Source: Antarctobacter albus
GTDB taxonomy: Bacteria; Pseudomonadota; Alphaproteobacteria; Rhodobacterales; Rhodobacteraceae
Length of the DNA stretch: 64,000 nucleotides
Assembly: GCF_900101505.1 (NCBI RefSeq)
Contig: NZ_FMZI01000012.1
Location: 62,001 to 126,000, forward strand
Direction: 5' to 3'
A program made the position numbers and the translations under genes. A model generated the notes under the pieces. It was not told the origin of the DNA and searched no databases. It saw nothing but the letters and a program-made list of their open reading frames with translations. Shown in pieces: positions 1-64,000 of this stretch. Position 1 is the stretch's first letter. Every line of letters starts with the position of its first letter.

Positions 1-393
1 ATGAAATTCCCCTGGGGCAATGCGCTCATTCCACCAGAGGGGTTTGCCATGAACACATGGCAGGGGCGGTTTCCGGATGAGAACACTGCCGATGACGGAT
101 ATGTCGCCACGGCCCCCGTCACCGCCTACAGGCCGAACGGCTACGGCCTTTTCAACATGTGCGGAAATGTCTGGGAATGGGTGGCAGACCGGTTTGGCCC
201 CTTGCCTGAACCCGGTAGGATTCCGGCGCGCGACCCGATCGGGGCTGAAACGGGCCTTGCCCGGGTTCAGCGCGGCGGCTCTTACCTCTGCCACGAAAGC
301 TATTGTGACCGCTACCACGTCCATTCCCGCACGCGGAACGATCCCGACAGCACGACTGGGAATTGCGGGTTCCGCGTGGCGGCGGACCTGTGA
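1..393 (+). CDS. Formylglycine-generating enzyme (sulfatase-modifying factor) family protein, C-terminal part
   Basis: This is the C-terminal part of a SUMF1/FGE-type protein; the N-terminus lies outside the window, so the ATG at base 1 is probably internal. FGE oxidises a Cys in a sulfatase CxPxR motif to formylglycine, using copper and oxygen. The fragment shows the family core GLFNMCGNVWEWV (residues 49-61), the RGGSY motif (91-95) and a GFRVA ending. Cys97 and Cys102 are spaced exactly like the catalytic pair Cys336/Cys341 of human FGE (GSYxCHxSYC). That favours a true formylglycine generator over an EgtB or PvdO relative. A sulfatase partner may lie upstream. It ends 8 bp before the convergent gene at 401-889. 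Confidence 0.85.
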   Translation: MKFPWGNALIPPEGFAMNTWQGRFPDENTADDGYVATAPVTAYRPNGYGLFNMCGNVWEWVADRFGPLPEPGRIPARDPIGAETGLARVQRGGSYLCHESYCDRYHVHSRTRNDPDSTTGNCGFRVAADL

Positions 394-400
394 TGCGCGA

Positions 401-889
401 CTAGCTCTGTTCCAGTCCCAGGAGTTCCGTCAACCGCCGGGCAAGATCCTTTTCGGTCATGGTCCCGCCGATTTCCTGGTTGTCCAAGGCCCCGATTGCG
501 GCACGCATCTCATCGTCGATGGGTGAGAAAAACCCGTTTTCTGAGGTCGCCAGGACAAAGCGGCGCGCAAAGGAATTGCCCCGGATCTCTCCCAGCATCT
601 GCAATTGGCGCCCGTTGGACTTGTCCGCGAGGACGACGCGGTTGTTGAGACTGACCTTGACGTAGGGCTCTGGCAGCTCGCTTTTCGAGGGTGCCTTGAG
701 ATCGTGGATCATCAAGCCCTCGGGCTTTGGCTCTTCACGCCGGCGCGCCTGGTCCTGCTTCATCTTGGTAAAGCCGCCGTTGCTGATCGTATCGGCCAAC
801 CGCCGGATGGTGCCGGCGTTGTCCTGCAACAGCTTCCGGGCCTTGACGTCCTCGGGGCGTGGGCCGTCGCGCTTTGAAAAGATGTCCAT
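401..889 (-). CDS. Conserved hypothetical protein downstream of katG
   Basis: A 162-residue soluble protein that I do not recognise. It is charged and has no signal peptide, membrane segment or obvious motif. The N-terminal third is rich in Lys, Arg, Asp and Gln (MDIFSKRDGPRPEDVKARKL) and looks helical; the C-terminal part contains EIRGNSFARRFVLATSENGFF. The ATG at 889 is preceded by GAGGAAC, a reasonable ribosome site. It is the last gene in the minus-strand series, 60 bp after the catalase-peroxidase gene, and is probably co-transcribed with it. No function can be assigned. Confidence 0.7.
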   Translation of the reverse strand: MDIFSKRDGPRPEDVKARKLLQDNAGTIRRLADTISNGGFTKMKQDQARRREEPKPEGLMIHDLKAPSKSELPEPYVKVSLNNRVVLADKSNGRQLQMLGEIRGNSFARRFVLATSENGFFSPIDDEMRAAIGALDNQEIGGTMTEKDLARRLTELLGLEQS

Positions 890-949
890 CCCTGTTCCTC
901 CCTTGAGAATGGGGAACCCGCGACTTGCGGATCCCCCTGTTGCGCTGCC

Positions 950-3247
<2,298 letters not shown>

Positions 3248-4819
3248 TCAGATGTTCTGTCGGCTCATCTCTGCGGCGATGAAATCCGCCTGTCGGATCG
3301 CCAGCGCCACGATGGTCAGGGTCGGGTTTTCCGCCGCGCCGGTGGTGAACTGGCTGCCGTCAGAGACAAAGAGATTGGCGATGTCATGCGACTGGCCGTG
3401 CGCGTTCACGACCCCGTCCTGCGCATTTGCCGACATGCGGTTGGTGCCCAGGTTGTGCGTCGACGGATAGGGCGGCGTCGGGAAGACCCGCGTCGCGCCC
3501 ACCGCATCATAGATCGCCATGCCCTGCTTGTAGGCATGGTCGCGCATGGCGATGTCGTTGGGGTGGTCGTCGAAATGCACGTTGACCACCGGCAGGCCAT
3601 GCGCGTCCTTCACATCGCTGTTCAGGGTCACGCGGTTGGTTTCCTGCGGCATGTCCTCGCCCACGATCCACATGCCGGCCATGTTCTCGTAGTGGTCCAG
3701 CGCGGTGGTGAACTCTCGCCCCCAGGCGCCCGGATCGAGGAAGGCCGCCATGAAGGGCAGGCCCAGCGCCAGCGTCTCCAGCTCGTACCCGCCAACGAAA
3801 CCGCGCGAGGGATCGTTCCGGGCCTCATCCTGGATGATCCCCGCCATCGTTGTGCCCCGCCACATGCGCACCGGCTGGTCGAAGACGGCGTAGACCGACC
3901 CGGTGGTGTGGCGCATGTAGTTGCGCCCCACCTGGCCCGAGCTGTTGGCCAGCCCGTCCGGGAACATCGAAGAGGCCGAGTTCAGCAGCAGCCGCGGGCT
4001 CTCGAAGGAGTTGCCCGCGACGCAGACCACCCGCGCCTTCTGCAGCTGAAGGTTGCCATCAGCGTCGAAATACTCGACCCCTGTCACCTTGCCGTCGGCA
4101 TCGTGCAGGATGCGCGCGGCGTGGCAATTCTCGCGCACTTCGAGGTTGCCGGTCGCCTCGCCGCGCGGGATGTCGGTATAGGCCGCCGACCACTTGGCAC
4201 CCCACTTGCAGCCCTGGAAACAGAACCCAGTCTGCTGGCAGGCCATGCGGCCGTCGTTGTCGGCCGAGTTGATCGCCATGCGCCCGGTGTGGACCTCTTC
4301 GTAGCCCAGCGCCCGCGCGCCCTTTTCGAAGACCTTGAAGTTGTTGTTGCCCGGCAGGCCCGCGCGACCATTGGTGCGGGTCACGCCCAGCTTGTCCTCG
4401 GCCTTGGTGTAATAGTCGTCCATCTCGCGCGGGTCGATCGGCCAGTCCAGCAGGTTGGCGCCCGCGACCTCGCCATAGGTGGTTTTTGCCTTCCACTCAT
4501 GATCCTGGAACCGCAGGCTGGCCCCCGCCCAATGGGTCGTGGTGCCGCCGACCGCCTTGACGATCCATGCGGGCAAGCCGCTGAAATCCTTGGCCACCCG
4601 CCAGTCACCGGAAGTCGTGCGCGGATCGGTCCAGGCCAGCTGGCCAAAGCTGTCCCACTCGTCGTTGATGTAATCGTCCGGCAGGTAGCGCCCGCCCGCT
4701 TCCAGCGCCACGACGGACACGCCCTTCTTGGCCAGTTCGTTGGCCAGGACACCGCCGCCCGCGCCGGTCCCGATGATGACGACGACCCCGTCGTCGGTCA
4801 GGTCAAATGGTGCAGTCAT
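3248..4819 (-). CDS. GMC-family FAD oxidoreductase (gluconate 2-dehydrogenase-like large subunit)
   Basis: A 523-residue flavoprotein of the GMC family. The dinucleotide-binding start VVIIGTGAGGGVLANELAKK (about residues 13-32) and the C-terminal block LFVSDGSQFTTGAAENPTLT fit membrane-linked alcohol/polyol dehydrogenases that work with a small subunit-3 protein and pass electrons to cytochrome c or quinone. HNLGTNRM near the C-terminus is the usual active-site region. The subunit-3 gene lies directly upstream (14 bp gap), so the two should form one complex, with export on the partner's Tat signal. The substrate cannot be read from sequence. Within this operon 2-propanol, acetol or another C3 alcohol is a reasonable guess. 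Confidence 0.85.
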   Translation of the reverse strand: MTAPFDLTDDGVVVIIGTGAGGGVLANELAKKGVSVVALEAGGRYLPDDYINDEWDSFGQLAWTDPRTTSGDWRVAKDFSGLPAWIVKAVGGTTTHWAGASLRFQDHEWKAKTTYGEVAGANLLDWPIDPREMDDYYTKAEDKLGVTRTNGRAGLPGNNNFKVFEKGARALGYEEVHTGRMAINSADNDGRMACQQTGFCFQGCKWGAKWSAAYTDIPRGEATGNLEVRENCHAARILHDADGKVTGVEYFDADGNLQLQKARVVCVAGNSFESPRLLLNSASSMFPDGLANSSGQVGRNYMRHTTGSVYAVFDQPVRMWRGTTMAGIIQDEARNDPSRGFVGGYELETLALGLPFMAAFLDPGAWGREFTTALDHYENMAGMWIVGEDMPQETNRVTLNSDVKDAHGLPVVNVHFDDHPNDIAMRDHAYKQGMAIYDAVGATRVFPTPPYPSTHNLGTNRMSANAQDGVVNAHGQSHDIANLFVSDGSQFTTGAAENPTLTIVALAIRQADFIAAEMSRQNI

Positions 4820-4832
4820 TGCTCTTGCCCCC

Positions 4833-5357
4833 TCAAAGCCAGTTGATGTCGTCGAAACCGCGATACAGGTAACCGCCTTCGGAGTAGCTCTCGCCCTCGT
4901 AGCCGAAGATCGGCCAGACGGCCTTCTGGTTATAAAGCCCGGTCACCAGGCCGCCCCGGACCTGCTGGAAAAAGGCGCTGTCCTCGATGCCGCGCAGCAC
5001 CGCGACGCGGTCGCGTTCCCAACCCATGTCGAGGTAGCCGGCATGCCCGGTTTCGCGCGCCGCCTCATTCAGCATGGCGACACCGGCCTCGATGGCCGGG
5101 GCGGCCTCGGCGGTGTCGTAGCCCTTGACCGCCAAGGCGTAGAACCGATCCGCCACCTGATCGTGCGGGTAGATGTCCCGCGCCATCTGGATCAGCACCG
5201 CCATTGTCCCGGGCGCTAGGTGGTCCACCTCCATCGCCCAGTTCTCGGCCTCTGCCCGACCGGCGACAAAGCCCGCGCCGATGGCAAAGCTGGCGCCGAG
5301 CGCCGCGCTTTGCGACAGCAACTGGCGGCGTGTCAGGGTTTTCATTGTGTTGGACAT
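4833..5357 (-). CDS. Gluconate 2-dehydrogenase subunit 3-like protein with Tat signal
   Basis: A 174-residue partner of the adjacent GMC flavoprotein. It starts with a twin-arginine signal (TRRQLLSQSAALGASFAIGA), consistent with folded co-export of the complex to the periplasm. The body (DHLAPGTMAVLIQMARDIYPHDQ) matches the subunit-3 family that assists or tethers the flavoprotein. The start at 5357 is chosen because AAGGAGGAGGAG lies just upstream; the open frame continues 10 codons further but through that ribosome site. It sits 26 bp after the glyoxalase-like gene and 14 bp before the GMC gene, so translation is probably coupled. Confidence 0.82.
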   Translation of the reverse strand: MSNTMKTLTRRQLLSQSAALGASFAIGAGFVAGRAEAENWAMEVDHLAPGTMAVLIQMARDIYPHDQVADRFYALAVKGYDTAEAAPAIEAGVAMLNEAARETGHAGYLDMGWERDRVAVLRGIEDSAFFQQVRGGLVTGLYNQKAVWPIFGYEGESYSEGGYLYRGFDDINWL

Positions 5358-5383
5358 CGTCTCTCCTCCTCCTTGGATGCGGG

Positions 5384-5779
5384 TCACTGGAAACGGCCGC
5401 CGCGCTGAAGCACTTCGATCTGGTAGCCGTCCGGATCGGCCACGAAAAAGAAGCGGGCGAAGGGCTTGCCGTCGTAATCGAAGCTGACCAGCTTGCGCGG
5501 CGAAAGACCGGCCGCCGTGAACCGTGCGTGCTCGGCATCGACGTCCTCGACGCTGAAAGCCAGGTGGCCATAGCCATTGCCCAGGTCATAGGGGTCGGTT
5601 GCGCCCGCGTTGACGGTCAGTTCCAGTTCGAAACCGGACTCGTCGTTGGACAGGTAGATCAGCGAGAACCCCTCGAAATCGACGCGCTGTGCCACCTCCA
5701 GCCCGAATGCCTCGCGGTAAAAGGCGATAGAGCGGTCCGCGTCCAGCACGCGGATCATGGAATGAATTGCCTTGGCCAT
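5384..5779 (-). CDS. Glyoxalase I-like VOC protein
   Basis: A 131-residue vicinal-oxygen-chelate protein close to lactoylglutathione lyase (GloA), which converts the methylglyoxal-glutathione hemithioacetal to lactoylglutathione. The paired beta-alpha-beta modules are visible: SMIRVLDADRSIAFYREAFG and GNGYGHLAFSVEDVD. The four metal ligands of GloA appear conserved: His in AIHSMIR, Glu in FELELT, His in YGHLAF and Glu in YQIEVLQ. The ATG at 5779 is the family start. It lies between the alcohol dehydrogenase and the GMC dehydrogenase genes, so a role in handling methylglyoxal formed from acetol is plausible. Other VOC functions cannot be excluded. Confidence 0.82.
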   Translation of the reverse strand: MAKAIHSMIRVLDADRSIAFYREAFGLEVAQRVDFEGFSLIYLSNDESGFELELTVNAGATDPYDLGNGYGHLAFSVEDVDAEHARFTAAGLSPRKLVSFDYDGKPFARFFFVADPDGYQIEVLQRGGRFQ

Positions 5780-5808
5780 GTCTGTCCTCGGTATTTGGAT
5801 ATAAGGGG

Positions 5809-5843
5809 CCCTGCGGCGTGGCCGTGGGGAGGACGCCGCAGGG
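5809..5843 (-). other. Strong intercistronic hairpin, adh to glyoxalase-like gene
   Basis: Perfect 11-bp inverted repeat CCCTGCGGCGT / ACGCCGCAGGG with a 13-base loop in the 120-bp gap between the alcohol dehydrogenase and the VOC gene. No T-run follows in the direction of transcription. It probably tunes mRNA decay within the operon. Confidence 0.5.
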
Positions 5844-5899
5844 CAGGACCGCCCCACCCCGCGCCTTGCGGCGCCGGGAAAGGCGGTCGGGGAGTAACC

Positions 5900-6943
<1,044 letters not shown>

Positions 6944-6971
6944 GGTCTTGTCTCCTGATCTGAGGGATGAG

Positions 6972-7002
6972 GCGGCGCGGCGGGCCCGGCCCGTCGCGCC
7001 GC
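6972..7002 (-). other. Large intercistronic hairpin, chaperonin gene to adh
   Basis: A 14-bp stem with one mismatch and a 3-base loop (arms 6972-6985 and 6989-7002) in the gap between the chaperonin stop and the alcohol dehydrogenase start. It is very GC-rich and no T-run follows. It probably acts as a 3' stabiliser or a partial attenuator. Confidence 0.5.
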
Positions 7003-7011
7003 GTGACGGGG

Positions 7012-8643
7012 TTACGGACGGCCCAGCAGTTCGGCACCGCCGCCCAGGGCCGGGCCCTCGGTCGGGTCGGCCTCGCCTTCGTCCAGATCGCCCACCAGGG
7101 TCTCGGTGGTCAGGATCAGGGTCGCGACGGAGGCCGCGTTAACCAGCGCCGAGGCCGGCACGCGCGCAGGGTCGATGATCCCGTCTTCGTACATGTCGCC
7201 GAAGGCTCCGGTGGCCGCGTTGTAGCCGTGGCCCTTCGCGCCGCCGGTCACCGTATCGGCCACGGTTTCGGGATCGGCCCCCGCGTTCGCCGCAATGCGC
7301 CGAACGGGTTGCGTCAGGACGGACCGGACCAGCTCGATCCCCTTGCCGATGTCCCCGATGGCCGAGAGGTTTTCCAGAACCGGCGCCGCCTGCGCCAGGG
7401 CCGTGCCGCCCCCGGCAACAACGCCGTCCTCGGCCGCCGCGCGCACGGCACAGAGCGCGTCCTCGATCAGCTGGATCTTGCGTTTCTGCTCGACCGGGGT
7501 GAAGCCGCCCGCGTAGATGATCGCGCTGCCGCCCGAGAGCTTGGCCAGCCGCTCGCGCAGCTTGTCCTGCTCGATGTTGGGCGGGGCCACCTCGTACATG
7601 CGCTGCACCTGGTTGCGGCGGGCGACAACGGCGTCGTGATCGCCTTCGCCCCGAAGGACACTCGTCGACGAGGAGGTCGAGCGCACCATCTCTGCCCCGC
7701 CCAGCTGCGCCAGGGTCACGTTCTCCAGCTTCTTGCCCAGGTCGCGCGACAGCACCTCGCCGCCGGTGATGATGGCCAGGTCGTCCATCATGGCGGTGCG
7801 CCAATGGCCGTATTCCGGCGGGTGCACGATCAGAAACTTGCCCGCGCCGCCGTTTTCCAGCAGGCGGATGACCACCTCGGGCGCGATCTCCTCGGCGATG
7901 ATGGCCAGCGGGCGGCCTTCGCCCTCGGCGATCTCGATTGCCTTGTCCAGCACCGAAGGCTGCAGGATCTTCTGATCCGTCATCAGGATCAGCGGGTTGC
8001 GCAGCACCGCCTCCATGTGTTCACGGTCGGTGACCATGTGGTGCGAGATGTAGCCGCGCTCGAAGGACATGCCTTCCATGACTTCCATCGTGGTGTCGAT
8101 GGTGACGCCGAAATCGGCCGAGATGACACCTTCGCGGCCCACCCGGCGCCAGGCTTCGGCCACCAGGTTGCCAAGCTCGGGATCGGTGGCGGACACGCGC
8201 GCCACGGCCTCCAGGTACTCGGGGTGGTCCTCGCAATCGCGCGAGGTCTCGTCGATCTCTGCCACGATGCGGCTGACCGCCATGTCGATGCCCTTGCACA
8301 GATCGACCGGCTTGACGCCGTTGTCCGTCAGCGCAACGCCCTTCTGGATCAGCGCGTTGGCCAGCACGATGGCGGTGGTAGTGCCGTCACCGGCAACCTC
8401 GTTTGTCTGCATCGAGACCTCGCGCACCACCTGCGCGCCCATGTTCTCGAAACGGTCGGTCAGCTCGATCTCGGACGCGATCGACACGCCGTCACGGGTG
8501 ATCAGCGGGGTGCCCACGGGGCGATCCACCATCGCGTTCAGGCCCTTGGGTCCCAATGTCGGTTCCACCGCCGCCGCCAACCGTGCGACACCGCGTGCCA
8601 GCGCCTTGCGGGCGAATTTTCCGTGTACAAGCAATTTGGCCAT
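7012..8643 (-). CDS. mimG: GroEL-like chaperonin dedicated to the monooxygenase (MimG type)
   Basis: A 543-residue group I chaperonin-like protein. Core GroEL features are present: TLGPKG near residue 30, ITRDGVSIASEIEL, and the ATP-binding AGDGTTTAIVLANAL. It is strongly diverged from housekeeping GroEL and lacks the C-terminal GGM repeats, ending in AELLGRP. No groES lies beside it. In actinobacteria the mimG gene next to mimABCD is needed to fold the hydroxylase large subunit; the same role is inferred here from position and divergence. GGAGGAAGAC lies directly before the ATG at 8643. Confidence 0.88.
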   Translation of the reverse strand: MAKLLVHGKFARKALARGVARLAAAVEPTLGPKGLNAMVDRPVGTPLITRDGVSIASEIELTDRFENMGAQVVREVSMQTNEVAGDGTTTAIVLANALIQKGVALTDNGVKPVDLCKGIDMAVSRIVAEIDETSRDCEDHPEYLEAVARVSATDPELGNLVAEAWRRVGREGVISADFGVTIDTTMEVMEGMSFERGYISHHMVTDREHMEAVLRNPLILMTDQKILQPSVLDKAIEIAEGEGRPLAIIAEEIAPEVVIRLLENGGAGKFLIVHPPEYGHWRTAMMDDLAIITGGEVLSRDLGKKLENVTLAQLGGAEMVRSTSSSTSVLRGEGDHDAVVARRNQVQRMYEVAPPNIEQDKLRERLAKLSGGSAIIYAGGFTPVEQKRKIQLIEDALCAVRAAAEDGVVAGGGTALAQAAPVLENLSAIGDIGKGIELVRSVLTQPVRRIAANAGADPETVADTVTGGAKGHGYNAATGAFGDMYEDGIIDPARVPASALVNAASVATLILTTETLVGDLDEGEADPTEGPALGGGAELLGRP

Positions 8644-8709
8644 GTCTTCCTCCTTCGCCGCACGGGGGTCCGTGGGCGTCTCCCTGATTTCTCTTGGTTC
8701 TTCAGTTGG

Positions 8710-9513
8710 TCAGCGCCGGGTGGCGTGATCCTCTCGCGGCGGTACGCGGCCCGCGATGAAATCCACCAGCGTCGGTCCCTCGGGGCCGATCTCGACCTCC
8801 TTGTACCGGGTCGATGCCAGTCCACGGCACAACGCGCCGTTGAATTCCATGTTGATCCGCGTGCCTTTCAGCCGCACCAGATGCGTCGCCAGTTCCTGCG
8901 CCTCGATGGCCTGCCCTTCCCAGGTCGGAAAAGCCAGATCCTCCGGGTTTTCCGCCAATCCCTGGTCAAGCAGCAGGTCACGATAACGCGGCTTCTGCCG
9001 CTCTTCCTCTTCACCGTGCATGGTGATCCGGTCGAAGCCAGCCAGCGTCAGCGAGACGATCTCCGCCTCGGTCATCCCCTGGGCCTGCAGCGCCAGCAGC
9101 ATGACTTCCTGCCGCCGGTCAAAGGCCTTGGCGCGGAAAGTGTCGACCACCTCGGCCAGGTTGGCCCCGTCGCAGTACTGCGCAAAGACCTCTTCGAACG
9201 GCTTGCCGCTGTTCACGCCTTCGTTGACCTCGTCGCCAAAACAATGGTCGTTCAGCGTGACCTGCACCTCCTGAACCCAGGGCAGCGCGCAGACCTCTGC
9301 GCGGATGCCGAAGGCCATGAGGAAGGCAAAGTTGGGCGAGCACCAGTAGGTCGGCAGGCGAAACTCGACCTCGACGCGCTTGGAGCCGATGACCTCGGCA
9401 CGCTCGACGAAACCCATGTCGGTGATGGGTTCGTCGAGCTCCGGATCGGTCACCGCCTCAAGGCTTTCCCAGAGCTCGCACTCGAGGTCGGCCTTGATGA
9501 TGTCCGTCAGCAT
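8710..9513 (-). CDS. DUF59 (MIP18-like) metal-centre assembly protein of the propane monooxygenase operon
   Basis: A 267-residue protein whose first about 110 residues match the DUF59/MIP18 fold found in SufT and PaaD: ESLEAVTDPELDEPITDMGF, followed by the Cys-containing YWCSPNFAFLMAFGIR. The C-terminal half is an extension I do not recognise. Such proteins accompany mim/prm operons and are thought to help load iron or assemble the diiron hydroxylase or its reductase; that role is inferred. It starts 4 bp after the amidohydrolase stop, so translation is probably coupled. PaaD at 53112-53570 is a second DUF59 protein in another diiron oxygenase operon. Confidence 0.82.
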   Translation of the reverse strand: MLTDIIKADLECELWESLEAVTDPELDEPITDMGFVERAEVIGSKRVEVEFRLPTYWCSPNFAFLMAFGIRAEVCALPWVQEVQVTLNDHCFGDEVNEGVNSGKPFEEVFAQYCDGANLAEVVDTFRAKAFDRRQEVMLLALQAQGMTEAEIVSLTLAGFDRITMHGEEEERQKPRYRDLLLDQGLAENPEDLAFPTWEGQAIEAQELATHLVRLKGTRINMEFNGALCRGLASTRYKEVEIGPEGPTLVDFIAGRVPPREDHATRR

Positions 9514-9517
9514 GGTC

Positions 9518-10540
9518 TCACTCCGCCGCGATCTGCACCGGGGCGCCGGCCAGCTGCCGCTTCTTGGCCTCGACGTCGATGCCGTAAAGCCGCGCCGCGT
9601 TCAGGCCCAGGATCTTTTCCTTGATCTCGTCGGTCAGCTGCACGCCGCGTTCCTCGGCGATGTCGTCGGGGATCTGGAAGTTCCAGAACTTCTCGACCAG
9701 CCATTTCGGCGTCCAGATCGCGTAGTCCGAACCGAACAGGATCTTGTCCTCGCCGACCCAGAACAGCAGTTCCGCCATGACCTCGGCGAAATAGCGCGGG
9801 CGGGCATGGATGAAGGGCAGCGCAACGGCAAGGCCGGCGTAGACGTTGGTTTCCTGCACGGCGATCCAGCAGAAATCGTCCAGGCGCGGCAAACCGCAGT
9901 GTTCGACGATCCAGTTCAGGTTCTGGAAGTCGGTGGCCGCATAATCGACGTCGTCGACGTTGAACGCGTCCTTGGACAGCGGGATGATGGTCGGGCCCTT
10001 GTGGACGTGGATGTTCTTGATGCCCAGTTTCTCGCACAGCTCGAAGCACTTGTAGGCGGACGGATCATTCAGCGCCCAGCCCTTGCTGTCGCCGTTCCAT
10101 TCCGCCGTGTACATCTTCACGCCCTGGATATCGAAGTTTTCCTTCATCCAGTGGATGTATTCCAGCGCCTTCTCGCCATCGCGCGGGTCGAAGCTGCCGT
10201 TGACGATGAACCGTTCGGGGTGACGCTTGGCCATCTCGGTCGAGCGTTCGAGGCAGCCGAAACCGTTCTTGTAGAAGTCCTTCAGCACGGTGGTCTGGAT
10301 GACCGCCATATCGTTCGGCCCGTCGACAAAGAGGTCGCGATAGATGTCGTCCTCGGAGTACTTCTCGAACCGCGACTTTTCCCACAGCTCTTCCTGCGGG
10401 CTGAGGTTGGTGTGATAGGCGTAGAAACACTCGATGAACTGCTTGCCATGCACGTTGGCCTGGTTCTCGGGGCTGCCGTCCCAGAAATGGGTGTGGCCAT
10501 CGAGAACGAAGATTTCCTTGCCGTCCGGTGTCTTGTACAT
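9518..10540 (-). CDS. Amidohydrolase-family TIM-barrel protein of the propane monooxygenase operon
   Basis: A 340-residue amidohydrolase-2 type protein. Metal-binding motifs are visible: LDGHTHFWDG near the N-terminus, IHVHKGPT (residues about 170-180), IVEHCGLPR and the C-terminal FGSDYAIWTPKW. The family hydrolyses or decarboxylates small organic acids and amides. A gene of this family is a regular companion of mimABCD in actinobacteria, but its reaction is not established. No signal peptide is present, so it is cytoplasmic. It sits between the coupling protein and the DUF59 gene, 4 bp from the latter. Confidence 0.82.
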   Translation of the reverse strand: MYKTPDGKEIFVLDGHTHFWDGSPENQANVHGKQFIECFYAYHTNLSPQEELWEKSRFEKYSEDDIYRDLFVDGPNDMAVIQTTVLKDFYKNGFGCLERSTEMAKRHPERFIVNGSFDPRDGEKALEYIHWMKENFDIQGVKMYTAEWNGDSKGWALNDPSAYKCFELCEKLGIKNIHVHKGPTIIPLSKDAFNVDDVDYAATDFQNLNWIVEHCGLPRLDDFCWIAVQETNVYAGLAVALPFIHARPRYFAEVMAELLFWVGEDKILFGSDYAIWTPKWLVEKFWNFQIPDDIAEERGVQLTDEIKEKILGLNAARLYGIDVEAKKRQLAGAPVQIAAE

Positions 10541-10580
10541 GAGATCCTCCCTGGAATTCTGTCGGATTGGCTGGGTGTCA

Positions 10581-10605
10581 GGGGGCCGGACCGCGCCCGG
10601 CCCCC
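10581..10605 (-). other. Intercistronic hairpin, mimD to amidohydrolase
   Basis: Perfect 9-bp inverted repeat GGGGGCCGG / CCGGCCCCC with a 7-base loop, 16 bp after the mimD stop. No T-run follows. It could protect the mimABCD part of the transcript from 3' decay. Confidence 0.5.
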
Positions 10606-10621
10606 GATCAGGGCAAAGCCC

Positions 10622-10996
10622 TTAGATGTATTCCATGACCTCGTTCATGTCGCCGAAGAGGATGACGGTGTCGTCATCGACCCGGACCATGCGGCCGTAG
10701 TGGGTCGAGGTGTTGACCTCGAAAGTCTCGGCGGTCATCTCGCGGCCCAGGAACTCGGTGATCTCGCTCATCTTGAAGACCAGCTTGCCTTCGCCGTCGA
10801 TCCGGATGGTCGCCGGGTTGTAGGTGATCGTGACATTGGGATCGTGCTCTTCCATGAACTCGGCGATGGCGCGGGCCTCGACGCTGTCGTTCATGGTGAC
10901 GCCGCACTGGTGCGAGACCTCGCGCGAGCTCAGGTCGATGTCCTTCATCGACTTGAAGATGTTCTGTTTTGTCGCGTCACGCGCTACGTTTGACAT
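10622..10996 (-). CDS. mimD: Propane 2-monooxygenase coupling/effector protein MimD (PrmD)
   Basis: A 124-residue MmoB/DmpM-family coupling protein. These cofactor-free proteins bind the hydroxylase and gate substrate and electron entry. Family features are EVSHQCGVTMNDSVEARAIAEFM and the C-terminal STHYGRMVRVDDDTVILFG. The start at 10996 is chosen over an upstream in-frame codon because AAGGAAAAG lies just before it and the alternative would run into the mimC stop region. It is the fourth gene of mimABCD, 25 bp after mimC. Confidence 0.92.
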   Translation of the reverse strand: MSNVARDATKQNIFKSMKDIDLSSREVSHQCGVTMNDSVEARAIAEFMEEHDPNVTITYNPATIRIDGEGKLVFKMSEITEFLGREMTAETFEVNTSTHYGRMVRVDDDTVILFGDMNEVMEYI

Positions 10997-11021
10997 AAGT
11001 CTTTTCCTTCTTGTGTTGCGA

Positions 11022-12086
11022 TTAGCGGCTGAGGCCGAGTTCCCCGAGGATCTGGCCAATGCGCTCCTGCGAGACGGCCTTCACATCCTCGAAGGAGACG
11101 GGTTTGGAATGCGGCTGCGACCAGATCGGCTGCAGTGCGGCGGCAGCCTTGTCGGCCAGGTCGCCGTGCTTTTTCAGCCAGGACTGGAACAGCGCCTTGT
11201 TGTGGGCGGCGTGCTGTTCGTCGTTGACCAGCAGGTAGATCAGGTCGATCGTGTTCGCGAGGTTGCGCTCGTAGTCGGCCTCTGCCGCCGAAATCACCGG
11301 GGGCGTGATGAAGTCGTTGTTCGCCGCCGCCGCCTGCATCAGGAAGCCCGAGCGGAACAGCTCACCCACCAGCGGTTCAAAGACGATGTTGATGGCGAAA
11401 TACTGCTCGAGGTAGTCCTCGCAGCCCATGATCGTCTCGATCGCCTCGCGGCAGGGCTGCCAGATCGGATCTTCCAGCCAGGCCTGCTTGCCCAGCGTGT
11501 CGTCCCAGCCCTCTATGTCCATGCCGATCTCGGCCAGGTACAGGGTGATGTCCTGGGTCAGGCGCATCTTGTAGGACGAGTTGGTCAACGTGGCGTTGTT
11601 GATCATCTGGGTGTAGCCGTAGCGCTGCGCCTGCATGAGCGAGGTGCCAAGGCCGAATTCGGCGTGCTTCCATGCGCCGAGGTGCTTTTGCAGGATCTTG
11701 GTCCAGACCTTGTCGAAGGCCGCGGGCGCGCCGGCCTTGCGGGCGTTCGAGATGACGCTCTGCACCATCGTCTCGATCTTGGCCTGACGCTGGTAGTGGG
11801 TGCGTTCCCATTCCTGGTCGGGCGCGCGGAAGGCGTGCCAGTTCGACGACAGCGCCGCGGTGTTGTCCTTGCGGTAGGCGCCACCGCCCTTGCCGCCTTC
11901 GAATTCGATGATCCAGTTCTGGATCAGGTAGCGTTCGGGATCGGGCTGGACGTCGACGGTGACGTCCTCGTAGTGGGTCGCCCGTTTGCCGCGCGGTTCA
12001 AAGTAGTTGTACTTGCGGCTTTTCGAGCCGACGAAGACGGCCGCGCCTGCTGCCCCGGATCCCACCGAGCTTGATGTTGCTACCAT
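11022..12086 (-). CDS. mimC: Propane 2-monooxygenase hydroxylase small subunit MimC (PrmC)
   Basis: A 354-residue beta subunit of a soluble diiron monooxygenase hydroxylase. It keeps the ferritin-like fold but not the full set of iron ligands and is structural. Typical stretches are PDPERYLIQNWIIEFEGG, WERTHYQRQAKIETMVQSV and CEDYLEQYFAINIVFEPLVG. Length fits MimC/PrmC of the group 5 (propane) class better than phenol or toluene enzymes. It sits between the reductase and coupling genes, the order large, reductase, small, coupling seen in propane 2-monooxygenases. Confidence 0.93.
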   Translation of the reverse strand: MVATSSSVGSGAAGAAVFVGSKSRKYNYFEPRGKRATHYEDVTVDVQPDPERYLIQNWIIEFEGGKGGGAYRKDNTAALSSNWHAFRAPDQEWERTHYQRQAKIETMVQSVISNARKAGAPAAFDKVWTKILQKHLGAWKHAEFGLGTSLMQAQRYGYTQMINNATLTNSSYKMRLTQDITLYLAEIGMDIEGWDDTLGKQAWLEDPIWQPCREAIETIMGCEDYLEQYFAINIVFEPLVGELFRSGFLMQAAAANNDFITPPVISAAEADYERNLANTIDLIYLLVNDEQHAAHNKALFQSWLKKHGDLADKAAAALQPIWSQPHSKPVSFEDVKAVSQERIGQILGELGLSR

Positions 12087-12139
12087 AGTAGCCTCCCTTG
12101 TCTGGTTTTACGTTCGCGTCACTTGCGTTCGGGCCGGTA

Positions 12140-13198
12140 TCAGTGGCCCGAAGAACCGGAAGTGGGCGTGAACTTGTCGTAGAAGATGCGGTCCGTATCG
12201 AAGTCGTGCATGAACAGGACCGGCGTCAGCGCGTCGATCATCGGCGGCGGACCACAGGCGTAGACGTCGCCCTCGCCGTCGATCCCCAGCTCCTTGAGCC
12301 GGCGGTCGACGCATTCATGGACAAAGCCGCGCTCACCGGCCCAGCCATTGCCCTCTTCCTCGTGGCTGAGCACGGGGATGAATTCGACACTGGGATGCGC
12401 GTCGGTCAGGGCGCCGATCTCGTCCAGTTTGAACAGGTCGGATTGCGACCGCGCACCGTAGAAGAAGTAGACCGGGCGGTCCTCGCCGCTGGTCAGGTGA
12501 TCGTTCAGGATCGACCAGACCGGCGACATACCGGACCCCGCGCCCACCAGCACTACCGGTCCTTCCCGTTCTTCGCGTCGGAAGCACATCCCGTAGGGTC
12601 CCTCGACGGAGACTTCGGCCCCGGCCTTGATTCCTCCGTCGTCGAGTTCGTTGGAGAACCGTCCGTCGGGGTATTTCTTGATGATGAAGGAGAGTTTTTG
12701 GGTTTCGCTCGGCGGATTTGCCATGGAGAACGAACGTGTAATCTCCTCCCCCGCTTCGGTCCTGACCGTGATGTCGACATATTGGCCCGCCCAGAATTTC
12801 AAAGGCGCATCCAGTTCGATCTGGACGCCACGGATGTCGTGGGTCAGCTTTTCAAAGTCGGTGATCTTGCCGGTGAACGTCTTGACCGGGATGGACTTCG
12901 AAAGCACCTCCTCGTCGTAGTTGAGCAGTTCGATCTCGACGTCGCTCCAGGCCAGGGTGCGGCACATCAGGACGTGGCCGCTGTCCTTTTCCATGTCGTT
13001 GAGCGCGAAGGTCGAGTATTTCAGCATCTCGGTCTCGCCGTCCAGCTGGACGCATTTGCAGGCCGAACATTGTCCTTCCTTGCAACCGTGCGGCAGGGCA
13101 ATGCCCTGGCGGAAGGCGGCGTCGAGGATAGTCTCGTTCTCCTCGACCTCGAATTCCACGCCAACCGGTTCCAGTCGGACTGTGTGGACGTCCGTCAT
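12140..13198 (-). CDS. mimB: Propane 2-monooxygenase reductase MimB (PrmB)
   Basis: A 352-residue NAD(P)H-dependent reductase with an N-terminal plant-type [2Fe-2S] domain (Cys39, Cys44, Cys47 and Cys79), then an FAD domain with RSFSMANPP and an NAD domain with VLVGAGSGMSPVWSIL. It passes electrons from NADH to the diiron hydroxylase. The ATG at 13198 is preceded by GGAGAAGAAAAG; the open frame extends 48 codons upstream into the intercistronic hairpin and is not used. It lies between the large and small hydroxylase genes. Confidence 0.93.
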   Translation of the reverse strand: MTDVHTVRLEPVGVEFEVEENETILDAAFRQGIALPHGCKEGQCSACKCVQLDGETEMLKYSTFALNDMEKDSGHVLMCRTLAWSDVEIELLNYDEEVLSKSIPVKTFTGKITDFEKLTHDIRGVQIELDAPLKFWAGQYVDITVRTEAGEEITRSFSMANPPSETQKLSFIIKKYPDGRFSNELDDGGIKAGAEVSVEGPYGMCFRREEREGPVVLVGAGSGMSPVWSILNDHLTSGEDRPVYFFYGARSQSDLFKLDEIGALTDAHPSVEFIPVLSHEEEGNGWAGERGFVHECVDRRLKELGIDGEGDVYACGPPPMIDALTPVLFMHDFDTDRIFYDKFTPTSGSSGH

Positions 13199-13250
13199 CT
13201 TTTCTTCTCCCTGATCCTTCTCACGCCCCGTGCGGGCGCCGGGTCTGGTG

Positions 13251-13274
13251 GGGAAGGCCGCGCACGGCCTTCCC
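13251..13274 (-). other. Perfect 10-bp hairpin between mimA and mimB
   Basis: Arms GGGAAGGCCG (13251-13260) and CGGCCTTCCC (13265-13274) with a 4-base loop, 12 bp after the mimA stop. On the coding strand no T-run follows, so it is more likely a 3' end stabiliser that could raise MimA over MimB levels. On the opposite strand it is followed by a short T-run, but no gene there needs a terminator. Confidence 0.55.
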
Positions 13275-13286
13275 GGTTTTTCTGCG

Positions 13287-14951
13287 TCAGTTGCAGGGAT
13301 TGATGGTGAAGCCCGCGCGGTATTCCGCGATGTGGGCCTCACGCTCTGCCGGGCTCATGCCGCGCAGGGCGTTGAGCGGCGAGGCAAGGGTGTGGCCGCG
13401 GACGTGCTCCAGCTTCCACATGTCCTTGTCGTCGAACCGCAGGTGCGGCTGCGGCACCAGCGTCTCGCCGTCTTCGCGGACGAAGTTGAGGTCCTTGATG
13501 GCGTCGGCCAGGTCCCAGCCGTCGTACATCGACTCCCACTCGCGCTTGCCCGAGAACTTGCCCATCGCCGGGGTCGGCCGGCCCTGGTACTCGTCCGAGA
13601 AGGCCTCGACGGCGGTCCAGCGGTCCAGTTCGTGGGCGAAGGTGTGCAGCTGCCCGTCGATCTCGTCGACGACCATGTCCTCGCGGATCAGGCAAGGCAC
13701 CAGGCACGACCAGCAGCGGTGCGGATAGACGTAGCCCACGTCCTCGTTGAAGGTGACAATCTTCTCGCCCGGCTTGCTGAGCTTGTCGTACCACTTCCAG
13801 AATTCGCCGAACTCGGCGTACCAGCCCGGGTACTTGTGCTCGAACCACTCGAAGTCCTTCTCGGTCTGGGCTTCGATCCGCCAGAAGTTGACGGGCCAGC
13901 CGACGGCAAAGAACTGGGCGACCTTGTGGACGTAGTTCTTTTCGGTGATCCGCTTCCAGGCTTCCTGGACGTCGTCGTGGTGCACCTTCACGCCGTACTT
14001 CTCGAGCGGCAGCATGTAGGTCCGGTAGTAGTCTTCAAAGATCCACCGGTGCCACATCTCCGCGTAGGATTCCTTTTCCTTGTCGCGGTTGGTGGTGCCG
14101 TATTCGATGAAGGTACCGATGGCGGCGTCCACGATGGCGTGGTTCTGCCAGAAGGCGTAACGCAGGTCGCGCTCAAGCAGCAGGTGGTTTTCCGGCTCCT
14201 TCAGCGCGGCCATCAGCAGCGAGTGGCCGTTGCCGATGTGGCGGCTTTCGTCCGACTGCACCGACAGGAACACCGTGGGCAGCGCGTAGTCGCCGTTGCG
14301 GGCGGCTTCCGACGGCATGGCCACGAAGAGCGTGTTGGTGAAGGCGGTTTCGGCAACCACGGTCAGGTACATGCAGGCGGCGGTCATGGTGTCGCCGGTG
14401 ATGAACCCTTCGCCGAACTGGCGACCGATGGTGGTGGCGTAGCACTTGCCAAAGGCTTCTTCTGTGATGTCGAAGCCCGCCGGGTCGATGTAGTTCTCCA
14501 TGTACCACTTCTTCAGGTTCATCTGAATCGTGGAGTGACGGAATTCATCGACCATCTGCATGGTAAAGCCGGTGCGCAGGTCTTCGCCCGGCGACAGCCG
14601 TGCAACCATCGCCATCGAACGCGCGGCCGAAATTTCCGGGAAGGGGATGATGGCCAGGAAGAGCTTCATCCACTCGATCCAGCGCGGTTCCACGTTGCGG
14701 AACATGTCGCCGCGCAGGGCGGCGTCGAGCGCGCCGTAAACCCGGTTGTCCTTTTCCTCTTCCATCGGGAAGTAGGAGCGCAGGACCTGTTTCATCGGGT
14801 CACGCGGGGCCTTGGTGATCTTGTAGTCCGTGGGGAAGGTGTTGGCCTCCTGGACATACGTGGGGTTCCACCCGAGATCCGAGATCTTCTTGGTGGCCTC
14901 CCCGACCGAAATGCCACGCTGAGACGTGATTTTGTTCAACGTCAAAGTCAT
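13287..14951 (-). CDS. mimA: Propane 2-monooxygenase hydroxylase large subunit MimA (PrmA)
   Basis: A 554-residue catalytic alpha subunit of a soluble diiron monooxygenase. The two E-x-x-H halves are clear: DEFRH (Glu136, His139) and SDESRH (Glu235, His238), with bridging Glu106 (FPEISAARS) and Glu201 (VVAETAFT). Sequence and operon order place it with group 5 propane 2-monooxygenases (MimA/PrmA), which hydroxylate propane at C2 and in some species also acetone and phenol. It is the first gene of the minus-strand operon. A sigma-54 type promoter lies about 250 bp upstream, leaving a long leader. The exact substrate range cannot be read from sequence. Confidence 0.94.
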   Translation of the reverse strand: MTLTLNKITSQRGISVGEATKKISDLGWNPTYVQEANTFPTDYKITKAPRDPMKQVLRSYFPMEEEKDNRVYGALDAALRGDMFRNVEPRWIEWMKLFLAIIPFPEISAARSMAMVARLSPGEDLRTGFTMQMVDEFRHSTIQMNLKKWYMENYIDPAGFDITEEAFGKCYATTIGRQFGEGFITGDTMTAACMYLTVVAETAFTNTLFVAMPSEAARNGDYALPTVFLSVQSDESRHIGNGHSLLMAALKEPENHLLLERDLRYAFWQNHAIVDAAIGTFIEYGTTNRDKEKESYAEMWHRWIFEDYYRTYMLPLEKYGVKVHHDDVQEAWKRITEKNYVHKVAQFFAVGWPVNFWRIEAQTEKDFEWFEHKYPGWYAEFGEFWKWYDKLSKPGEKIVTFNEDVGYVYPHRCWSCLVPCLIREDMVVDEIDGQLHTFAHELDRWTAVEAFSDEYQGRPTPAMGKFSGKREWESMYDGWDLADAIKDLNFVREDGETLVPQPHLRFDDKDMWKLEHVRGHTLASPLNALRGMSPAEREAHIAEYRAGFTINPCN

Positions 14952-15200
14952 GCCATGAGCCTCCTTTCAAGCTCTGCGGCCGGTAGACCGACCGCTGTTT
15001 CAGGCGACAGGCGTCGCCGGTTCATTGGCCGGACGACACAGCGCCCGGCACGGATCACGGCAAAGGTTGGAAAGTCCGGGTCTCCGTCAGCGCCTCCGGC
15101 CTGTATCCGGCTGCGAGGAAATGCTGCGGTGCGGCTTCCACTCCTTCGTTCTTGTGCGCCTGCCAACGGAGCGAGGCGTCATGTTGTGCCAATCCAATAG

Positions 15201-15215
15201 GCAAGCCGCGTTCCA
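15201..15215 (-). promoter_or_regulatory. Sigma-54 (-24/-12) promoter for the mim operon
   Basis: On the minus strand the site reads TGGAACG-CGGC-TTGC, against the consensus TGGCACG-N4-TTGC, with the required GG-N10-GC spacing. It lies 250 bp before the mimA ATG, giving a leader of about 240 nt. An RpoN gene and a sigma-54 activator gene lie on the upstream side, which makes a chance match less likely. Confidence 0.7.
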
Positions 15216-15278
15216 GACGGGATCCAGCAGGCCCAAAGAAGACAAAATTTCACTCCAAGGTGCTGCTTTTCCTGCTTT

Positions 15279-15291
15279 TTATTTTTTGATT
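15279..15291 (-). promoter_or_regulatory. Candidate IHF site between activator sites and promoter
   Basis: The minus strand reads AATCAAAAAATAA, one mismatch from the IHF consensus WATCAANNNNTTR, inside an A/T-rich patch (15270-15298) in otherwise GC-rich DNA. Its place between the GTTAC repeats and the -24/-12 element is the usual one for a DNA bend at sigma-54 promoters. Confidence 0.5.
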
Positions 15292-15344
15292 TTTTCTTCG
15301 GCACCGCAGGTCTGTTTCCTGGGAAACTGCGTCAGCCCGCCGCA

Positions 15345-15418
15345 GTGTCACGTCGTGTTACACCCGGACGTTACAGTGGACGCTGGACATTACGGACGAC
15401 CGTACTGGGGCGTTACAC
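15345..15418. promoter_or_regulatory. Cluster of GTTAC repeats, candidate upstream activator sites
   Basis: GTGTTACAC (15355-15363, a near-perfect palindrome), CGTTACAG (15369-15376), CATTACGG (15388-15395) and CGTTACAC (15411-15418) lie 130-210 bp upstream of the -24/-12 element, with GTGTCAC at 15345-15351. The repeat and distance suit enhancer sites for the AcoR-like activator encoded at 20696. Binding is inferred. Confidence 0.5.
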
Positions 15419-15433
15419 TCGCTCCGGCGAGTG
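15416..15433 (-). terminator. Hairpin downstream of rpoN
   Basis: Perfect 7-bp stem CACTCGC / GCGAGTG with a 4-base loop, 30 bp after the rpoN-like stop. No T-run follows on the minus strand, and the arm overlaps one GTTACAC repeat, so termination and regulator binding are both possible readings. Confidence 0.35.
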
Positions 15434-15463
15434 ACGCGCAAGCTCTTGGGAAGATGGGTGTTT

Positions 15464-16720
15464 TCAGGCCGATTTACGCCGCAGCGCAGCACGGGCGATA
15501 CCGCATTCCTGGCGGTATTTCGCGGCCACACGGCGCGAGACGGCGATGCCCTCTTGGCGCAGGTGCTGGGCAAGATCCCCGTCGGACAGGGGGTTGGCCG
15601 GGTCTTCGGCCTGGACAAGCGCCCGGATGCGGGCCTGGACCTGTGCCTTGCAATGTGCCCCGCCGATCCGGGAAACCGATCCGGGGCAAAGGGTCCGCGC
15701 GGGGATCACCCCCTGCGGTGTCTCGATCAGGTAGCCGTTCATCACCCGGCTGACCGTGCTGGTGTGAAAACCGGTCGCCTCGGCCAGGTCGGCCTGTGTC
15801 AGGGGGCGCAGAGCCGCGTCGCCCCTGTCCAGAAAGCCAGTCTGGCGGGCGATCAACGCCTCGATCACCTGCCGCGTCGCGGACTGGCGCAGGTGCAGCG
15901 CGAATTTCAGACTGCGCGCCTGTTTCAGCGCCTCGGCCAGATCGGGGTTGTCTCCGGCGCGCGGGATGGCGGCGATCTCGACGGAGGGTTCGGTGTCGCG
16001 GTTGAACCGGACCTTCCAGGCCCCGCCCTCGCGCGTCACGCGCGCGTCGGGTTCGCGTGTCAGGGCCGGGTCCGAATCGAACCGGGCGCCAGGTTTCGGG
16101 TCCAAGGTGCGGATCCGGGCCAGGCAGGCGGCCACGGTCCCGGGAGACAGCCCCGCCTTGTCCGCCAGCACATCCGCACCGCCGGTCTGCAACAGGTCCA
16201 GATGCGAAAGGACCGCCTCCATCTCGGGGGAAACCTCGCCCCGTTCCGCCAGCTGCAGGTGCAGGCACTCGCGCAGATCCCGCGCGAACAGCCCGGTGGG
16301 CGAAACCCGTTCCTGCACCAGCCTCAGCGTCGCCTCGACCAGTGTTTCACGAATGCCCAGGTCCCGCGCGATCCGTCCGAGGTCCGTATTGATCCATCCG
16401 CTGGGTTCGAGGTCTTCCATCAGCCGGGTGATGATCCGCTCCATCAACCCGCCGCGCGATATGAGGTCGGACAGCTCTGTTTGTACATGAGCAATCAGGC
16501 TGCACGCGCCGTCTGCCAGTGTTGCCTCCAGCGCCTCACTGGCGCCAATACCGACAAGAAAGCGCCGCCTTGGCCGGCGCACCAGCAGGTGCGGATTGAC
16601 CTCGGCCGCCTGGGTCAGAAGCTCAGTCACTTCCGCCGCCGTCAAACGCAAGAGCGCCATCGACTGATGCAGGACAAATGTCTGCGCCTGCCGCGTGACA
16701 TGTCCCAGCGCCGGGGTCAC
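15464..16720 (-). CDS. rpoN: RNA polymerase sigma-54 factor RpoN, divergent paralogue
   Basis: A sigma-54 family protein of about 418 residues. Region I is seen as TRQAQTFVLHQSMALLRLTA, the core-binding middle follows, and the C-terminus carries the DNA-binding HTH (DLAEATGFHTSTVSRVMNG) and an RpoN box SRRVAAKYRQ, altered from the consensus ARRTVAKYRE. The GTG at 16720 is chosen because it opens just before region I; the open frame reaches 16918 but would overlap the divergent gene at 16819. It lies directly upstream of the mim promoter and close to a sigma-54 activator, so it may be a dedicated factor, as with the specialised RpoN copies of Rhodobacter sphaeroides. Whether another rpoN exists in the genome is not visible. 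Confidence 0.88.
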   Translation of the reverse strand: MTPALGHVTRQAQTFVLHQSMALLRLTAAEVTELLTQAAEVNPHLLVRRPRRRFLVGIGASEALEATLADGACSLIAHVQTELSDLISRGGLMERIITRLMEDLEPSGWINTDLGRIARDLGIRETLVEATLRLVQERVSPTGLFARDLRECLHLQLAERGEVSPEMEAVLSHLDLLQTGGADVLADKAGLSPGTVAACLARIRTLDPKPGARFDSDPALTREPDARVTREGGAWKVRFNRDTEPSVEIAAIPRAGDNPDLAEALKQARSLKFALHLRQSATRQVIEALIARQTGFLDRGDAALRPLTQADLAEATGFHTSTVSRVMNGYLIETPQGVIPARTLCPGSVSRIGGAHCKAQVQARIRALVQAEDPANPLSDGDLAQHLRQEGIAVSRRVAAKYRQECGIARAALRRKSA

Positions 16721-16818
16721 GCCCGCCCCGTCTTTTGCATGGCATCCGTGGTTTTTTCTGGCCGCAAAGCCCTGCCCGCGCCTAGACTGGTCCAAACCGC
16801 AATGGCGAAACACCGGAC

Positions 16819-17775
16819 ATGAGCCAGAAATTCCCCTTCGGCGACATCGCCACCCTGGGCACGGCCCCGCCCGAGATGTCCTATCCCGGCCTCTCTCCGC
16901 AGTTGCTGGCGCGCACACGCCAGCTGTGGTCTGTGCGCGGGCTGGATTTCGATGACGCCTGGCGCCGTGCGATCCGGCAGATGCCCGGGTTCCGCGCCCT
17001 GCCCCGCATCGACGACACCGCGACCAGCGCGCAAGTCGACCTGGTCTTTCTGTTCGATCAAGGGCTGATCTGGGTGAAAGCGATCCATGCCGCCGCCCGC
17101 CGTGGGTACGACCATGGGGTGCCGGGCCTCGATCCCGCGCAATGGCACGGGCTGGCGGCCTTGTCCGCGCGGCTGACCGAACAGATGACCGCGCTCAGGA
17201 TGCTGGCGCTGACCGATCTGCCGCTGCCCGCGATGCAGATCGCGCGCTCTGTCTCGGAAGACGTGGACATGTTGCTGGTGCTGCTGGTGCGGCGCAAACT
17301 GGCGGCGCGTTTCATCGCCTGTCGCACCGTCGAGGAGGCCAGCAGCTTCTGGCGCCGCCACATCGCGGGTGGCCGGGCCTTTCGCGCGCTGACCGAGAAA
17401 CTTTATGAAATCGGGCTGGATTACTCGCCCGACACGGATTACGGGCGCTGGCGCAAGGACGTTCTGGCCAATCTCGGGGCTGCCGTTCACAGCAATGCGC
17501 TGGCCATGCCCGGAACGGACCGCCAGCCCGGCGTCCATCTGGGAAATGACAACAGCCTGCATTTCGCGACCTTCCGGATCCATGAACTCTGTGCCTATGC
17601 CCAATTGATCAAGCCGGACCTGGTCGACGCTCTGACACGCGCCGCGACAGAGCCGCCCGAGAGCGACCCGCAGGCCGGCCTCGCCGCGCCGCTGAGCGCG
17701 ATCGTCGTCAACCAGATACAAAGCCTGTCACAACCCGCCCCCGCCCCTTCGGCCGGTGGCGCGACCCGCCACTAG
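16819..17775 (+). CDS. Hypothetical protein divergent from rpoN
   Basis: A 318-residue protein that I do not recognise. It is soluble, with no signal peptide or membrane helix, and appears largely alpha-helical (ARLTEQMTALRMLALTDLPL; ARSVSEDVDMLLVLLVRRKL). No catalytic motif or Cys/His cluster stands out. The end is Pro/Ala-rich. It opens 99 bp from the rpoN-like start on the other strand and starts a block of five unknown genes between rpoN and the sigma-54 activator, so a link to the monooxygenase or its regulation is possible but unproven. Confidence 0.65.
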   Translation: MSQKFPFGDIATLGTAPPEMSYPGLSPQLLARTRQLWSVRGLDFDDAWRRAIRQMPGFRALPRIDDTATSAQVDLVFLFDQGLIWVKAIHAAARRGYDHGVPGLDPAQWHGLAALSARLTEQMTALRMLALTDLPLPAMQIARSVSEDVDMLLVLLVRRKLAARFIACRTVEEASSFWRRHIAGGRAFRALTEKLYEIGLDYSPDTDYGRWRKDVLANLGAAVHSNALAMPGTDRQPGVHLGNDNSLHFATFRIHELCAYAQLIKPDLVDALTRAATEPPESDPQAGLAAPLSAIVVNQIQSLSQPAPAPSAGGATRH

Positions 17776-17881
17776 GGCGGGTCCGCGCGGCTGCCTGGTC
17801 TGCCGCCATGACGGCGGGTGCGGCAGCCACGGCCCCGCCCCCCTCGGGCGCGAGGCCAAGCCCCGATCGGGGCCGCATGCG

Positions 17882-18061
17882 TCAGTGCATGCTTTCCTCG
17901 GACTTGCCGAGCTTGCCCTCGGCAATCCAGCGGGCCGCCAGGACAAAGGCGCCCATCGCAAAATCCTTGCCATGCTCGTCCATCATTTCCTCGGCCATCT
18001 TGGCGATCTCCGAGAAATAACGGTCCTTGCTCTGCTCTTCCTTGGACAGTTCGAGTTTCAT
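17882..18061 (-). CDS. Small hypothetical protein, 59 residues
   Basis: A short acidic helical protein (MKLELSKEEQSKDRYFSEIA, then KMAEEMMDEHGKDFAMGAFV). The ATG at 18061 has GGGAGGAAATC directly before it, a very good ribosome site; a longer in-frame reading to 18178 has no such support and would overlap the upstream gene. It lies 29 bp after the beta-propeller-like gene and is the last of a three-gene minus-strand set. No known family is recognised. It could be a small adaptor for its neighbours. Confidence 0.65.
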   Translation of the reverse strand: MKLELSKEEQSKDRYFSEIAKMAEEMMDEHGKDFAMGAFVLAARWIAEGKLGKSEESMH

Positions 18062-18090
18062 GATTTCCTCCCGTTTTCGTTTTGTGTCAG

Positions 18091-19221
18091 TTACTTGAAC
18101 ATGACCTTGGGAAAGGTCAGGATGGCCGCGCGGCCATCGGCAAAGCCCAGCGCAAGGTGCTGGCCGTCGGCGGACCACTCCATCGCCGTGACCGAGGCGC
18201 CCTTGCCCTCGACCAGCATCAGCTCATCCGGCTGGCCTAGCGGGCAAAGCGTCACCAACCCGTTGGCATACCCCACGGCACAGCTGTCCCGCGTCGGGTT
18301 GGGGGCGACACGGTCCACCAGGGTCAGACCCGGCTTTCCGGTGTGGATCGGGTCGCCTTCGTACTTGCCGAAGGGCAAGTCTGGACAGCGCCAGCCGACC
18401 ACGCGGAAGGCGCCGGAGGCCACCAGCACGTTGGCCTTGTCGCTGAAAGCGGCAGAGCCGACCGGCGCCGGGAACCCCTCGATCACATCCGCCTCGCCGC
18501 GCAGGACATTGACGACCACCAGCGATGTTTCCCGGCACCCGGCGACGATCCACTTGCGGTCCGGCGACCAGGCGAGGCAGTCCAGCGTGCCTTTCGCGGG
18601 GATGTCGGCCCGCGTCTCCAGCGTTTCGGCCTTGAGCACGACAATCCGCTCGCCGCATCGCGCAGCGATCAGGACACCGTCGCCGGAGGCGGCCAGTTGC
18701 GTGACCGGCTCGCCCAGGTCGCAGTCCGCCAAAGGCGCAAGATCCTCTGCCCGCAAGAGCGTCAGCGCGCCACCCCGGGCCACGCAGATCGCCTCTTGCC
18801 TCGGGACCGCGCACAGGGCCGTGACCGGCCCGGCGCCAGCCTGTGCCAGCTTGACCACCTGTCCCCGCGCCGTCACCCGCGTCAGAGCGCCGGCCTGATC
18901 GACGACGGCAAACCCCTGTTCGCCCAGCGCGCAAAACCCCGGCGCCTCTGACAGCGACACCTCGGCCCCGACGGGCGGAGCCACCGGATTTTCACGCGGG
19001 CGGATGGTTGTCCGCCCGGTGTCGAATTCCATCCGGATCCGCTTTTCGGGATGTTCCGCATCGGCCATCGGCAAGAGCGCCAGCCCGCCGCCTTCCATAC
19101 GGCAGGCCACGGCAGAGCCGCTGGCGTTGAACCCGACCTGCCGCACCGGGGCGGACAGCATCCATTCCCGGCCAATCAGGTCGAACAGGCTGAGCGCCTG
19201 GGGTGGTTTCGTCTCGATCAT
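18091..19221 (-). CDS. WD40/quinoprotein-like beta-propeller protein
   Basis: A 376-residue protein built of repeated beta-blade-like units, for example TLDCLAWSPDRKWIVAGCRE, APVGSAAFSDKANVLVASGA and SVTAMEWSADGQHLALGFAD. The spacing of the W-S-x-D turns suggests a seven-bladed WD40-type propeller. There is no signal peptide, so it is probably a cytoplasmic scaffold. Its start overlaps the stop of the coiled-coil gene by ATGA (19218-19221), which implies translational coupling. No enzyme motif is seen. The role in the rpoN-activator neighbourhood is unknown. Confidence 0.72.
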   Translation of the reverse strand: MIETKPPQALSLFDLIGREWMLSAPVRQVGFNASGSAVACRMEGGGLALLPMADAEHPEKRIRMEFDTGRTTIRPRENPVAPPVGAEVSLSEAPGFCALGEQGFAVVDQAGALTRVTARGQVVKLAQAGAGPVTALCAVPRQEAICVARGGALTLLRAEDLAPLADCDLGEPVTQLAASGDGVLIAARCGERIVVLKAETLETRADIPAKGTLDCLAWSPDRKWIVAGCRETSLVVVNVLRGEADVIEGFPAPVGSAAFSDKANVLVASGAFRVVGWRCPDLPFGKYEGDPIHTGKPGLTLVDRVAPNPTRDSCAVGYANGLVTLCPLGQPDELMLVEGKGASVTAMEWSADGQHLALGFADGRAAILTFPKVMFK

Positions 19222-19502
19222 GTCTCTCCTCCTTCGACCTTGGCCTCGAGTTCTTCGTCCAGCTCGGCCAGACGCCGCTCGAGCGCGTCGATCTTTTCCT
19301 CACAGGTTTCCAGCGCGCCCTCGGTGCGCCCCATCTCGCGGGCAACGCCCGGGTTCTCGTCGTCTTCGGCCATGTCCAGAACCTGCATCCCGCTCTGTTT
19401 CTGGGTCAGCCGAAGGTGCTCTGCCGTGATCTCGGAGATCCCCTGGATCGTCTCCAGACGCTCCATCAGGATGTCCTGGACGGTTCGCCGTTGATCGCTC
19501 AT
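19218..19502 (-). CDS. Small coiled-coil hypothetical protein
   Basis: A 94-residue, strongly charged protein. The C-terminal part ALETCEEKIDALERRLAELD is a clear heptad-like coiled coil, preceded by RTVQDILMERLETIQGISEI. It is probably an oligomerising adaptor. Its stop overlaps the start of the propeller gene by four bases, so the two are likely made in step and may interact. It is divergent from the small gene at 19553, with about 50 bp between the starts. Confidence 0.65.
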   Translation of the reverse strand: MSDQRRTVQDILMERLETIQGISEITAEHLRLTQKQSGMQVLDMAEDDENPGVAREMGRTEGALETCEEKIDALERRLAELDEELEAKVEGGET

Positions 19503-19552
19503 GCCTGCCCCCTATAGTGCCCGCCCAGCCGGAACAGAGAGGTCGCCTCCAA

Positions 19553-19825
19553 ATGCTCAGCCCCTTCGACACACGTTTCTTCGCCACCCTCGCAGAGGTC
19601 GCGGCCCAGGTGCTGGACCCGCAGGACAGCACCATCGAGATCGCCCGCAAGGCCGCCCGGACCGGCGCCCCGGACGACCTGCGCGCGGCCCGTCAGGCGC
19701 TGGACGACCTGCCCGCGGACAAGCGTGACAGGCTGATGGCAGAGACGCACAGGCGCCTGGCCACGGACCTTTCGGCGATCTGGGACCAGATGCCCGGCGC
19801 CCCCTCGGGCGGGCGCATGAATTGA
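19553..19825 (+). CDS. Small hypothetical protein, 90 residues
   Basis: A short helical protein (MLSPFDTRFFATLAEVAAQV, then RAARQALDDLPADKRDRLMA). The ATG at 19553 is preferred; an in-frame codon 12 residues upstream lies very close to the divergent gene. No known domain is recognised. It is monocistronic on the plus strand, facing away from the coiled-coil and propeller pair and followed by 870 bp without a convincing gene. Confidence 0.55.
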   Translation: MLSPFDTRFFATLAEVAAQVLDPQDSTIEIARKAARTGAPDDLRAARQALDDLPADKRDRLMAETHRRLATDLSAIWDQMPGAPSGGRMN

Positions 19826-20695
19826 CCTGGGACACCCGCGTCGACGAGGTCTCTCGGAGCGGGTCAAGCAGGTTCCGGTGCCGGGCAAATGCGGCGTGCC
19901 GGTCAGTGTCGGGCGGTGTTGGGCGAGACGTGTCATGGTCGCGACATGCTACCTTTCGCGACTTCCGACGCAACGAAAACCTTTGAAAATTCAAGTTATT
20001 AGGCCACAAGTGGACGAGTGGACAAAAAGTCGTAAAGCTTCGTTACACTGTCCGGGACGCATCGTAAAAATCTGTTTCGACTCCGCTCCGACCGATCCGC
20101 GCCCAGGGGCGAATCTGCCGCGATGCGGCGAATCGTTGCACCTGAGATGGCCGCATCTGCGCCGGTTTCCCACAGTCGCCCGGCGGCGTTTCCCGACCTG
20201 TCGGCAATCCCATGCCGGACAGCCTCAACGCCGGACCGGCAATGGCTATCCATGACCCGTTCCCTCTCTGACCGGCACGGCGCGAACGGCCCTCGCGCGC
20301 GATGGGCAAGGCCTTTGACATGAACCACTTGCAAGAGGGCACGCCCGGCCCGCCCCACACCCCGATACAGAAGATACCTACCATCCGGGGACTTGACGCA
20401 ACGGCAGCAATTCGGTGTCACTTGACCCCCACGAGCCGGGCGCCATTCCGGGGCCTCCGGGCGGCGCTATGCAAAATGTTTATGACATGATAATCTTTTG
20501 GGCGGGGAGACGTGGAAATGGACATCTTTACGACGGGCGCCAGTCGGCGCCCTTATCAACATGACGCCAAAGGAGCCATGTTCGACGATGCCATCGCCAG
20601 CCCGGTTCGCGCCCGGCCCGCAGGGGCGCCGCTTGCCTGACCGACAAACCTTCACCGCCGCCGCAGACCCGCGCGCGGCCCTGACAGAGTGACCG
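19826..20695. other. 870-bp stretch without a supported gene, upstream of the sigma-54 activator
   Basis: Open frames here are short, overlap on both strands and resemble no family. The part at 19970-20075 is poorer in GC and holds a GTTACAC motif at 20042-20048 like those upstream of mimA. A 7-bp hairpin GGGCGCC / GGCGCCC lies at 20535-20552. A weak -24/-12-like element (AGGGGCG-CCGC-TTGC) lies at 20622-20636, 60 bp before the activator ATG. It probably carries the activator's promoter and a long leader. Confidence 0.4.
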
Positions 20696-22696
20696 ATGGG
20701 GCGACCTAGATATTTCAAGGCCACGCAAGGTGGCAACGACGATGCCGGCCTCTTCCCCGAGTACTCGGAAGGAGAAACCCGGCGCGCCTGGGAAAACTAT
20801 GTCACCGGCCAGCCCGAGACTGGCGAGGTGCGCAGCGAGATCGTCCAGTCCTGGCAACGCAGCATGAACCTGGGCGTCGATGCGACGCGGTTGCAGTCGC
20901 GCAAGATCGAACGCGACGAGGAACTGCGAAAGCTGCGCCGCCGCAACGCCAGCCTGCGACAGGCCGCCCGCGCCGCCTTTGCCCGGCTTGAACCGCACCT
21001 GGCCGGGGCGCAGGTGATCCTGATCCTGACCGACAACAACGGCGTGATCATCGACGCCATTGGCGATCACGATGTGCTGGACGCCGGGCAGAACATCCAC
21101 CTGGAAATCGGCGGCGTCTGGAATGAGGACGTGATCGGCACCAACGGCATCGGCACCGCGCTGAAGACCGGCAAGCCGACATATGTCCACGCGGCCGAAC
21201 ATTTCTGCCAGGGCGTGCAGGCCTGGACCTGCGCCGGTGTCCCGATCTTTGACCCGTTCGACCGTTCGGTGATCGGGGTGGTGGACCTGTCCGGCCCGCC
21301 CGACATCTTTCGCCGCCACAACATCGCGCTGGTGGTCGCCGCCGCCCGCGAAATCGAGATCGCCCTGGCCGAACAGCAGCGCGAGGAACGGACCCGCCTG
21401 CTGGAAACCTTCCTGAACTCCGATGCCAGCCGCCCGGACACCAGCGTCCTGTTGCTGGACAAGGTCGGCCGCATCATGTTCCGCCGCGGGCTGGACGACA
21501 GGCTCCACCTGCCGCGCCCGGATTTCGCGGTCGGCCACCAGTTGCTGCCGCTGAGCGCCAACATGACAGAGGGCGACATCCGCGCCGCCCTGCCCCGAGA
21601 CATCGAAACAGACGGCATCACCCGGCTGGAATTCGACGGCAGCCTGCGCGGTGCGGCCCTGTCGCTGAAACGCTCTACCGCCATCCGGCCGCAGGACACG
21701 GTCGCCGTGCGCATAAAGCCGCGCGCAAATGTCGACGAGGACGAGATCGTGATCGTAGGCAACGCGCCCAAGATGCTGGAAGCCATCGAACTGGCCGAAC
21801 GCGCCGCCTCTGCCGGGGTGACGGTGCTGATCCAGGGTGAAACCGGCGTCGGCAAGGAACTCTTTGCGCGGCTGGTCCACAACCGGATCGACCGCAGGAA
21901 CGCGCCCTATGTCACGGTCAACTGCGCCGCGATCTCCAAGGAACTGATCGGGGCAGAGCTGTTCGGCCATGTCGAAGGGGCCTTTACCGGCGCCCTGCGC
22001 GGCGGCAAGCCGGGCAAGTTCGAACAGGCGGACGGCGGAGTGCTTTGCCTGGACGAGATCGGCGACATGCCGGTGGAATTGCAGCCCTACCTGCTGCGGG
22101 CACTGGAACAGCGCGCGGTCTACCGGATCGGCGACGACCAGCGCCGCCCGGTCAATGTCCAGCTTGTGGCAATGACCAACCGCAACCTGCGCAGCGACGT
22201 CGAACAGGGGCGGTTCCGCCGCGACCTCTTCTACCGGATCGGCATCGTCGCGATCGACGTGCCGCCCCTGCGCCAGCGCAGCGGTGACGTTGCCCTGCTG
22301 ATCGACCATTTCAACGGCGTCTTTTCAGACCGGTTCTCTCGCCCCCGGCTGGTCTTTGCCCCGGCGGTGATGGACCGGCTGAAAGAATACCGCTGGCCCG
22401 GCAACGTGCGCGAGTTGCGCAACCTCGTGGAACGGCTCTACCTGCTGAAATCCGGCCCCGAGGTCGGCCTGAACGATCTGCCGCCAGAGATCATCGAACC
22501 GGCGGACGGGCTGGGGTTCAGCCATTACGTCGACGTCGAAGAGGCCCCCATAAACCTCGAAAACATGGAGGCGATGACCATCCGGCGCGCCATCCAGGCG
22601 GAAAAGGGCAACCTGACCCGCGTGGCCGAGCAACTAGGCATCTCTCGACCGACGCTTTACCGCAAGATCAAGCAATATGGCATTCCGCGCGACTGA
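20696..22696 (+). CDS. Sigma-54-dependent transcriptional activator, AcoR-like (GAF, AAA+, Fis HTH)
   Basis: A 666-residue enhancer-binding protein. An AcoR-type N-terminal sensor region with a GAF-like domain (EIGGVWNEDVIGTNGIGTAL, near residue 140) is followed by a central AAA+ domain with Walker A GETGVGKE (381-388), the sigma-54 contact loop GAFTGA (428-433) and Walker B GGVLCLDEIGD. A C-terminal Fis-type HTH (VAEQLGISRPTLYRKIKQYG) completes it. AcoR relatives sense small molecules such as acetoin and activate alcohol or monooxygenase operons. It is the likely regulator of the sigma-54 promoter in front of mimA, about 5 kb away. The inducer, perhaps a propane product such as 2-propanol or acetone, is unknown. 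Confidence 0.9.
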   Translation: MGRPRYFKATQGGNDDAGLFPEYSEGETRRAWENYVTGQPETGEVRSEIVQSWQRSMNLGVDATRLQSRKIERDEELRKLRRRNASLRQAARAAFARLEPHLAGAQVILILTDNNGVIIDAIGDHDVLDAGQNIHLEIGGVWNEDVIGTNGIGTALKTGKPTYVHAAEHFCQGVQAWTCAGVPIFDPFDRSVIGVVDLSGPPDIFRRHNIALVVAAAREIEIALAEQQREERTRLLETFLNSDASRPDTSVLLLDKVGRIMFRRGLDDRLHLPRPDFAVGHQLLPLSANMTEGDIRAALPRDIETDGITRLEFDGSLRGAALSLKRSTAIRPQDTVAVRIKPRANVDEDEIVIVGNAPKMLEAIELAERAASAGVTVLIQGETGVGKELFARLVHNRIDRRNAPYVTVNCAAISKELIGAELFGHVEGAFTGALRGGKPGKFEQADGGVLCLDEIGDMPVELQPYLLRALEQRAVYRIGDDQRRPVNVQLVAMTNRNLRSDVEQGRFRRDLFYRIGIVAIDVPPLRQRSGDVALLIDHFNGVFSDRFSRPRLVFAPAVMDRLKEYRWPGNVRELRNLVERLYLLKSGPEVGLNDLPPEIIEPADGLGFSHYVDVEEAPINLENMEAMTIRRAIQAEKGNLTRVAEQLGISRPTLYRKIKQYGIPRD

Positions 22697-22727
22697 TCGG
22701 GCGGCCTGCGGCCAGGGGTGACGGGCG

Positions 22728-23570
22728 GTGACGGTTCATGACTTCCCGGCGCGACTGGTGGCAGAGGAGTTCTGCCTCAGACCGATGTCCGAGGGCGACC
22801 TCCCCGAGGTTGTTCGGCAGCTATCGGACGAGCGTGTCGCGCCCTGGCTTGCAGCCGTCGCCCAGCCATTCGGCCCCACCGAGGCACAGGCGCTGCTGGA
22901 ACACGGTCAGCACCCCGGCGAGCACCTGCGCATCATCGAGATCGAGGGGGCTGCCGCAGGCTGTATCTGCCTTGGCGCGGGCCTGTGGTACTGGCTGGAC
23001 CCTGCCTTTCAGGGACGCGGGGTCATGAGCGCGGCATTGCGCCTGACCCTTGCCGAGTGGTTCTCTCGTCCGGCGCCGCCCCTGCTGGCCACCTGCCGCA
23101 CGGACAATGCGGCCTCATTGTCGCTGCTGGCGCGCCTTGGCTTTGCCCGCTGCCCGGGATCGCGGCGCATGTTCTTTCAGGCCAGCGGTCGGTCTCATCC
23201 CTGCCACGACTTCCTGATGGCGCCGGAACAATGGCACCTGCTCAACCCGCCCCGCTATGACCTGGACGGACTGAGCCTGCGCCCGGCACGCCAGAAGGAC
23301 GTGCCGACGCTTGCGCTGATGCTGCCAGGCGCCACGCCGCCCTGGCCAACGGCGGAGGCCCTGCCCGGCTTTGTCGAACGGCACCGCTTTCGCGGCGCCG
23401 CTTCGGGCCTGTTCGTGATCGAAGACAAGCTTGATCGGAGCATCGGCATGGCGCTGATGGTCGCGGGCGATCCACCCGCGCTGGCCTTCCTGTCCAGCGA
23501 TGAGGCCAACGCCCACGCCGACATGGTCGAGCTGGCGCTTGCCAAGGGGCTGCCCGCCCCCGCCCGCTAA
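22728..23570 (+). CDS. GNAT-like acetyltransferase family protein
   Basis: A 280-residue protein with an N-terminal GNAT fold: substrate-side strand FCLRPMSEGDLPEVVRQLSD, acetyl-CoA-binding region WLDPAFQGRGVMSAALRL (the QGRG P-loop), and the later TCRTDNAASLSLLARLGF typical of the Rim family. The second half (LSLRPARQKDVPTLALMLPG) starts like a second, degenerate GNAT module. GTG at 22728 is taken as start. It lies 31 bp after the activator gene and could be co-transcribed. The substrate is unknown. Confidence 0.72.
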   Translation: MTVHDFPARLVAEEFCLRPMSEGDLPEVVRQLSDERVAPWLAAVAQPFGPTEAQALLEHGQHPGEHLRIIEIEGAAAGCICLGAGLWYWLDPAFQGRGVMSAALRLTLAEWFSRPAPPLLATCRTDNAASLSLLARLGFARCPGSRRMFFQASGRSHPCHDFLMAPEQWHLLNPPRYDLDGLSLRPARQKDVPTLALMLPGATPPWPTAEALPGFVERHRFRGAASGLFVIEDKLDRSIGMALMVAGDPPALAFLSSDEANAHADMVELALAKGLPAPAR

Positions 23571-25397
23571 CAGCTCCACGGGGCCCGTGTTTCGGGGTCG
23601 ATGTCCCATGCCTTGATCGCCGCGCGCAGGGTCTCTGGCGGCAGGTCGCCGTCACGCACCAGCGCCTCGATCGCCGCAAGCGCGATATTCTGCCGGTCGA
23701 CCTCGAAGAACCGGCGCAACGCCTGGCGATTGGCCGAACGTCCAAAGCCGTCGGTTCCCAGCAGGGTCATCGGGGCACGCAGATAGGGCGCGATCTGGCC
23801 CGGAAAGGCCCGGACGTAGTCGCTGGCCGCCACGACGGGCACCTCTCCTCCCAGCAGGGTTTCGACGTGACTGGTCTCTCGCAGATCGGGCGCCTTGAAG
23901 CGGTTGCGCCGCGCGACCTCCATCGCCTCGCGGGCAAGTTCGGTATAAGAGGTGGCCGAGAAAACCTCTGCCACGACGCCGAAGTCCTGCAACAGTTCCG
24001 CTGCGGCAAGAACCTCGACCAGAATCGTCCCCGATCCCACCAGCCGCACGCGGGGGCCGGTTTCCCCGACGCAGCGCAGCTTGTAGAGGCCCTTCAGGAT
24101 GGCCGTCTCCGCCCCCTCGGGCATCGAGGGCTGGTCGTAGATCTCGTTCATCACGGTGATGTAGAAGAACTCGTCACGCTGTTCGTCCAGCATCCGCGCC
24201 ATGCCGTGATCCATGATAACCGCCAGTTCATAGGCAAAGCAGGGATCCCAGACGCGGCAATTCGGGATCGCCGCCGCCGCCATGTGGCTGGAGCCATCCT
24301 GGTGCTGCAACCCCTCACCCGACAGCGTTGTCCGCCCCGCCGTCGCCCCCAGCAGGAAACCCCGCGTGCGCTGATCGGCCGCCGCCCATATCAGGTCCCC
24401 CACGCGCTGAAAACCGAACATCGAATAGTAGATGTAGACCGGCAACAGGTCGGTATCATGCACGGAATAGGCCGTCCCGGCAGCGGTCCAGGAACTGATC
24501 GCGCCGGCCTCGGTGATGCCTTCTTCCAGCAACTGGCCGTTCGCCGCCTCCTTGTAGAACATCATCGCGCCCTTGTCCTCGGGATCGTACAACTGCCCGT
24601 CGGGGGCGTAGATGCCGATCTGGCGGAACAGGTTGTCCAGCCGTTCCCGCGCGGCCAGTGTCAGCCCGGCGATGGATTCCGGCTCTTCCATCTCGCCGTC
24701 GCCAAAGTCGCCCCAGACATGGCGATCCTCGGTCCGGGCCAGGCCACGCGCCTGCAGATAGCGCATGAACCACCGCGCTGAGCGGCCCGATCCCCATCGA
24801 CCCCGTCGGCACCTGCCAGAAATCCGGCATCAACCAGGGATGCGGGTAGGAACACAGGCCCTTGCCCGGCACCTCTTGCCGGTAGTTGGCGATCTCCTGC
24901 TCGGTCAGCCGCCCCTCCAGGAAGGCCCGGGCGTAGACACCCGGCGCCGAATGCGGCTGAAAATAGACGAGGTCGCCGCCGAAATCGCCGTCCCGCACCC
25001 GGAAGAAATGGTTGAAACCCACCTCGAAGATCTCGGCTGCCGAGGCGTAAGAGGCGATGTGTCCGCCCAGTTCGCCATAGGCCCGGTTCGCCCGCACGAC
25101 CATCGCCAGAGCGTTCCAGCGGATGATCGAGGTGATGCGCTCTTCCAGCGCAAGGTCACCGGGATAGGCGGGCTGCCGGGCCAACGGGATCGTGTTGCGT
25201 TAGGCCGAATAGGGCAAGCCACGGGTCGTCACCCCCAGCCGGCGCGCCGGGTCCAGCACCGCGATCATCACGAAATGCGCCCGTTCAGGGCCATCATGGT
25301 GGGTGAGACTTTCCAGCGCCTCGATCCACTCAGCGGTTTCTGCGGTGTCCGGATCCTGGGGGATACGGTCAAAACGGGTCTGGTGCCGGGTCATCAT
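23567..25397 (-). pseudogene. aceE: Degraded homodimeric pyruvate dehydrogenase E1 (aceE/mdeB-type)
   Basis: AceE-like sequence is spread over one nominal reading frame with three separate lesions. A TAA at 25200-25202 interrupts the frame between LPYSA and RNTIPLARQPAYPGD. A frameshift near 24770 separates PTGSMGIGPLSAV from MRYLQARGLARTEDRHVWGD. At about 24630 the sequence jumps in frame from ARERLDNL, just after the TPP motif GDGEMEEPES, to FRQIGIYAPDG, skipping roughly 270 residues compared with intact AceE. The rest (YIYYSMFGFQRVGDL, LLGTDGFGRSANRQALRRFF) is well conserved, so the decay looks fairly recent. A divergent Lrp regulator remains. The gene cannot make active E1. Confidence 0.85.
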
Positions 25398-25520
25398 TCA
25401 CTCCTGCCTTAGGCCAGACCCAGACAGGCGCGCGGGGCAATTGGCGTCAAACCCATCACTGGTTAGGTTGATCTTTGGAGGAATCCGTCAATAATTTCGC
25501 AAAACCTTGCAAGATTCACC

Positions 25521-25988
25521 ATGAGCGCCGACAGCCTCGATTCCATCGACCACGCCATCCTGCGCGAGGTCCAGCGTGATGCCCGCCTGACCCTGCAAGA
25601 GTTGAGCGGGCGGGTGAACCTGTCGCCCTCGCCCTGCGCCCGGCGGGTTCGCATCCTTGAAGAGCGTAGATACATCAGCGGCTATCACGCGCATCTGGAC
25701 GAGGCCAAACTGGGCTATCCCTTCAGCGTCTTTGTCTCGGTCAAGCTGGCTCACCAGGTCGACGACCGGCTGCAAGCCTTCGAACAGGCAGTCAACGCCT
25801 ATCCCGAGGTGATCGACTGCTGGCTGATGACCGGCACCCGGGATTACCTGCTGCGTGTCGCGGTCGCCGACCTGGTCGAGTTCGAAGGCTTCCTGACCCG
25901 CCGGCTGACCAAGGTGCCGGGCGTGGCCTCCATCGAGTCCTCGATCCCCATCCGGCGCGTCAAGAAGGGGTTTTCACGGCTGGATTGA
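25521..25988 (+). CDS. Lrp/AsnC family transcriptional regulator
   Basis: A 155-residue Lrp-type regulator: N-terminal HTH (AILREVQRDARLTLQELSGR, then VNLSPSPCARRVRILEER) and a C-terminal RAM/effector domain (YPFSVFVSVKLAHQVDDRLQ). It is divergent from the broken aceE-like gene with about 120 bp between the starts. Regulators of this kind often sit beside and control homodimeric 2-oxo acid dehydrogenase genes in Rhodobacterales. Its own reading frame is intact, though its presumed target is not. An amino acid or 2-oxo acid is the probable effector. Confidence 0.88.
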   Translation: MSADSLDSIDHAILREVQRDARLTLQELSGRVNLSPSPCARRVRILEERRYISGYHAHLDEAKLGYPFSVFVSVKLAHQVDDRLQAFEQAVNAYPEVIDCWLMTGTRDYLLRVAVADLVEFEGFLTRRLTKVPGVASIESSIPIRRVKKGFSRLD

Positions 25989-25997
25989 CCGGCACCG

Positions 25998-26954
25998 TCA
26001 GTCGCCGTCCAGCGGATGAAAACAGGCCGCCTGTACGCGGTCGCCTTCCAGCCGGGGCACCTCCTTGCGGCAGCGGTCGCTGGCGCGCGGGCAGCGCGCG
26101 GCAAAGGCGCAGCCGGGCGGCGGGTTCAGCGGGTCTGGCAGCTCGGTCTCCTTCGATTCCGGCGCCGTCAGCGGCCGCCCGACCACCGGCGCACTGTCGG
26201 CCAGCAGCTTGGTGTAGGGGTGACGCGGGGCACGGAAAATCTCTTCGGCCGGGCCAAGTTCGACCACGGACCCAAAGTAAAGCACCGCGATCCGGTCGCT
26301 GACCGCCTCGACCACCGCAAGGTCATGGCTGATGAACAGGTAGGTGAGGCTGAATTCCTTTTTCAGATCCGCCAGCAGGTTCAGCACCTGCGCCTGCACA
26401 GAGACATCCAGCGCCGACACCGGCTCATCCAGGATCAGGATGCGCGCATTGGCGGCCAGCGCCCGGGCGATCCCGATCCGCTGCGCCTGCCCGCCCGAAA
26501 ATTCATGCGGATAGCGCTCCAGGAACTCCTCGCGCAGGTTCACGCTGGCGAATATCTCGGAAATCCGCAGATCGCGCTGCGAACGGTCCATGCCGTAGAG
26601 GCGTTTCAGCGGCGCCTCCATGATCTGCCGGATCGTCTTACGCGGGTTGAGCGAGGAAATCGGGTCCTGAAAGACATACTGGATGCGCTTGCCAAAAACC
26701 GCCGGGTCGGCGTTGTCCAGCGCCGCGCCGTCGATCTCGATGGTGCCGGTCGTCGGTTCCAGCAGGCCCACCAGCATCCGGGCCAGCGTGGACTTGCCAC
26801 AGCCGGATTCCCCCACGATGCCCAGGGTCTCTCCCTGCTGGACCGTCAGGGAAATCGGATGCACCGCCTTGACCGTCCCCCTGGACGCCGCAAGGAAGCC
26901 ACCTCCCACCGGGAAACTCTTGGACAGCTCCGTCAGTTTCAGCGCCTCTGTCAT
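25998..26954 (-). CDS. Oligopeptide ABC transporter ATP-binding protein (DppF/OppF type)
   Basis: A 318-residue ATPase of a peptide-type importer. Walker A is in [16 protein letters not shown], the signature is [14 protein letters not shown] and Walker B is [13 protein letters not shown]. The C-terminal oligopeptide-transporter extension with four cysteines ([20 protein letters not shown], then a later Cys) is present. Its start overlaps the stop of the upstream permease-ATPase fusion by ATGA. It pairs with that protein's ATPase half to energise the permeases. Confidence 0.92.
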
Positions 26955-28834
26955 TCTGCGGCCTCCTTCAGCGGGGTCACGGGATGGATACAGCGCACCG
27001 CGCGCGCGCCTTCACGCTCGAGGTCGATTTCGCCCTGTCTGCAGTCCGCCTGCACCCGGTCGCAACGGTCGGCAAAGGCACAGCCTGCGGGCAGCTTGTC
27101 CACCACCGGTGGCAGGCCCGGGATCGCCTCCAGCCGCCGTTTGCCCTCGCCCAGTTCCGGAACACAGGCCATCAGCCGGGCGGTATAGGGATGCGTCGGC
27201 GTTTCCAGCACCGATTGCGTCGGGCCTTCCTCGACGATGCGGCCCGCGTACATCACGGCCACCCGGTCGCACAGCTGCCCCACCACGCCGAAATCATGCG
27301 TGATGAAGACGATGGCCAGCCCGCGCGAGCGGCGCAGGTCATCCAGCAGCGACAGGATCTGCGCCTGAACGGTCACGTCCAGCGCGGTTGTCGGCTCATC
27401 CGCGATGATGATGTCGGGATCGTTGGCCAGCGCCATCGCGATGCCGACGCGCTGGCGCATCCCGCCCGACATCTCGTGCGGATAATCGGTGATCCGCTTT
27501 TCGGCGTTGGGAATGCGCACCGCCTTCAGCAGTTCGATGGCCCGCGCCTGCCCCTCGCTCTTGCTGATGGGCCGATGCGCGCGGATTGCCTCGATCAACT
27601 GGTCACCCACCTTGTAGAGCGGGTGCAGCGTGGCCAGCGGATCCTGGAAGATATAGGCGACATTGCGGCCCCGCATCTCGCGCAGCTTGCGATACGGCGC
27701 GCCGATCAGGTCCTCGCCATCATAGCGCACCGCGCCCCCGGTGATGACCCCGGGCGGCGAGGCCACCAGCCCCATGACCGACAGCGCGGTGACGGATTTG
27801 CCCGACCCGCTTTCACCGATCACGCCCAGGCACTCCCCCGGCTTGACATGCAGGGACACGCCGCCCACCGCCCGATAGACGCGATCCTTGACGTGGAACT
27901 GGGTCTGCAACTCCTGCACTTCCAGCAGGCCCTTGCCCTCGGCTTGGGGCACCGGGTCCTTGCGGCGGACCATCGTGGAGGCCATCGGGCGCGACAGCGC
28001 GCCGGATTTCAGCCTCGGGTCCAGCGCGTCCCGCACCCCGTCGCCCAAGAGGTTGATCGACATGACGATGATCAGGATCATGATGCCGGGGACGACCGAG
28101 GTATGCGGGTTGGTGATCAGCGCCGAGCGCGCTTCGCCCAGCATCGAGCCCAGGTCCGCCTGCGGCGGCTGCGAGCCCAGCCCGAGGAAGGACAGGCCGG
28201 CGGTTTCCAGGATCATCCAGCCGATGGTGGTGGACATGGCGATCACGATCACCGGGATCACGTTGGGCAGGATTTCCGTCAGGATGATGCGGGTGTTCGA
28301 CAGGCCCGCCAGGCGCGCCGCATCGACGAATTCCTTGTGCGCGATGCCCACCGTGATGCCCCGGATGTTCCGTGCAAAGAAGGGCACGTTCACGGCGGCC
28401 ACGGCGATCAGCGCGTTGAACAGGCCCGGCCCAAGGGCGGCCACGATGGCCAGCGCCAGCAGGATGTAGGGAAAGGCCATCAACATGTCGACGCCGCGCA
28501 TGATCAGGTTGTCCGTCCGCCCGCCGTAGAACCCTGCGACGATGCCGATGGCCGCGCCCAGCGTGGCGGCGACCACGGCTGCGGCGAACCCCACGGCCAG
28601 CGACAACCGCGTGCCCCACATCAGCCGCGACAGCAGGTCCCGTCCTAGGTGATCGGTGCCCAGGAGCGCGCCCTCGGTAAAGAGCTTCTGGAACCGCGCG
28701 GCGGTATTGGTCACGTTCGGTTCCGCCAAGGGCAGGAGCGGCGTGATCAGCGCCAGCAGCACGACGAAGCTCAGGACAATGCCCCCGGCCAGCGCCAGCC
28801 GGTTGCGGGCGAGGAGTTTGAGAAAGGCCATCAT
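26951..28834 (-). CDS. Peptide ABC transporter permease-ATPase fusion (DppC-DppD)
   Basis: A 627-residue fusion. Residues 1 to about 290 are a DppC-type permease with six membrane segments and the coupling motif [20 protein letters not shown]. After a short linker ([20 protein letters not shown]) comes a full DppD-type ATPase with [19 protein letters not shown], signature [14 protein letters not shown], Walker [14 protein letters not shown] and the C-terminal Cys-rich extension [15 protein letters not shown]. The ATG at 28834 overlaps the dppB stop (ATGA); the upstream extension is not used. Fusing permease and ATPase fixes their stoichiometry and is known in a minority of peptide transporters. 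Confidence 0.92.
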
Positions 28835-29778
28835 GTCTTGATCCTCGGGTCCAGCAGGCTCTGCGCCACGTCCACCACGATGTTGAACAGGACGTAACAG
28901 GCGGCGACAAAGACCACGCCCCCCTGCACCAGCAGGATGTCCCGCTTCAGGATCGCGTCGACCAGCATCCGGCCCACGCCGGGCCACTGAAAGACGATCT
29001 CGATATAGACCGCGCCCGACAGGACGAACCCGGCCTGGATGCCAAGGACAGGGATGATCGAGACCATCGCCGCCTTCAACGCATGACGCCAGATCACGCC
29101 GCGCTCATTCACGCCCTTGGCCCGCGCGGTGCGGATGAAATCCTGTCGCAGCACCTCCAGCATGGCAGAACGCGACAGGCGCGCGATCACGCCGGTGGCG
29201 ACCACCGCCAGCGCACTGGCCGGCAGGACCAGGTGATTGAGCAGCGCCCAGATATCCCGCGTGCCATAGATCGGCCACATGCCGGAAACCGGGAATATCC
29301 TCAGGTTCACCGAGAAGAACAGGATCATCATCATGCCGAGAAAGAAACTCGGGATCGAGATCCCCAGCAGCACGACAAAGGTGATGCCCTTGTCCGCCCA
29401 GCCATACTGGTTGGCGGCCGAGATCACGCCCGCCATGATGCCCAGCACCGAACAGATGACAAAGGACGTCCCGGCCAGGATCAGCGTCCCGTTGAACCGC
29501 TCCAGAACCTCGTCGATCACAGGCCGGTTGAGCGAGAAACTGGTGCCGAAATCGCCCTGCAGCATGTTGCCGAGCCAGATGAAATACTGCGCCACCAGGG
29601 GCTTGTCCAAGCCAAGGTCGCGGTTCAGTTTTTCCACGTTCTCCGGCGTCGCGTAGCTGCCCAGGATCGCCGTCGCCGGATCGCCCGGGATCAGCGCCAT
29701 GATCAGGAAGACGATCACGGTAATGCCCAGCAGCACCGGAATGGCGGAAATCAATCGTCCGAGGATATAACGCCCCAT
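28831..29778 (-). CDS. Peptide ABC transporter permease (DppB type)
   Basis: A 315-residue inner-membrane permease with six predicted helices, starting MGRYILGRLISAIPVLLGIT and carrying the DppB-type motifs LIPGDPATAILG, LGISIPSFFLGMMMILFFS and the EAA loop LRQDFIRTARAKGVNE. The ATG at 29778 matches the family start; the longer frame runs into the hairpin repeat upstream. It overlaps the fusion gene by 4 bp and follows the binding-protein gene after a gap with two hairpins. Confidence 0.92.
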   Translation of the reverse strand: MGRYILGRLISAIPVLLGITVIVFLIMALIPGDPATAILGSYATPENVEKLNRDLGLDKPLVAQYFIWLGNMLQGDFGTSFSLNRPVIDEVLERFNGTLILAGTSFVICSVLGIMAGVISAANQYGWADKGITFVVLLGISIPSFFLGMMMILFFSVNLRIFPVSGMWPIYGTRDIWALLNHLVLPASALAVVATGVIARLSRSAMLEVLRQDFIRTARAKGVNERGVIWRHALKAAMVSIIPVLGIQAGFVLSGAVYIEIVFQWPGVGRMLVDAILKRDILLVQGGVVFVAACYVLFNIVVDVAQSLLDPRIKT

Positions 29779-29845
29779 GCGCACCCCCTTTGTCTGGCGG
29801 GAAAACGACCCCTGGCTTCTTTGGGCAAGAAATACCTCCGGGGGT

Positions 29846-29880
29846 GTGCGCCGCAGGCGCACTTCGGGGGCAGAGCCCCC
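29846..29880 (-). repeat. Double GC-rich hairpin between binding protein and permease genes
   Basis: Two perfect hairpins in a row: GTGCGCC-GCA-GGCGCAC (29846-29862) and GGGGGC-AGA-GCCCCC (29866-29880). It looks like the mobile-looking intergenic palindromes common in Rhodobacterales. Between a substrate-binding-protein gene and its permease it would act as an mRNA stabiliser or attenuator, keeping the binding protein in excess. Confidence 0.6.
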
Positions 29881-29925
29881 GGCGGGCGGGGCCGGGCTCG
29901 ATGCCCGGCCCCGCCCGACTCGCAA

Positions 29926-31503
29926 TCAGTTCTTCACCACGTCATCCAGCAGCAGGAAGAAGGACGGTTGCAAGGAAAAGCCCTCGACCCGGTCGCTCGT
30001 CACCGCGTTCTGCTTCCAGTTGGCGACAAAGACCCAGGGCGCATCTTCCTGCACGATGGTCTGCATCTCCTTGTAAAGACGCGCGCGCTCGTCCTGGTCG
30101 GTGGCGACGCGGGCCGCCTCCAGCAGTTCATCCACCTTCGGGTTCGAATAATAGCCAGAGTTGAACCCGCCCGCCTCGGGCCAGGCATCGGTGCGCAGCG
30201 CGAGGAAGGGCAGCGTGTCGGGGTCGTTGGTCATCCAGGCCATCTCGGCCATGTCCGCCTTGCCCGCCAGACCCGGGTTCACCTCGCCCAGGAAGGTGTT
30301 CCACTCGTAGGTCTCGATCGTGACGTCAAAGCCGACGGCTTCCAGGTCCGCCTGGATCGCCGTGCCCATCGCGATCGGGTCCAGCATGCCGGACCCGCCC
30401 TCGGTCACGAAGAATGTCAGTTCCGCCCCCTCGGCACCGGCCTCGGCCAGCAGCGCGCGGGCCTTGTCGGGGTCATAGGGATAGGGCTCGAGGTCCTCGT
30501 TGTAGGCCCAGGCGAAGGCCGGCGGCGTTGGGCCCGCAGCCACGGCAGCGGTCCCTTCCAGCACGTCGTCCACCAGCGCGGTCTTGTTGACCGCGTAGTT
30601 CGCCGCCTGGCGCACCAACTTGTCGGCAAAGGGGCCTTCCTTGGCGTTCAGGATCAGGAACCAGACATGCGGGCCGGCCTGCTCGTGCACCGTGTATTCC
30701 GCGCCCTGGAATTCGGACAGGGCCACGGGCGGCACCTCGACCATCAGGTCGATCCCCCCGGCCAGCATTTCCGCCGTGCGGGTATTAGCATCGGTGATCG
30801 GGCGGAACACCACCGCCTGAAGATCCGGCGCCCCGCCCCAGTAGTCAGGGTTGCCCTCGATCACCACCGCTTCGTTCGACCGCCATTCGGCAAAGGTGAA
30901 CGGGCCGGTGCCCGAGGGATTGCGCCCGAAATCCGATCCGTGCTGTTCGACCGCGGCGGGCGAAACGATCAGGCCCGTGGGATAGGCAAGGTTCGACAGG
31001 AACGGCGCATAGGGCGCGTTCAGGGTGAATTTCACCGTCAGGTCATCCACCACCTCGATGGTTTCCACCGCCGAGAAGAAGAAGGCCAGCGGGAAGGGAC
31101 CCGTGTCGTGATAGGGGTGGTCCTCGTTCAGCATCCGCTCGAAGTTGAACTTCACCGCATCGGCGTTGAACGGGCTGCCGTCGTGAAAGCTCACACCCTC
31201 GCGCAGGTCAAAGGTGTATTCGGTGCCGTCCTCCGAGATGGTCCAGTCGGTCGCCAGCGCCGGCTCGACCTCCAGCGTGCCATCCTTGTAGCGCACCAGC
31301 CCGTCGTAGACGTTCATCAGGATGCGGAAGTCGTTGACCGCCGTGACCGCCGCCGGGTCCAGCGCCTTGGGCTCGGCGATCTGGCCGACGATCAGGACGC
31401 CCGGAGGCGTCTGCGCCTGGGCCCCGGTCAGTGTGCCGACTGTCAGCGCAAGCGCCGTCCCGGCGGCAAGCAGCCCTCGGCGGGTGAAAGAGAAGAGCGA
31501 CAT
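29926..31503 (-). CDS. Peptide-type ABC transporter substrate-binding protein (family 5)
   Basis: A 525-residue periplasmic solute-binding protein (SBP_bac_5). It begins with a twin-arginine-like signal FTRRGLLAAGTALALTVGTL ending near AQA. Family blocks are seen: AEPKALDPAAVTAVNDFRIL, LREGVSFHDGSPFNADAVKF and NPSGTGPFTFAEW. The ligand could be a peptide, opine or another amine; glutaminase and DUF1028 genes nearby hint at nitrogen-rich substrates. It is the first gene of the dpp-like operon, with three CATGAT-containing repeats just upstream as likely GntR sites. Confidence 0.9.
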   Translation of the reverse strand: MSLFSFTRRGLLAAGTALALTVGTLTGAQAQTPPGVLIVGQIAEPKALDPAAVTAVNDFRILMNVYDGLVRYKDGTLEVEPALATDWTISEDGTEYTFDLREGVSFHDGSPFNADAVKFNFERMLNEDHPYHDTGPFPLAFFFSAVETIEVVDDLTVKFTLNAPYAPFLSNLAYPTGLIVSPAAVEQHGSDFGRNPSGTGPFTFAEWRSNEAVVIEGNPDYWGGAPDLQAVVFRPITDANTRTAEMLAGGIDLMVEVPPVALSEFQGAEYTVHEQAGPHVWFLILNAKEGPFADKLVRQAANYAVNKTALVDDVLEGTAAVAAGPTPPAFAWAYNEDLEPYPYDPDKARALLAEAGAEGAELTFFVTEGGSGMLDPIAMGTAIQADLEAVGFDVTIETYEWNTFLGEVNPGLAGKADMAEMAWMTNDPDTLPFLALRTDAWPEAGGFNSGYYSNPKVDELLEAARVATDQDERARLYKEMQTIVQEDAPWVFVANWKQNAVTSDRVEGFSLQPSFFLLLDDVVKN

Positions 31504-31550
31504 TGCGTTACCTCCGCTGTTGTCCTTGGGTCTTGTTCTTCATTTTTTAT

Positions 31551-31609
31551 TTTTCATGATAAATTGCATGAGGCCAAATTTTCATGATAAATTCAAGTCT
31601 CATGATGAG
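31551..31609. promoter_or_regulatory. GntR operator cluster between the peptide transporter and DUF1028 genes
   Basis: Two direct repeats TTTTCATGATAAATT (31551-31565 and 31579-31593) lie 28 bp apart, and a shorter TCTCATGATGAG is at 31599-31610. The second repeat continues into CAAG, and TCATGATARATTCAAG recurs in front of the gntR gene (34017-34032). That supports binding by the GntR/FadR protein and control of both divergent genes. Confidence 0.6.
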
Positions 31610-31620
31610 GAGGCTCCCGC

Positions 31621-32310
31621 ATGACGATTTCGATCCTTGCATACGATGAAAAAACAGGCCGCTACGGAGGTGCCGCCACCACGGGCAGTCTCTGTGTCGG
31701 CGGCTGGGTTCTGCGCGGGGATGCCGAATCGGGGATGTCGGCCTCACAGGGGTCCCTGCCCTCGACCATGTGGGGGACAGAGACGCTCGCCCTGATGAAA
31801 TCCGGGCTTTCCGCACGGGACGCCGTGGAGCGTGTGACCGGCGCCGACAGCGGCCGCGGCCAGCGGCAGCTGGCGACGCTGGACCCGACAGGCGGCACCG
31901 CCAGCTTTACCGGCGCCGACAGCATCCAGGCGGCGGGCGCGCGCAGTGCGGACAAGGTGATCGTCACCGGCAACCTGCTCTCTTCCGAGGAGGTGCTGCA
32001 AGCGATGCTGGACGGGTTCCTCGCCGCCGAGGGCGCATTCGACCTGCGCCTGCTGGCCGCGCTGGATGCGGCCGCGGCCGCCGGGGGCGACAGCCGGGGG
32101 CTGCTCTCTGCCGCGCTGTTGATCGTCGGGCGGGACATGGCGCCGCTGACCCTGCGCGTGGATCATTCGGCGACACCTCTGGCCGATCTGCGGGCGCTGC
32201 ACCAGCGCGCCACCAGCGGCGACTATGCCGACTGGGCCGTCATGGTGCCAACGCTCGACGACCCCGAGCGCGCCACCCCCTACGGTGCGAAGACCGACCA
32301 GCCGGTGTAA
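31621..32310 (+). CDS. DUF1028 family protein
   Basis: A 229-residue DUF1028 protein, an Ntn-hydrolase-like family often linked to amino acid or peptide metabolism and annotated with no firm function. Typical blocks are SILAYDEKTGRYGGAATTGS, ESGMSASQGSLPSTMWG, TGADSIQAAGARSADKVIVT and GNLLSSEEVLQAM. It starts 118 bp from the divergent transporter gene and its 3' end overlaps the convergent glutaminase by 31 bp. Shared operators suggest co-regulation with peptide import. A peptide- or amide-hydrolase role is a guess. Confidence 0.82.
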   Translation: MTISILAYDEKTGRYGGAATTGSLCVGGWVLRGDAESGMSASQGSLPSTMWGTETLALMKSGLSARDAVERVTGADSGRGQRQLATLDPTGGTASFTGADSIQAAGARSADKVIVTGNLLSSEEVLQAMLDGFLAAEGAFDLRLLAALDAAAAAGGDSRGLLSAALLIVGRDMAPLTLRVDHSATPLADLRALHQRATSGDYADWAVMVPTLDDPERATPYGAKTDQPV

Positions 32311-33203
32311 CCGGCGATCCGTTCGGCCAGCCAGGTGCCCACCTGCGAGTTGCCATAGCCGTCCAGCCCCGGCGACCAGACCGCGATCGAGGCGACGCCC
32401 GGCGCCACCAGCAGAATCCCCCCGCCCACCCCGCTCTTGCCCGGCAGGCCGACGCGAAAGGCGAAATTGCCCGAGCCGTCATACTGCCCGCAGGTCATCA
32501 TCAGCGCATTGATCCGCCGCGCCCGGAGCGGTGAGATCATCGCCGGCACGCCGGGCAGCATCGCCAGCATCCGCCCCGCCCGCGCCAGTTGGCGACAGGT
32601 CATCTCGATGGCGCATTGATGGGCATAGGTGCCCATGACCATCTCGGGCGGGTTCAGCAGGTTGTCATGCGATTGCAGGTAGTACAGCAGCGCCATATTG
32701 CGGCTGGCCGTGGCCTTTTCCGACTCCGCCACCGCCTTGTCGATGTGGATGTCGTCATCCTCGGCCGCGGCGCGGACAAGGTGCATGATTTCGGACAGCG
32801 CCTGCCGGGGTTCACGCCCGCCCAAGAGCGCGTCCGTCGTCACCAGGGCCCCCGCGTTGATGAAAGGATTGCGTGGGCGGCCGTTCTCATGCTCCAGCAG
32901 AAAGATGCTGTCGAAGGCGGTGCCAGAGGGTTCGCGCCCGACCCTGCGCCAAAGGTCATCCCCCAGCCGCCCCAGAACGGCCGCCAGCGAAAACACCTTC
33001 GAGATGCTCTGGATCGAAAAGGGCCTGTCCGCCTCCCCTGCCCCGAGCTCCGTCCCGTCGGCCAGACAGAGGGCAACCCCTACCTGCGCCGGATCGACCT
33101 TGGCCAGTTCGGGGATGTAATCTGCGGGACGGCCCCAGTCGCCCGCGCCCCGCGCCTCGGCCACGAGGCGTTCCAGCTCTTTCGCCAGTCCGTCCATGCT
33201 CAT
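32280..33203 (-). CDS. glsA: Glutaminase A
   Basis: A 307-residue beta-lactamase-fold glutaminase that converts glutamine to glutamate and ammonia. The active-site S-x-x-K is in FSIQSISKVFSLAAV. Other family blocks are ENGRPRNPFINAGALVTTDA, EMVMGTYAHQCAIEMTCRQL and the C-terminal GLPGKSGVGGGILLVAPG. It is cytoplasmic. Its ATG overlaps the upstream gntR stop by ATGA, so it is translated with the regulator and probably induced with the transporter. The 3' end overlaps the DUF1028 gene on the other strand. Confidence 0.93.
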   Translation of the reverse strand: MSMDGLAKELERLVAEARGAGDWGRPADYIPELAKVDPAQVGVALCLADGTELGAGEADRPFSIQSISKVFSLAAVLGRLGDDLWRRVGREPSGTAFDSIFLLEHENGRPRNPFINAGALVTTDALLGGREPRQALSEIMHLVRAAAEDDDIHIDKAVAESEKATASRNMALLYYLQSHDNLLNPPEMVMGTYAHQCAIEMTCRQLARAGRMLAMLPGVPAMISPLRARRINALMMTCGQYDGSGNFAFRVGLPGKSGVGGGILLVAPGVASIAVWSPGLDGYGNSQVGTWLAERIAGYTGWSVFAP

Positions 33204-33973
33204 TCCGCCATGAATCGTTTCATGACCACCGCCTCCTGGTCCTCCATCAGGCGGCGTGCCATTTCCATGTGTTCGCGCATGATGGCCCGGGCGGCCTCGG
33301 CATCGCCGTTGCGCAGCGCCTCGACCAGTCCCGCCTGGTGGTCGCGTCCCTGCCGCCAGAGTTCGTGGTTCGGCTTGGAATAGAGGCGTTTGTAGACGGT
33401 CAGGTCGGCCAGGATCTGCGCCATGAAGCCGATGAAGAACCCCAGCAAGGCGTTGTCCGCAAACTCAGCCAGGCGCGCGTGGAACACCAGCGAGGCGACA
33501 TGCTGGGCGCGTTCGCCCTCGGCATCTTCGGCGGGTTCGGCATAGGTGGTCATGATCCGCCCCAGCTCTGCCAGTTGTTCCGGCGTCAGCCGCCCGGCCA
33601 AAGAGGCCGCCAGCTCCGGTTCCAGCGCGATGCGCACCTGGTAGATGTCGTCGATCGAGATATTGCGGAAATAGAAATAATTGCCCAGCAGCGCATGGGC
33701 CCGGTCCTTGCCGACCTCGCCCACGAAACTGCCACCGCCCGGGCCGGTCTTGGTCACCACAAGGCCCTGCGCCTGCAACAGGCGCATCGCCTCGCGGATC
33801 GTGCCCTTGGACATGCCGAATTCGGCGATCAGCTCTGCCTCGCCGGGCAGACGGTCGCCGGGTTGCAGCCCGCGTTCGACCACCCAGTCCTTGATGGCCT
33901 CGGCCACGCGCACCGGGCGCGACCGGCGCGTGCCATCGCGTGTCAGGGGGCCGGGGCCTTGCAGGCCGGTCAT
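33200..33973 (-). CDS. GntR family regulator, FadR (FCD) subfamily
   Basis: A 257-residue regulator with an N-terminal winged HTH (LPGEAELIAEFGMSKGTIRE, AMRLLQAQGLVVTK) and a C-terminal all-helical FCD effector domain (IYQVRIALEPELAASLAGRL). The ATG at 33973 is chosen; a TTG at 34012 would add 13 residues and start just beside the operator. TCATGATAGATTCAAG at 34017-34032 matches the repeats in the transporter promoter, so autoregulation and control of the peptide-transport/glutaminase genes is likely. The ligand is unknown. Confidence 0.88.
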   Translation of the reverse strand: MTGLQGPGPLTRDGTRRSRPVRVAEAIKDWVVERGLQPGDRLPGEAELIAEFGMSKGTIREAMRLLQAQGLVVTKTGPGGGSFVGEVGKDRAHALLGNYFYFRNISIDDIYQVRIALEPELAASLAGRLTPEQLAELGRIMTTYAEPAEDAEGERAQHVASLVFHARLAEFADNALLGFFIGFMAQILADLTVYKRLYSKPNHELWRQGRDHQAGLVEALRNGDAEAARAIMREHMEMARRLMEDQEAVVMKRFMAE

Positions 33974-34016
33974 TTGGGACGGGTCCGTGACGACATTGCC
34001 AGAGACAAGCAATTCA

Positions 34017-34032
34017 TCATGATAGATTCAAG
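34017..34032. promoter_or_regulatory. Operator copy upstream of the gntR-glsA pair
   Basis: TCATGATAGATTCAAG differs at one base from TCATGATAAATTCAAG at 31582-31597 in the transporter promoter. The same rare, A/T-rich 16-mer at two promoters flanking one gene set is good evidence for a common regulator. Confidence 0.6.
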
Positions 34033-34062
34033 AGGCATAAGTTCGGGCCACATCGGGACGGG

Positions 34063-35094
34063 TCACAGATTTTCGGATGTATGAATGTCGAAATCCAGCA
34101 TGACGTTCTGCGCCCCGGCGTCCGGCCCGGCGCGTTTGGACTTGACCAGCGCGGCCAGGGTCTGGCGGGCCAGGGCCTCCATCGGGTGCGATATCGCCAT
34201 CGTCAGCGTACCGTCGAAAAGCGCCCTGCGCGTGACATCCATCAGTTCATAGCCCACCGCGACAAAACCGGGACGCCGGGGCGCCTCGCGCAGGGCGGCC
34301 AATGACCCGGTGATCCCCCCGCCAGAGATGAAAATCCCGCACATCTCGGGGTGCTGGGCAAACAGGTCTTCGGTCATCTCGCGCGCCACATCTGCCGATT
34401 CAAAGGTCGCGCGCGGCTCCAACAGGGTGAAACCGGAGGCGTTCTCGCGGAAATAAGAGCGAAAGCCGCTCTCGTTCAGGTCCTGGTTGCGGTAGCGCGT
34501 GTTGCCGACAAGGATGCCGATTTCGCCCCTCTGGTGGCAGATCTTGTCAAAGGCCCAGGCGGCGGTGCGCCCTACCTTGAAACTGTCCAGCCCCACGTAG
34601 CCGACATTCCCCCGTGCGGTCAGGGGGGTGATCAGCCCCATGACCGGGGTGCCCCGCAGCAGCAGGGAATCGATCGCATCGGTGATGAGAGGATGTTCCG
34701 CGGCCACCAGTGCCACCGAATCGCAATTCGCGCCAAGCTGTCTCAGCCGGTCTGCCACGACCTCGGGCGAAAGGTCGTCCAGAAACTCCAGGGTCAGTTC
34801 GATCCGGCCATCGGTGTGCTCTTCGGCAGCCTGCCGAAAGGCCGCGCCAAGGTCGCGGTAGAACGGGCGCCGCTCTTGCAAGAGCAACACGCCCGGGCGA
34901 TGCACCTCCCGGCCGGCGTGGACGGAATATTCAATTGCCCCAAGGCCATAGAACCCGATCTCCTGCGCCGCCCGCAGCACCCTTTCCCGGGTCGGCTGGC
35001 GCACGCTGTCGGCCTTGTTGATCACCCTGTTGACCGTCGAAACCGAGACGCCCGCAGCCTCTGCCAGGTCAGGAATTGTCGGTCGTTTCACCAT
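34063..35094 (-). CDS. LacI family transcriptional regulator
   Basis: A 343-residue LacI-type repressor. The N-terminal HTH (TIPDLAEAAGVSVSTVNRVI) and hinge are followed by a periplasmic-binding-protein-like sensor (PGVLLLQERRPFYRDLGAAF; GNVGYVGLDSFKVGRTAAWA), which suggests a sugar or cyclitol effector. It is divergent from a 12-gene catabolic and transport operon starting at 35269, with TGAAA-containing repeats in the 174-bp gap. It probably represses that operon until the transported sugar-like substrate is present. Confidence 0.9.
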   Translation of the reverse strand: MVKRPTIPDLAEAAGVSVSTVNRVINKADSVRQPTRERVLRAAQEIGFYGLGAIEYSVHAGREVHRPGVLLLQERRPFYRDLGAAFRQAAEEHTDGRIELTLEFLDDLSPEVVADRLRQLGANCDSVALVAAEHPLITDAIDSLLLRGTPVMGLITPLTARGNVGYVGLDSFKVGRTAAWAFDKICHQRGEIGILVGNTRYRNQDLNESGFRSYFRENASGFTLLEPRATFESADVAREMTEDLFAQHPEMCGIFISGGGITGSLAALREAPRRPGFVAVGYELMDVTRRALFDGTLTMAISHPMEALARQTLAALVKSKRAGPDAGAQNVMLDFDIHTSENL

Positions 35095-35105
35095 GTCGGG
35101 GTCAC

Positions 35106-35156
35106 TTCATTTCGTTTCATCTTGGTTGGCGCGTGAACTGAAATGATATGAAATCA
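35106..35156. promoter_or_regulatory. Candidate LacI operator repeats
   Basis: TTCATTTCGTTTCAT (35106-35120) and TGAAATGATATGAAATCA (35139-35156) lie between the divergent LacI gene and the moc-like operon. Both contain TGAAA-type half sites 10 bp apart, facing each other. The arrangement suits repression of both directions. Confidence 0.45.
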
Positions 35157-35268
35157 CTCTCATCACATCAGCAAGCTTGATTTGATGCAGGTCAATTCGT
35201 CAAGAAAACATGCATCGGTCGGCGCAGTTTTCTGCCAGCGCCGATGAGACGCTGGGGAGGGCGCACTC

Positions 35269-36297
35269 ATGGATGATCTGCAGTACGGCACCCGTGACAA
35301 ACGCGGCAACTGGGCCCCGAACGCGCCTTTGGAAATCGCCCCCTTCTGGCTGGGCAAGTTCAACAAGATGGGTGCTTTCCTGGTCGACTACCTCTGGCCC
35401 TGGAACGCCTTTCACATGGCGACGGCCCTGCTCTACTGGGTCTTCGTGATCCCCGACACCCAGACGCTGGCGACGCTCAGCTGGGGCTGGCCGCTCTACC
35501 TGTTGGTGGTGAACATGGCGGGCATCTTCGCGATGTATGGCGCCATCGAGCTGTTCTACTACGTTCGGCGCAGGCAGGGCACGCGGTTCAAGTACAACGC
35601 CAAGTTCCCCGCCGAGACGCCCTCTGACGTGTTCTGGTTCAAGAGCCAGAACCTGGACAACTTCCTGCGCAGTTTCCTCATCGGCATCCCGATCTGGACC
35701 GCGGTCGAGGTGCTGATGCTCTGGTGCTACGGCAATGGCATCCACGCCTTCGGCTGGGTCGACTGGCAGGACAACTGCCTGTGGCTGGTGGCGCTGACGC
35801 TGCTGGTGCCCGCCATCCACGAGATCCACTTCTTCTGCATCCACCGCCTGATTCACACGCCGTTTCTCTACAAGCACATCCATTCGGTGCATCACAACTC
35901 GATCAACCCGTCGCCCTGGTCGTCGCTGTCGATGCACTGGATCGAACACACGCTCTATTTCGGCGAGATCGTCTGGCACCTGCTGATCCCGTCGAACCCG
36001 ATCGTGATGATGTTCAACAGTCATGCCGTCGGCTACGGCGCCATCAACGGGCACATCGGCTTTGACAAGCTGGAGATCACCGACGAGACCGCGCTCGATA
36101 GCCACGCCTACGCTCATTACCTGCACCACAAGTATTTCGAGGTGAACTATGGCGCCGACGGGCTGGTCCCGCTCGATAAGTGGCTGGGCTACTGGCACGA
36201 CGGCACCAAGGAAGCGGACGAACGCATGAAAGAGCGGTTCCGCAAGAAGAAAGAGCGCATGAAGCCCCGGAAGACCGGCGCCACCGCCGCCGAGTGA
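35269..36297 (+). CDS. Sterol desaturase/fatty acid hydroxylase superfamily membrane protein, first copy
   Basis: A 342-residue integral membrane diiron oxygenase with the eight-histidine pattern of the family: HEIHFFCIHRLIH, KHIHSVHHNSINPSPWSS and HAYAHYLHHKYFEVNYG. Several hydrophobic segments lie before the first box (YLLVVNMAGIFAMYGAIELF). The family hydroxylates or desaturates lipids and sterols, but its use in small-molecule catabolic operons is known. It is the first gene of the LacI-linked operon and has a tandem paralogue directly downstream. The substrate is unknown. The start at 35269 has GGGAGGG upstream. Confidence 0.88.
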   Translation: MDDLQYGTRDKRGNWAPNAPLEIAPFWLGKFNKMGAFLVDYLWPWNAFHMATALLYWVFVIPDTQTLATLSWGWPLYLLVVNMAGIFAMYGAIELFYYVRRRQGTRFKYNAKFPAETPSDVFWFKSQNLDNFLRSFLIGIPIWTAVEVLMLWCYGNGIHAFGWVDWQDNCLWLVALTLLVPAIHEIHFFCIHRLIHTPFLYKHIHSVHHNSINPSPWSSLSMHWIEHTLYFGEIVWHLLIPSNPIVMMFNSHAVGYGAINGHIGFDKLEITDETALDSHAYAHYLHHKYFEVNYGADGLVPLDKWLGYWHDGTKEADERMKERFRKKKERMKPRKTGATAAE

Positions 36298-36325
36298 GCA
36301 AGCCGACGCCAGGGAGGACCAAGCG

Positions 36326-37351
36326 ATGGACGATCTGAAACACGGCACCCGCGACAAGCGTGGCAACTGGGCCCCCAGGGACCCCGTCGCCGGGGTGGCC
36401 CCCTTCTACGCCCTGCCGCCGAAACCGATGGAGCTGCTGGCCTGGCTCAAGGGCTACCTCTTTCCCTGGAACCTGCTCTTTTTCATCTCGGCACTGGTCT
36501 ACTGGGCCTGGGTGATCCCGCCGGTGGCGGTCATGCAGACCCTGGCCTGGGGCTGGGTGCTGAAACTCCTTGCGCTCAACGCGCTCGGCATCGCCCTGTT
36601 CTACGGCGCCTTCGAGCTGCGCCTCTACATGCAGCGGGCACAGCACACCCGGTTCAAGTACAACGCCAAGTTCCCCGCCGACCAGAAATCCGGCGTGTTC
36701 TGGTTCAATGACCAGCAGATCGACGGCGCCCTGCGCACCTTTCTGCACGGCGTGCCGATCTGGACCGCGCTAGAGGTCGGCGCGCTCTGGGCCTATGCCA
36801 ACGGCTATGCGCCCTGGCTGGCCTGGGCCGATCACCCGGTCTGGCTGGCACTGATGGTCTTCCTGGTGCCTTTCATCCAGGAGGCGCATTTCTACTGCAT
36901 CCACCGGCTGATCCATGTGCCCTTTCTCTACAAGCACGTGCATTCGGTGCACCACAACTCGGTCAACCCTTCGCCCTGGTCGTCGCTGGCCATGCACCCG
37001 GTGGAACACCTGCTCTACTTCGGTGTCGGCCTGTGGCACCTGATCCTGCCGTCCAACCCCTTCATCATGTTGTTCCAGATGCACCGCGCGGCATTCGGGG
37101 CGATCCCGGGGCACGTCGGCTTTGACAAGATGGAACTGGGTGGCGACCGGGCGATCGATATGCACGCCTACGCCCATTACCTGCACCACAAGTATTTCGA
37201 GGTGAACTACGGCGACGGCATCGTGCCCTTCGATGCGCTGTTCGGCACCTGGCACGACGGCACCAAGCAGGCCGACGAAAAGATGAAGGCGCGTTTCCGG
37301 GACAAGAAGGCCCGCGCAAACGCCCGGAAAGGCGGCATGCCCGCCGAATAA
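36326..37351 (+). CDS. Sterol desaturase/fatty acid hydroxylase superfamily membrane protein, second copy
   Basis: A 341-residue paralogue of the preceding gene, sharing its start (MDDLKHGTRDKRGNWAP against MDDLQYGTRDKRGNWAP) and all histidine boxes (QEAHFYCIHRLIH, KHVHSVHHNSVNPSPWSS, HAYAHYLHHKYFEVNYG). By eye about half the residues are identical, with most change in the membrane segments. The pair arose by tandem duplication and may form a heteromer or act on different substrates. It lies 28 bp after the first copy. Confidence 0.88.
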   Translation: MDDLKHGTRDKRGNWAPRDPVAGVAPFYALPPKPMELLAWLKGYLFPWNLLFFISALVYWAWVIPPVAVMQTLAWGWVLKLLALNALGIALFYGAFELRLYMQRAQHTRFKYNAKFPADQKSGVFWFNDQQIDGALRTFLHGVPIWTALEVGALWAYANGYAPWLAWADHPVWLALMVFLVPFIQEAHFYCIHRLIHVPFLYKHVHSVHHNSVNPSPWSSLAMHPVEHLLYFGVGLWHLILPSNPFIMLFQMHRAAFGAIPGHVGFDKMELGGDRAIDMHAYAHYLHHKYFEVNYGDGIVPFDALFGTWHDGTKQADEKMKARFRDKKARANARKGGMPAE

Positions 37352-37460
37352 GGAGCGACCCGCCCAGGCGTGCGAGGAGGCACCCGGGCGATCCGCAAAA
37401 CCCATCACGACTGACCAATGCCGTCCGACCGACGACGGCAAACAGGGGAGGAGACCCTAA

Positions 37461-38429
37461 ATGAAACTGAGCACGTTCCTTGCGACCACCGCCGCCCTCG
37501 CCATCGGCGCATCGGCCGTCTACGCCGAAGGCGCGGACATCTTCGTCATCGGCGGCAAGCCCGACGATCCGTTCTGGTCGATCGTCAAGCGCGGCGCCGA
37601 AGACGCGGCCCTCGTGGTCGAGGCACAGGGCGGCTCCGTCACCTGGCTGGGCCCGCAGAACTACGACAACCTCGGCGTGGACGCGGCGGAACTGATCCGC
37701 CAGGCCATCGACCAGGGCGCCGATGGCGTCATCGGCCCGAACTGGGTCCCCGAGGCGATGGACCCGGCCTTTCAGGCGGTCGTGGACGCGGGCATCCCGC
37801 TGGTCATCTACAACGCCGGCGGCCTCGAGGCCGCCGACCGGCTGGGCGCGCTGAACTACGTCGGCGCGGTCGATTACCTGGCCGGTGTCGCCGGCGGCGA
37901 ATGGCTGGGCAACAACGGCGGGACCGTCGGGCTCTGCGTCAACTCGCTGCCCGGCGCGGCCAATATCGAGGATTACTGCAACGGGTTCGCCGAGGGCATG
38001 GAGAACACCGGCCACACCGCGACCACCCTGCCCCTGCCCGCGACCGCCCAGGGCAACGTGACCGCCGTGGCCCAGGCCGTGCGCGCGCACCTGCTGCAGA
38101 ACCCGGACATCAACGCCGTCTTCGCCACCGCGAACCTCGATGCCGTCGGCATCGTCCAGGGAATCCAGCAGGCGGGCAAGGCCGGCCAGGTGCAGATCTG
38201 CGGCATCAACTTCGACGAGGCGATCCTGACCAACATCAAGAGCGGTCAGCAGGCCTGCGCCATCGACCAGCAAGGGTATCAGCAGGGCTTCTACGCCGTG
38301 TCGATCCTGAACGGACACATCAACTACGGCCTGTCGATCCCGACTCGCGAGATCCTGACCGGCCCCGGCGTCGTCGATGCGTCGAACATCGACGCCACCA
38401 TGCTGGGTGCGGGCAAGGGCACGCGCTGA
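37461..38429 (+). CDS. Ribose/rhizopine-type ABC transporter substrate-binding protein (MocB-like)
   Basis: A 322-residue periplasmic-binding protein of the RbsB class, with a Sec signal (MKLSTFLATTAALAIGASAV, cut after VYA). Sugar-binding fold blocks include KPDDPFWSIVKRGAEDAALV, QAIDQGADGVIGPNWVPEAM and NINAVFATANLDAVG-like DINAVFATANLDAVGIV. In moc-type clusters such a protein binds rhizopine or inositol-like compounds. It is followed by two permeases and one ATPase. Confidence 0.9.
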   Translation: MKLSTFLATTAALAIGASAVYAEGADIFVIGGKPDDPFWSIVKRGAEDAALVVEAQGGSVTWLGPQNYDNLGVDAAELIRQAIDQGADGVIGPNWVPEAMDPAFQAVVDAGIPLVIYNAGGLEAADRLGALNYVGAVDYLAGVAGGEWLGNNGGTVGLCVNSLPGAANIEDYCNGFAEGMENTGHTATTLPLPATAQGNVTAVAQAVRAHLLQNPDINAVFATANLDAVGIVQGIQQAGKAGQVQICGINFDEAILTNIKSGQQACAIDQQGYQQGFYAVSILNGHINYGLSIPTREILTGPGVVDASNIDATMLGAGKGTR

Positions 38430-38526
38430 GCGCCCCACGGGCACCGGGCCGCGCCGCCGCGCGCGGCCCATCCTTCACGACAAACGGGAGGCCGGGCGCC
38501 TTTGACGCGACCGGAACGGGAGAGAC

Positions 38527-39546
38527 ATGTCACCTGACGCGCCAAGAACCAGCGGCCCAGCCGCGAGCATCGGCAACCTGATCCGCCGGCCCGAATTCGG
38601 AACCCTGATCGGGACGATCGTCGTCTACGCCTTCTTCGCCAGCCTCGGCGGCAAGGTGTTTCTCGGCGCGCCCGGCTGGTCCGCCTTCCTGACGATGGCG
38701 GCCGAGGTCGGCATCATCGCCCTCCCCGTCGGCCTGTTGATGATCGCCGGAGAGCTGGACATTTCCGTGGGCGCCGTCGTACCCGCCGCCGCGCTGACCT
38801 GCGCGTTGGTGTCCGGCCACTACGATCTGCCCACCTGGTACGGCGTCCTTGCCGGGCTCGCGGTCGGGCTGATGATCGGTTTCATCAACGGCTACCTGGT
38901 GTCGCGCACCGCGATCCCCTCGCTCATCATCACCATCGGCACGATGTTCGGCACGATGGGCCTGACCCTGGGACTGACGGTGCTGATCGCGGGATCGACC
39001 GGGGTCTTCATGACGCCCGACCCGGTGGCCAAGCTGATGCTGGGCGAGTCCATCAACTTCATGTTTCGCGTCACCATCTTCTGGTGGCTGGGCTTTGCCC
39101 TGGTGATCTACTACCTGCTGCACGTCGCGCCCTGGGGGAACTGGGTCTTTGCCCTGGGCGGCGACCGCGACAGCGCGCGCAATGCCGGCATCCCGATCCG
39201 CCGCGTGACCATCGGCCTCTACATGCTCAGCGGTTTTGCAGCGGCCTTTGTCGGCGTCAGCCAGGTGCTGACCTTCGGCAGCGCGCAGGTCGCGGCGGGA
39301 CAGGCCTTCATCTTCAACTCGATCATGTGCGTGGTCATCGGCGGCGTGCTGCTGACCGGCGGTGCCGGGTCGGTGGTGGGCATCGTGCTGGGCACACTGA
39401 CCTTTTCCATCGTCAACCAGGGCATCTTCTTCAGCGGACTCGATCCGAACTACGGCAGCATCATCATCGGGGCGCTCCTGCTGATCGCGGTGATGTCCAA
39501 CGACACCTTCCGCAAGCTCGCCCTGAGCTACGCGACCAAGAAGTGA
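38527..39546 (+). CDS. Ribose-type ABC transporter permease 1
   Basis: A 339-residue RbsC-type inner-membrane permease with many hydrophobic helices. The conserved ribose-permease region is seen as VGLLMIAGELDISVGAVVPA and LVSRTAIPSLIITIGTMFG, with GDRDSARNAGIPIRRVTIGL in the coupling part. It lies 97 bp after the binding protein gene across a GC-rich hairpin, which fits excess binding protein. It is paired with the next permease, so the channel is probably a heterodimer. Confidence 0.9.
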   Translation: MSPDAPRTSGPAASIGNLIRRPEFGTLIGTIVVYAFFASLGGKVFLGAPGWSAFLTMAAEVGIIALPVGLLMIAGELDISVGAVVPAAALTCALVSGHYDLPTWYGVLAGLAVGLMIGFINGYLVSRTAIPSLIITIGTMFGTMGLTLGLTVLIAGSTGVFMTPDPVAKLMLGESINFMFRVTIFWWLGFALVIYYLLHVAPWGNWVFALGGDRDSARNAGIPIRRVTIGLYMLSGFAAAFVGVSQVLTFGSAQVAAGQAFIFNSIMCVVIGGVLLTGGAGSVVGIVLGTLTFSIVNQGIFFSGLDPNYGSIIIGALLLIAVMSNDTFRKLALSYATKK

Positions 39547-39556
39547 GGCCGGGACC

Positions 39557-40555
39557 ATGACAGACCTCTTCGGAACCTTCCTGCGCAAGCCCGCCGCGGG
39601 CGCCATCCTCAGCCTGGTCGGCGTGATCGCCTTCTTCGTGATCTTCGGCGGCGTGGACCTGGGCAAACTGGCGGGCGCCGCCAGCTGGGTGAACTTTGCA
39701 GCCAACCTCGGGATCGTGGCCATTCCGGTGGGCATGCTGATGATCGCGGGCGAGCTGGACATCTCGATCGGGGCGATGATCCCGGCGGGGTCGATGACCA
39801 CCGCCATCGTCTCGGGCCATTACGAACTGCCCATCGCCGTCGGCATGATCTGCGCGCTGGGTCTGGGCGTGATCGTGGGCACGATCAACGGCGTGCTGGC
39901 CAACCGCACCACGGTCCCCTCGCTGATCATCACGCTGGGCACGCTGGTCGCCATGCAGGGTGTCGTCCTGGCCGCCGCCAAGATCCTGACCGGCAAGGCC
40001 AGCGTCGCGCTGACCGCCCCGGACTGGGCCAAATTCACCTTTGGCCAGCTGATCGGCGGCAGCCACCAGGTCATCATCCTGTGGTGGATCGCGCTGGCGC
40101 TGGTCCTGTGGTTCGTGATGCATGCCACGCGCTACGGCAACTGGATCTTCGCGATGGGCGGCGACAAGGACAGCGCCCGCAACGCCGGCATTCCCGTCCG
40201 CCAGATGACCGTCGCGCTCTTCATCCTGTCGGCCACGGCCGCCAGTTTTACCGGCATGTGCCAGGCGATCCTGTTCAATTCGGCCCAGGTCTCGGGCGGC
40301 ATGAACATCATCTTCAACGTGATCGTCAGCGTCGTCGTCGGCGGCACCCTGCTGACCGGCGGCTTTGGCTCTGTGGCCGGGATCTTCTTTGGCACGCTCA
40401 CCTTCGCGGTGGTCAACCAGGGCATCTACTTTACCCAGATCGACCGCAACTGGTCGAACCTGATCATCGGGGTGATGCTGCTGGTGGCCGTCGCCATGAA
40501 CGAAAACTTCCGGACCCTGGCGATGACCGCCGTCCGCAAGAAGAAACCCGCTTGA
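39557..40555 (+). CDS. Ribose-type ABC transporter permease 2
   Basis: A 332-residue RbsC-type permease, clearly paralogous to the one upstream: VGMLMIAGELDISIGAMIPA, LANRTTVPSLIITLGTLVAM and GDKDSARNAGIPVRQMTVAL. It begins 10 bp after the first permease stop. Two different permeases with a single-domain ATPase is an uncommon but known variant of the ribose family. Confidence 0.9.
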   Translation: MTDLFGTFLRKPAAGAILSLVGVIAFFVIFGGVDLGKLAGAASWVNFAANLGIVAIPVGMLMIAGELDISIGAMIPAGSMTTAIVSGHYELPIAVGMICALGLGVIVGTINGVLANRTTVPSLIITLGTLVAMQGVVLAAAKILTGKASVALTAPDWAKFTFGQLIGGSHQVIILWWIALALVLWFVMHATRYGNWIFAMGGDKDSARNAGIPVRQMTVALFILSATAASFTGMCQAILFNSAQVSGGMNIIFNVIVSVVVGGTLLTGGFGSVAGIFFGTLTFAVVNQGIYFTQIDRNWSNLIIGVMLLVAVAMNENFRTLAMTAVRKKKPA

Positions 40556-40572
40556 GAGGGAGGCCCGGACCA

Positions 40573-41397
40573 ATGGCTGACAAGACCCCCGTGATCGAAC
40601 TTCGCAATGTCGACAAGAGTTTCGGCCCCATCGACGTGCTGCATGAAATCTCGCTCAAGGTGAACGAGGGCGAGGTGCTCTGCCTGCTGGGCGACAATGG
40701 CGCTGGCAAGTCGACGCTGATCAAGACACTGGCCGGCGTGCATCAACCCACCCGCGGAGAGATCCTGCTGGACGGCCAGCCGGTGCGCTTTTCCCGGCCC
40801 AAGCAGGCACAGGAAATGGGCATTGCCACGGTGCACCAGTTCGGCGGCACCTTTCCCCTGATGTCCATCGGGCGCAGCTTTTTCGCCGGAGTCGAACCGA
40901 CCCGGGGCTGGGGGCCGTTCAAGGTCTACGACCGCAAGACCGCCAACCGGATCGCCGTCGAGGCGGTGCAGAACTTCGGCATCACCCGCATCGACGACGG
41001 CGACCGCCTGGTCGGCGGCCTGTCGGGCGGGGAACGGCAGTCGCTGGCCATCGCCCGCGCGGTGCATTTCGGCGCCCGCGTGCTGATCCTCGACGAGCCG
41101 ACCGCCGCGCTGGGGGTGAAACAGGCCGCCCATGTCCTGCGCATCGTGAACGAGGCCAAGCGGCGCGGGCTGGCGGTGATCTTCATCACCCACCAGGTCA
41201 TGCACGCGATGGCCGTGGGCGATCATTTCGCCGTCCTGATCCGTGGCGCCATCGCCGCCGACTTCCGCAAGGGCGAGAAGACCCGCGAGGAAATCGCCGA
41301 CCTGATGGCCGGTGGCGAAAGCATGGCCGACCTGGAATCCAGCATCGAAGGCTACATGGAAAGCCATGACGGCCATGTGCCGCCGCCGGTGCACTGA
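40573..41397 (+). CDS. Ribose-type ABC transporter ATP-binding protein
   Basis: A 274-residue single-domain ATPase: Walker A LLGDNGAGKSTLIKTLAG, Q-loop VHQFGGTFPLM, signature LSGGERQSLAIARAV, Walker B VLILDEPTAAL and H-loop VIFITHQV. Most ribose importers have a double ATPase (RbsA); this half-size form must dimerise, as in FrcA-like and moc-type systems. Start ATG at 40573, 17 bp after permease 2. Confidence 0.9.
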   Translation: MADKTPVIELRNVDKSFGPIDVLHEISLKVNEGEVLCLLGDNGAGKSTLIKTLAGVHQPTRGEILLDGQPVRFSRPKQAQEMGIATVHQFGGTFPLMSIGRSFFAGVEPTRGWGPFKVYDRKTANRIAVEAVQNFGITRIDDGDRLVGGLSGGERQSLAIARAVHFGARVLILDEPTAALGVKQAAHVLRIVNEAKRRGLAVIFITHQVMHAMAVGDHFAVLIRGAIAADFRKGEKTREEIADLMAGGESMADLESSIEGYMESHDGHVPPPVH

Positions 41398-41490
41398 GGT
41401 CTTTCACATCATGCAAACGCCCTCGTGGCGTTTGACGGCAACGCGTTCGCGGGCATCCTTCGCGAACCCAATATCATGACGGAGCACAAG

Positions 41491-42495
41491 ATGAGCATTC
41501 GCATCGCCGTGATCGGCGCGGGACTGATGGGGGCCGATCACGCCGCAATCGTGGCAGAGGACCTGCCCGGGGCCACCCTTCAGTTGGTCTGCGACATGGA
41601 CGCCGCCCGCGCGCGCGCGGTGGCTGACAGGCTGGGCGCCACCGATGTCTCGACCGATCCAGAGGCCGCCATCGCCCGCGACGATGTCGACGCGGTCATC
41701 ATTGCCAGCCCCGATTTCACCCATGCGCCGCTCAGCACGGCCTCTATCCGCGCGGGCAAGCGGGTGCTCTGCGAGAAACCCCTGTCGCAATCGCCGCAAG
41801 AATGCATCGAGGTCATGCAGGCCGAAGAGGCCGCGGGGGCCAAACACGTCATGCTGGGCTTCATGCGCCGCTACGACCAGTCCTACGTCGAGATGAAAGA
41901 GGCGCTGACAGGCGGCCAGCTGGGCCGCGCGCTGATGATGCACAACTTTCACCGCAACGTGGAAACCCCGGCGGCCGATTTCACCGGCGCGATGGCGATC
42001 ACCAATTCCGCGCCGCATGAGTTCGACGTGGTCCGCCACGTCCTGAACTGCGACTACACCGCGATCTCTGCCTACCAGCCCCGGCGATCGGACTCCGTGG
42101 TGGCCCCGGTCGTCATGGTGCTGGAAACCGATGACGGCCAGCTTGTGACCATCGAGGTCAACAACAACGCCGCCTACGGATACGACGTGCGCGCGGAACT
42201 GGTGGGCGAGCAGGGCAGCATCGCCACGAACAACGTCGCCTACACCCGCACCGACATGAAACTGGCCGCCGCCACCCGCTACGAGGCCGACTGGCGCGGG
42301 CGCTACCACGAGGCCTACGTCCGCCAGAACCGCGACTTCCTGCGCTTTGTCGAAACCGGCGCCTTCCCGGCGACGGCTGCGGATTGCTGGGACGGCTACT
42401 GCGCCGCGCAGGTCGCGCAGACCGGCGTCACCGCGCTGGAAACAGGTCGGAAATGCGCGGTCCAGATGATCGCCAAACCGGAGTTCTACGCATGA
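41491..42495 (+). CDS. Gfo/Idh/MocA family dehydrogenase
   Basis: A 334-residue NAD(P)-dependent oxidoreductase. The Rossmann start is IRIAVIGAGLMGADHAAIVA and the family motif CEKPLSQSPQECIEVM contains the conserved Glu-Lys-Pro. The catalytic His region is SAPHEFDVVRHVL. It is close to MocA and inositol 2-dehydrogenases and probably oxidises the imported cyclitol or sugar. The ATG at 41491 is chosen because GGAG stands 6 bp before it; an earlier ATG at 41476 is possible. Its stop overlaps the next start by ATGA. Confidence 0.9.
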   Translation: MSIRIAVIGAGLMGADHAAIVAEDLPGATLQLVCDMDAARARAVADRLGATDVSTDPEAAIARDDVDAVIIASPDFTHAPLSTASIRAGKRVLCEKPLSQSPQECIEVMQAEEAAGAKHVMLGFMRRYDQSYVEMKEALTGGQLGRALMMHNFHRNVETPAADFTGAMAITNSAPHEFDVVRHVLNCDYTAISAYQPRRSDSVVAPVVMVLETDDGQLVTIEVNNNAAYGYDVRAELVGEQGSIATNNVAYTRTDMKLAAATRYEADWRGRYHEAYVRQNRDFLRFVETGAFPATAADCWDGYCAAQVAQTGVTALETGRKCAVQMIAKPEFYA

Positions 42496-43451
42496 AACTT
42501 GGCTTTGTCTCCGACAGTCTCGGCGCCATGTCGCTGGACGACATGCTGGCCCATGCCCGGCGCATGGGTGTATCCGGCATCGAGGTGAACACCTGCGGCT
42601 GGACCACCGCACCGCATTTCGACCTGGCCAAGATGCTGGGCAATAGCGCCGCGCAAAAGGCCTATCGACAGAAATTCGCGGATCACGGGCTGGAGATCAT
42701 CAGCCTGAATGCCAACGGCAACCCGCTGCATCCCACCGACCGGACCCAGGGGGATGCCCTGTTGGACACGATACGCACCGCCGGCGAAATGGGGATCGAG
42801 ACGGTCTGCACCATGTCCGGCCTGCCCGCGGGCGCACCCGGCGACACCATGCCGAACTGGGTGGTCTCCTCCTGGCCGCCGGAGACGCAGGAGATCCTGC
42901 GCTTTCAATGGGACGATGTGCTTTTGCCGTTCTGGGAGGGCGTCGCCGCCGTCGCCCGCGAAAGCGGCGTGAAACGGATCGCGCTGGAGCTGCACGGCAA
43001 CCAATGCGTCTACAACGTGCCCTCGCTGTTCAAGCTGCGCGAGGCCATCGGCCCGGTGATCGGCGCCAACCTGGACCCCAGCCACCTGATGTGGATGGGC
43101 GCCGACCCGCTGGTCGCCGCCGAGGCGCTGGGAGAGGCCATCTACCACGTCCACGCCAAGGACACGCTTCTGAACGCGCCGGTGCAGGCGACGACATCGC
43201 TGCTGGAAAACGGCTCTCTCATGGATATCCCGGCGCGCAGCTGGTCCTACATCACGCTGGGTTTTGGCCACGGCGAGGAATGGTGGCGGCAGTTCTGCTA
43301 CCGGCTGCGGATGGCGGGTTACGACGGCTGGCTGTCGATCGAACACGAGGACGTCCTGCTGAACGCGCTCGAAGGGTTGGAGAAATCCGTGGCGCTCCTG
43401 CAGAACGTGATGCCCTCGGCCCCGGCCGATTTCAAACCGCAGGAGATCTGA
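42492..43451 (+). CDS. Xylose isomerase-like TIM-barrel protein (MocC/IolE-like)
   Basis: A 319-residue sugar phosphate isomerase/epimerase family protein (AP_endonuc_2 fold). It begins MKLGFVSDSLGAMSLDDMLA and shows metal-site regions IALELHGNQCVYNVPSL, GANLDPSHLMWMG, YHVHAKDTLLN and WLSIEHEDVLLN. Close relatives include MocC of rhizopine catabolism and IolE/IolI enzymes that dehydrate or isomerise inosose. It overlaps the MocA-like gene by 4 bp and is followed 4 bp later by the desaturase gene. Confidence 0.86.
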   Translation: MKLGFVSDSLGAMSLDDMLAHARRMGVSGIEVNTCGWTTAPHFDLAKMLGNSAAQKAYRQKFADHGLEIISLNANGNPLHPTDRTQGDALLDTIRTAGEMGIETVCTMSGLPAGAPGDTMPNWVVSSWPPETQEILRFQWDDVLLPFWEGVAAVARESGVKRIALELHGNQCVYNVPSLFKLREAIGPVIGANLDPSHLMWMGADPLVAAEALGEAIYHVHAKDTLLNAPVQATTSLLENGSLMDIPARSWSYITLGFGHGEEWWRQFCYRLRMAGYDGWLSIEHEDVLLNALEGLEKSVALLQNVMPSAPADFKPQEI

Positions 43452-43455
43452 GCCA

Positions 43456-44517
43456 ATGCCCCGCGACTACAGCCTGACCGGGCCGGATGCCCGCCGCGCC
43501 GTCGATGCGGGGCTGGTGACCGAGGACTGGTACAGAACGCCCATCGACCGCAAGCAGATGAAGGCGCTGATGAAACGTGCCGATCAGCCCGCCATCCGCG
43601 ACACGATCCTTCTGTTCGGGCTGATGGTGGTCCTTGCAGGGATCGCCATCGCGCTGATGCCCTCATGGTGGTCCGTGCCCTTCTGGCTTGCCTATGGCGT
43701 GCTTTATGGGTCGGCGATGGACTCGCGCTGGCACGAATGCGGGCACGGCACCGCCTTCAAGACGCGCTGGATGAACCAGCTTGTCTACCAGGTCGCCTGT
43801 TTCTGCATGATGCGCGACCCGTGGTGCTGGAAATACAGCCACGCCCGGCACCATTCCGACACGATCATCGTGGGCCGCGATCCGGAAATCGCCATCATGC
43901 GGCCGGTCGTGGCGCTCAAGGTCGCCTCGAACCTTCTGGGGCTGGTCGATGTGCCCGACGGGCTGCGCCGCATGGTCGTCCATGCCTCTGGCCGGATGCT
44001 GCCGGACGAGGAGACCTATGTCGAAGCGGTCTTTTACCCGAAAACCTTCCGCACCGCGCGGATCTGGCTGGCGATCTACGCGCTGACCGTCCTGACCGCC
44101 GTCCTGTTCCTGTCCTGGGTCCCGTTGCTGCTGATCGGCCTGCCGCGCCTGTACGGCTGCTGGCACATGGTCCTGACCGGCTGGCTGCAACACGGCGGGC
44201 TGGACGACAACGCGCTGGATCACCGGCTCAACAGCCGCACGGTCTACATGAACCCGGTCAGCCGCTTCATCTACTGGAACATGAACTACCACGTCGAACA
44301 CCACATGTTCCCGCTGGTGCCCTATTACCGCCTGCCGGAGCTGCACCGGGTCTGCGCCTTTGATTTCCCGGCGCCGAACAGATCGATCCCGCAGGCCTTT
44401 GCCGAGATGCTGCCAGTGCTCTGGCGCCAGCGGCACGACCCCGATTTCCACCTGCGCCGTCCCCTGCCCGACAGCGCCCACCCCTACCACGACGGCCCGC
44501 GCGCCAGCGCCGGCTGA
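43456..44517 (+). CDS. Fatty acid desaturase family oxygenase (MocD-like)
   Basis: A 353-residue membrane diiron protein with three histidine boxes, HECGHG (about residue 95), HARHHSD (about 130) and NYHVEHHMFP (about 275), and four or more hydrophobic segments. In rhizopine catabolism MocD is the oxygenase that with ferredoxin MocE removes the O-methyl group of L-3-O-methyl-scyllo-inosamine. The next gene here encodes a MocE-like Rieske ferredoxin, so a demethylase pair is likely. No reductase gene follows. A lipid desaturase role is the alternative. Confidence 0.85.
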   Translation: MPRDYSLTGPDARRAVDAGLVTEDWYRTPIDRKQMKALMKRADQPAIRDTILLFGLMVVLAGIAIALMPSWWSVPFWLAYGVLYGSAMDSRWHECGHGTAFKTRWMNQLVYQVACFCMMRDPWCWKYSHARHHSDTIIVGRDPEIAIMRPVVALKVASNLLGLVDVPDGLRRMVVHASGRMLPDEETYVEAVFYPKTFRTARIWLAIYALTVLTAVLFLSWVPLLLIGLPRLYGCWHMVLTGWLQHGGLDDNALDHRLNSRTVYMNPVSRFIYWNMNYHVEHHMFPLVPYYRLPELHRVCAFDFPAPNRSIPQAFAEMLPVLWRQRHDPDFHLRRPLPDSAHPYHDGPRASAG

Positions 44518-44535
44518 CAGACCAAGGAGACCCCA

Positions 44536-44847
44536 ATGGCAGACTGGATTGACGCCTGTGCCGCAAGCGACATCGACGAAGAGGACGTGATCCGTTTCGA
44601 TCACGGCAGCCGGACTTTCGTGATCGTGCGCGACCACCAGGACAACTACTATTGCACCGACGGGCTGTGCACCCACGAGGACGTGCACCTTGAAGACGGG
44701 CTGGTGGTCGAGGCGACCATCGAATGCCCCAAGCATTCGTCGATCTTCGACTGTTCCACCGGAGAGGTGGAAACGCCGCCCGCCTGCGAGAACCTGCACA
44801 CCTATCCCACCAAGGTCGAGAACGGCCGCGTCTTCGTCGAACTGTGA
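44536..44847 (+). CDS. Rieske [2Fe-2S] ferredoxin (MocE-like)
   Basis: A 103-residue soluble Rieske ferredoxin. The cluster ligands are Cys45 and His47 in CTHEDVHL and Cys64 and His67 in CPKHSSIFD. Length and motif spacing fit oxygenase ferredoxins such as MocE. It lies 18 bp after the desaturase gene and should feed electrons to it. The matching ferredoxin reductase (MocF) is not in this operon, so a reductase from elsewhere must serve it. Confidence 0.92.
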   Translation: MADWIDACAASDIDEEDVIRFDHGSRTFVIVRDHQDNYYCTDGLCTHEDVHLEDGLVVEATIECPKHSSIFDCSTGEVETPPACENLHTYPTKVENGRVFVEL

Positions 44848-44940
44848 GGCGGCGACCCGGCCCCGGCCCCGGACCCGACCTGGGGCCGCGGGCCAATCTG
44901 ACAGTCCGATCCGTCGGCCCCCCACACGAAAGGAAAGCGC

Positions 44941-45714
44941 ATGACCTTCCAACTCGCCGCCTGCGCGGAAATGCTCTGGCTGGACAAGCCCATCGCCTGG
45001 CGCGCCGCGCGCCTGCACGAGATGGGCTTTGGCGTCGGTCTCTGGAACTGGCCCGAATGGGACCTGGATGCACTGGAAAAAACCGGCGCCAGTTTCACCA
45101 TCATGAACGGCTATCTGCGCGGCCGCCTGTCGGATGCCGAAGGCGCCGACCTGCTGGTGAACTCCGCCCGTGAAACCGCGCAGGTCGGCAAGCGGCTGGG
45201 CGTCGCGCGGCTGAACCTGCACGGCACCGGCCTGGGCGACGGCGGCCTGCCGATCCCGCAGCACACGGCCTATGCCCCCGGCATGTGGCTGCGCGCGCGC
45301 GATACGCTGCACCGGATCTGCGACATGGCCGAGGAAGAGGGCGTGACCTTCACCCTGGAGAACCTCAACCTGCGCGAACATCCGGGCTGTCCCTTCAACA
45401 CGAGCGCCGACGTGCTGTCGCTGGTCTCGGCGGTGGACCGGCCGCAGCTGCGCATCAACCTCGATCTGTACCACACCCAGATCGGCGAGGGTGACGTGAT
45501 CCGCTGGGCCGAGGCCTGCCTGCCCTGGATCGGAGAATACCAGGTCGCCGACAACCCGGGCCGGTTCGAGCCGGGGACCGGAGAGATGAACTATCCCGTC
45601 ATCGCCCGCGCGCTGGCCGACATGGGCTATGATGGCCCGGTCGCCTTCGAGGGCTATGCCAAGACCGATCCCGAAACCGCGCTGGAGGCCTTCCGCGCGG
45701 CCTTCACGGTCTGA
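44941..45714 (+). CDS. Hydroxypyruvate isomerase-like TIM-barrel protein
   Basis: A 257-residue sugar phosphate isomerase/epimerase of the Hyi type: ARLHEMGFGVGLWNWPEWDL, RLNLHGTGLGDGG, FTLENLNLREHPGCPF, INLDLYHTQIGEGD and VADNPGRFEPGTGEMNYPVI. The Glu, Asp, His and Glu metal ligands at strand ends appear kept. It follows the ferredoxin gene after 93 bp. Hydroxypyruvate isomerisation or another keto-aldose step in breakdown of the imported substrate is probable. Confidence 0.86.
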   Translation: MTFQLAACAEMLWLDKPIAWRAARLHEMGFGVGLWNWPEWDLDALEKTGASFTIMNGYLRGRLSDAEGADLLVNSARETAQVGKRLGVARLNLHGTGLGDGGLPIPQHTAYAPGMWLRARDTLHRICDMAEEEGVTFTLENLNLREHPGCPFNTSADVLSLVSAVDRPQLRINLDLYHTQIGEGDVIRWAEACLPWIGEYQVADNPGRFEPGTGEMNYPVIARALADMGYDGPVAFEGYAKTDPETALEAFRAAFTV

Positions 45715-45731
45715 CGTCAAGGAACGATCCC

Positions 45732-46556
45732 ATGAGCATCTACCACAACCGTCCGCTTGTCTCGGACATCCGCGCCATGAAGAAACGCGGCGAAAAGATC
45801 TCGATGCTTTTCGTCACCACCCCAGACGAGGCCGCCGCGGCCGCCGAAGCCGGCATCCACATGCTGTCGATCGAGGGCCGGTTCTTCGACGCTGAAATGC
45901 GCGAGGCGGCGGGCGACTGTTTCGTCCAGGTCGGCCTGCCCTACGGCGGCTGGGGCAGTTTCCAAGGCCGCCCGCTGGCCACCGGAGAGGACTACTTGCG
46001 CGCCGCCTTCCACTACGCGGCGCTTGGCGGCGACGCGGTCTATTGCGCGGCCTCCTACGACATCCAGAAACTGCTGTGCGACAATCACATCGCGGTGGTG
46101 GGCCACATCGGCCTGATCCCGTCCTACATCACCTGGACCGGTTGGCGCGCGGTGGGCAAGACTGCCGACGAGGCGCTGGCCCTGTGGCACCATACGCAGA
46201 TGCTGGAACGTATCGGCGTCTTCGGCGCCGAGCTGGAAGTCGTGCCGGACCGCGTGGCCAGGTACCTGACCGAAAACTCCTCGCTGGTCATGCTGGGCAT
46301 GGGGGCGGGTAAATACGCCGATGCGCAGTATCTCTTTACCGAGGATGTCTGTGGCTATGGCAAGACCCACAAGCCGCGCCACGGCAAGACCTACCGCAAC
46401 TTCGCGCCCGAGCTGGAAAGACTGCAGGCCGAACGCATCGCCGCCTTCAGGGAATACAAGGCCGACGTGGACAGTGGCGGGTATCCGGCGGATCAGCACA
46501 GCGTCACGATCCAGGACGCCGAGTTCGACGCCTTCATGGCCGCGGCCCGCGCCTGA
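45732..46556 (+). CDS. PanB-like (ketopantoate hydroxymethyltransferase fold) protein, divergent
   Basis: A 274-residue protein with the PanB opening SDIRAMKKRGEKISMLFVTT and the mid-protein region VVGHIGLIPSYITWTGWRAV, matching the HLGLTPQ region of PanB. The metal-binding GDS motif of true PanB is replaced by IEGRFFD, and the second acidic ligand region also differs, so a different reaction is expected. PanB itself adds a hydroxymethyl group from methylene-tetrahydrofolate. It lies 18 bp after the isomerase gene and is the last gene of the operon. Confidence 0.75.
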   Translation: MSIYHNRPLVSDIRAMKKRGEKISMLFVTTPDEAAAAAEAGIHMLSIEGRFFDAEMREAAGDCFVQVGLPYGGWGSFQGRPLATGEDYLRAAFHYAALGGDAVYCAASYDIQKLLCDNHIAVVGHIGLIPSYITWTGWRAVGKTADEALALWHHTQMLERIGVFGAELEVVPDRVARYLTENSSLVMLGMGAGKYADAQYLFTEDVCGYGKTHKPRHGKTYRNFAPELERLQAERIAAFREYKADVDSGGYPADQHSVTIQDAEFDAFMAAARA

Positions 46557-46582
46557 CCCGCACTTCGATCGCCAAACACCCG

Positions 46583-46605
46583 GCCCGGGGGATCAGACCC
46601 CGGGC
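46583..46605. terminator. Hairpin between convergent moc-like and paa-region genes
   Basis: Perfect 8-bp stem GCCCGGGG / CCCCGGGC with a 7-base loop, lying 27 bp after the PanB-like stop and overlapping the stop codon of the opposing MDR gene. There is no T-run. It may serve as a shared, rho-assisted end signal. Confidence 0.4.
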
Positions 46606-47654
46606 GGGATCAGGACGAACTTGCCGACATGGGTCTTGGCCAGGAAATCCCTCTGCGCCGTCACGATCTGGTGCAGCGGATAGGTCCGGGCCACCAGCGG
46701 GCGGATCTCGCCCCGTTCGACATAGCCGATGAGGTCGGGAAAGACCGTCTCATCCCAGGCCGTGGTGCCGATCACCTGCCGGTCGTGCAGGTACAGCTCG
46801 CGCATGTCCAGCGGCACCACCGGCCCGGCGATGGCCCCGGAGCTCACCAGCCGCCCGCCCCGCCGCAGCACCGCGAGCCTGCCCGGAAACCCGTCCCCGG
46901 CGGCATTGTCGACCACCAGGTCGATGCTGCCGGCGCCCAGAACCTTTTCCGGGTCATCCGCCCGTGCGATGCACCGGGATGCCCCCAGCTCGTACAGCAG
47001 CTCCATCTTGCCGGGGCTGGTCTGGGCAATGACCTCGGCACCGCGCCGCGCGGCCAGTTGCACCGTGGCCGAGCCCACCCCGCCCGAGGCGCCGCTGACC
47101 AGCACACGCTCTCCGGCGCGCAGTCCCGCGCGCTGCAGCATGTTCTCGGCCGTGCCGTAGGCGCAGGGCACAGAGGCCAGCTCCGCATCGCTCCAGTCGC
47201 AGTCGACGGAAAAGACCTCGGTCGCGGGCACCTTGACGTATTGGGCAAAGGCACCGTCGAAATCCGACGCCATCCACACCGTGTCCATATGATCGAAACC
47301 GCGCGTCCGCATGCAGGGCCGCACCAGGACCCGCCGACCGATCAGTTTCTGGTCCGCATCCGGCGCCGCCTGCACGACCCGTCCGCAGCAATCGGTGCCC
47401 TGGATCAGCGGAAAGGGCGTGGCCGCGTTCCAGCCCCCATCGGCGCGCTCCTCGGGCGGTCCATCGGAGGTGGCCGCCGTGTCCGTCGTGACCCCGGAGG
47501 AATACCAGCCCAGGCGCGTGTTGATCTCGGTGTTGTTCACACCAGCGGCCAGAACTTTCAACAGTACCTCGCCGGGGCCGGGGACGGGCACCGGGACGTC
47601 GCGATATTCCAGCCGGTCGTATCCACCGTTGCCCGTGGTGACGACCGCTTTCAT
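46593..47654 (-). CDS. Medium-chain dehydrogenase/quinone oxidoreductase family protein
   Basis: A 353-residue MDR protein of the quinone-oxidoreductase/zinc ADH type: MKAVVTTGNGGYDRLEYRDV, RVLVSGASGGVGSATVQLAA (NADP-binding) and VDNAAGDGFPGRLAVLRRGG. A stretch with TDCCGRVV and RPCMRTRGFDHM resembles a relaxed metal site. The ATG at 47654 is the family start; an in-frame GTG at 47681 or TTG at 47687 would overlap the tetR-type gene end. It follows the PaaR gene closely, so it is probably under the same control. Its substrate is unknown. Confidence 0.82.
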   Translation of the reverse strand: MKAVVTTGNGGYDRLEYRDVPVPVPGPGEVLLKVLAAGVNNTEINTRLGWYSSGVTTDTAATSDGPPEERADGGWNAATPFPLIQGTDCCGRVVQAAPDADQKLIGRRVLVRPCMRTRGFDHMDTVWMASDFDGAFAQYVKVPATEVFSVDCDWSDAELASVPCAYGTAENMLQRAGLRAGERVLVSGASGGVGSATVQLAARRGAEVIAQTSPGKMELLYELGASRCIARADDPEKVLGAGSIDLVVDNAAGDGFPGRLAVLRRGGRLVSSGAIAGPVVPLDMRELYLHDRQVIGTTAWDETVFPDLIGYVERGEIRPLVARTYPLHQIVTAQRDFLAKTHVGKFVLIPPGV

Positions 47655-47673
47655 GGTCGCGGGCAAAGGTGTC

Positions 47674-48270
47674 TCAGACACCTTCAATCCCCTTCAGCGT
47701 CAAGTTGGTGACAAGCTGGGCGTATTCCTCGCGGGCATCGCTGCCGGCACCACCGTTCCACATGTAGTACCAGTTCAACATGCCAAAGACGGACATGGTG
47801 ACAGAGCGCAGCTTGCGCGCATCCGCCGCCAGCGGATCTGGCGCGATCTCGGCCAGGATGGCCGAGAGATGGTTGACCATGTCGCGCTGGTAGGCGCGCA
47901 GCACCTTCTGCTTGTCCTCGGGCAGGGCCTCCAGCGCGGAAATCTGCACCTTGTGGTGGTCGTCGGCGCCCTGGTAGGCCCGCAGCACCGCGCGCACGGT
48001 GTCCAGCAGACGATCCTGCGGGGTGGCACCCGGCGCGGGATCAACGCAGACACGGGCGTGCAGGGCCGACAGGTAGCTGTCCAGCAGGTCGAACAGCAGC
48101 GCGTCCTTGCCCGCGTAGTAGTGGTAGATATTGGCCTTCGAGATGCCGCAGCCCGCCGCAATCCGGTTCATCGAGGCGCGGTCGAATCCTTCGGCGGCAA
48201 AGACCTGTGCCGCGCAGTTCAGGATTTGCGCGCGTTTCTCGTCGTGATCCTTGGCGATGGGGCGTGCCAC
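47674..48270 (-). CDS. paaR: TetR family regulator of phenylacetate genes (PaaR)
   Basis: A 198-residue TetR-type regulator: HTH in FDRASMNRIAAGCGISKANI and a C-terminal ligand domain typical of PaaR, which is released from DNA by phenylacetyl-CoA. GTG start at 48270 with AGGAGAGACC in front. Its own promoter holds the palindrome ACTGACC-GATT-GGTCGGT, and a matching one stands before paaJ, so it should repress both itself and the paa operon. The MDR gene follows directly. Confidence 0.9.
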   Translation of the reverse strand: MARPIAKDHDEKRAQILNCAAQVFAAEGFDRASMNRIAAGCGISKANIYHYYAGKDALLFDLLDSYLSALHARVCVDPAPGATPQDRLLDTVRAVLRAYQGADDHHKVQISALEALPEDKQKVLRAYQRDMVNHLSAILAEIAPDPLAADARKLRSVTMSVFGMLNWYYMWNGGAGSDAREEYAQLVTNLTLKGIEGV

Positions 48271-48324
48271 GGTCTCTCCTCGCTCCCTGTCCCGATCCTT
48301 TACCGGGGTTTGGCGGGGAAATTA

Positions 48325-48342
48325 ACTGACCGATTGGTCGGT
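48325..48342. promoter_or_regulatory. PaaR box in front of paaR
   Basis: ACTGACC-GATT-GGTCGGT, an 18-bp palindrome preceded by ATTA, 55 bp upstream of the paaR start. It shares GACC-N4-GGTC and the ATTAA flank with the site before paaJ at 56948-56965. Confidence 0.7.
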
Positions 48343-48369
48343 GACAACATCGGACAGGACCGGGCCGCC

Positions 48370-49140
48370 TCAGGCCGCCGCCGACAGCCTGTCCAGCCCC
48401 GGCGCGGGCAGGCGCTGCAACAGCCGCGCCGTCCCGGCCCGACAGGCCGGACCGGCCCAGGCCTCGGGCAGCACGAAATCCGGAAGTTCCGGCACTTTCA
48501 GCACGATACGCCGCCAGCTGTGCACGATCAGCACCCGCAGGGCGGCGGTTTGCAGCGGGTCCGGCGCACTGGCGGCCGCCAGCGCCGCCTCGGCCCGCGT
48601 CAGCCGGGCCGCCAGGTCAGCCGACAGCGCCACGGTCATCGCGTCGCAGGTCTTGTCGCGCATCCAGCGCGGCAAAGGCCTGTCGGGATCGATCGGCGTG
48701 GCAAAGGCCTCTGCCCCGGCGGGCGGATGCGCGGTCAACACCGCGTGCGGCGTGACCCAGACATCGTTTCGCGTCCATTCCAGCGGAGAGGCCGGATCGG
48801 TCAGCACCAGAAAAGCCGCCTCGGCGGGTGGATCGGTGGCATAGATGCGCGGGCTGGCGGCCACGGTCTGCGCCCGACCTTCGGGCGTCAGGCGGTACAG
48901 ACTGGACCGGCCCGCACGCTCGCTTTCGATCCAGCCGTCCTTGCGCAGGCGGTGCAGGGCCACGCGCATGGCTTCGGGTTTTATCCCGACACGGCTCATG
49001 ATCTCACCCAGGACAGTGCCCGGCAGGGCCGAGCCATCCTGCGCAAGATCACCGAAGACGGTGACAAGCAGCGACCAGACGCGCGGGGGGATCTCCCCCC
49101 GCAGGTCACTGACCGCTGCTTCGAAGGCCGTGCTGTCCAT
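48370..49140 (-). CDS. paaX: PaaX family transcriptional regulator
   Basis: A 256-residue PaaX-type regulator: GEIPPRVWSLLVTVFGDLA, winged HTH IMSRVGIKPEAMRVALHRLR, then the PaaX-specific C-terminal domains (LVIHSWRRIVLKVPELPDFV). PaaX represses phenylacetate genes in gammaproteobacteria and responds to phenylacetyl-CoA. It lies 16 bp after paaZ, at the end of the paa operon, beside a second regulator of the same pathway, PaaR. Confidence 0.9.
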   Translation of the reverse strand: MDSTAFEAAVSDLRGEIPPRVWSLLVTVFGDLAQDGSALPGTVLGEIMSRVGIKPEAMRVALHRLRKDGWIESERAGRSSLYRLTPEGRAQTVAASPRIYATDPPAEAAFLVLTDPASPLEWTRNDVWVTPHAVLTAHPPAGAEAFATPIDPDRPLPRWMRDKTCDAMTVALSADLAARLTRAEAALAAASAPDPLQTAALRVLIVHSWRRIVLKVPELPDFVLPEAWAGPACRAGTARLLQRLPAPGLDRLSAAA

Positions 49141-49156
49141 CGTCTCCTGTCTGCGC

Positions 49157-51193
49157 TCAGGCGCTGTAGGCGTTCATCGTCAGCAGCTCGTATTCGGCCA
49201 CTTTCTCGCCATCCTGGTTGGTCAGCGTCACGTGCCAGCGCACTTCGCCATACTCGTCTGTCCGACGGGTCTTTTGCTTGACGGTCAGGCGCACGTTCAG
49301 CGCATCCCCCGCCACCACCGGCTTCATGAAGCGTAGCCCGTCCAGCCCGGTATTGGCCAGCACAGGGCCCTCGTTCGGCTCGACGAACATGCCCGCCGCA
49401 AAACTCAGCAGCAGGTAGCCATGCGCGACACGCCCCGGGAAGAAGGGATTCCGCGCCGCGGCCTCCTCGTCCATGTGGGCATAGAAGGTGTCGCCGGTGA
49501 ATTCCGCGAAATGCTCGATGTCGGCAAGCGTGATCTCACGCGGGCCCGCATGCAGCGTCTCGCCAATCGCCAGGTCGTCGAAGCCACGTGTAAAGGGATG
49601 CGCCGGGGCCTCGACCTCTGCCGCGCCGGGCACCCAGCGGTTGCCGATGGCGCTCAGCATGTCCGGGCTGCCCTGGATCGAGGTCCGCTGCATGTAGTGC
49701 ATCACGCCACGCACGCCGCCCATTTCCTCGCCGCCGCCCGCGCGGCCGGGACCGCCGTGGACAAGATGCGGCATCGGCGAACCATGCCCGGTGCTTTCCT
49801 TCATGCTGTTGCGGTCGTTGAAGTACAGCCGCCCGTGGAAGGCGCCCGCGCCCAGCGCAACCTCGCGCGCGACCGCCGGATCATGGGTGATGACAGAGGC
49901 CACCAGCGACCCGCCGCCGCGATTGGCGATCTGCACCGCGTGCCCCAGGTCGCGATAGCCCATGACGGTGGACACGGGGCCAAAGGCCTCGGTGTCGTGG
50001 ATGCGCTCTGCCTTGTCCGGGTCGGCGCAGTGGAACAGCATCGGCGGCAGGAAGGCACCCTTGGCCCCATCCGCGCCATGCACCTCGAAGGCATCGGGGT
50101 CCCCATAAACACGCTCTGCCTCGGCGCCGATCACCGCCGCCTTTTCAAGAACGTCGCGTTTCTGGCCGTTGGAGACCAGCGCCCCCATGCGCGTGGCCTC
50201 TGCCCGGGGATCGCCGATCGGCGTCTTGGCCAGCCGCGCGCTCAGCGCCTCGATCACCGCCGGAACATGTGCCTCGGGCGCGATGATGCGGCGGATCGCG
50301 GTACATTTCTGCCCCGCCTTCACGGTCATCTCGCGGTGCACTTCCTTGACGAAGAGATCGAATTCGGGCGTGCCGGGTTCGGCGTCCGGCCCCAGGATCG
50401 AGGCGTTCAGGCTGTCCTGTTCGGCCACGAAGCGCACCGATTCACGCAACAGGTGCGGGTTCGACCGCAATTTCAGCGCCGTATCCGCCGAGCCGGTGAA
50501 ACTCACCGCGTCCTGGCAGGTCAGCCGGTCCAGCATGTCGCCCAGGCCGCCCGCCACGAATTGCAGCGCGCCCTCGGGCAGCAGACCGCTTTCCAGCATC
50601 AGCCGCACCGCCAGTTCGGTGACGTAGCAAGTGGCGGTGGCCGGCTTCACGATGGCAGGCACCCCCGCCAGCAGGGTCGGCCCCAGCTTTTCCAGCATCC
50701 CCCAGACCGGGAAGTTGAAGGCGTTGATATGCACCGCGACACCCTGCAGCGGCGTGCAGATGTGATGGCCAAGGAACTGCCCCGAGCGCGACATCTGTTC
50801 GACATCGCCGTCCAGGTAGACATGCCCGTCCGGCATCTCTCGCCGCCCCTTGGAGGCAAAGACGAACAGCGTTGCAATGCCGCCGTCGATGTCCAGCCCG
50901 TGGTCGCGCGCCGTCGCCCCGGTGTTGAACGACAGGTCGTAAAGCGCCTCTTTGTGCTGCGACAGGTGCTGCGCCAGCGCCTTGAGCATCTTGGCGCGCT
51001 GGTGGAAGGTCATAGCGCGCAGCGCCGGGCCGCCTTTGTCGCGGGCGAAGGCCAACATCGCCTCGACGTCCAGCGCGTCGTTGCCCGCGTGGCCCAGCAC
51101 CTCGCCGGTGACCGCGTTTTCAAAGCTGCGTGCGCCGGTGCCCGGTGCAACCCATTGGCCCGCCGCATAGCTCTTGATCTCAAGAAGGCTCAT
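49157..51193 (-). CDS. paaZ: Bifunctional oxepin-CoA hydrolase / 3-oxo-5,6-dehydrosuberyl-CoA semialdehyde dehydrogenase PaaZ
   Basis: A 678-residue two-domain enzyme. The N-terminal aldehyde dehydrogenase domain has DAVSFTGSADTALKL, the catalytic region VKAGQKCTAIRRIIAP with its Cys, and FVAEQDSLNASILGPD. The C-terminal MaoC-type hydratase domain has FTGDTFYAHMDEEAAARNPF and RVAHGYLLLSFAAGMFV. It opens the oxepin ring formed from phenylacetyl-CoA epoxide and oxidises the aldehyde. The ATG at 51193 has GGGGGAAGG in front. It is full length, so both activities are expected. Confidence 0.95.
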   Translation of the reverse strand: MSLLEIKSYAAGQWVAPGTGARSFENAVTGEVLGHAGNDALDVEAMLAFARDKGGPALRAMTFHQRAKMLKALAQHLSQHKEALYDLSFNTGATARDHGLDIDGGIATLFVFASKGRREMPDGHVYLDGDVEQMSRSGQFLGHHICTPLQGVAVHINAFNFPVWGMLEKLGPTLLAGVPAIVKPATATCYVTELAVRLMLESGLLPEGALQFVAGGLGDMLDRLTCQDAVSFTGSADTALKLRSNPHLLRESVRFVAEQDSLNASILGPDAEPGTPEFDLFVKEVHREMTVKAGQKCTAIRRIIAPEAHVPAVIEALSARLAKTPIGDPRAEATRMGALVSNGQKRDVLEKAAVIGAEAERVYGDPDAFEVHGADGAKGAFLPPMLFHCADPDKAERIHDTEAFGPVSTVMGYRDLGHAVQIANRGGGSLVASVITHDPAVAREVALGAGAFHGRLYFNDRNSMKESTGHGSPMPHLVHGGPGRAGGGEEMGGVRGVMHYMQRTSIQGSPDMLSAIGNRWVPGAAEVEAPAHPFTRGFDDLAIGETLHAGPREITLADIEHFAEFTGDTFYAHMDEEAAARNPFFPGRVAHGYLLLSFAAGMFVEPNEGPVLANTGLDGLRFMKPVVAGDALNVRLTVKQKTRRTDEYGEVRWHVTLTNQDGEKVAEYELLTMNAYSA

Positions 51194-51258
51194 CCTTCCC
51201 CCCTGTCCTGCCGGTCGCACCCGGCGGTTCATTGAATCTCTGTCTCAGGCCCGTTTGT

Positions 51259-52020
51259 TCAGGCCGTCTCTGTCAGGCCCAGCCGGGCCAGCGCAGCATC
51301 CAGCCGCTTTTCCCATTCGGCGCGCATCTCGGGCGCGCTGGCGTGGCGCAGGCCCCAGGCCTGCAGTTGCGCCATACGGTCATCGGACGGATCGCCAAAG
51401 ACCGCCGCCACGCGCGGGCGCCAGTAGGCCAGGCTCTTGGCAATCGCCGCCCCCTGCCCCTCGGCCCCCAGCCGCTCCAGCCCTTCTTCGGCCAGTTCGG
51501 TATGGCGCCGTTCCACCGGCAGGACCTCGCGCAGCGCTTCGGCCAGCGGCTGGTAGGTGACGCGCACCATGTCCTCCAGCTGCACGGAGACCGCATGGCC
51601 CATGCAGAGGTTCATCACCACCGCGTCGGCCCAGCCGTCCAGCGGGTAATTGAAGACGGACAGGCGCATGTCATGGGTGGACCGTGTCGATCCCGGCGCC
51701 GTGTCGCGCGGCAGACGGTCGGTCCAGGGATGGTGGCCGACGTAGCGGTCGGTATTGGCGCCGAATTCGCCCATCAGGCGCAGCACCTTGTCGGCGTGAT
51801 CGGTCTTTTCCAGCACGATCCGGGCGGCGGCGATGCGTTCCTTGATCCCCGGCCCGTCGTTGATCACATCGGCAAAGCCCGCCGCCCCCGCCAGTTCGCT
51901 GTCGACGAAGATGCTCATCAGCTTCATCAGTTCGGCGCGGTAGCGGGGCGGCACGTTGGCAGGGTTGGTCAGCCGCCCGCCCTGGGCCAGGTAGTCGGCA
52001 ATGTTCATCTCGTCCGTCAT
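51259..52020 (-). CDS. PF05138 ferritin-like protein inserted in the paa operon (PaaA/PaaC relative)
   Basis: A 253-residue helical protein of the phenylacetic acid catabolic (PaaA/PaaC) superfamily, between paaE and paaZ. Possible iron-site pieces are FVDSELAGAAGFADV, VLEKTDHADKVL, HAVSVQLEDMVRVTYQPLAE and VERRHTELAEEG (E-R-R-H). It differs from both PaaA and PaaC encoded upstream. Rhodobacterales paa operons commonly carry such an extra gene, whose function is not settled. It could be a further oxygenase subunit or a protective protein. Confidence 0.78.
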   Translation of the reverse strand: MTDEMNIADYLAQGGRLTNPANVPPRYRAELMKLMSIFVDSELAGAAGFADVINDGPGIKERIAAARIVLEKTDHADKVLRLMGEFGANTDRYVGHHPWTDRLPRDTAPGSTRSTHDMRLSVFNYPLDGWADAVVMNLCMGHAVSVQLEDMVRVTYQPLAEALREVLPVERRHTELAEEGLERLGAEGQGAAIAKSLAYWRPRVAAVFGDPSDDRMAQLQAWGLRHASAPEMRAEWEKRLDAALARLGLTETA

Positions 52021-52031
52021 GGCGTCCCCCT

Positions 52032-53099
52032 TTACTGGTCGTAGTCCACGACCACACGGTCGGTGAGCGGATAGGACTGGCAGGACAGGACGTAGCCTCG
52101 TTCGACCTCGTAATCCTCCAGCGCGTGGTTGGCGATCATCTCGACCTCGCCCTCGATCACCCGGCACTTGCAGGTGGAACAGACCCCGGCCTTGCAGGCA
52201 TAGGGCGCGTCCATCGCGTTTTCCAAAGCCGCGTCGAGAACCGAAAGGTCCTTGTCCATCTCGAAGCTGCGCGTGGTGCCGTCCAGCGTGACGGTGGCCT
52301 GCGTGCGCGCCGCCTGCGTGCCCGCCTCGGCGCTGGTGGCCTTGCGCGCCAGCCGTCCGGGCTGGGCGCTTGCAAACAGTTCGAACTTGATCTGTTCCTC
52401 GGACAGGCCGTGATCCTTCAACGCCTTGGCAATGCCCAGCATCATCGGCTCCGGCCCGCAGATAAAGGCGGTGTCGACATTCTCGACGTCGATCCAGTGT
52501 TCGAAGAGCGCGGCGCATTTCTCGGCATCCACACGGCCCTGGAACAGGTCGATGTCCATCGCGTCCGATTCCAGCACGTGGATGATGTTCAGCCGGCCCA
52601 TGTAGAGGTTTTTAAGGTCCTCCAGCTCCTCGCGGAACATGATCGAATTCACGCCCCGGTTGGCATAGACCAGCGTGAAATCCGACCGGGGTTCCGTCGC
52701 CAGGACGGTCTTGAGGATCGACAGCACCGGGGTGATCCCCGACCCGCCCGCAAAGCCCAGGTAGCTACGCTGTGCCGTGGCGTCGAGCGGGGTGTGAAAG
52801 CTGCCCATCGGCTCCATCGCTTCCAGCACCATGCCCGGTTGCAGGTCCTCATTGGCCCAGGTCGAAAAGGCGCCGCCATCGACCTTCTTGATCCCCACCT
52901 GCAACAGGCCCTCTCCCCGACCGGCGCAGATGGAATAGGAGCGGCGCACCTCGGTGCCGCCGAAATCGCGGCGGAAGGTCAGGTACTGCCCCTGGATAAA
53001 GTCAAAGCTTTCGCCGTTCGCTGGTTCCAGCGTCACGACAACCGCATCGCGGATGGTCTTTTTCACGTCACGGACGGTCAGTTCATGAAAGCGCGGCAT
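52032..53099 (-). CDS. paaE: Phenylacetyl-CoA epoxidase reductase PaaE
   Basis: A 355-residue NADPH-dependent reductase with an FAD domain first (RRSYSICAGRGEGLLQVGIK), then NAD(P) binding (LGFAGGSGITPVLSILKTVL) and a C-terminal plant-type [2Fe-2S] domain (YACKAGVCSTCKCRVIEGEV, last Cys in SCQSYP). It supplies electrons to the PaaABC epoxidase. ATG 53099 is preferred, with GAGGAG in front; a GTG three codons upstream is possible. Confidence 0.94.
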   Translation of the reverse strand: MPRFHELTVRDVKKTIRDAVVVTLEPANGESFDFIQGQYLTFRRDFGGTEVRRSYSICAGRGEGLLQVGIKKVDGGAFSTWANEDLQPGMVLEAMEPMGSFHTPLDATAQRSYLGFAGGSGITPVLSILKTVLATEPRSDFTLVYANRGVNSIMFREELEDLKNLYMGRLNIIHVLESDAMDIDLFQGRVDAEKCAALFEHWIDVENVDTAFICGPEPMMLGIAKALKDHGLSEEQIKFELFASAQPGRLARKATSAEAGTQAARTQATVTLDGTTRSFEMDKDLSVLDAALENAMDAPYACKAGVCSTCKCRVIEGEVEMIANHALEDYEVERGYVLSCQSYPLTDRVVVDYDQ

Positions 53100-53111
53100 G
53101 GGCCTCACTCC

Positions 53112-53570
53112 TCAGATGCACTTGAAATAGTCGAAAGGCTCCAGGCAGTCGCTACACCGCCAATGCGCCTTGCAGGGGGTCGAGCCGAACTGGCTCACAC
53201 GGGTGACGTTCCTGGACCCGCAATGCGGGCACTTTTCCGGTCCGCCCGCGGCTTGTGGCGGGGCGATCCCGTAGTCCTCCAGCCGGGACCGCCCCTTCTC
53301 GCTCAGCCAGTCCGTCGTCCAGGGCGGAGCGATCCGCGTCTCGATCTTGACGTCCTTGATGCCACGGTCGCGCAACGCGGTCTCGATATCCATCGAGATC
53401 ACGCTGGTCGCCGGACAACCGGAATAGGTCGGCGTCACCGCCACGGTGACGGTCTCGCCCTCCAGCACCACCTCGCGCACGATGCCCAGGTCGACGACCG
53501 AGATCACGGGGATCTCGGGGTCCGGCACCTCGTCCAGCCAGCCCCAGATCTGATCCACACTCACGGTCAT
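53112..53570 (-). CDS. paaD: Phenylacetyl-CoA epoxidase maturation protein PaaD
   Basis: A 152-residue DUF59 protein (WLDEVPDPEIPVISVVDLGI; VTPTYSGCPATSVISMDIET) with a C-terminal four-cysteine zinc-ribbon-like part (KCPHCGSRNVTRVS, HWRCSDCLEPFDYFKC). PaaD is needed for an active epoxidase, probably for metal centre assembly. It is 6 bp after paaC and 12 bp before paaE. Confidence 0.94.
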   Translation of the reverse strand: MTVSVDQIWGWLDEVPDPEIPVISVVDLGIVREVVLEGETVTVAVTPTYSGCPATSVISMDIETALRDRGIKDVKIETRIAPPWTTDWLSEKGRSRLEDYGIAPPQAAGGPEKCPHCGSRNVTRVSQFGSTPCKAHWRCSDCLEPFDYFKCI

Positions 53571-53576
53571 GGCGGT

Positions 53577-54338
53577 TTACCAGCGCGCGCCCGGATAGGC
53601 CCGTTGCAACCACTGCATCTGCGTCAGCATGTGGCCCAGGTGTTCCGAATGCCGGAACCCGGTCTTGCCGCCCGCATGGGCAAAATCGCTGTCGGGGATG
53701 ACCAGCGTGGCCTCGCTCATGGTCTCCTGCACCGCCGCGTCCCAGGCCGCGCGCAAGGACGACGGCTCCGGCGCAATGCCTTCACCCGCCATGATCCCGC
53801 TGACCTCGTCATCGGTGAACATCTCACCCGCGTAGGGCCAGAGCAGGTCCAGCGCCGCCTGCATCCGCCGGTGGCTCTCGCTGGTGCCGTCGCCCAGGCC
53901 GATCACCGTGTCGCGCGAGCGTTCGACGTGATAGGCCACTTCCTTGACCGCCTTCGCCGCGATCCCCGCCACCCGCTCGTCCGAGGACCCGGCCAGCTTT
54001 TGCAGCAGCAGAACATGCGCCTGGTCAAAGAGATACTGCCGCATCATCGTCTGGCCGAAATCGCCGTTCGGCTGTTCCGCCAGCAGGACGTTGCGGAAAT
54101 CCCAGGCGTCGCGCAGCATCGCCAGATCGTCGGCGGACCGGCCCTCACCCTCGACCTCGCCGGCAAGGCCCAGCCACATCTGCGTCTGCCCGATCAGGTC
54201 CAGCGCGGTGTTGGCCAGCGCGATATCCTCTTCCAGCACCGGCGCATGTCCGCACCATTCGCTGACCCTGTGACCCAGCACGAGGGTATTGTCCCCCATC
54301 CGGCAGAGGAATTCGAAAAACGCCATGTCGCGAGTCAT
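53577..54338 (-). CDS. paaC: Phenylacetyl-CoA epoxidase subunit PaaC
   Basis: A 253-residue structural subunit of the 1,2-phenylacetyl-CoA epoxidase: FFEFLCRMGDNTLVLGHRVS, LANTALDLIGQTQMWLGLAG and FAHAGGKTGFRHSEHLGHML. It shares the PaaA fold but lacks a functional diiron site and holds PaaA in place. The ATG at 54338 overlaps the paaB stop (TAATG). Confidence 0.94.
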   Translation of the reverse strand: MTRDMAFFEFLCRMGDNTLVLGHRVSEWCGHAPVLEEDIALANTALDLIGQTQMWLGLAGEVEGEGRSADDLAMLRDAWDFRNVLLAEQPNGDFGQTMMRQYLFDQAHVLLLQKLAGSSDERVAGIAAKAVKEVAYHVERSRDTVIGLGDGTSESHRRMQAALDLLWPYAGEMFTDDEVSGIMAGEGIAPEPSSLRAAWDAAVQETMSEATLVIPDSDFAHAGGKTGFRHSEHLGHMLTQMQWLQRAYPGARW

Positions 54339-54676
54339 TACATCGCCCCCACTTCTTCGGGGATGTCGAAGAAGGTCGGGTGACGATAGACCTTGGACTC
54401 CGACGGCTCGTAGAGCGGCCCCTTGTCCGAAGGCGAGGAGGCCGCGATATGCCTTGCCTCGACCACCCAGATGCTGACACCCTCGTTGCGGCGGGTATAG
54501 ACGTCGCGGGCGTTCTTGACGGCCATGTCCGCGTCCGGCGCGTGCAGCGACCCGACGTGGCGGTGGCTCATGCCGTGCTGGCCACGGATGAAGACCTCCC
54601 AGAGCGGCCATTCATGGCGCTTGGGTTTCGTGGCTTGATCCGGCGTGTCCGGATAGGCTGCGTTCGGGGAACTCAT
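54338..54676 (-). CDS. paaB: Phenylacetyl-CoA epoxidase subunit PaaB
   Basis: A 112-residue small subunit: WPLWEVFIRGQHGMSHRHVG, SLHAPDADMAVKNARDVYTR and EGVSIWVVEARHIAAS. PaaB bridges PaaA-PaaC dimers in the epoxidase. The stop overlaps the paaC start. It lies 45 bp downstream of paaA. Confidence 0.94.
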   Translation of the reverse strand: MSSPNAAYPDTPDQATKPKRHEWPLWEVFIRGQHGMSHRHVGSLHAPDADMAVKNARDVYTRRNEGVSIWVVEARHIAASSPSDKGPLYEPSESKVYRHPTFFDIPEEVGAM

Positions 54677-54721
54677 CTCAACTTCCTCCCAATCTCGATA
54701 CCGGGCGCACCCGGGGGGCCA

Positions 54722-55699
54722 TCACTCGGCCGCGACCTTGCGCGCGGCCTTCTTCTCGGCATGGGCCAGCAGCCCGTCGCGCACCCATTTGCCGTCGTCC
54801 CAGGCCTTGTTCCGCGCCGCCAGACGTTCGCGATTGCACGGCCCGTTGCCCTTGAGCACGTCAAAGAACTCGGACCAGTCGGGCTGCGAGAAATCGTAGT
54901 GCCCGGTCTCCTCGTTCCATTTCAGGTTCTCGTCCGGGACGGTCAGCCCAAGGTATTCGGCCTGCGGCACGGTCTGGTCGACGAACTTCTGACGCAGCTC
55001 GTCATTGGTGTTCATCTTGATCTTCCAGGCCATCGACTGCTCGGAATGCACGGATTCCTTGTCCGAGGGGCCGAACATCATCAGGGACGGATACCAGAAA
55101 CGGTTTAGCGCATCCTGCGCCATCTTCTTCTGCGCCGGCGTGCCAGAGGCCATCTTCATCATGATGTCGTAGCCCTGCCGCTGGTGGAACGACTCCTCCT
55201 TGCAGATGCGGATCATCGCGCGGGAATAAGGGCCAAAGGACGTCCGCTGAAGCGGCACCTGGTTCATGATCGCCGCGCCATCCACCAGCCAGCCGACCGC
55301 GCCCATGTCGGCCCAGGTCAGCGTGGGATAGTTGAAGATGGACGAATATTTCATCCGCCCGTCGAGCAGCATCTCGGTGATCTCGTCGCGGGTCACACCC
55401 AGCGTCTCGGCGGCGCAATACAGGTAGAGCCCGTGCCCCGCCTCGTCCTGCACCTTGGCCAGCAGGATCGCCTTGCGCTCCAGCGTCGGCGCGCGGGTGA
55501 TCCAGTTGCCCTCGGGCAGCTGGCCGACGATTTCCGAATGCGCGTGCTGGCCGATCTGGCGGATCAGCGTCTTGCGATAGCCCAGCGGCATCCAGTCCTT
55601 GGGCTCGATCTTCTCGCCCGCGTCGATGCGGGCCTGGAAGGCGGCAAGTTTCTCGGGGTCTTCCTGCGTCGCCTCCGACTTGATCATCTGTGCATACAT
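54722..55699 (-). CDS. paaA: Phenylacetyl-CoA epoxidase catalytic subunit PaaA
   Basis: A 325-residue diiron oxygenase subunit that turns phenylacetyl-CoA into the ring 1,2-epoxide. Iron ligand motifs are [10 protein letters not shown] (Glu86, His89) and [10 protein letters not shown] (Glu169, His172). The ATG at 55699 is the family start with AGGGAGG before it. It follows paaJ by 25 bp. Confidence 0.95.
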
Positions 55700-55724
55700 G
55701 GCAGAACCTCCCTGCTGATCGACT

Positions 55725-56927
55725 TCAAACCCGTTCGAGGACGATGGCCGCCCCCTGCCCCACGCCGACACACATGGTGCAAAGCGCGTAACGTCCCCCA
55801 TTGCGCCGCAACTGGTGGGCCGCGGTCAAGACAAGACGTGCGCCCGACATGCCCAGCGGGTGCCCCAACGCAATGGCGCCGCCCTGCGCGTTCACGCGCG
55901 GATCGTCATCCGCCACGCCAAGCTCGCGCAGCGTCGCCAGGCCTTGGCTGGCAAAGGCCTCGTTCAATTCTATCACATCCATCTGGTCGATGCTCAGCCC
56001 GCAACGGTCCAGCACCTTGCGGCTGGCGGGCACGGGGCCGATGCCCATGACGCGCGGCGCCACACCGGCCGATGCCATGCCCAGCACGCGGGCGATGGGT
56101 GTCAGCCCCTGCGCCTTGACCGCCGCCTCACCGGCCAGCAGCAGCGCCGCCGCCCCGTCGTTCACGCCACTGGCATTGCCGGCGGTGACGCTCAGGTCCG
56201 GCCCGTTCACGCCCTTCAGCTTGCCCAGTTTATCTGCCGTCGTGCCGGGGCGCGGATGTTCGTCCGTATCGACGATGACCGGATCGCCCCTGCGCTGCGG
56301 CACCTCGACGGGAACGATCTCATCCGCAAACAGCCCCGCCGCCTGCGCCGCTTCCCAGCGCGCCTGGCTGCGCGCGGCAAAGGCATCCTGGTCCGCGCGG
56401 CTCACGCCATAATCGGCGGCCACGTTGTCAGCGGTCTCGGGCATCGAGTCGGTGCCGTACATCGCCTTCATCCTCGGGTTCACAAAGCGCCAGCCGATGG
56501 TGGTGTCGTAGACGGCGTTGGCGCGGGTAAAGGCGCTGGTTGCCTTGGGCATCACGAAAGGCGCGCGGCTCATGCTCTCGACCCCGCCGGCGATGCAGAG
56601 GTCGTAATCCCCCGCCTTGATCCCGCGCGCGGCAAACCCCACCGCATCCATGCCAGAGGCGCAAAGCCGGTTCACGGTCGTCCCCGGCACGCCCTCGGGC
56701 AGCCCGGCCAGCAGGGCCGCCATGCGTGCCACGTTGCGGTTGTCCTCGCCCGCCTGGTTGGCCGAGCCATAGATGACTTCGTCCACGGCGCTCCAGTCCA
56801 CCGAAGGGTTGCGCGCCATCAGCGCACTGATCGGCAGCGCCGCCAGGTCATCCGCCCTGACCGAGGACAGCGCCCCGCCATAACGTCCGATCGGCGTCCG
56901 TACCCCGTCACAGATGAAAGCGTCCAT
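55725..56927 (-). CDS. paaJ: 3-oxoadipyl-CoA/3-oxo-5,6-dehydrosuberyl-CoA thiolase PaaJ
   Basis: A 400-residue thiolase that cleaves the 3-oxoacyl-CoA intermediates of phenylacetate breakdown. The nucleophile Cys is in [20 protein letters not shown]; the later catalytic motifs are [25 protein letters not shown] and the CMCVGVGQG Cys. ATG 56927 has GGAG upstream. It is the first gene of the paa operon, with a PaaR box 21 bp before the start. PcaF for the beta-ketoadipate pathway has the same chemistry. Confidence 0.93.
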
Positions 56928-56947
56928 GACCGACACTCCTCCCATTA

Positions 56948-56965
56948 ATCGACCACGCGGTCGGA
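56948..56965. promoter_or_regulatory. PaaR box in front of the paa operon
   Basis: ATCGACC-ACGC-GGTCGGA, an 18-bp palindrome with the flank ATTA, like the one before paaR. Its closeness to the paaJ ATG suits repression by steric block. Confidence 0.7.
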
Positions 56966-57127
56966 ATACGTCAGCTCAGAGATTCGCGCAAGAAAAAGTT
57001 ACACTATTCTCACAATTTGCCATTTCGGTAACGTTTCATCCCCAACGCATCCCACCCGCATCGGACCCGCGCTCAGCCTGTTCCCCGGAGCCCTCCCTCG
57101 CTTGATGCCGATGAGAGCCGGACGGCG

Positions 57128-57327
57128 CCGAAGCGCAAGGGGGCGCAGCCCCGCCGGCAGGCGGCTTGCCCTTGCGCTTCGGTGACGGCGGGCTCAGGCA
57201 GCAAAAAAGCGAGGGCGGGCGCAGGAGAACAGGCGATGCTTGTTCCCTGGTGACTCCGAAAGCGAAGAACAGGCGCAGCCTGTGCAAAGGGGTCGGCGGG
57301 CGGGCGTCTTTGCGGCGCAGCCGCAAA
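57128..57327. repeat. Hairpin-rich noncoding repeat block
   Basis: Four palindromes lie in 200 bp. A long one has arms CCGAAGCGCAAGGG and CCCTTGCGCTTCGG (57128-57141, 57169-57182). Three short ones have the same C-GCA-G centre: GGGGC-GCA-GCCCC (57140-57152), ACAGGC-GCA-GCCTGT (57269-57283) and TTTGCGGC-GCA-GCCGCAAA (57309-57327). No gene is seen in 56966-57352. It looks like an array of REP-like units. Confidence 0.6.
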
Positions 57328-57352
57328 CAGTCCCGTCCCGGCGACCGCAAAA

Positions 57353-57386
57353 CGAAAAAGGGCGCCCCGGTCTCCCGGAGCGCCCC
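57353..57386 (-). terminator. Rho-independent terminator of the second katG
   Basis: On the minus strand a stem GGGCGCTCCGG / CCGGGGCGCCC with one mismatch and a 4-base loop is followed by TTTTTCGTTTT, 25 bp after the katG stop. Confidence 0.75.
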
Positions 57387-57410
57387 TTCAACTCATCCAA
57401 CCCGCCGTGA

Positions 57411-59591
<2,181 letters not shown>

Positions 59592-59765
59592 TCATAAACG
59601 TCGGTCCGGGCCTTCGCGGCCCGACCCGTTCCTTGTCTCTCTCTGGGGAGGACGCGCGCCGCGCGGGGCCCTCGCCGGCCGGCAGGGCGACTCGCTCCCT
59701 CATACCCTAGAATGTTTCTAACAAGGGATGATCATATGTTTAAGTTGTATTTTCTCATCATCGAC

Positions 59766-59780
59766 ATAACTTTCTCCTAT
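59766..59780. promoter_or_regulatory. Candidate OxyR half-site at the oxyR start
   Basis: ATAACTTTCTCCTAT matches the OxyR half-consensus ATAGNTNNNANCTAT at 9 of 11 fixed positions and overlaps the oxyR start. The remainder of the katG-oxyR gap (59577-59765) has an A/T-rich part near 59711-59765 but no second good half-site that I could see. Confidence 0.35.
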
Positions 59781-60687
59781 GAAGAACCTAACGCTCCGCC
59801 AACTCCGCTATTTCGAGGCGCTGGCCCGGCATGGCCATTTCGGGCGCGCCGCCGCAGCCTGTTCGATCTCGCAGCCCGCCCTGTCGGTGCAGATCCGGGA
59901 TCTGGAGGCTGACCTTGGCGCGCCGCTTTTCGAACGCGGCGCGCGCCAGGTGCGGCTGACCGCCCTGGGCGAGGCTTGTCTCAGCCGGGCGGTCGACATC
60001 CTGCGCGCCGTGGACGAGTTCGACGACCTCGCCCGCGCCGCCCAGGGCGATCTGGTCGGCCGGTTGCGCCTGGGTGTGATCCCGACCGTCGCGCCCTACC
60101 TGCTGCCCGCCCTCTTTGCCGAGCTGAACCGCAACAACGCCGGGCTTGACCTGCATGTGCGCGAAACGCTGACGCCCCGCCTGCTGGTGGAATTGCACGA
60201 GGGCAAGATCGACGCCGCCATCCTGGCCCTGCCGGTCGGGGAAACCGGGCTGCACGAGGTGGCGCTCTTCGACGAGAGCTTTGTCTTCGTCCGGCCAGAG
60301 GCCGATGCGGACGCCCCCGTGCCCGACGGGGAGGCCCTGAAAAAGATGCGCCTTCTGCTGCTGGAAGAGGGGCATTGCTTTCGCGACCAGGCGCTGAGTT
60401 TCTGCAAGCTGAGTTCCGCCACCCCGCGCGACGGGCTGGACGGGTCATCGCTGACGACACTGGTGCAGATGGTCGGGGCCGGGCTGGGCGTGACCCTGAT
60501 CCCGGAAATGGCGGTGCCCGTCGAGACGCCCGCCGCCCGTGTCTCCATCGCCCGGTTCGCCGAGCCGCAACCGACACGCACGATCGGCATGGTCTGGCGC
60601 AATTCCAGCCCCCTGTCCGAGCAGTTCCGCCATTTCTCGGAAACCGTCCGCACCGCGGCGATGGCCGAGCGGCTGTCACCGAATTGA
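59779..60687 (+). CDS. oxyR: Hydrogen peroxide sensor regulator OxyR
   Basis: A 302-residue LysR-type regulator. The N-terminal HTH is HFGRAAAACSISQPALSVQI. The redox pair Cys200 and Cys209 in EEGHCFRDQALSFCK matches Cys199/Cys208 of E. coli OxyR in sequence and spacing, so a peroxide-sensing disulfide is expected. It is divergent from katG, the standard alphaproteobacterial arrangement, and should activate it under peroxide stress. Confidence 0.93.
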   Translation: MKNLTLRQLRYFEALARHGHFGRAAAACSISQPALSVQIRDLEADLGAPLFERGARQVRLTALGEACLSRAVDILRAVDEFDDLARAAQGDLVGRLRLGVIPTVAPYLLPALFAELNRNNAGLDLHVRETLTPRLLVELHEGKIDAAILALPVGETGLHEVALFDESFVFVRPEADADAPVPDGEALKKMRLLLLEEGHCFRDQALSFCKLSSATPRDGLDGSSLTTLVQMVGAGLGVTLIPEMAVPVETPAARVSIARFAEPQPTRTIGMVWRNSSPLSEQFRHFSETVRTAAMAERLSPN

Positions 60688-60694
60688 TGCAGAG

Positions 60695-60722
60695 ACCCCG
60701 GGAAACCGTGGCTTCCCGGGGT
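60695..60722 (+). terminator. Hairpin after oxyR
   Basis: Perfect 10-bp stem ACCCCGGGAA / TTCCCGGGGT with an 8-base loop, 8 bp after the oxyR stop and before the convergent CoA-transferase end. Only a weak T content follows. Confidence 0.6.
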
Positions 60723-60783
60723 GTTATGGTCAGATCTTCTGTTTAGCGGGGAGCAACCTGACCACCATTTCAGCAGGCGATGG

Positions 60784-62022
60784 TCATGAGGCCAGGCGGA
60801 AATCGCCGCGCGGCTGAACCGCCACGCCCTCGTCCATCAGCTTGCCGATCTCGCCCTCCGGCAGTTTCGCCACATCGGCCAAGACCTCCTCTGTGTGCTG
60901 GCCCAGTTGCGGCGCGGGGCGCGGCACCTCACGCGCGATCCCGGCGAAACTGAACGGCGAACCGGGCACACGGTAGCGACCGATCCCCGGCTGCTCGATT
61001 TCCGAGAACATCGGGTTCCCGGTCGACAGGTCCGGGTCCTCGCGCAGCGCCTGGGCAAAGCTGCGGAACTGCGACCAGGTCACGCCGCTCTTGTCGAAAT
61101 CCGATGAAAAATCGCTCACCTTGCGCCGTGAGAACCAGGGGGCTAGCACTTTTGTGATCTCGGCCCGATAAGTCCAGCGGGCCCCCTCCTGCATCAGGTC
61201 GACGCCCAGTCGCGCCGCGAGATATCCCATGTCCTGCTCGGTGCCTGTGACCTTCATCAGGTTCTTCCACTGGCGCGGGGTCAGGGCGATCACCATGACG
61301 CGCCGACCGTCGGCACAGACGAAGTCCTGCCCGTAGGCACCGTAGAGCGAATTGCCCGCCTTAGCCCGGTCGGTCCCGTTAACCGCGACCTCACCGATGA
61401 TGCCCAGGTTGCCCAGCATCGCCGCCGCCGCATCCTTCAGAGTCAGATCAACAAACTGCCCCAACCCCTTGCGAAGACGCGCTCTTTCCGCCGCCAGGAG
61501 ACCGGACACCACCATGTTCCCGGCGATGCAGTCCCAGGCCGGCAGGACATGGGCGACCGGGTCGGACGACCCTTCAGGCCCCGTCGCCATCGGAAACCCC
61601 AGAGAGGGGTTCACGGTGTAATCCACCGCCGGTTTCCCGTGCCGGTCGCCACGCAGGGAGACCATGCAGAGGTCCTCGCGGCGGGCCTTCAGTGTCTCGT
61701 AGTCGGTCCAGCCCTTGGCCGCGAGGTTGGTGATGAACAGACCCGCATCTTCGCCCGGGGCACAGATGATTTCCTGCGCGATCTCCCGCCCGCGCGGGCA
61801 CTTCACATCCAGCGCGACAGAGCGTTTCCCCTTGTTCATCCCCGCCCAGAAAAGGCTTTCTCCGGAGGAGGTTACAGGCCAACGCTTATAGTCCATACCG
61901 CCCTGCGGCAGGTCGAACCGGATCACGTCCGCGCCCATCTGCGCCAGGGTCATGCCCGCCAGGGGCACCGCCACGAAGGCCGAGCTTTCGACCACGCGCA
62001 TGCCGTCCAGAATGCCGCTCAT
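60784..62022 (-). CDS. Family III CoA-transferase (mesaconyl-CoA C1-C4 transferase-like)
   Basis: A 412-residue CaiB/BaiF-type CoA-transferase: LDGMRVVESSAFVAVPLAGM, QMGADVIRFDLPQGG, GMNKGKRSVALDVKCPRGRE and the catalytic Asp region GQFVDLTLKDAAAA. Length and context fit Mct, which moves CoA within mesaconyl-CoA from C1 to C4 in the 3-hydroxypropionate bicycle. ATG 62022 overlaps the stop of the hydratase gene; a GTG at 62031 is possible. Other family III substrates cannot be excluded. Confidence 0.8.
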   Translation of the reverse strand: MSGILDGMRVVESSAFVAVPLAGMTLAQMGADVIRFDLPQGGMDYKRWPVTSSGESLFWAGMNKGKRSVALDVKCPRGREIAQEIICAPGEDAGLFITNLAAKGWTDYETLKARREDLCMVSLRGDRHGKPAVDYTVNPSLGFPMATGPEGSSDPVAHVLPAWDCIAGNMVVSGLLAAERARLRKGLGQFVDLTLKDAAAAMLGNLGIIGEVAVNGTDRAKAGNSLYGAYGQDFVCADGRRVMVIALTPRQWKNLMKVTGTEQDMGYLAARLGVDLMQEGARWTYRAEITKVLAPWFSRRKVSDFSSDFDKSGVTWSQFRSFAQALREDPDLSTGNPMFSEIEQPGIGRYRVPGSPFSFAGIAREVPRPAPQLGQHTEEVLADVAKLPEGEIGKLMDEGVAVQPRGDFRLAS

Positions 62023-62888
62023 GTCGTCCACTCCATCCTTGCCTGCAGGCCCAGGTAGTCCTCGAAGGTGGCCGTCCCGACCTCGATGGCCCCGCCCGCC
62101 GGATCCAGGGCGCCCACAAGGCGCAGGTCGGCGTCGTGGAACATCGGATGCACCACCCGGTAGGTGAAGCGCGCGGGCGCCTTGCCCGTGTGCCGCTCGG
62201 CGGCCTCGATCGCCATTGTCGCCTGCATGGGGCCATGCACGACAAGCGCCGGGTATTTCTCCACCTGTTGCGCGTACGGCAGGTCATAGTGGATGCGGTG
62301 TGCGTTGTAAGTCGCTGCAGAATAACGGAAAAGACGAACCTCGTTCATCGGCACACGCTCATCGTAGGCCATGCGTTCGGGCACCGGCACCTGGCGCGGC
62401 GGACGAAAGACCGGCGGGATGTCGAGGTAGACGATGTTCTGTTCTTCTTCGATCACGCCGCCCTGATCGCCGGTGGTCACGTGGTCCACCGTGACAAAGG
62501 CCATCGGCCCTGTCTTGCCTTCCTTCTGCGTCACCGCCCGGATGGTCGAGACCTTGGTCAGCCGCTCTCCGACGTGGAACACACCGGCGAACCGCACATC
62601 GCCTCCCGCCCACATGCGGCGCCGGAACGGCAAGGGCGGCAGGAAGCCGCCCAGCGCCGGATGCCCGTCCTCGCCCAGGTCGCTCATCGGGACGAATTCT
62701 GGGAAAGCGACCCAATGCCAAAGGCTTGGCAGTTCCATCCCCGGGCGCACATCGCGCTCTGGGGACAGGTCGTGGCTGACGGCGGCGTTCTGCATCCCCG
62801 CGAGGTTGGGCGTGACGCCCCCCTCGCGGGTCTCTGTCCGCCCGATCCAGTCGGTATAGTCCGGCTCCATGAGGGACGCGGCGCTCAT
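62019..62888 (-). CDS. MaoC/FAS1-type hydratase (mesaconyl-C4-CoA hydratase-like)
   Basis: A 289-residue double-hotdog hydratase. N-terminal part: LPSLWHWVAFPEFVPMSDLG and GGFLPPLPFRRRMWAGGDVR. The active-site segment is SAATYNAHRIHYDLPYAQQV, with the Asn-His region typical of the family, then YPALVVHGPMQATMAIEAAE. Close relatives are Meh, which hydrates mesaconyl-C4-CoA to citramalyl-CoA, and itaconyl/mesaconyl hydratases. It overlaps both neighbours by 4 bp (ATGA), so the three genes are a tight operon. Confidence 0.82.
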   Translation of the reverse strand: MSAASLMEPDYTDWIGRTETREGGVTPNLAGMQNAAVSHDLSPERDVRPGMELPSLWHWVAFPEFVPMSDLGEDGHPALGGFLPPLPFRRRMWAGGDVRFAGVFHVGERLTKVSTIRAVTQKEGKTGPMAFVTVDHVTTGDQGGVIEEEQNIVYLDIPPVFRPPRQVPVPERMAYDERVPMNEVRLFRYSAATYNAHRIHYDLPYAQQVEKYPALVVHGPMQATMAIEAAERHTGKAPARFTYRVVHPMFHDADLRLVGALDPAGGAIEVGTATFEDYLGLQARMEWTT

Positions 62889-63781
62889 GCTGCCGCCTTC
62901 ATGCCCAGGACCTCGGCCATCGTCCGCCCCATCGCCGAAGGGTTCGGCGCGACGGTGATCCCGGCAGAGGAGAGGATCTCGACCTTTTCCTGCGCGCTTT
63001 CGCCAAAGGCGCTGATGATCGCTCCCGCATGGCCCATCTGCCGCCCCTTGGGCGCGGCCAGGCCCGCGATATAGGCGGCCACCGGCTTGGTCATGTGATC
63101 GCGGACATAGGCGGCGGCCTCTGCCTCTTGCGGGCCACCGATCTCGCCGATCATCATGATAGCATCGGTTTCCGGATCGTTTTCAAAGAGTTCCAGGATG
63201 TCCTTGAAGCTGGATCCGTTGATCGGATCGCCGCCGATACCGATGGAAGAGGAAATGCCGATGCCCAGCGATTTCATCTGGCTGGCGGCCTCGTACCCCA
63301 ATGTGCCCGAGCGTCCGACGATGCCCACGCGGCCCGGCATGTAGATATGCGGCGGCATGATGCCCATGAAGCCCTTGCCGGGGCTGATGATGCCCGCGCA
63401 GTTCGGCCCGATCAGGCGCATCTTGCGCTCCCGCGGGTAGCGACGGAGAAAGCGTTTCACCCGCATCATGTCCTGCGCCGGGATGCCATCGGTCACGCAA
63501 ACCGCCGTCTTGATGCCCGCATCGGCGGCTTCCATCATCGCATCGGCGGCAAAGGCCGGCGGCACGAAAAGCAGGGAGGCCTCGGCGCCGGTCGCCTCCA
63601 CCGCCTCGCGGACGGTGTTGAAGACCGGGCGGTTGAGCACCGTGGTGCCGCCCTTGCCGGGGGTGACGCCGGCAACGACCTTGGTGCCGTATTCGATCAT
63701 CTCCTGGGCGTGGAACTGGCCGATCCGGCCCGATAGGCCCTGGACGACGACCTTTGTGTTTTCATCAATCAGGATAGCCAT
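62885..63781 (-). CDS. Malate-CoA ligase (malate thiokinase) alpha subunit, MtkB-like
   Basis: A 298-residue ATP-grasp-partner alpha subunit. CoA-binding start VVVQGLSGRIGQFHAQEMIE, then VAGVTPGKGGTTVLNRPVFN, and the phosphohistidine loop GRQMGHAGAIISAFG. The stretch MTKPVAAYIAGLAAPKGRQM and IGPNCAGIISPGKGFMGIMP resemble MtkB of serine-cycle methylotrophs more than SucD. Malate + CoA + ATP to malyl-CoA is the likely reaction; succinate-CoA ligase is the alternative. Confidence 0.82.
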   Translation of the reverse strand: MAILIDENTKVVVQGLSGRIGQFHAQEMIEYGTKVVAGVTPGKGGTTVLNRPVFNTVREAVEATGAEASLLFVPPAFAADAMMEAADAGIKTAVCVTDGIPAQDMMRVKRFLRRYPRERKMRLIGPNCAGIISPGKGFMGIMPPHIYMPGRVGIVGRSGTLGYEAASQMKSLGIGISSSIGIGGDPINGSSFKDILELFENDPETDAIMMIGEIGGPQEAEAAAYVRDHMTKPVAAYIAGLAAPKGRQMGHAGAIISAFGESAQEKVEILSSAGITVAPNPSAMGRTMAEVLGMKAAA

Positions 63782-63793
63782 ATCGCGTACTCC

Positions 63794-64000
63794 TCAGGCT
63801 GCGGCGGATTGCGGGCGGGCGGCGACGGCCTTCTCGGCCGCTTCCTCCAGCGTGTCGGCAGAGATGATCGGCAGACCGCTTTCGCGAATGATCTTCTGCC
63901 CTTCCTCGACGTTGGTGCCGCTCAGGCGCACCACCACGGGCAGGTCGATACCGACCTCCTTGTAGGCCTGGATCACACCCTTCGCGATCCAGTCGCAGCG
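63794..64000 (-). CDS. Malate/succinate-CoA ligase beta subunit, C-terminal part
   Basis: Only the last 68 codons are inside the window; the gene continues beyond base 64000. The end [20 protein letters not shown] and [20 protein letters not shown] are typical of ATP-grasp beta subunits of acyl-CoA ligases. It lies 12 bp before the alpha subunit gene, the usual beta-alpha order (MtkA-MtkB or SucC-SucD). Confidence 0.88.

Follow-up and report, generated by a model that had tools for sequence, protein, structure and literature searches.

The window, by which we mean the whole 64,000-nucleotide stretch of Antarctobacter albus DNA that was analysed, contains 12 genes running in the same direction between positions 35269 and 46556, with a LacI-family gene ahead of them (Table 1). 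A check of the window sequence found all named reading frames open and in the order given. Families were assigned by a Pfam/NCBIfam scan of 11 proteins, and MocE by its CxH/CxxH motif and homology. On this basis the preliminary description, which had recognized MocB-, MocA-, MocC-, MocD- and MocE-like genes together and a LacI gene beside them, was borne out. None of the 11 scanned window proteins exceeded an inositol or rhizopine equivalog cut-off; four of them missed the cut-off of the curated model nearest in name: the PanB-like protein that of PanB, the MocA-like protein that of IolG, the binding protein that of the rhizopine binding protein, and the isomerase that of hydroxypyruvate isomerase. 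A literature search found no work on this operon.

Table 1. Genes of the operon and its divergent regulator (positions in the window)
Feature	Position	Strand	Remarks
LacI-family regulator	34063..35094	-	divergent; 36.6% identity with the mocD-adjacent LacI of Rhizobium johnstonii (FixV-type)
FAH1, FA_hydroxylase (PF04116) membrane oxygenase; putative cyclitol O-demethylase	35269..36297	+	
FAH2, divergent FAH1 paralog	36326..37351	+	60% identity with FAH1; placed outside the FAH1 clade
CUT2-type periplasmic binding protein	37461..38429	+	nearest solved structure 4ru1
Permease 1 (BPD_transp_2)	38527..39546	+	
Permease 2 (BPD_transp_2)	39557..40555	+	
ABC ATPase, single domain	40570..41397	+	
MocA-like Gfo/Idh dehydrogenase	41425..42495	+	nearest: bifunctional inositol 2-/D-chiro-inositol dehydrogenase IolG
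MocC-like TIM-barrel isomerase/epimerase/dehydratase (PF01261)	42492..43451	+	
MocD-like membrane oxygenase, FA_desaturase-type	43456..44517	+	
MocE-like Rieske ferredoxin	44536..44847	+	C-x-H ... C-x2-H in sequence; homology
Hydroxypyruvate-isomerase/ketose-3-epimerase-like TIM barrel; putative inosose isomerase	44941..45714	+	
PanB-like protein, PanB fold without metal/keto-acid ligands; putative one-carbon acceptor step	45732..46556	+	

The two proteins at the front of the operon are indeed paralogous eight-histidine membrane proteins, as had been proposed. They score 53.7 and 68.6 bits against PF04116 (cut-off 31) and carry three histidine boxes (HX3H, HX2HH and HX2HH), with at least 99% of 101 close homologs retaining each of the eight histidines; FAH2 had no match among PDB sequences at E<=1. 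A recent tandem duplication was considered and is unsupported, as FAH2 was placed near sequences of other loci in a FastTree phylogeny in which some forks are weak and long branches are flagged.

Recurrence of the arrangement in other genomes

Relatives of FAH1 were found in at least 95 other loci, the best 80 of which were kept, mostly from Rhodobacterales and Rhizobiales; record titles place the operon type throughout Rhodobacterales of sea and fresh water. Per-locus gene counts were made with identity limits chosen after the data had been seen, a "long" locus may still end before a given gene, and the locus sets overlap (from their equal lengths, L113/L114 and L028 appear to share a contig, and so do the members of the pairs L122/L030 and L115/L081). 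With this reading, FAH adjoined the binding protein in 61 of the 64 sufficiently long loci and occurred with MocE in 55, in several orders, and the ferredoxin and PanB-like genes were both kept in 48. An arrangement repeated in so many genomes is not due to chance. The preliminary description had proposed to look for the 12-gene order elsewhere; its tandem FAH pair is rare (a same-strand tandem in 2/80 loci).

The PanB-like gene was absent from 14/64 long loci, in some of which (e.g., L028) the locus ends first, and the reductase, PurU and FolD were present in only 13/64, 11/64 and 4/64, respectively. In one locus (L044) the operon runs on into IolG (428.1 bits against a cut-off of 355), a ferredoxin--NAD reductase, PurU and FolD, relatives of which also trail the operon in other loci. 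On one contig (L113-L114), LacI, FAH, transporter, MocA, MocC, MocD, MocE, isomerase, reductase, PanB-like, IolG, PurU, iolC, iolD, iolE and iolB follow one another consecutively.

The LacI regulators of this cassette in rhizobia belong to the family of Mesorhizobium loti FixV. FixV/Msi360 itself falls inside a LacI clade most of whose members adjoin MocD, whereas the window LacI clusters with the LacI regulators of FAH operons. FixV controls nifA2, according to the available text of PMC3538637. When the LacI-FAH gap of the window was compared with those of 76 loci, no shared palindromic operator stood out; no exact 8-base palindrome occurred in more than 3/77.

Comparison with rhizopine genes and with PanB

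The window operon shares with mocCABRDEF of Sinorhizobium meliloti L5-30 and Rhizobium leguminosarum a sugar-type binding protein, a Gfo/Idh dehydrogenase, a TIM-barrel protein, a MocD-type oxygenase and a MocE ferredoxin; its adjacent MocD- and MocE-like proteins are 55-59% identical to their counterparts in MocR loci. It differs in its two added FA_hydroxylase-type oxygenases, an extra isomerase, and permeases and an ATPase of its own. The MocF ferredoxin reductase is absent from it, and the genome's best reductase candidates, 43% identical to the L113 reductase, lie on contigs C26 and C15. Since the regulator found beside the window operon is a LacI and not of the MocR type (NF052281), the operon does not represent the known type of rhizopine operon.

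The MocR equivalog was found in another locus, L189 (756.5 bits against a cut-off of 650), and in 14 plasmid records; nine of these were examined, and coordinates alone were compared for four of the other five, NZ_CP021824.1 being the fifth. In all nine MocR-bearing loci examined, the PanB-like gene lay 3' of mocD-mocE-reductase and 5' of purU; by coordinates, it also lies ~3 kb behind MocR in NZ_CP021805.1, NZ_CP021827.1, NZ_CP021830.1 and NZ_CP120366.1. The PanB-like gene, which the preliminary description had counted among additions foreign to the rhizopine pathway, must thus be struck from that list.

The PanB-like protein scored 79.1 and 100.2 bits against curated PanB models with cut-offs of 207.55 and 272 bits. 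For its predicted structure (pLDDT 82.7, pTM 0.84), the best 28 PDB matches were all PanB (Foldseek E of 9.6e-17 to 3vav); across the fold searches, the matches listed were PanB and related TIM barrels, and sugar-binding proteins, and the lack of other folds among them is uninformative. The fold and the equivalents of E181 and H136 are shared with PanB (KPHMT). In contrast, D84 is replaced by G and K112 by Y in 95 of 96 aligned sequences, and D45 is lost in 88/96 and kept as D in 8/96; in PanB these three residues serve as metal and keto-acid ligands. As these ligands are lost and the same genome carries a separate PanB over the cut-off, a role as true PanB in pantothenate synthesis was rejected. 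Among the best 30 of 63 Rhodobacterales places with a PanB-like gene, MocE, MocD or FAH lay within 1.5 kb in 27 (window included; one by partial match). Matches were also found in 273 plasmid records, many of the listed rows being named 3-methyl-2-oxobutanoate hydroxymethyltransferase and others unannotated.

Links to inositol catabolism and proposed function

The MocA-like protein scored below the cut-offs of the IolG equivalog models (256.3 against 540 and 205.6 against 355 bits); among named families it was nearest to inositol dehydrogenases. No gene of the window operon reaches an iol cut-off, and the best iolD of the genome is on contig C27; relatives carry a true IolG and sometimes iolC, iolD, iolE and iolB in one run. 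The best match of the binding protein, in sequence as well as in fold, was 4ru1, whose ligand is presumably myo-inositol; the Caulobacter inositol-binding protein ranked only 40th in fold.

The presence of iolD over cut-off was judged from per-genome E-values and is common overall (246/390 genomes). It was found in 18/18 FAH-clade genomes against 228/372 others (p 2e-4, kinship ignored), this set being delimited with FAH2 as the query at E<=2.5e-104, where identity drops from 49 to 44%, a limit chosen after seeing the data; where the FAH homologs of a genome were all more distant, the count was 56/78. Similarly, 50/56 genomes with the PanB-like gene had iolD over cut-off, compared to 196/334 others (p 2.6e-6, kinship ignored). 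At least 11 of 63 PanB-like places lay within 25 kb of iolD (14 hand-listed pairs, two sharing one iolD, among the iolD matches listed), with ~1 expected assuming 1.3 iolD copies per 4 Mb genome. The available text of PMC5789663 reports that rhizopine use needs inositol catabolism, and that in R. mesoamericanum given root exudate, of which pinitol was the most concentrated component, expression increased for mocDEF homologs (1.5- to 2.1-fold), for iol genes and, by 4- to 4.7-fold, for a mocB-type transporter.

Taken together, these results make it probable that the operon serves to import and use pinitol, ononitol or related inositol methyl ethers, which would be oxidatively O-demethylated, their C1 unit being captured on tetrahydrofolate and the cyclitol passing to inositol catabolism. 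Gene linkage supports this class of substrate; which compound is used and what the PanB-like protein catalyses are what we infer. Weighing against this reading are the long loci that lack the MocA and IolG relatives, the PanB-like gene, the reductase, PurU or FolD, the general frequency of iolD, the sub-threshold scores of the window proteins, and the low fold rank of the Caulobacter inositol-binding protein. The methylated-cyclitol route with membrane diiron oxygenases proposed in the preliminary description is thereby supported and narrowed to inositol methyl ethers, its sugar or other osmolyte substrates surviving as a rival. Inositol methyl ethers such as pinitol and ononitol would be taken up as a carbon source by the CUT2 ABC transporter, a family assignment to which the ligand is added by conjecture, and the LacI repressor would sense the substrate or a derivative. 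FAH1, FAH2 and MocD may act as alternative membrane diiron oxygenases, receiving electrons through MocE from a ferredoxin reductase encoded elsewhere; they would hydroxylate the O-CH3 group to a hemiacetal, from which the cyclitol would be freed along with a C1 unit at the formaldehyde level. The PanB-like protein would move this unit onto tetrahydrofolate, and FolD and PurU, linked to the operon in relatives, would then make formate. An inosose for the iol pathway could be made from the cyclitol by the MocA-like dehydrogenase together with the two TIM barrels, MocC-like and isomerase-like.

Another possible explanation is that the substrates are O-methylated sugars or other methylated osmolytes, and that the inositol link of relatives reflects a shared oxygenase cassette and not a shared substrate. 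More distant PanB-like/MocD units accompany other transporters, a FAH2 relative adjoins a CUT1-type transporter (L121), iolD over cut-off is missing in 6/56 PanB-like genomes, and in 20/64 long loci, 12 of which are from Mesorhizobium, MocA and IolG relatives are both missing, and with them a clear inositol dehydrogenase. We nevertheless consider this scenario unlikely, in view of the closeness of the MocA-like protein to inositol dehydrogenases, the IolG, iolE or iolD relatives in 31/64 long loci, and the iolC, iolD, iolE and iolB genes that come next in L114. To an aldol or retro-aldol step of the PanB-like protein on the carbon skeleton of a branched or 2-keto intermediate, for example from the C-methyl cyclitol laminitol, with oxygenases hydroxylating the C-methyl group, we give little credence: C-methyl inositols occur in marine algae, and the PanB fold and the E181 and H136 equivalents are kept, but the metal and keto-acid ligands are missing in nearly all members, and MocR-bearing loci, whose substrate bears an O-methyl group, also encode the protein.

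A rhizopine (3-O-methyl-scyllo-inosamine) operon under another regulator would account for the joint presence of the MocA- to MocE-like genes. The score of the binding protein against the rhizopine binding protein model NF052284 (151.5 against 420 bits) is only a weak objection to it, as L189 has next to MocR a binding protein that gave no match to that model at E<=1e-25. The presence of LacI without MocR and the spread of the operon type in aquatic Rhodobacterales, from which to our knowledge rhizopine is not known, render this very improbable. When pinitol and ononitol were among the compounds tried, a MocB/MocR biosensor was reported to respond to scyllo-inosamine and the methyl ether of scyllo-inosamine (available text of PMC6668481), so that the rhizopine system is itself no evidence for pinitol. 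That FAH1 and FAH2 are membrane-lipid modifiers and neighbours by accident only, as the Pfam name "fatty acid hydroxylase" might suggest, is scarcely credible given their recurrent association with the binding protein and MocE.

Returning to inositol methyl ethers, we propose tentatively, at somewhat below even confidence, that the operon exemplifies an undescribed type of O-demethylation cassette that captures C1 units, is widespread and has gone unnoticed within the rhizopine operon. It would combine a membrane diiron oxygenase of the FA_hydroxylase or FA_desaturase type with a Rieske ferredoxin, a reductase and a repurposed PanB, the last placing the methyl carbon on tetrahydrofolate for FolD/PurU, and marine and soil bacteria would use it on inositol methyl ethers. 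On this reasoning, the inositol-derivative signal of FixV, which turns nifA2 on in nodules, may be pinitol, ononitol or their product. Inositol methyl ethers are common in legumes, and Lotus nodules accumulate pinitol and ononitol, as stated in the available text of PMC8730688; our literature search found no paper on bacterial genes demethylating either compound. A concrete gene set for testing O-demethylation is now at hand. The known rhizopine loci would gain two genes, panB-like and purU, a function is proposed for the large PanB-like group of the plasmid records, and testable ligands are suggested for FixV.

Content and conservation of the oxygenase operon

The interpretation that best suits the operon is an inositol-methyl-ether pathway, related to the rhizopine system, controlled by LacI and enlarged by FA_hydroxylase-type oxygenases (FAH1 and FAH2). 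Twelve plus-strand genes and a divergent LacI gene had been proposed in the preliminary description, and this layout was borne out (see table). Judged by sequence, the opposite-strand genes downstream (quinone-oxidoreductase-like, TetR-like, PaaX-like and PaaZ-like) look unrelated.

Features of the window and of related loci (Lnnn, fetched relative loci)
Feature	Locus	Position	Strand	Basis
Operon	window	35269-46556	+	
FA_hydroxylase proteins (two)	window operon		+	domain search
Peripla_BP_4 binding protein	window operon		+	domain search
BPD_transp_2 permeases (two)	window operon		+	domain search
ABC ATPase	window operon		+	domain search
Gfo/Idh/MocA dehydrogenase	window operon		+	domain search
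PF01261 TIM barrels (two)	window operon		+	domain search
FA_desaturase	window operon		+	domain search
PanB-related protein	window operon	45732-46556	+	domain search
Short Rieske protein	window operon		+	recognised from motif
LacI-FAH1 gap	window	35095-35268		
Glutaminase-like and GntR genes	window	32280-34012		
FAH2 relative with CUT1-type transporter	L121	2704-9241		
PhyH-family gene	L114 (G311 contig 220)	7642-8799		
62% relative of this PhyH gene	L170	at 12215		
Split mocD	L189 (S. meliloti RCAM1115)	6254-7323		
PanB-like to reductase row	L195 (Bradyrhizobium sp. 184 plasmid)	6950-11496		
FixV-type LacI gene	L218 (M. loti)	7285-8355		
nifA	L218 (M. loti)	4911-6650		

FAH1, used as query against genome contigs, gave 95 relatives, the best 80 loci of which were retained; within the genome collection, the nearest relatives of the window (which lies on contig 29 of a 5.26 Mb genome) belonged to Mameliella. 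Two loci (L080 and L082) were betaproteobacterial by their record titles, and nearly all the rest were alphaproteobacterial. Genes were counted in the 64 loci that continue for 9.5 kb or more beyond the start of FAH. The binding protein was found in 61 of them, permease and ATPase in 59 each, LacI in 58, the Rieske ferredoxin MocE in 55, the PanB-like gene in 50 (48 together with MocE) and the isomerase in 49. IolG followed with 29, MocA with 19, MocC with 18, ferredoxin reductase with 13, PurU with 11, MocD with 5, and FolD, iolE and iolD with 4 each. The constant core thus consists of FAH, transporter, MocE, isomerase and PanB-like protein, the MocA-MocC pair and MocD being minority features.

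The tandem FAH pair was uncommon among the 80 loci (L011 and L017). FAH2 is an older paralog and no recent copy of FAH1, and the HX3H, HX2HH and HX2HH boxes are retained in both. A relative of FAH2 adjoins a CUT1-type transporter (SBP_bac_8, two BPD_transp_1 and an ATPase with TOBE_2), so that this oxygenase family may serve other sugars too. Four loci (L008, L015, L028 of Vannielia litorea EBW16, and L036) carry two binding protein-permease sets in tandem followed by one common ATPase gene, hinting at the uptake of two related substrates by one operon.

Repeated TTTCAT/ATGAAA-like blocks occur in the gap between LacI and FAH1; the ten-mer TGATATGAAA, present in 14 of 77 LacI-FAH gaps, is possibly part of an operator. 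The glutaminase-like and GntR genes adjoin the LacI gene, and the pair was matched beside LacI in one of the 80 loci (L011, Mameliella sediminis), a count to which loci ending there, such as L003, cannot contribute.

Linkage to inositol genes

In a Rhizobium multihospitium locus (L044) the cluster is followed by IolG (428.1 against 355 bits; here and below, score against the curated model cut-off), ferredoxin--NAD reductase, PurU and FolD. Relatives of this IolG (85-93% identity) occupy the same position in other Rhizobium, Shinella, Ensifer, Labrys and Tabrizicola-type loci, some of which also carry relatives of the reductase, PurU and FolD. The run on G311 contig 220 starts with LacI, FAH, two binding protein-permease sets, ATPase, MocA, MocC, MocD and MocE, and continues with isomerase, reductase, PanB-like, Gfo/Idh, IolG and PurU into an iol run: iolC (689.6 against 600 bits), iolD (867 against 715), iolE (367.8 against 290), a PhyH protein, iolB (344.9 against 205) and another FAH. 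The PhyH-family gene (Fe/2-oxoglutarate) may encode another O-demethylase, as PHYHD1 and related dioxygenases are described, in the available text of a 2025 report, as demethylating 2'-O-methylated nucleosides (PMC12709175).

Across the order, iolD exceeded its cut-off in 246 of 390 genomes. It did so in all 18 genomes with the FAH clade (close FAH homologs; one-sided Fisher p = 2.0e-4 against all other genomes), in 56 of the 78 whose FAH homologs are all more distant, and in 50 of the 56 that encode a PanB-like protein (E<=1e-30; p = 2.6e-6 against all other genomes); these p values overstate the association, since the genomes are mutually related. Proximity to iolD was enriched as well: of the 63 PanB-like places, 11 had it within 25 kb, and of the 22 FAH-clade places 5 did, against approximately 1.0 and 0.3 expected if a 4 Mb genome holds 1.3 iolD copies.

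The PanB-like protein and the rhizopine loci

The PanB-like protein is the general partner of the oxygenase units. Of 63 Rhodobacterales places, the best 30 were retrieved; MocE, MocD or FAH lay within 1.5 kb of its gene in 27 of these (counting the window itself, and L144, where the MocE match was partial), and in the remaining three (L139, L145 and L146) an FAH gene lies some 11 to 14 kb away on that contig. A unit of LacI, MocD, MocE and PanB-like stands beside iol genes and a permease-ATPase set in L168-L171, L175 and L176; of the genomes concerned, only that of L175 has the FAH clade. On plasmids, 273 of 72,556 records matched, chiefly from Rhizobium (142) and Sinorhizobium (87), examples being Rhizobium johnstonii, R. 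leguminosarum and S. meliloti p_2. The Agrobacterium HAMBI 105 plasmid carries MocD-MocE-reductase-PanB-like-PurU-FolD, that of Rhizobium sp. SL42 has PanB-like with IolG, and in that of Bradyrhizobium sp. 184 PanB-like, FAH, Rieske, epimerase and reductase stand in a row, FAH replacing MocD.

The AlphaFold model of the PanB-like protein (pLDDT 82.7, pTM 0.84; weak at 130-138 and 207-221) retrieved PanB structures at ranks 1 to 28. We aligned 96 PanB-like sequences with two PanB proteins, from E. coli and from the host genome, and compared five positions that have functional roles in PanB. D84 is replaced by G and K112 by Y in 95 of the 96, and D45 is D in only 8, while H136 and E181 are kept in all. 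These changes alter the keto-acid and metal site, part of the catalytic face being retained. With FolD and PurU as neighbours, the protein would transfer formaldehyde-level carbon to tetrahydrofolate.

Rhizopine is 3-O-methyl-scyllo-inosamine, and MocDEF, reportedly described by Bahar et al. in 1998 as a ferredoxin oxygenase complex, takes off its methyl group; PanB-like and PurU genes fit the fate of that methyl carbon. In S. meliloti RCAM1115, a PLP-type regulator identified as the rhizopine MocR (756.5 against 650 bits) stands in the order dehydrogenase, binding protein, MocR, MocD, MocE, reductase, PanB-like, PurU. A search with this MocR returned 14 plasmid records, and nine loci (RCAM1115 and eight more) were examined. 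PanB-like and PurU lie behind mocD-mocE-reductase in all nine, FolD behind PurU in six, and iolE nearby in seven. The mocD of RCAM1115 is split and unannotated; it was matched in a single piece in the eight others. PanB-like is in pieces in two of the loci (L201 and L203), as are PurU and MocR in L203, and these genes may be broken there. The available parts of published accounts give the rhizopine gene set as mocCABRDEF or mocDEF only (PMC10107442, PMC6668481). Woody-host Pseudomonas syringae strains are described in part of another as having mocDEF beside a second xylose-isomerase gene, without mocCABR (PMC5132102); under the interpretation given here, such a unit could serve an O-methyl polyol.

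Regulators and possible inducers

Those LacI regulators that adjoin MocD units are related to FixV, which according to passages of PMC3538637 activates nifA2 in Mesorhizobium loti, possibly answering an inositol derivative; FixV homologs beside mocDEF are already remarked there. In M. loti (L218, from the genome of L065), a FixV-type LacI gene lies directly before nifA (734.3 against 528.85 bits). By FastTree this regulator falls in a clade of 34, 23 of which stand beside MocD; L220 is labelled FixV in the tree, though no nifA was found adjoining its gene. To these regulators the LacI of the window is related more distantly, with 36.6% identity to that of R. johnstonii. Pinitol and ononitol are present in Lotus nodules, and pinitol crosses the symbiosome membrane by transport, as stated in part of PMC8730688. 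Taken with this, the grouping of FixV with the LacI regulators of MocD units makes O-methyl inositol a testable ligand, suggesting that the FixV signal may be such a compound.

Rhizobium mesoamericanum was exposed to Mimosa root exudate, with pinitol its most concentrated component (145 uM), and mocDEF homologs (1.5- to 2.1-fold), a mocB-type transporter, iol genes and idhA went up, which the authors, in the text available, took as rhizopine use (PMC5789663). Another possible reading is that pinitol was the inducer of this moc/iol response; other exudate compounds are possible inducers likewise.

Within the reading of the operon as an inositol-methyl-ether pathway, novelty lies chiefly in the PanB-like/PurU/FolD one-carbon cassette, in its occurrence in MocR-bearing rhizopine loci, and in the filling of the same slot by membrane oxygenases of two different families.
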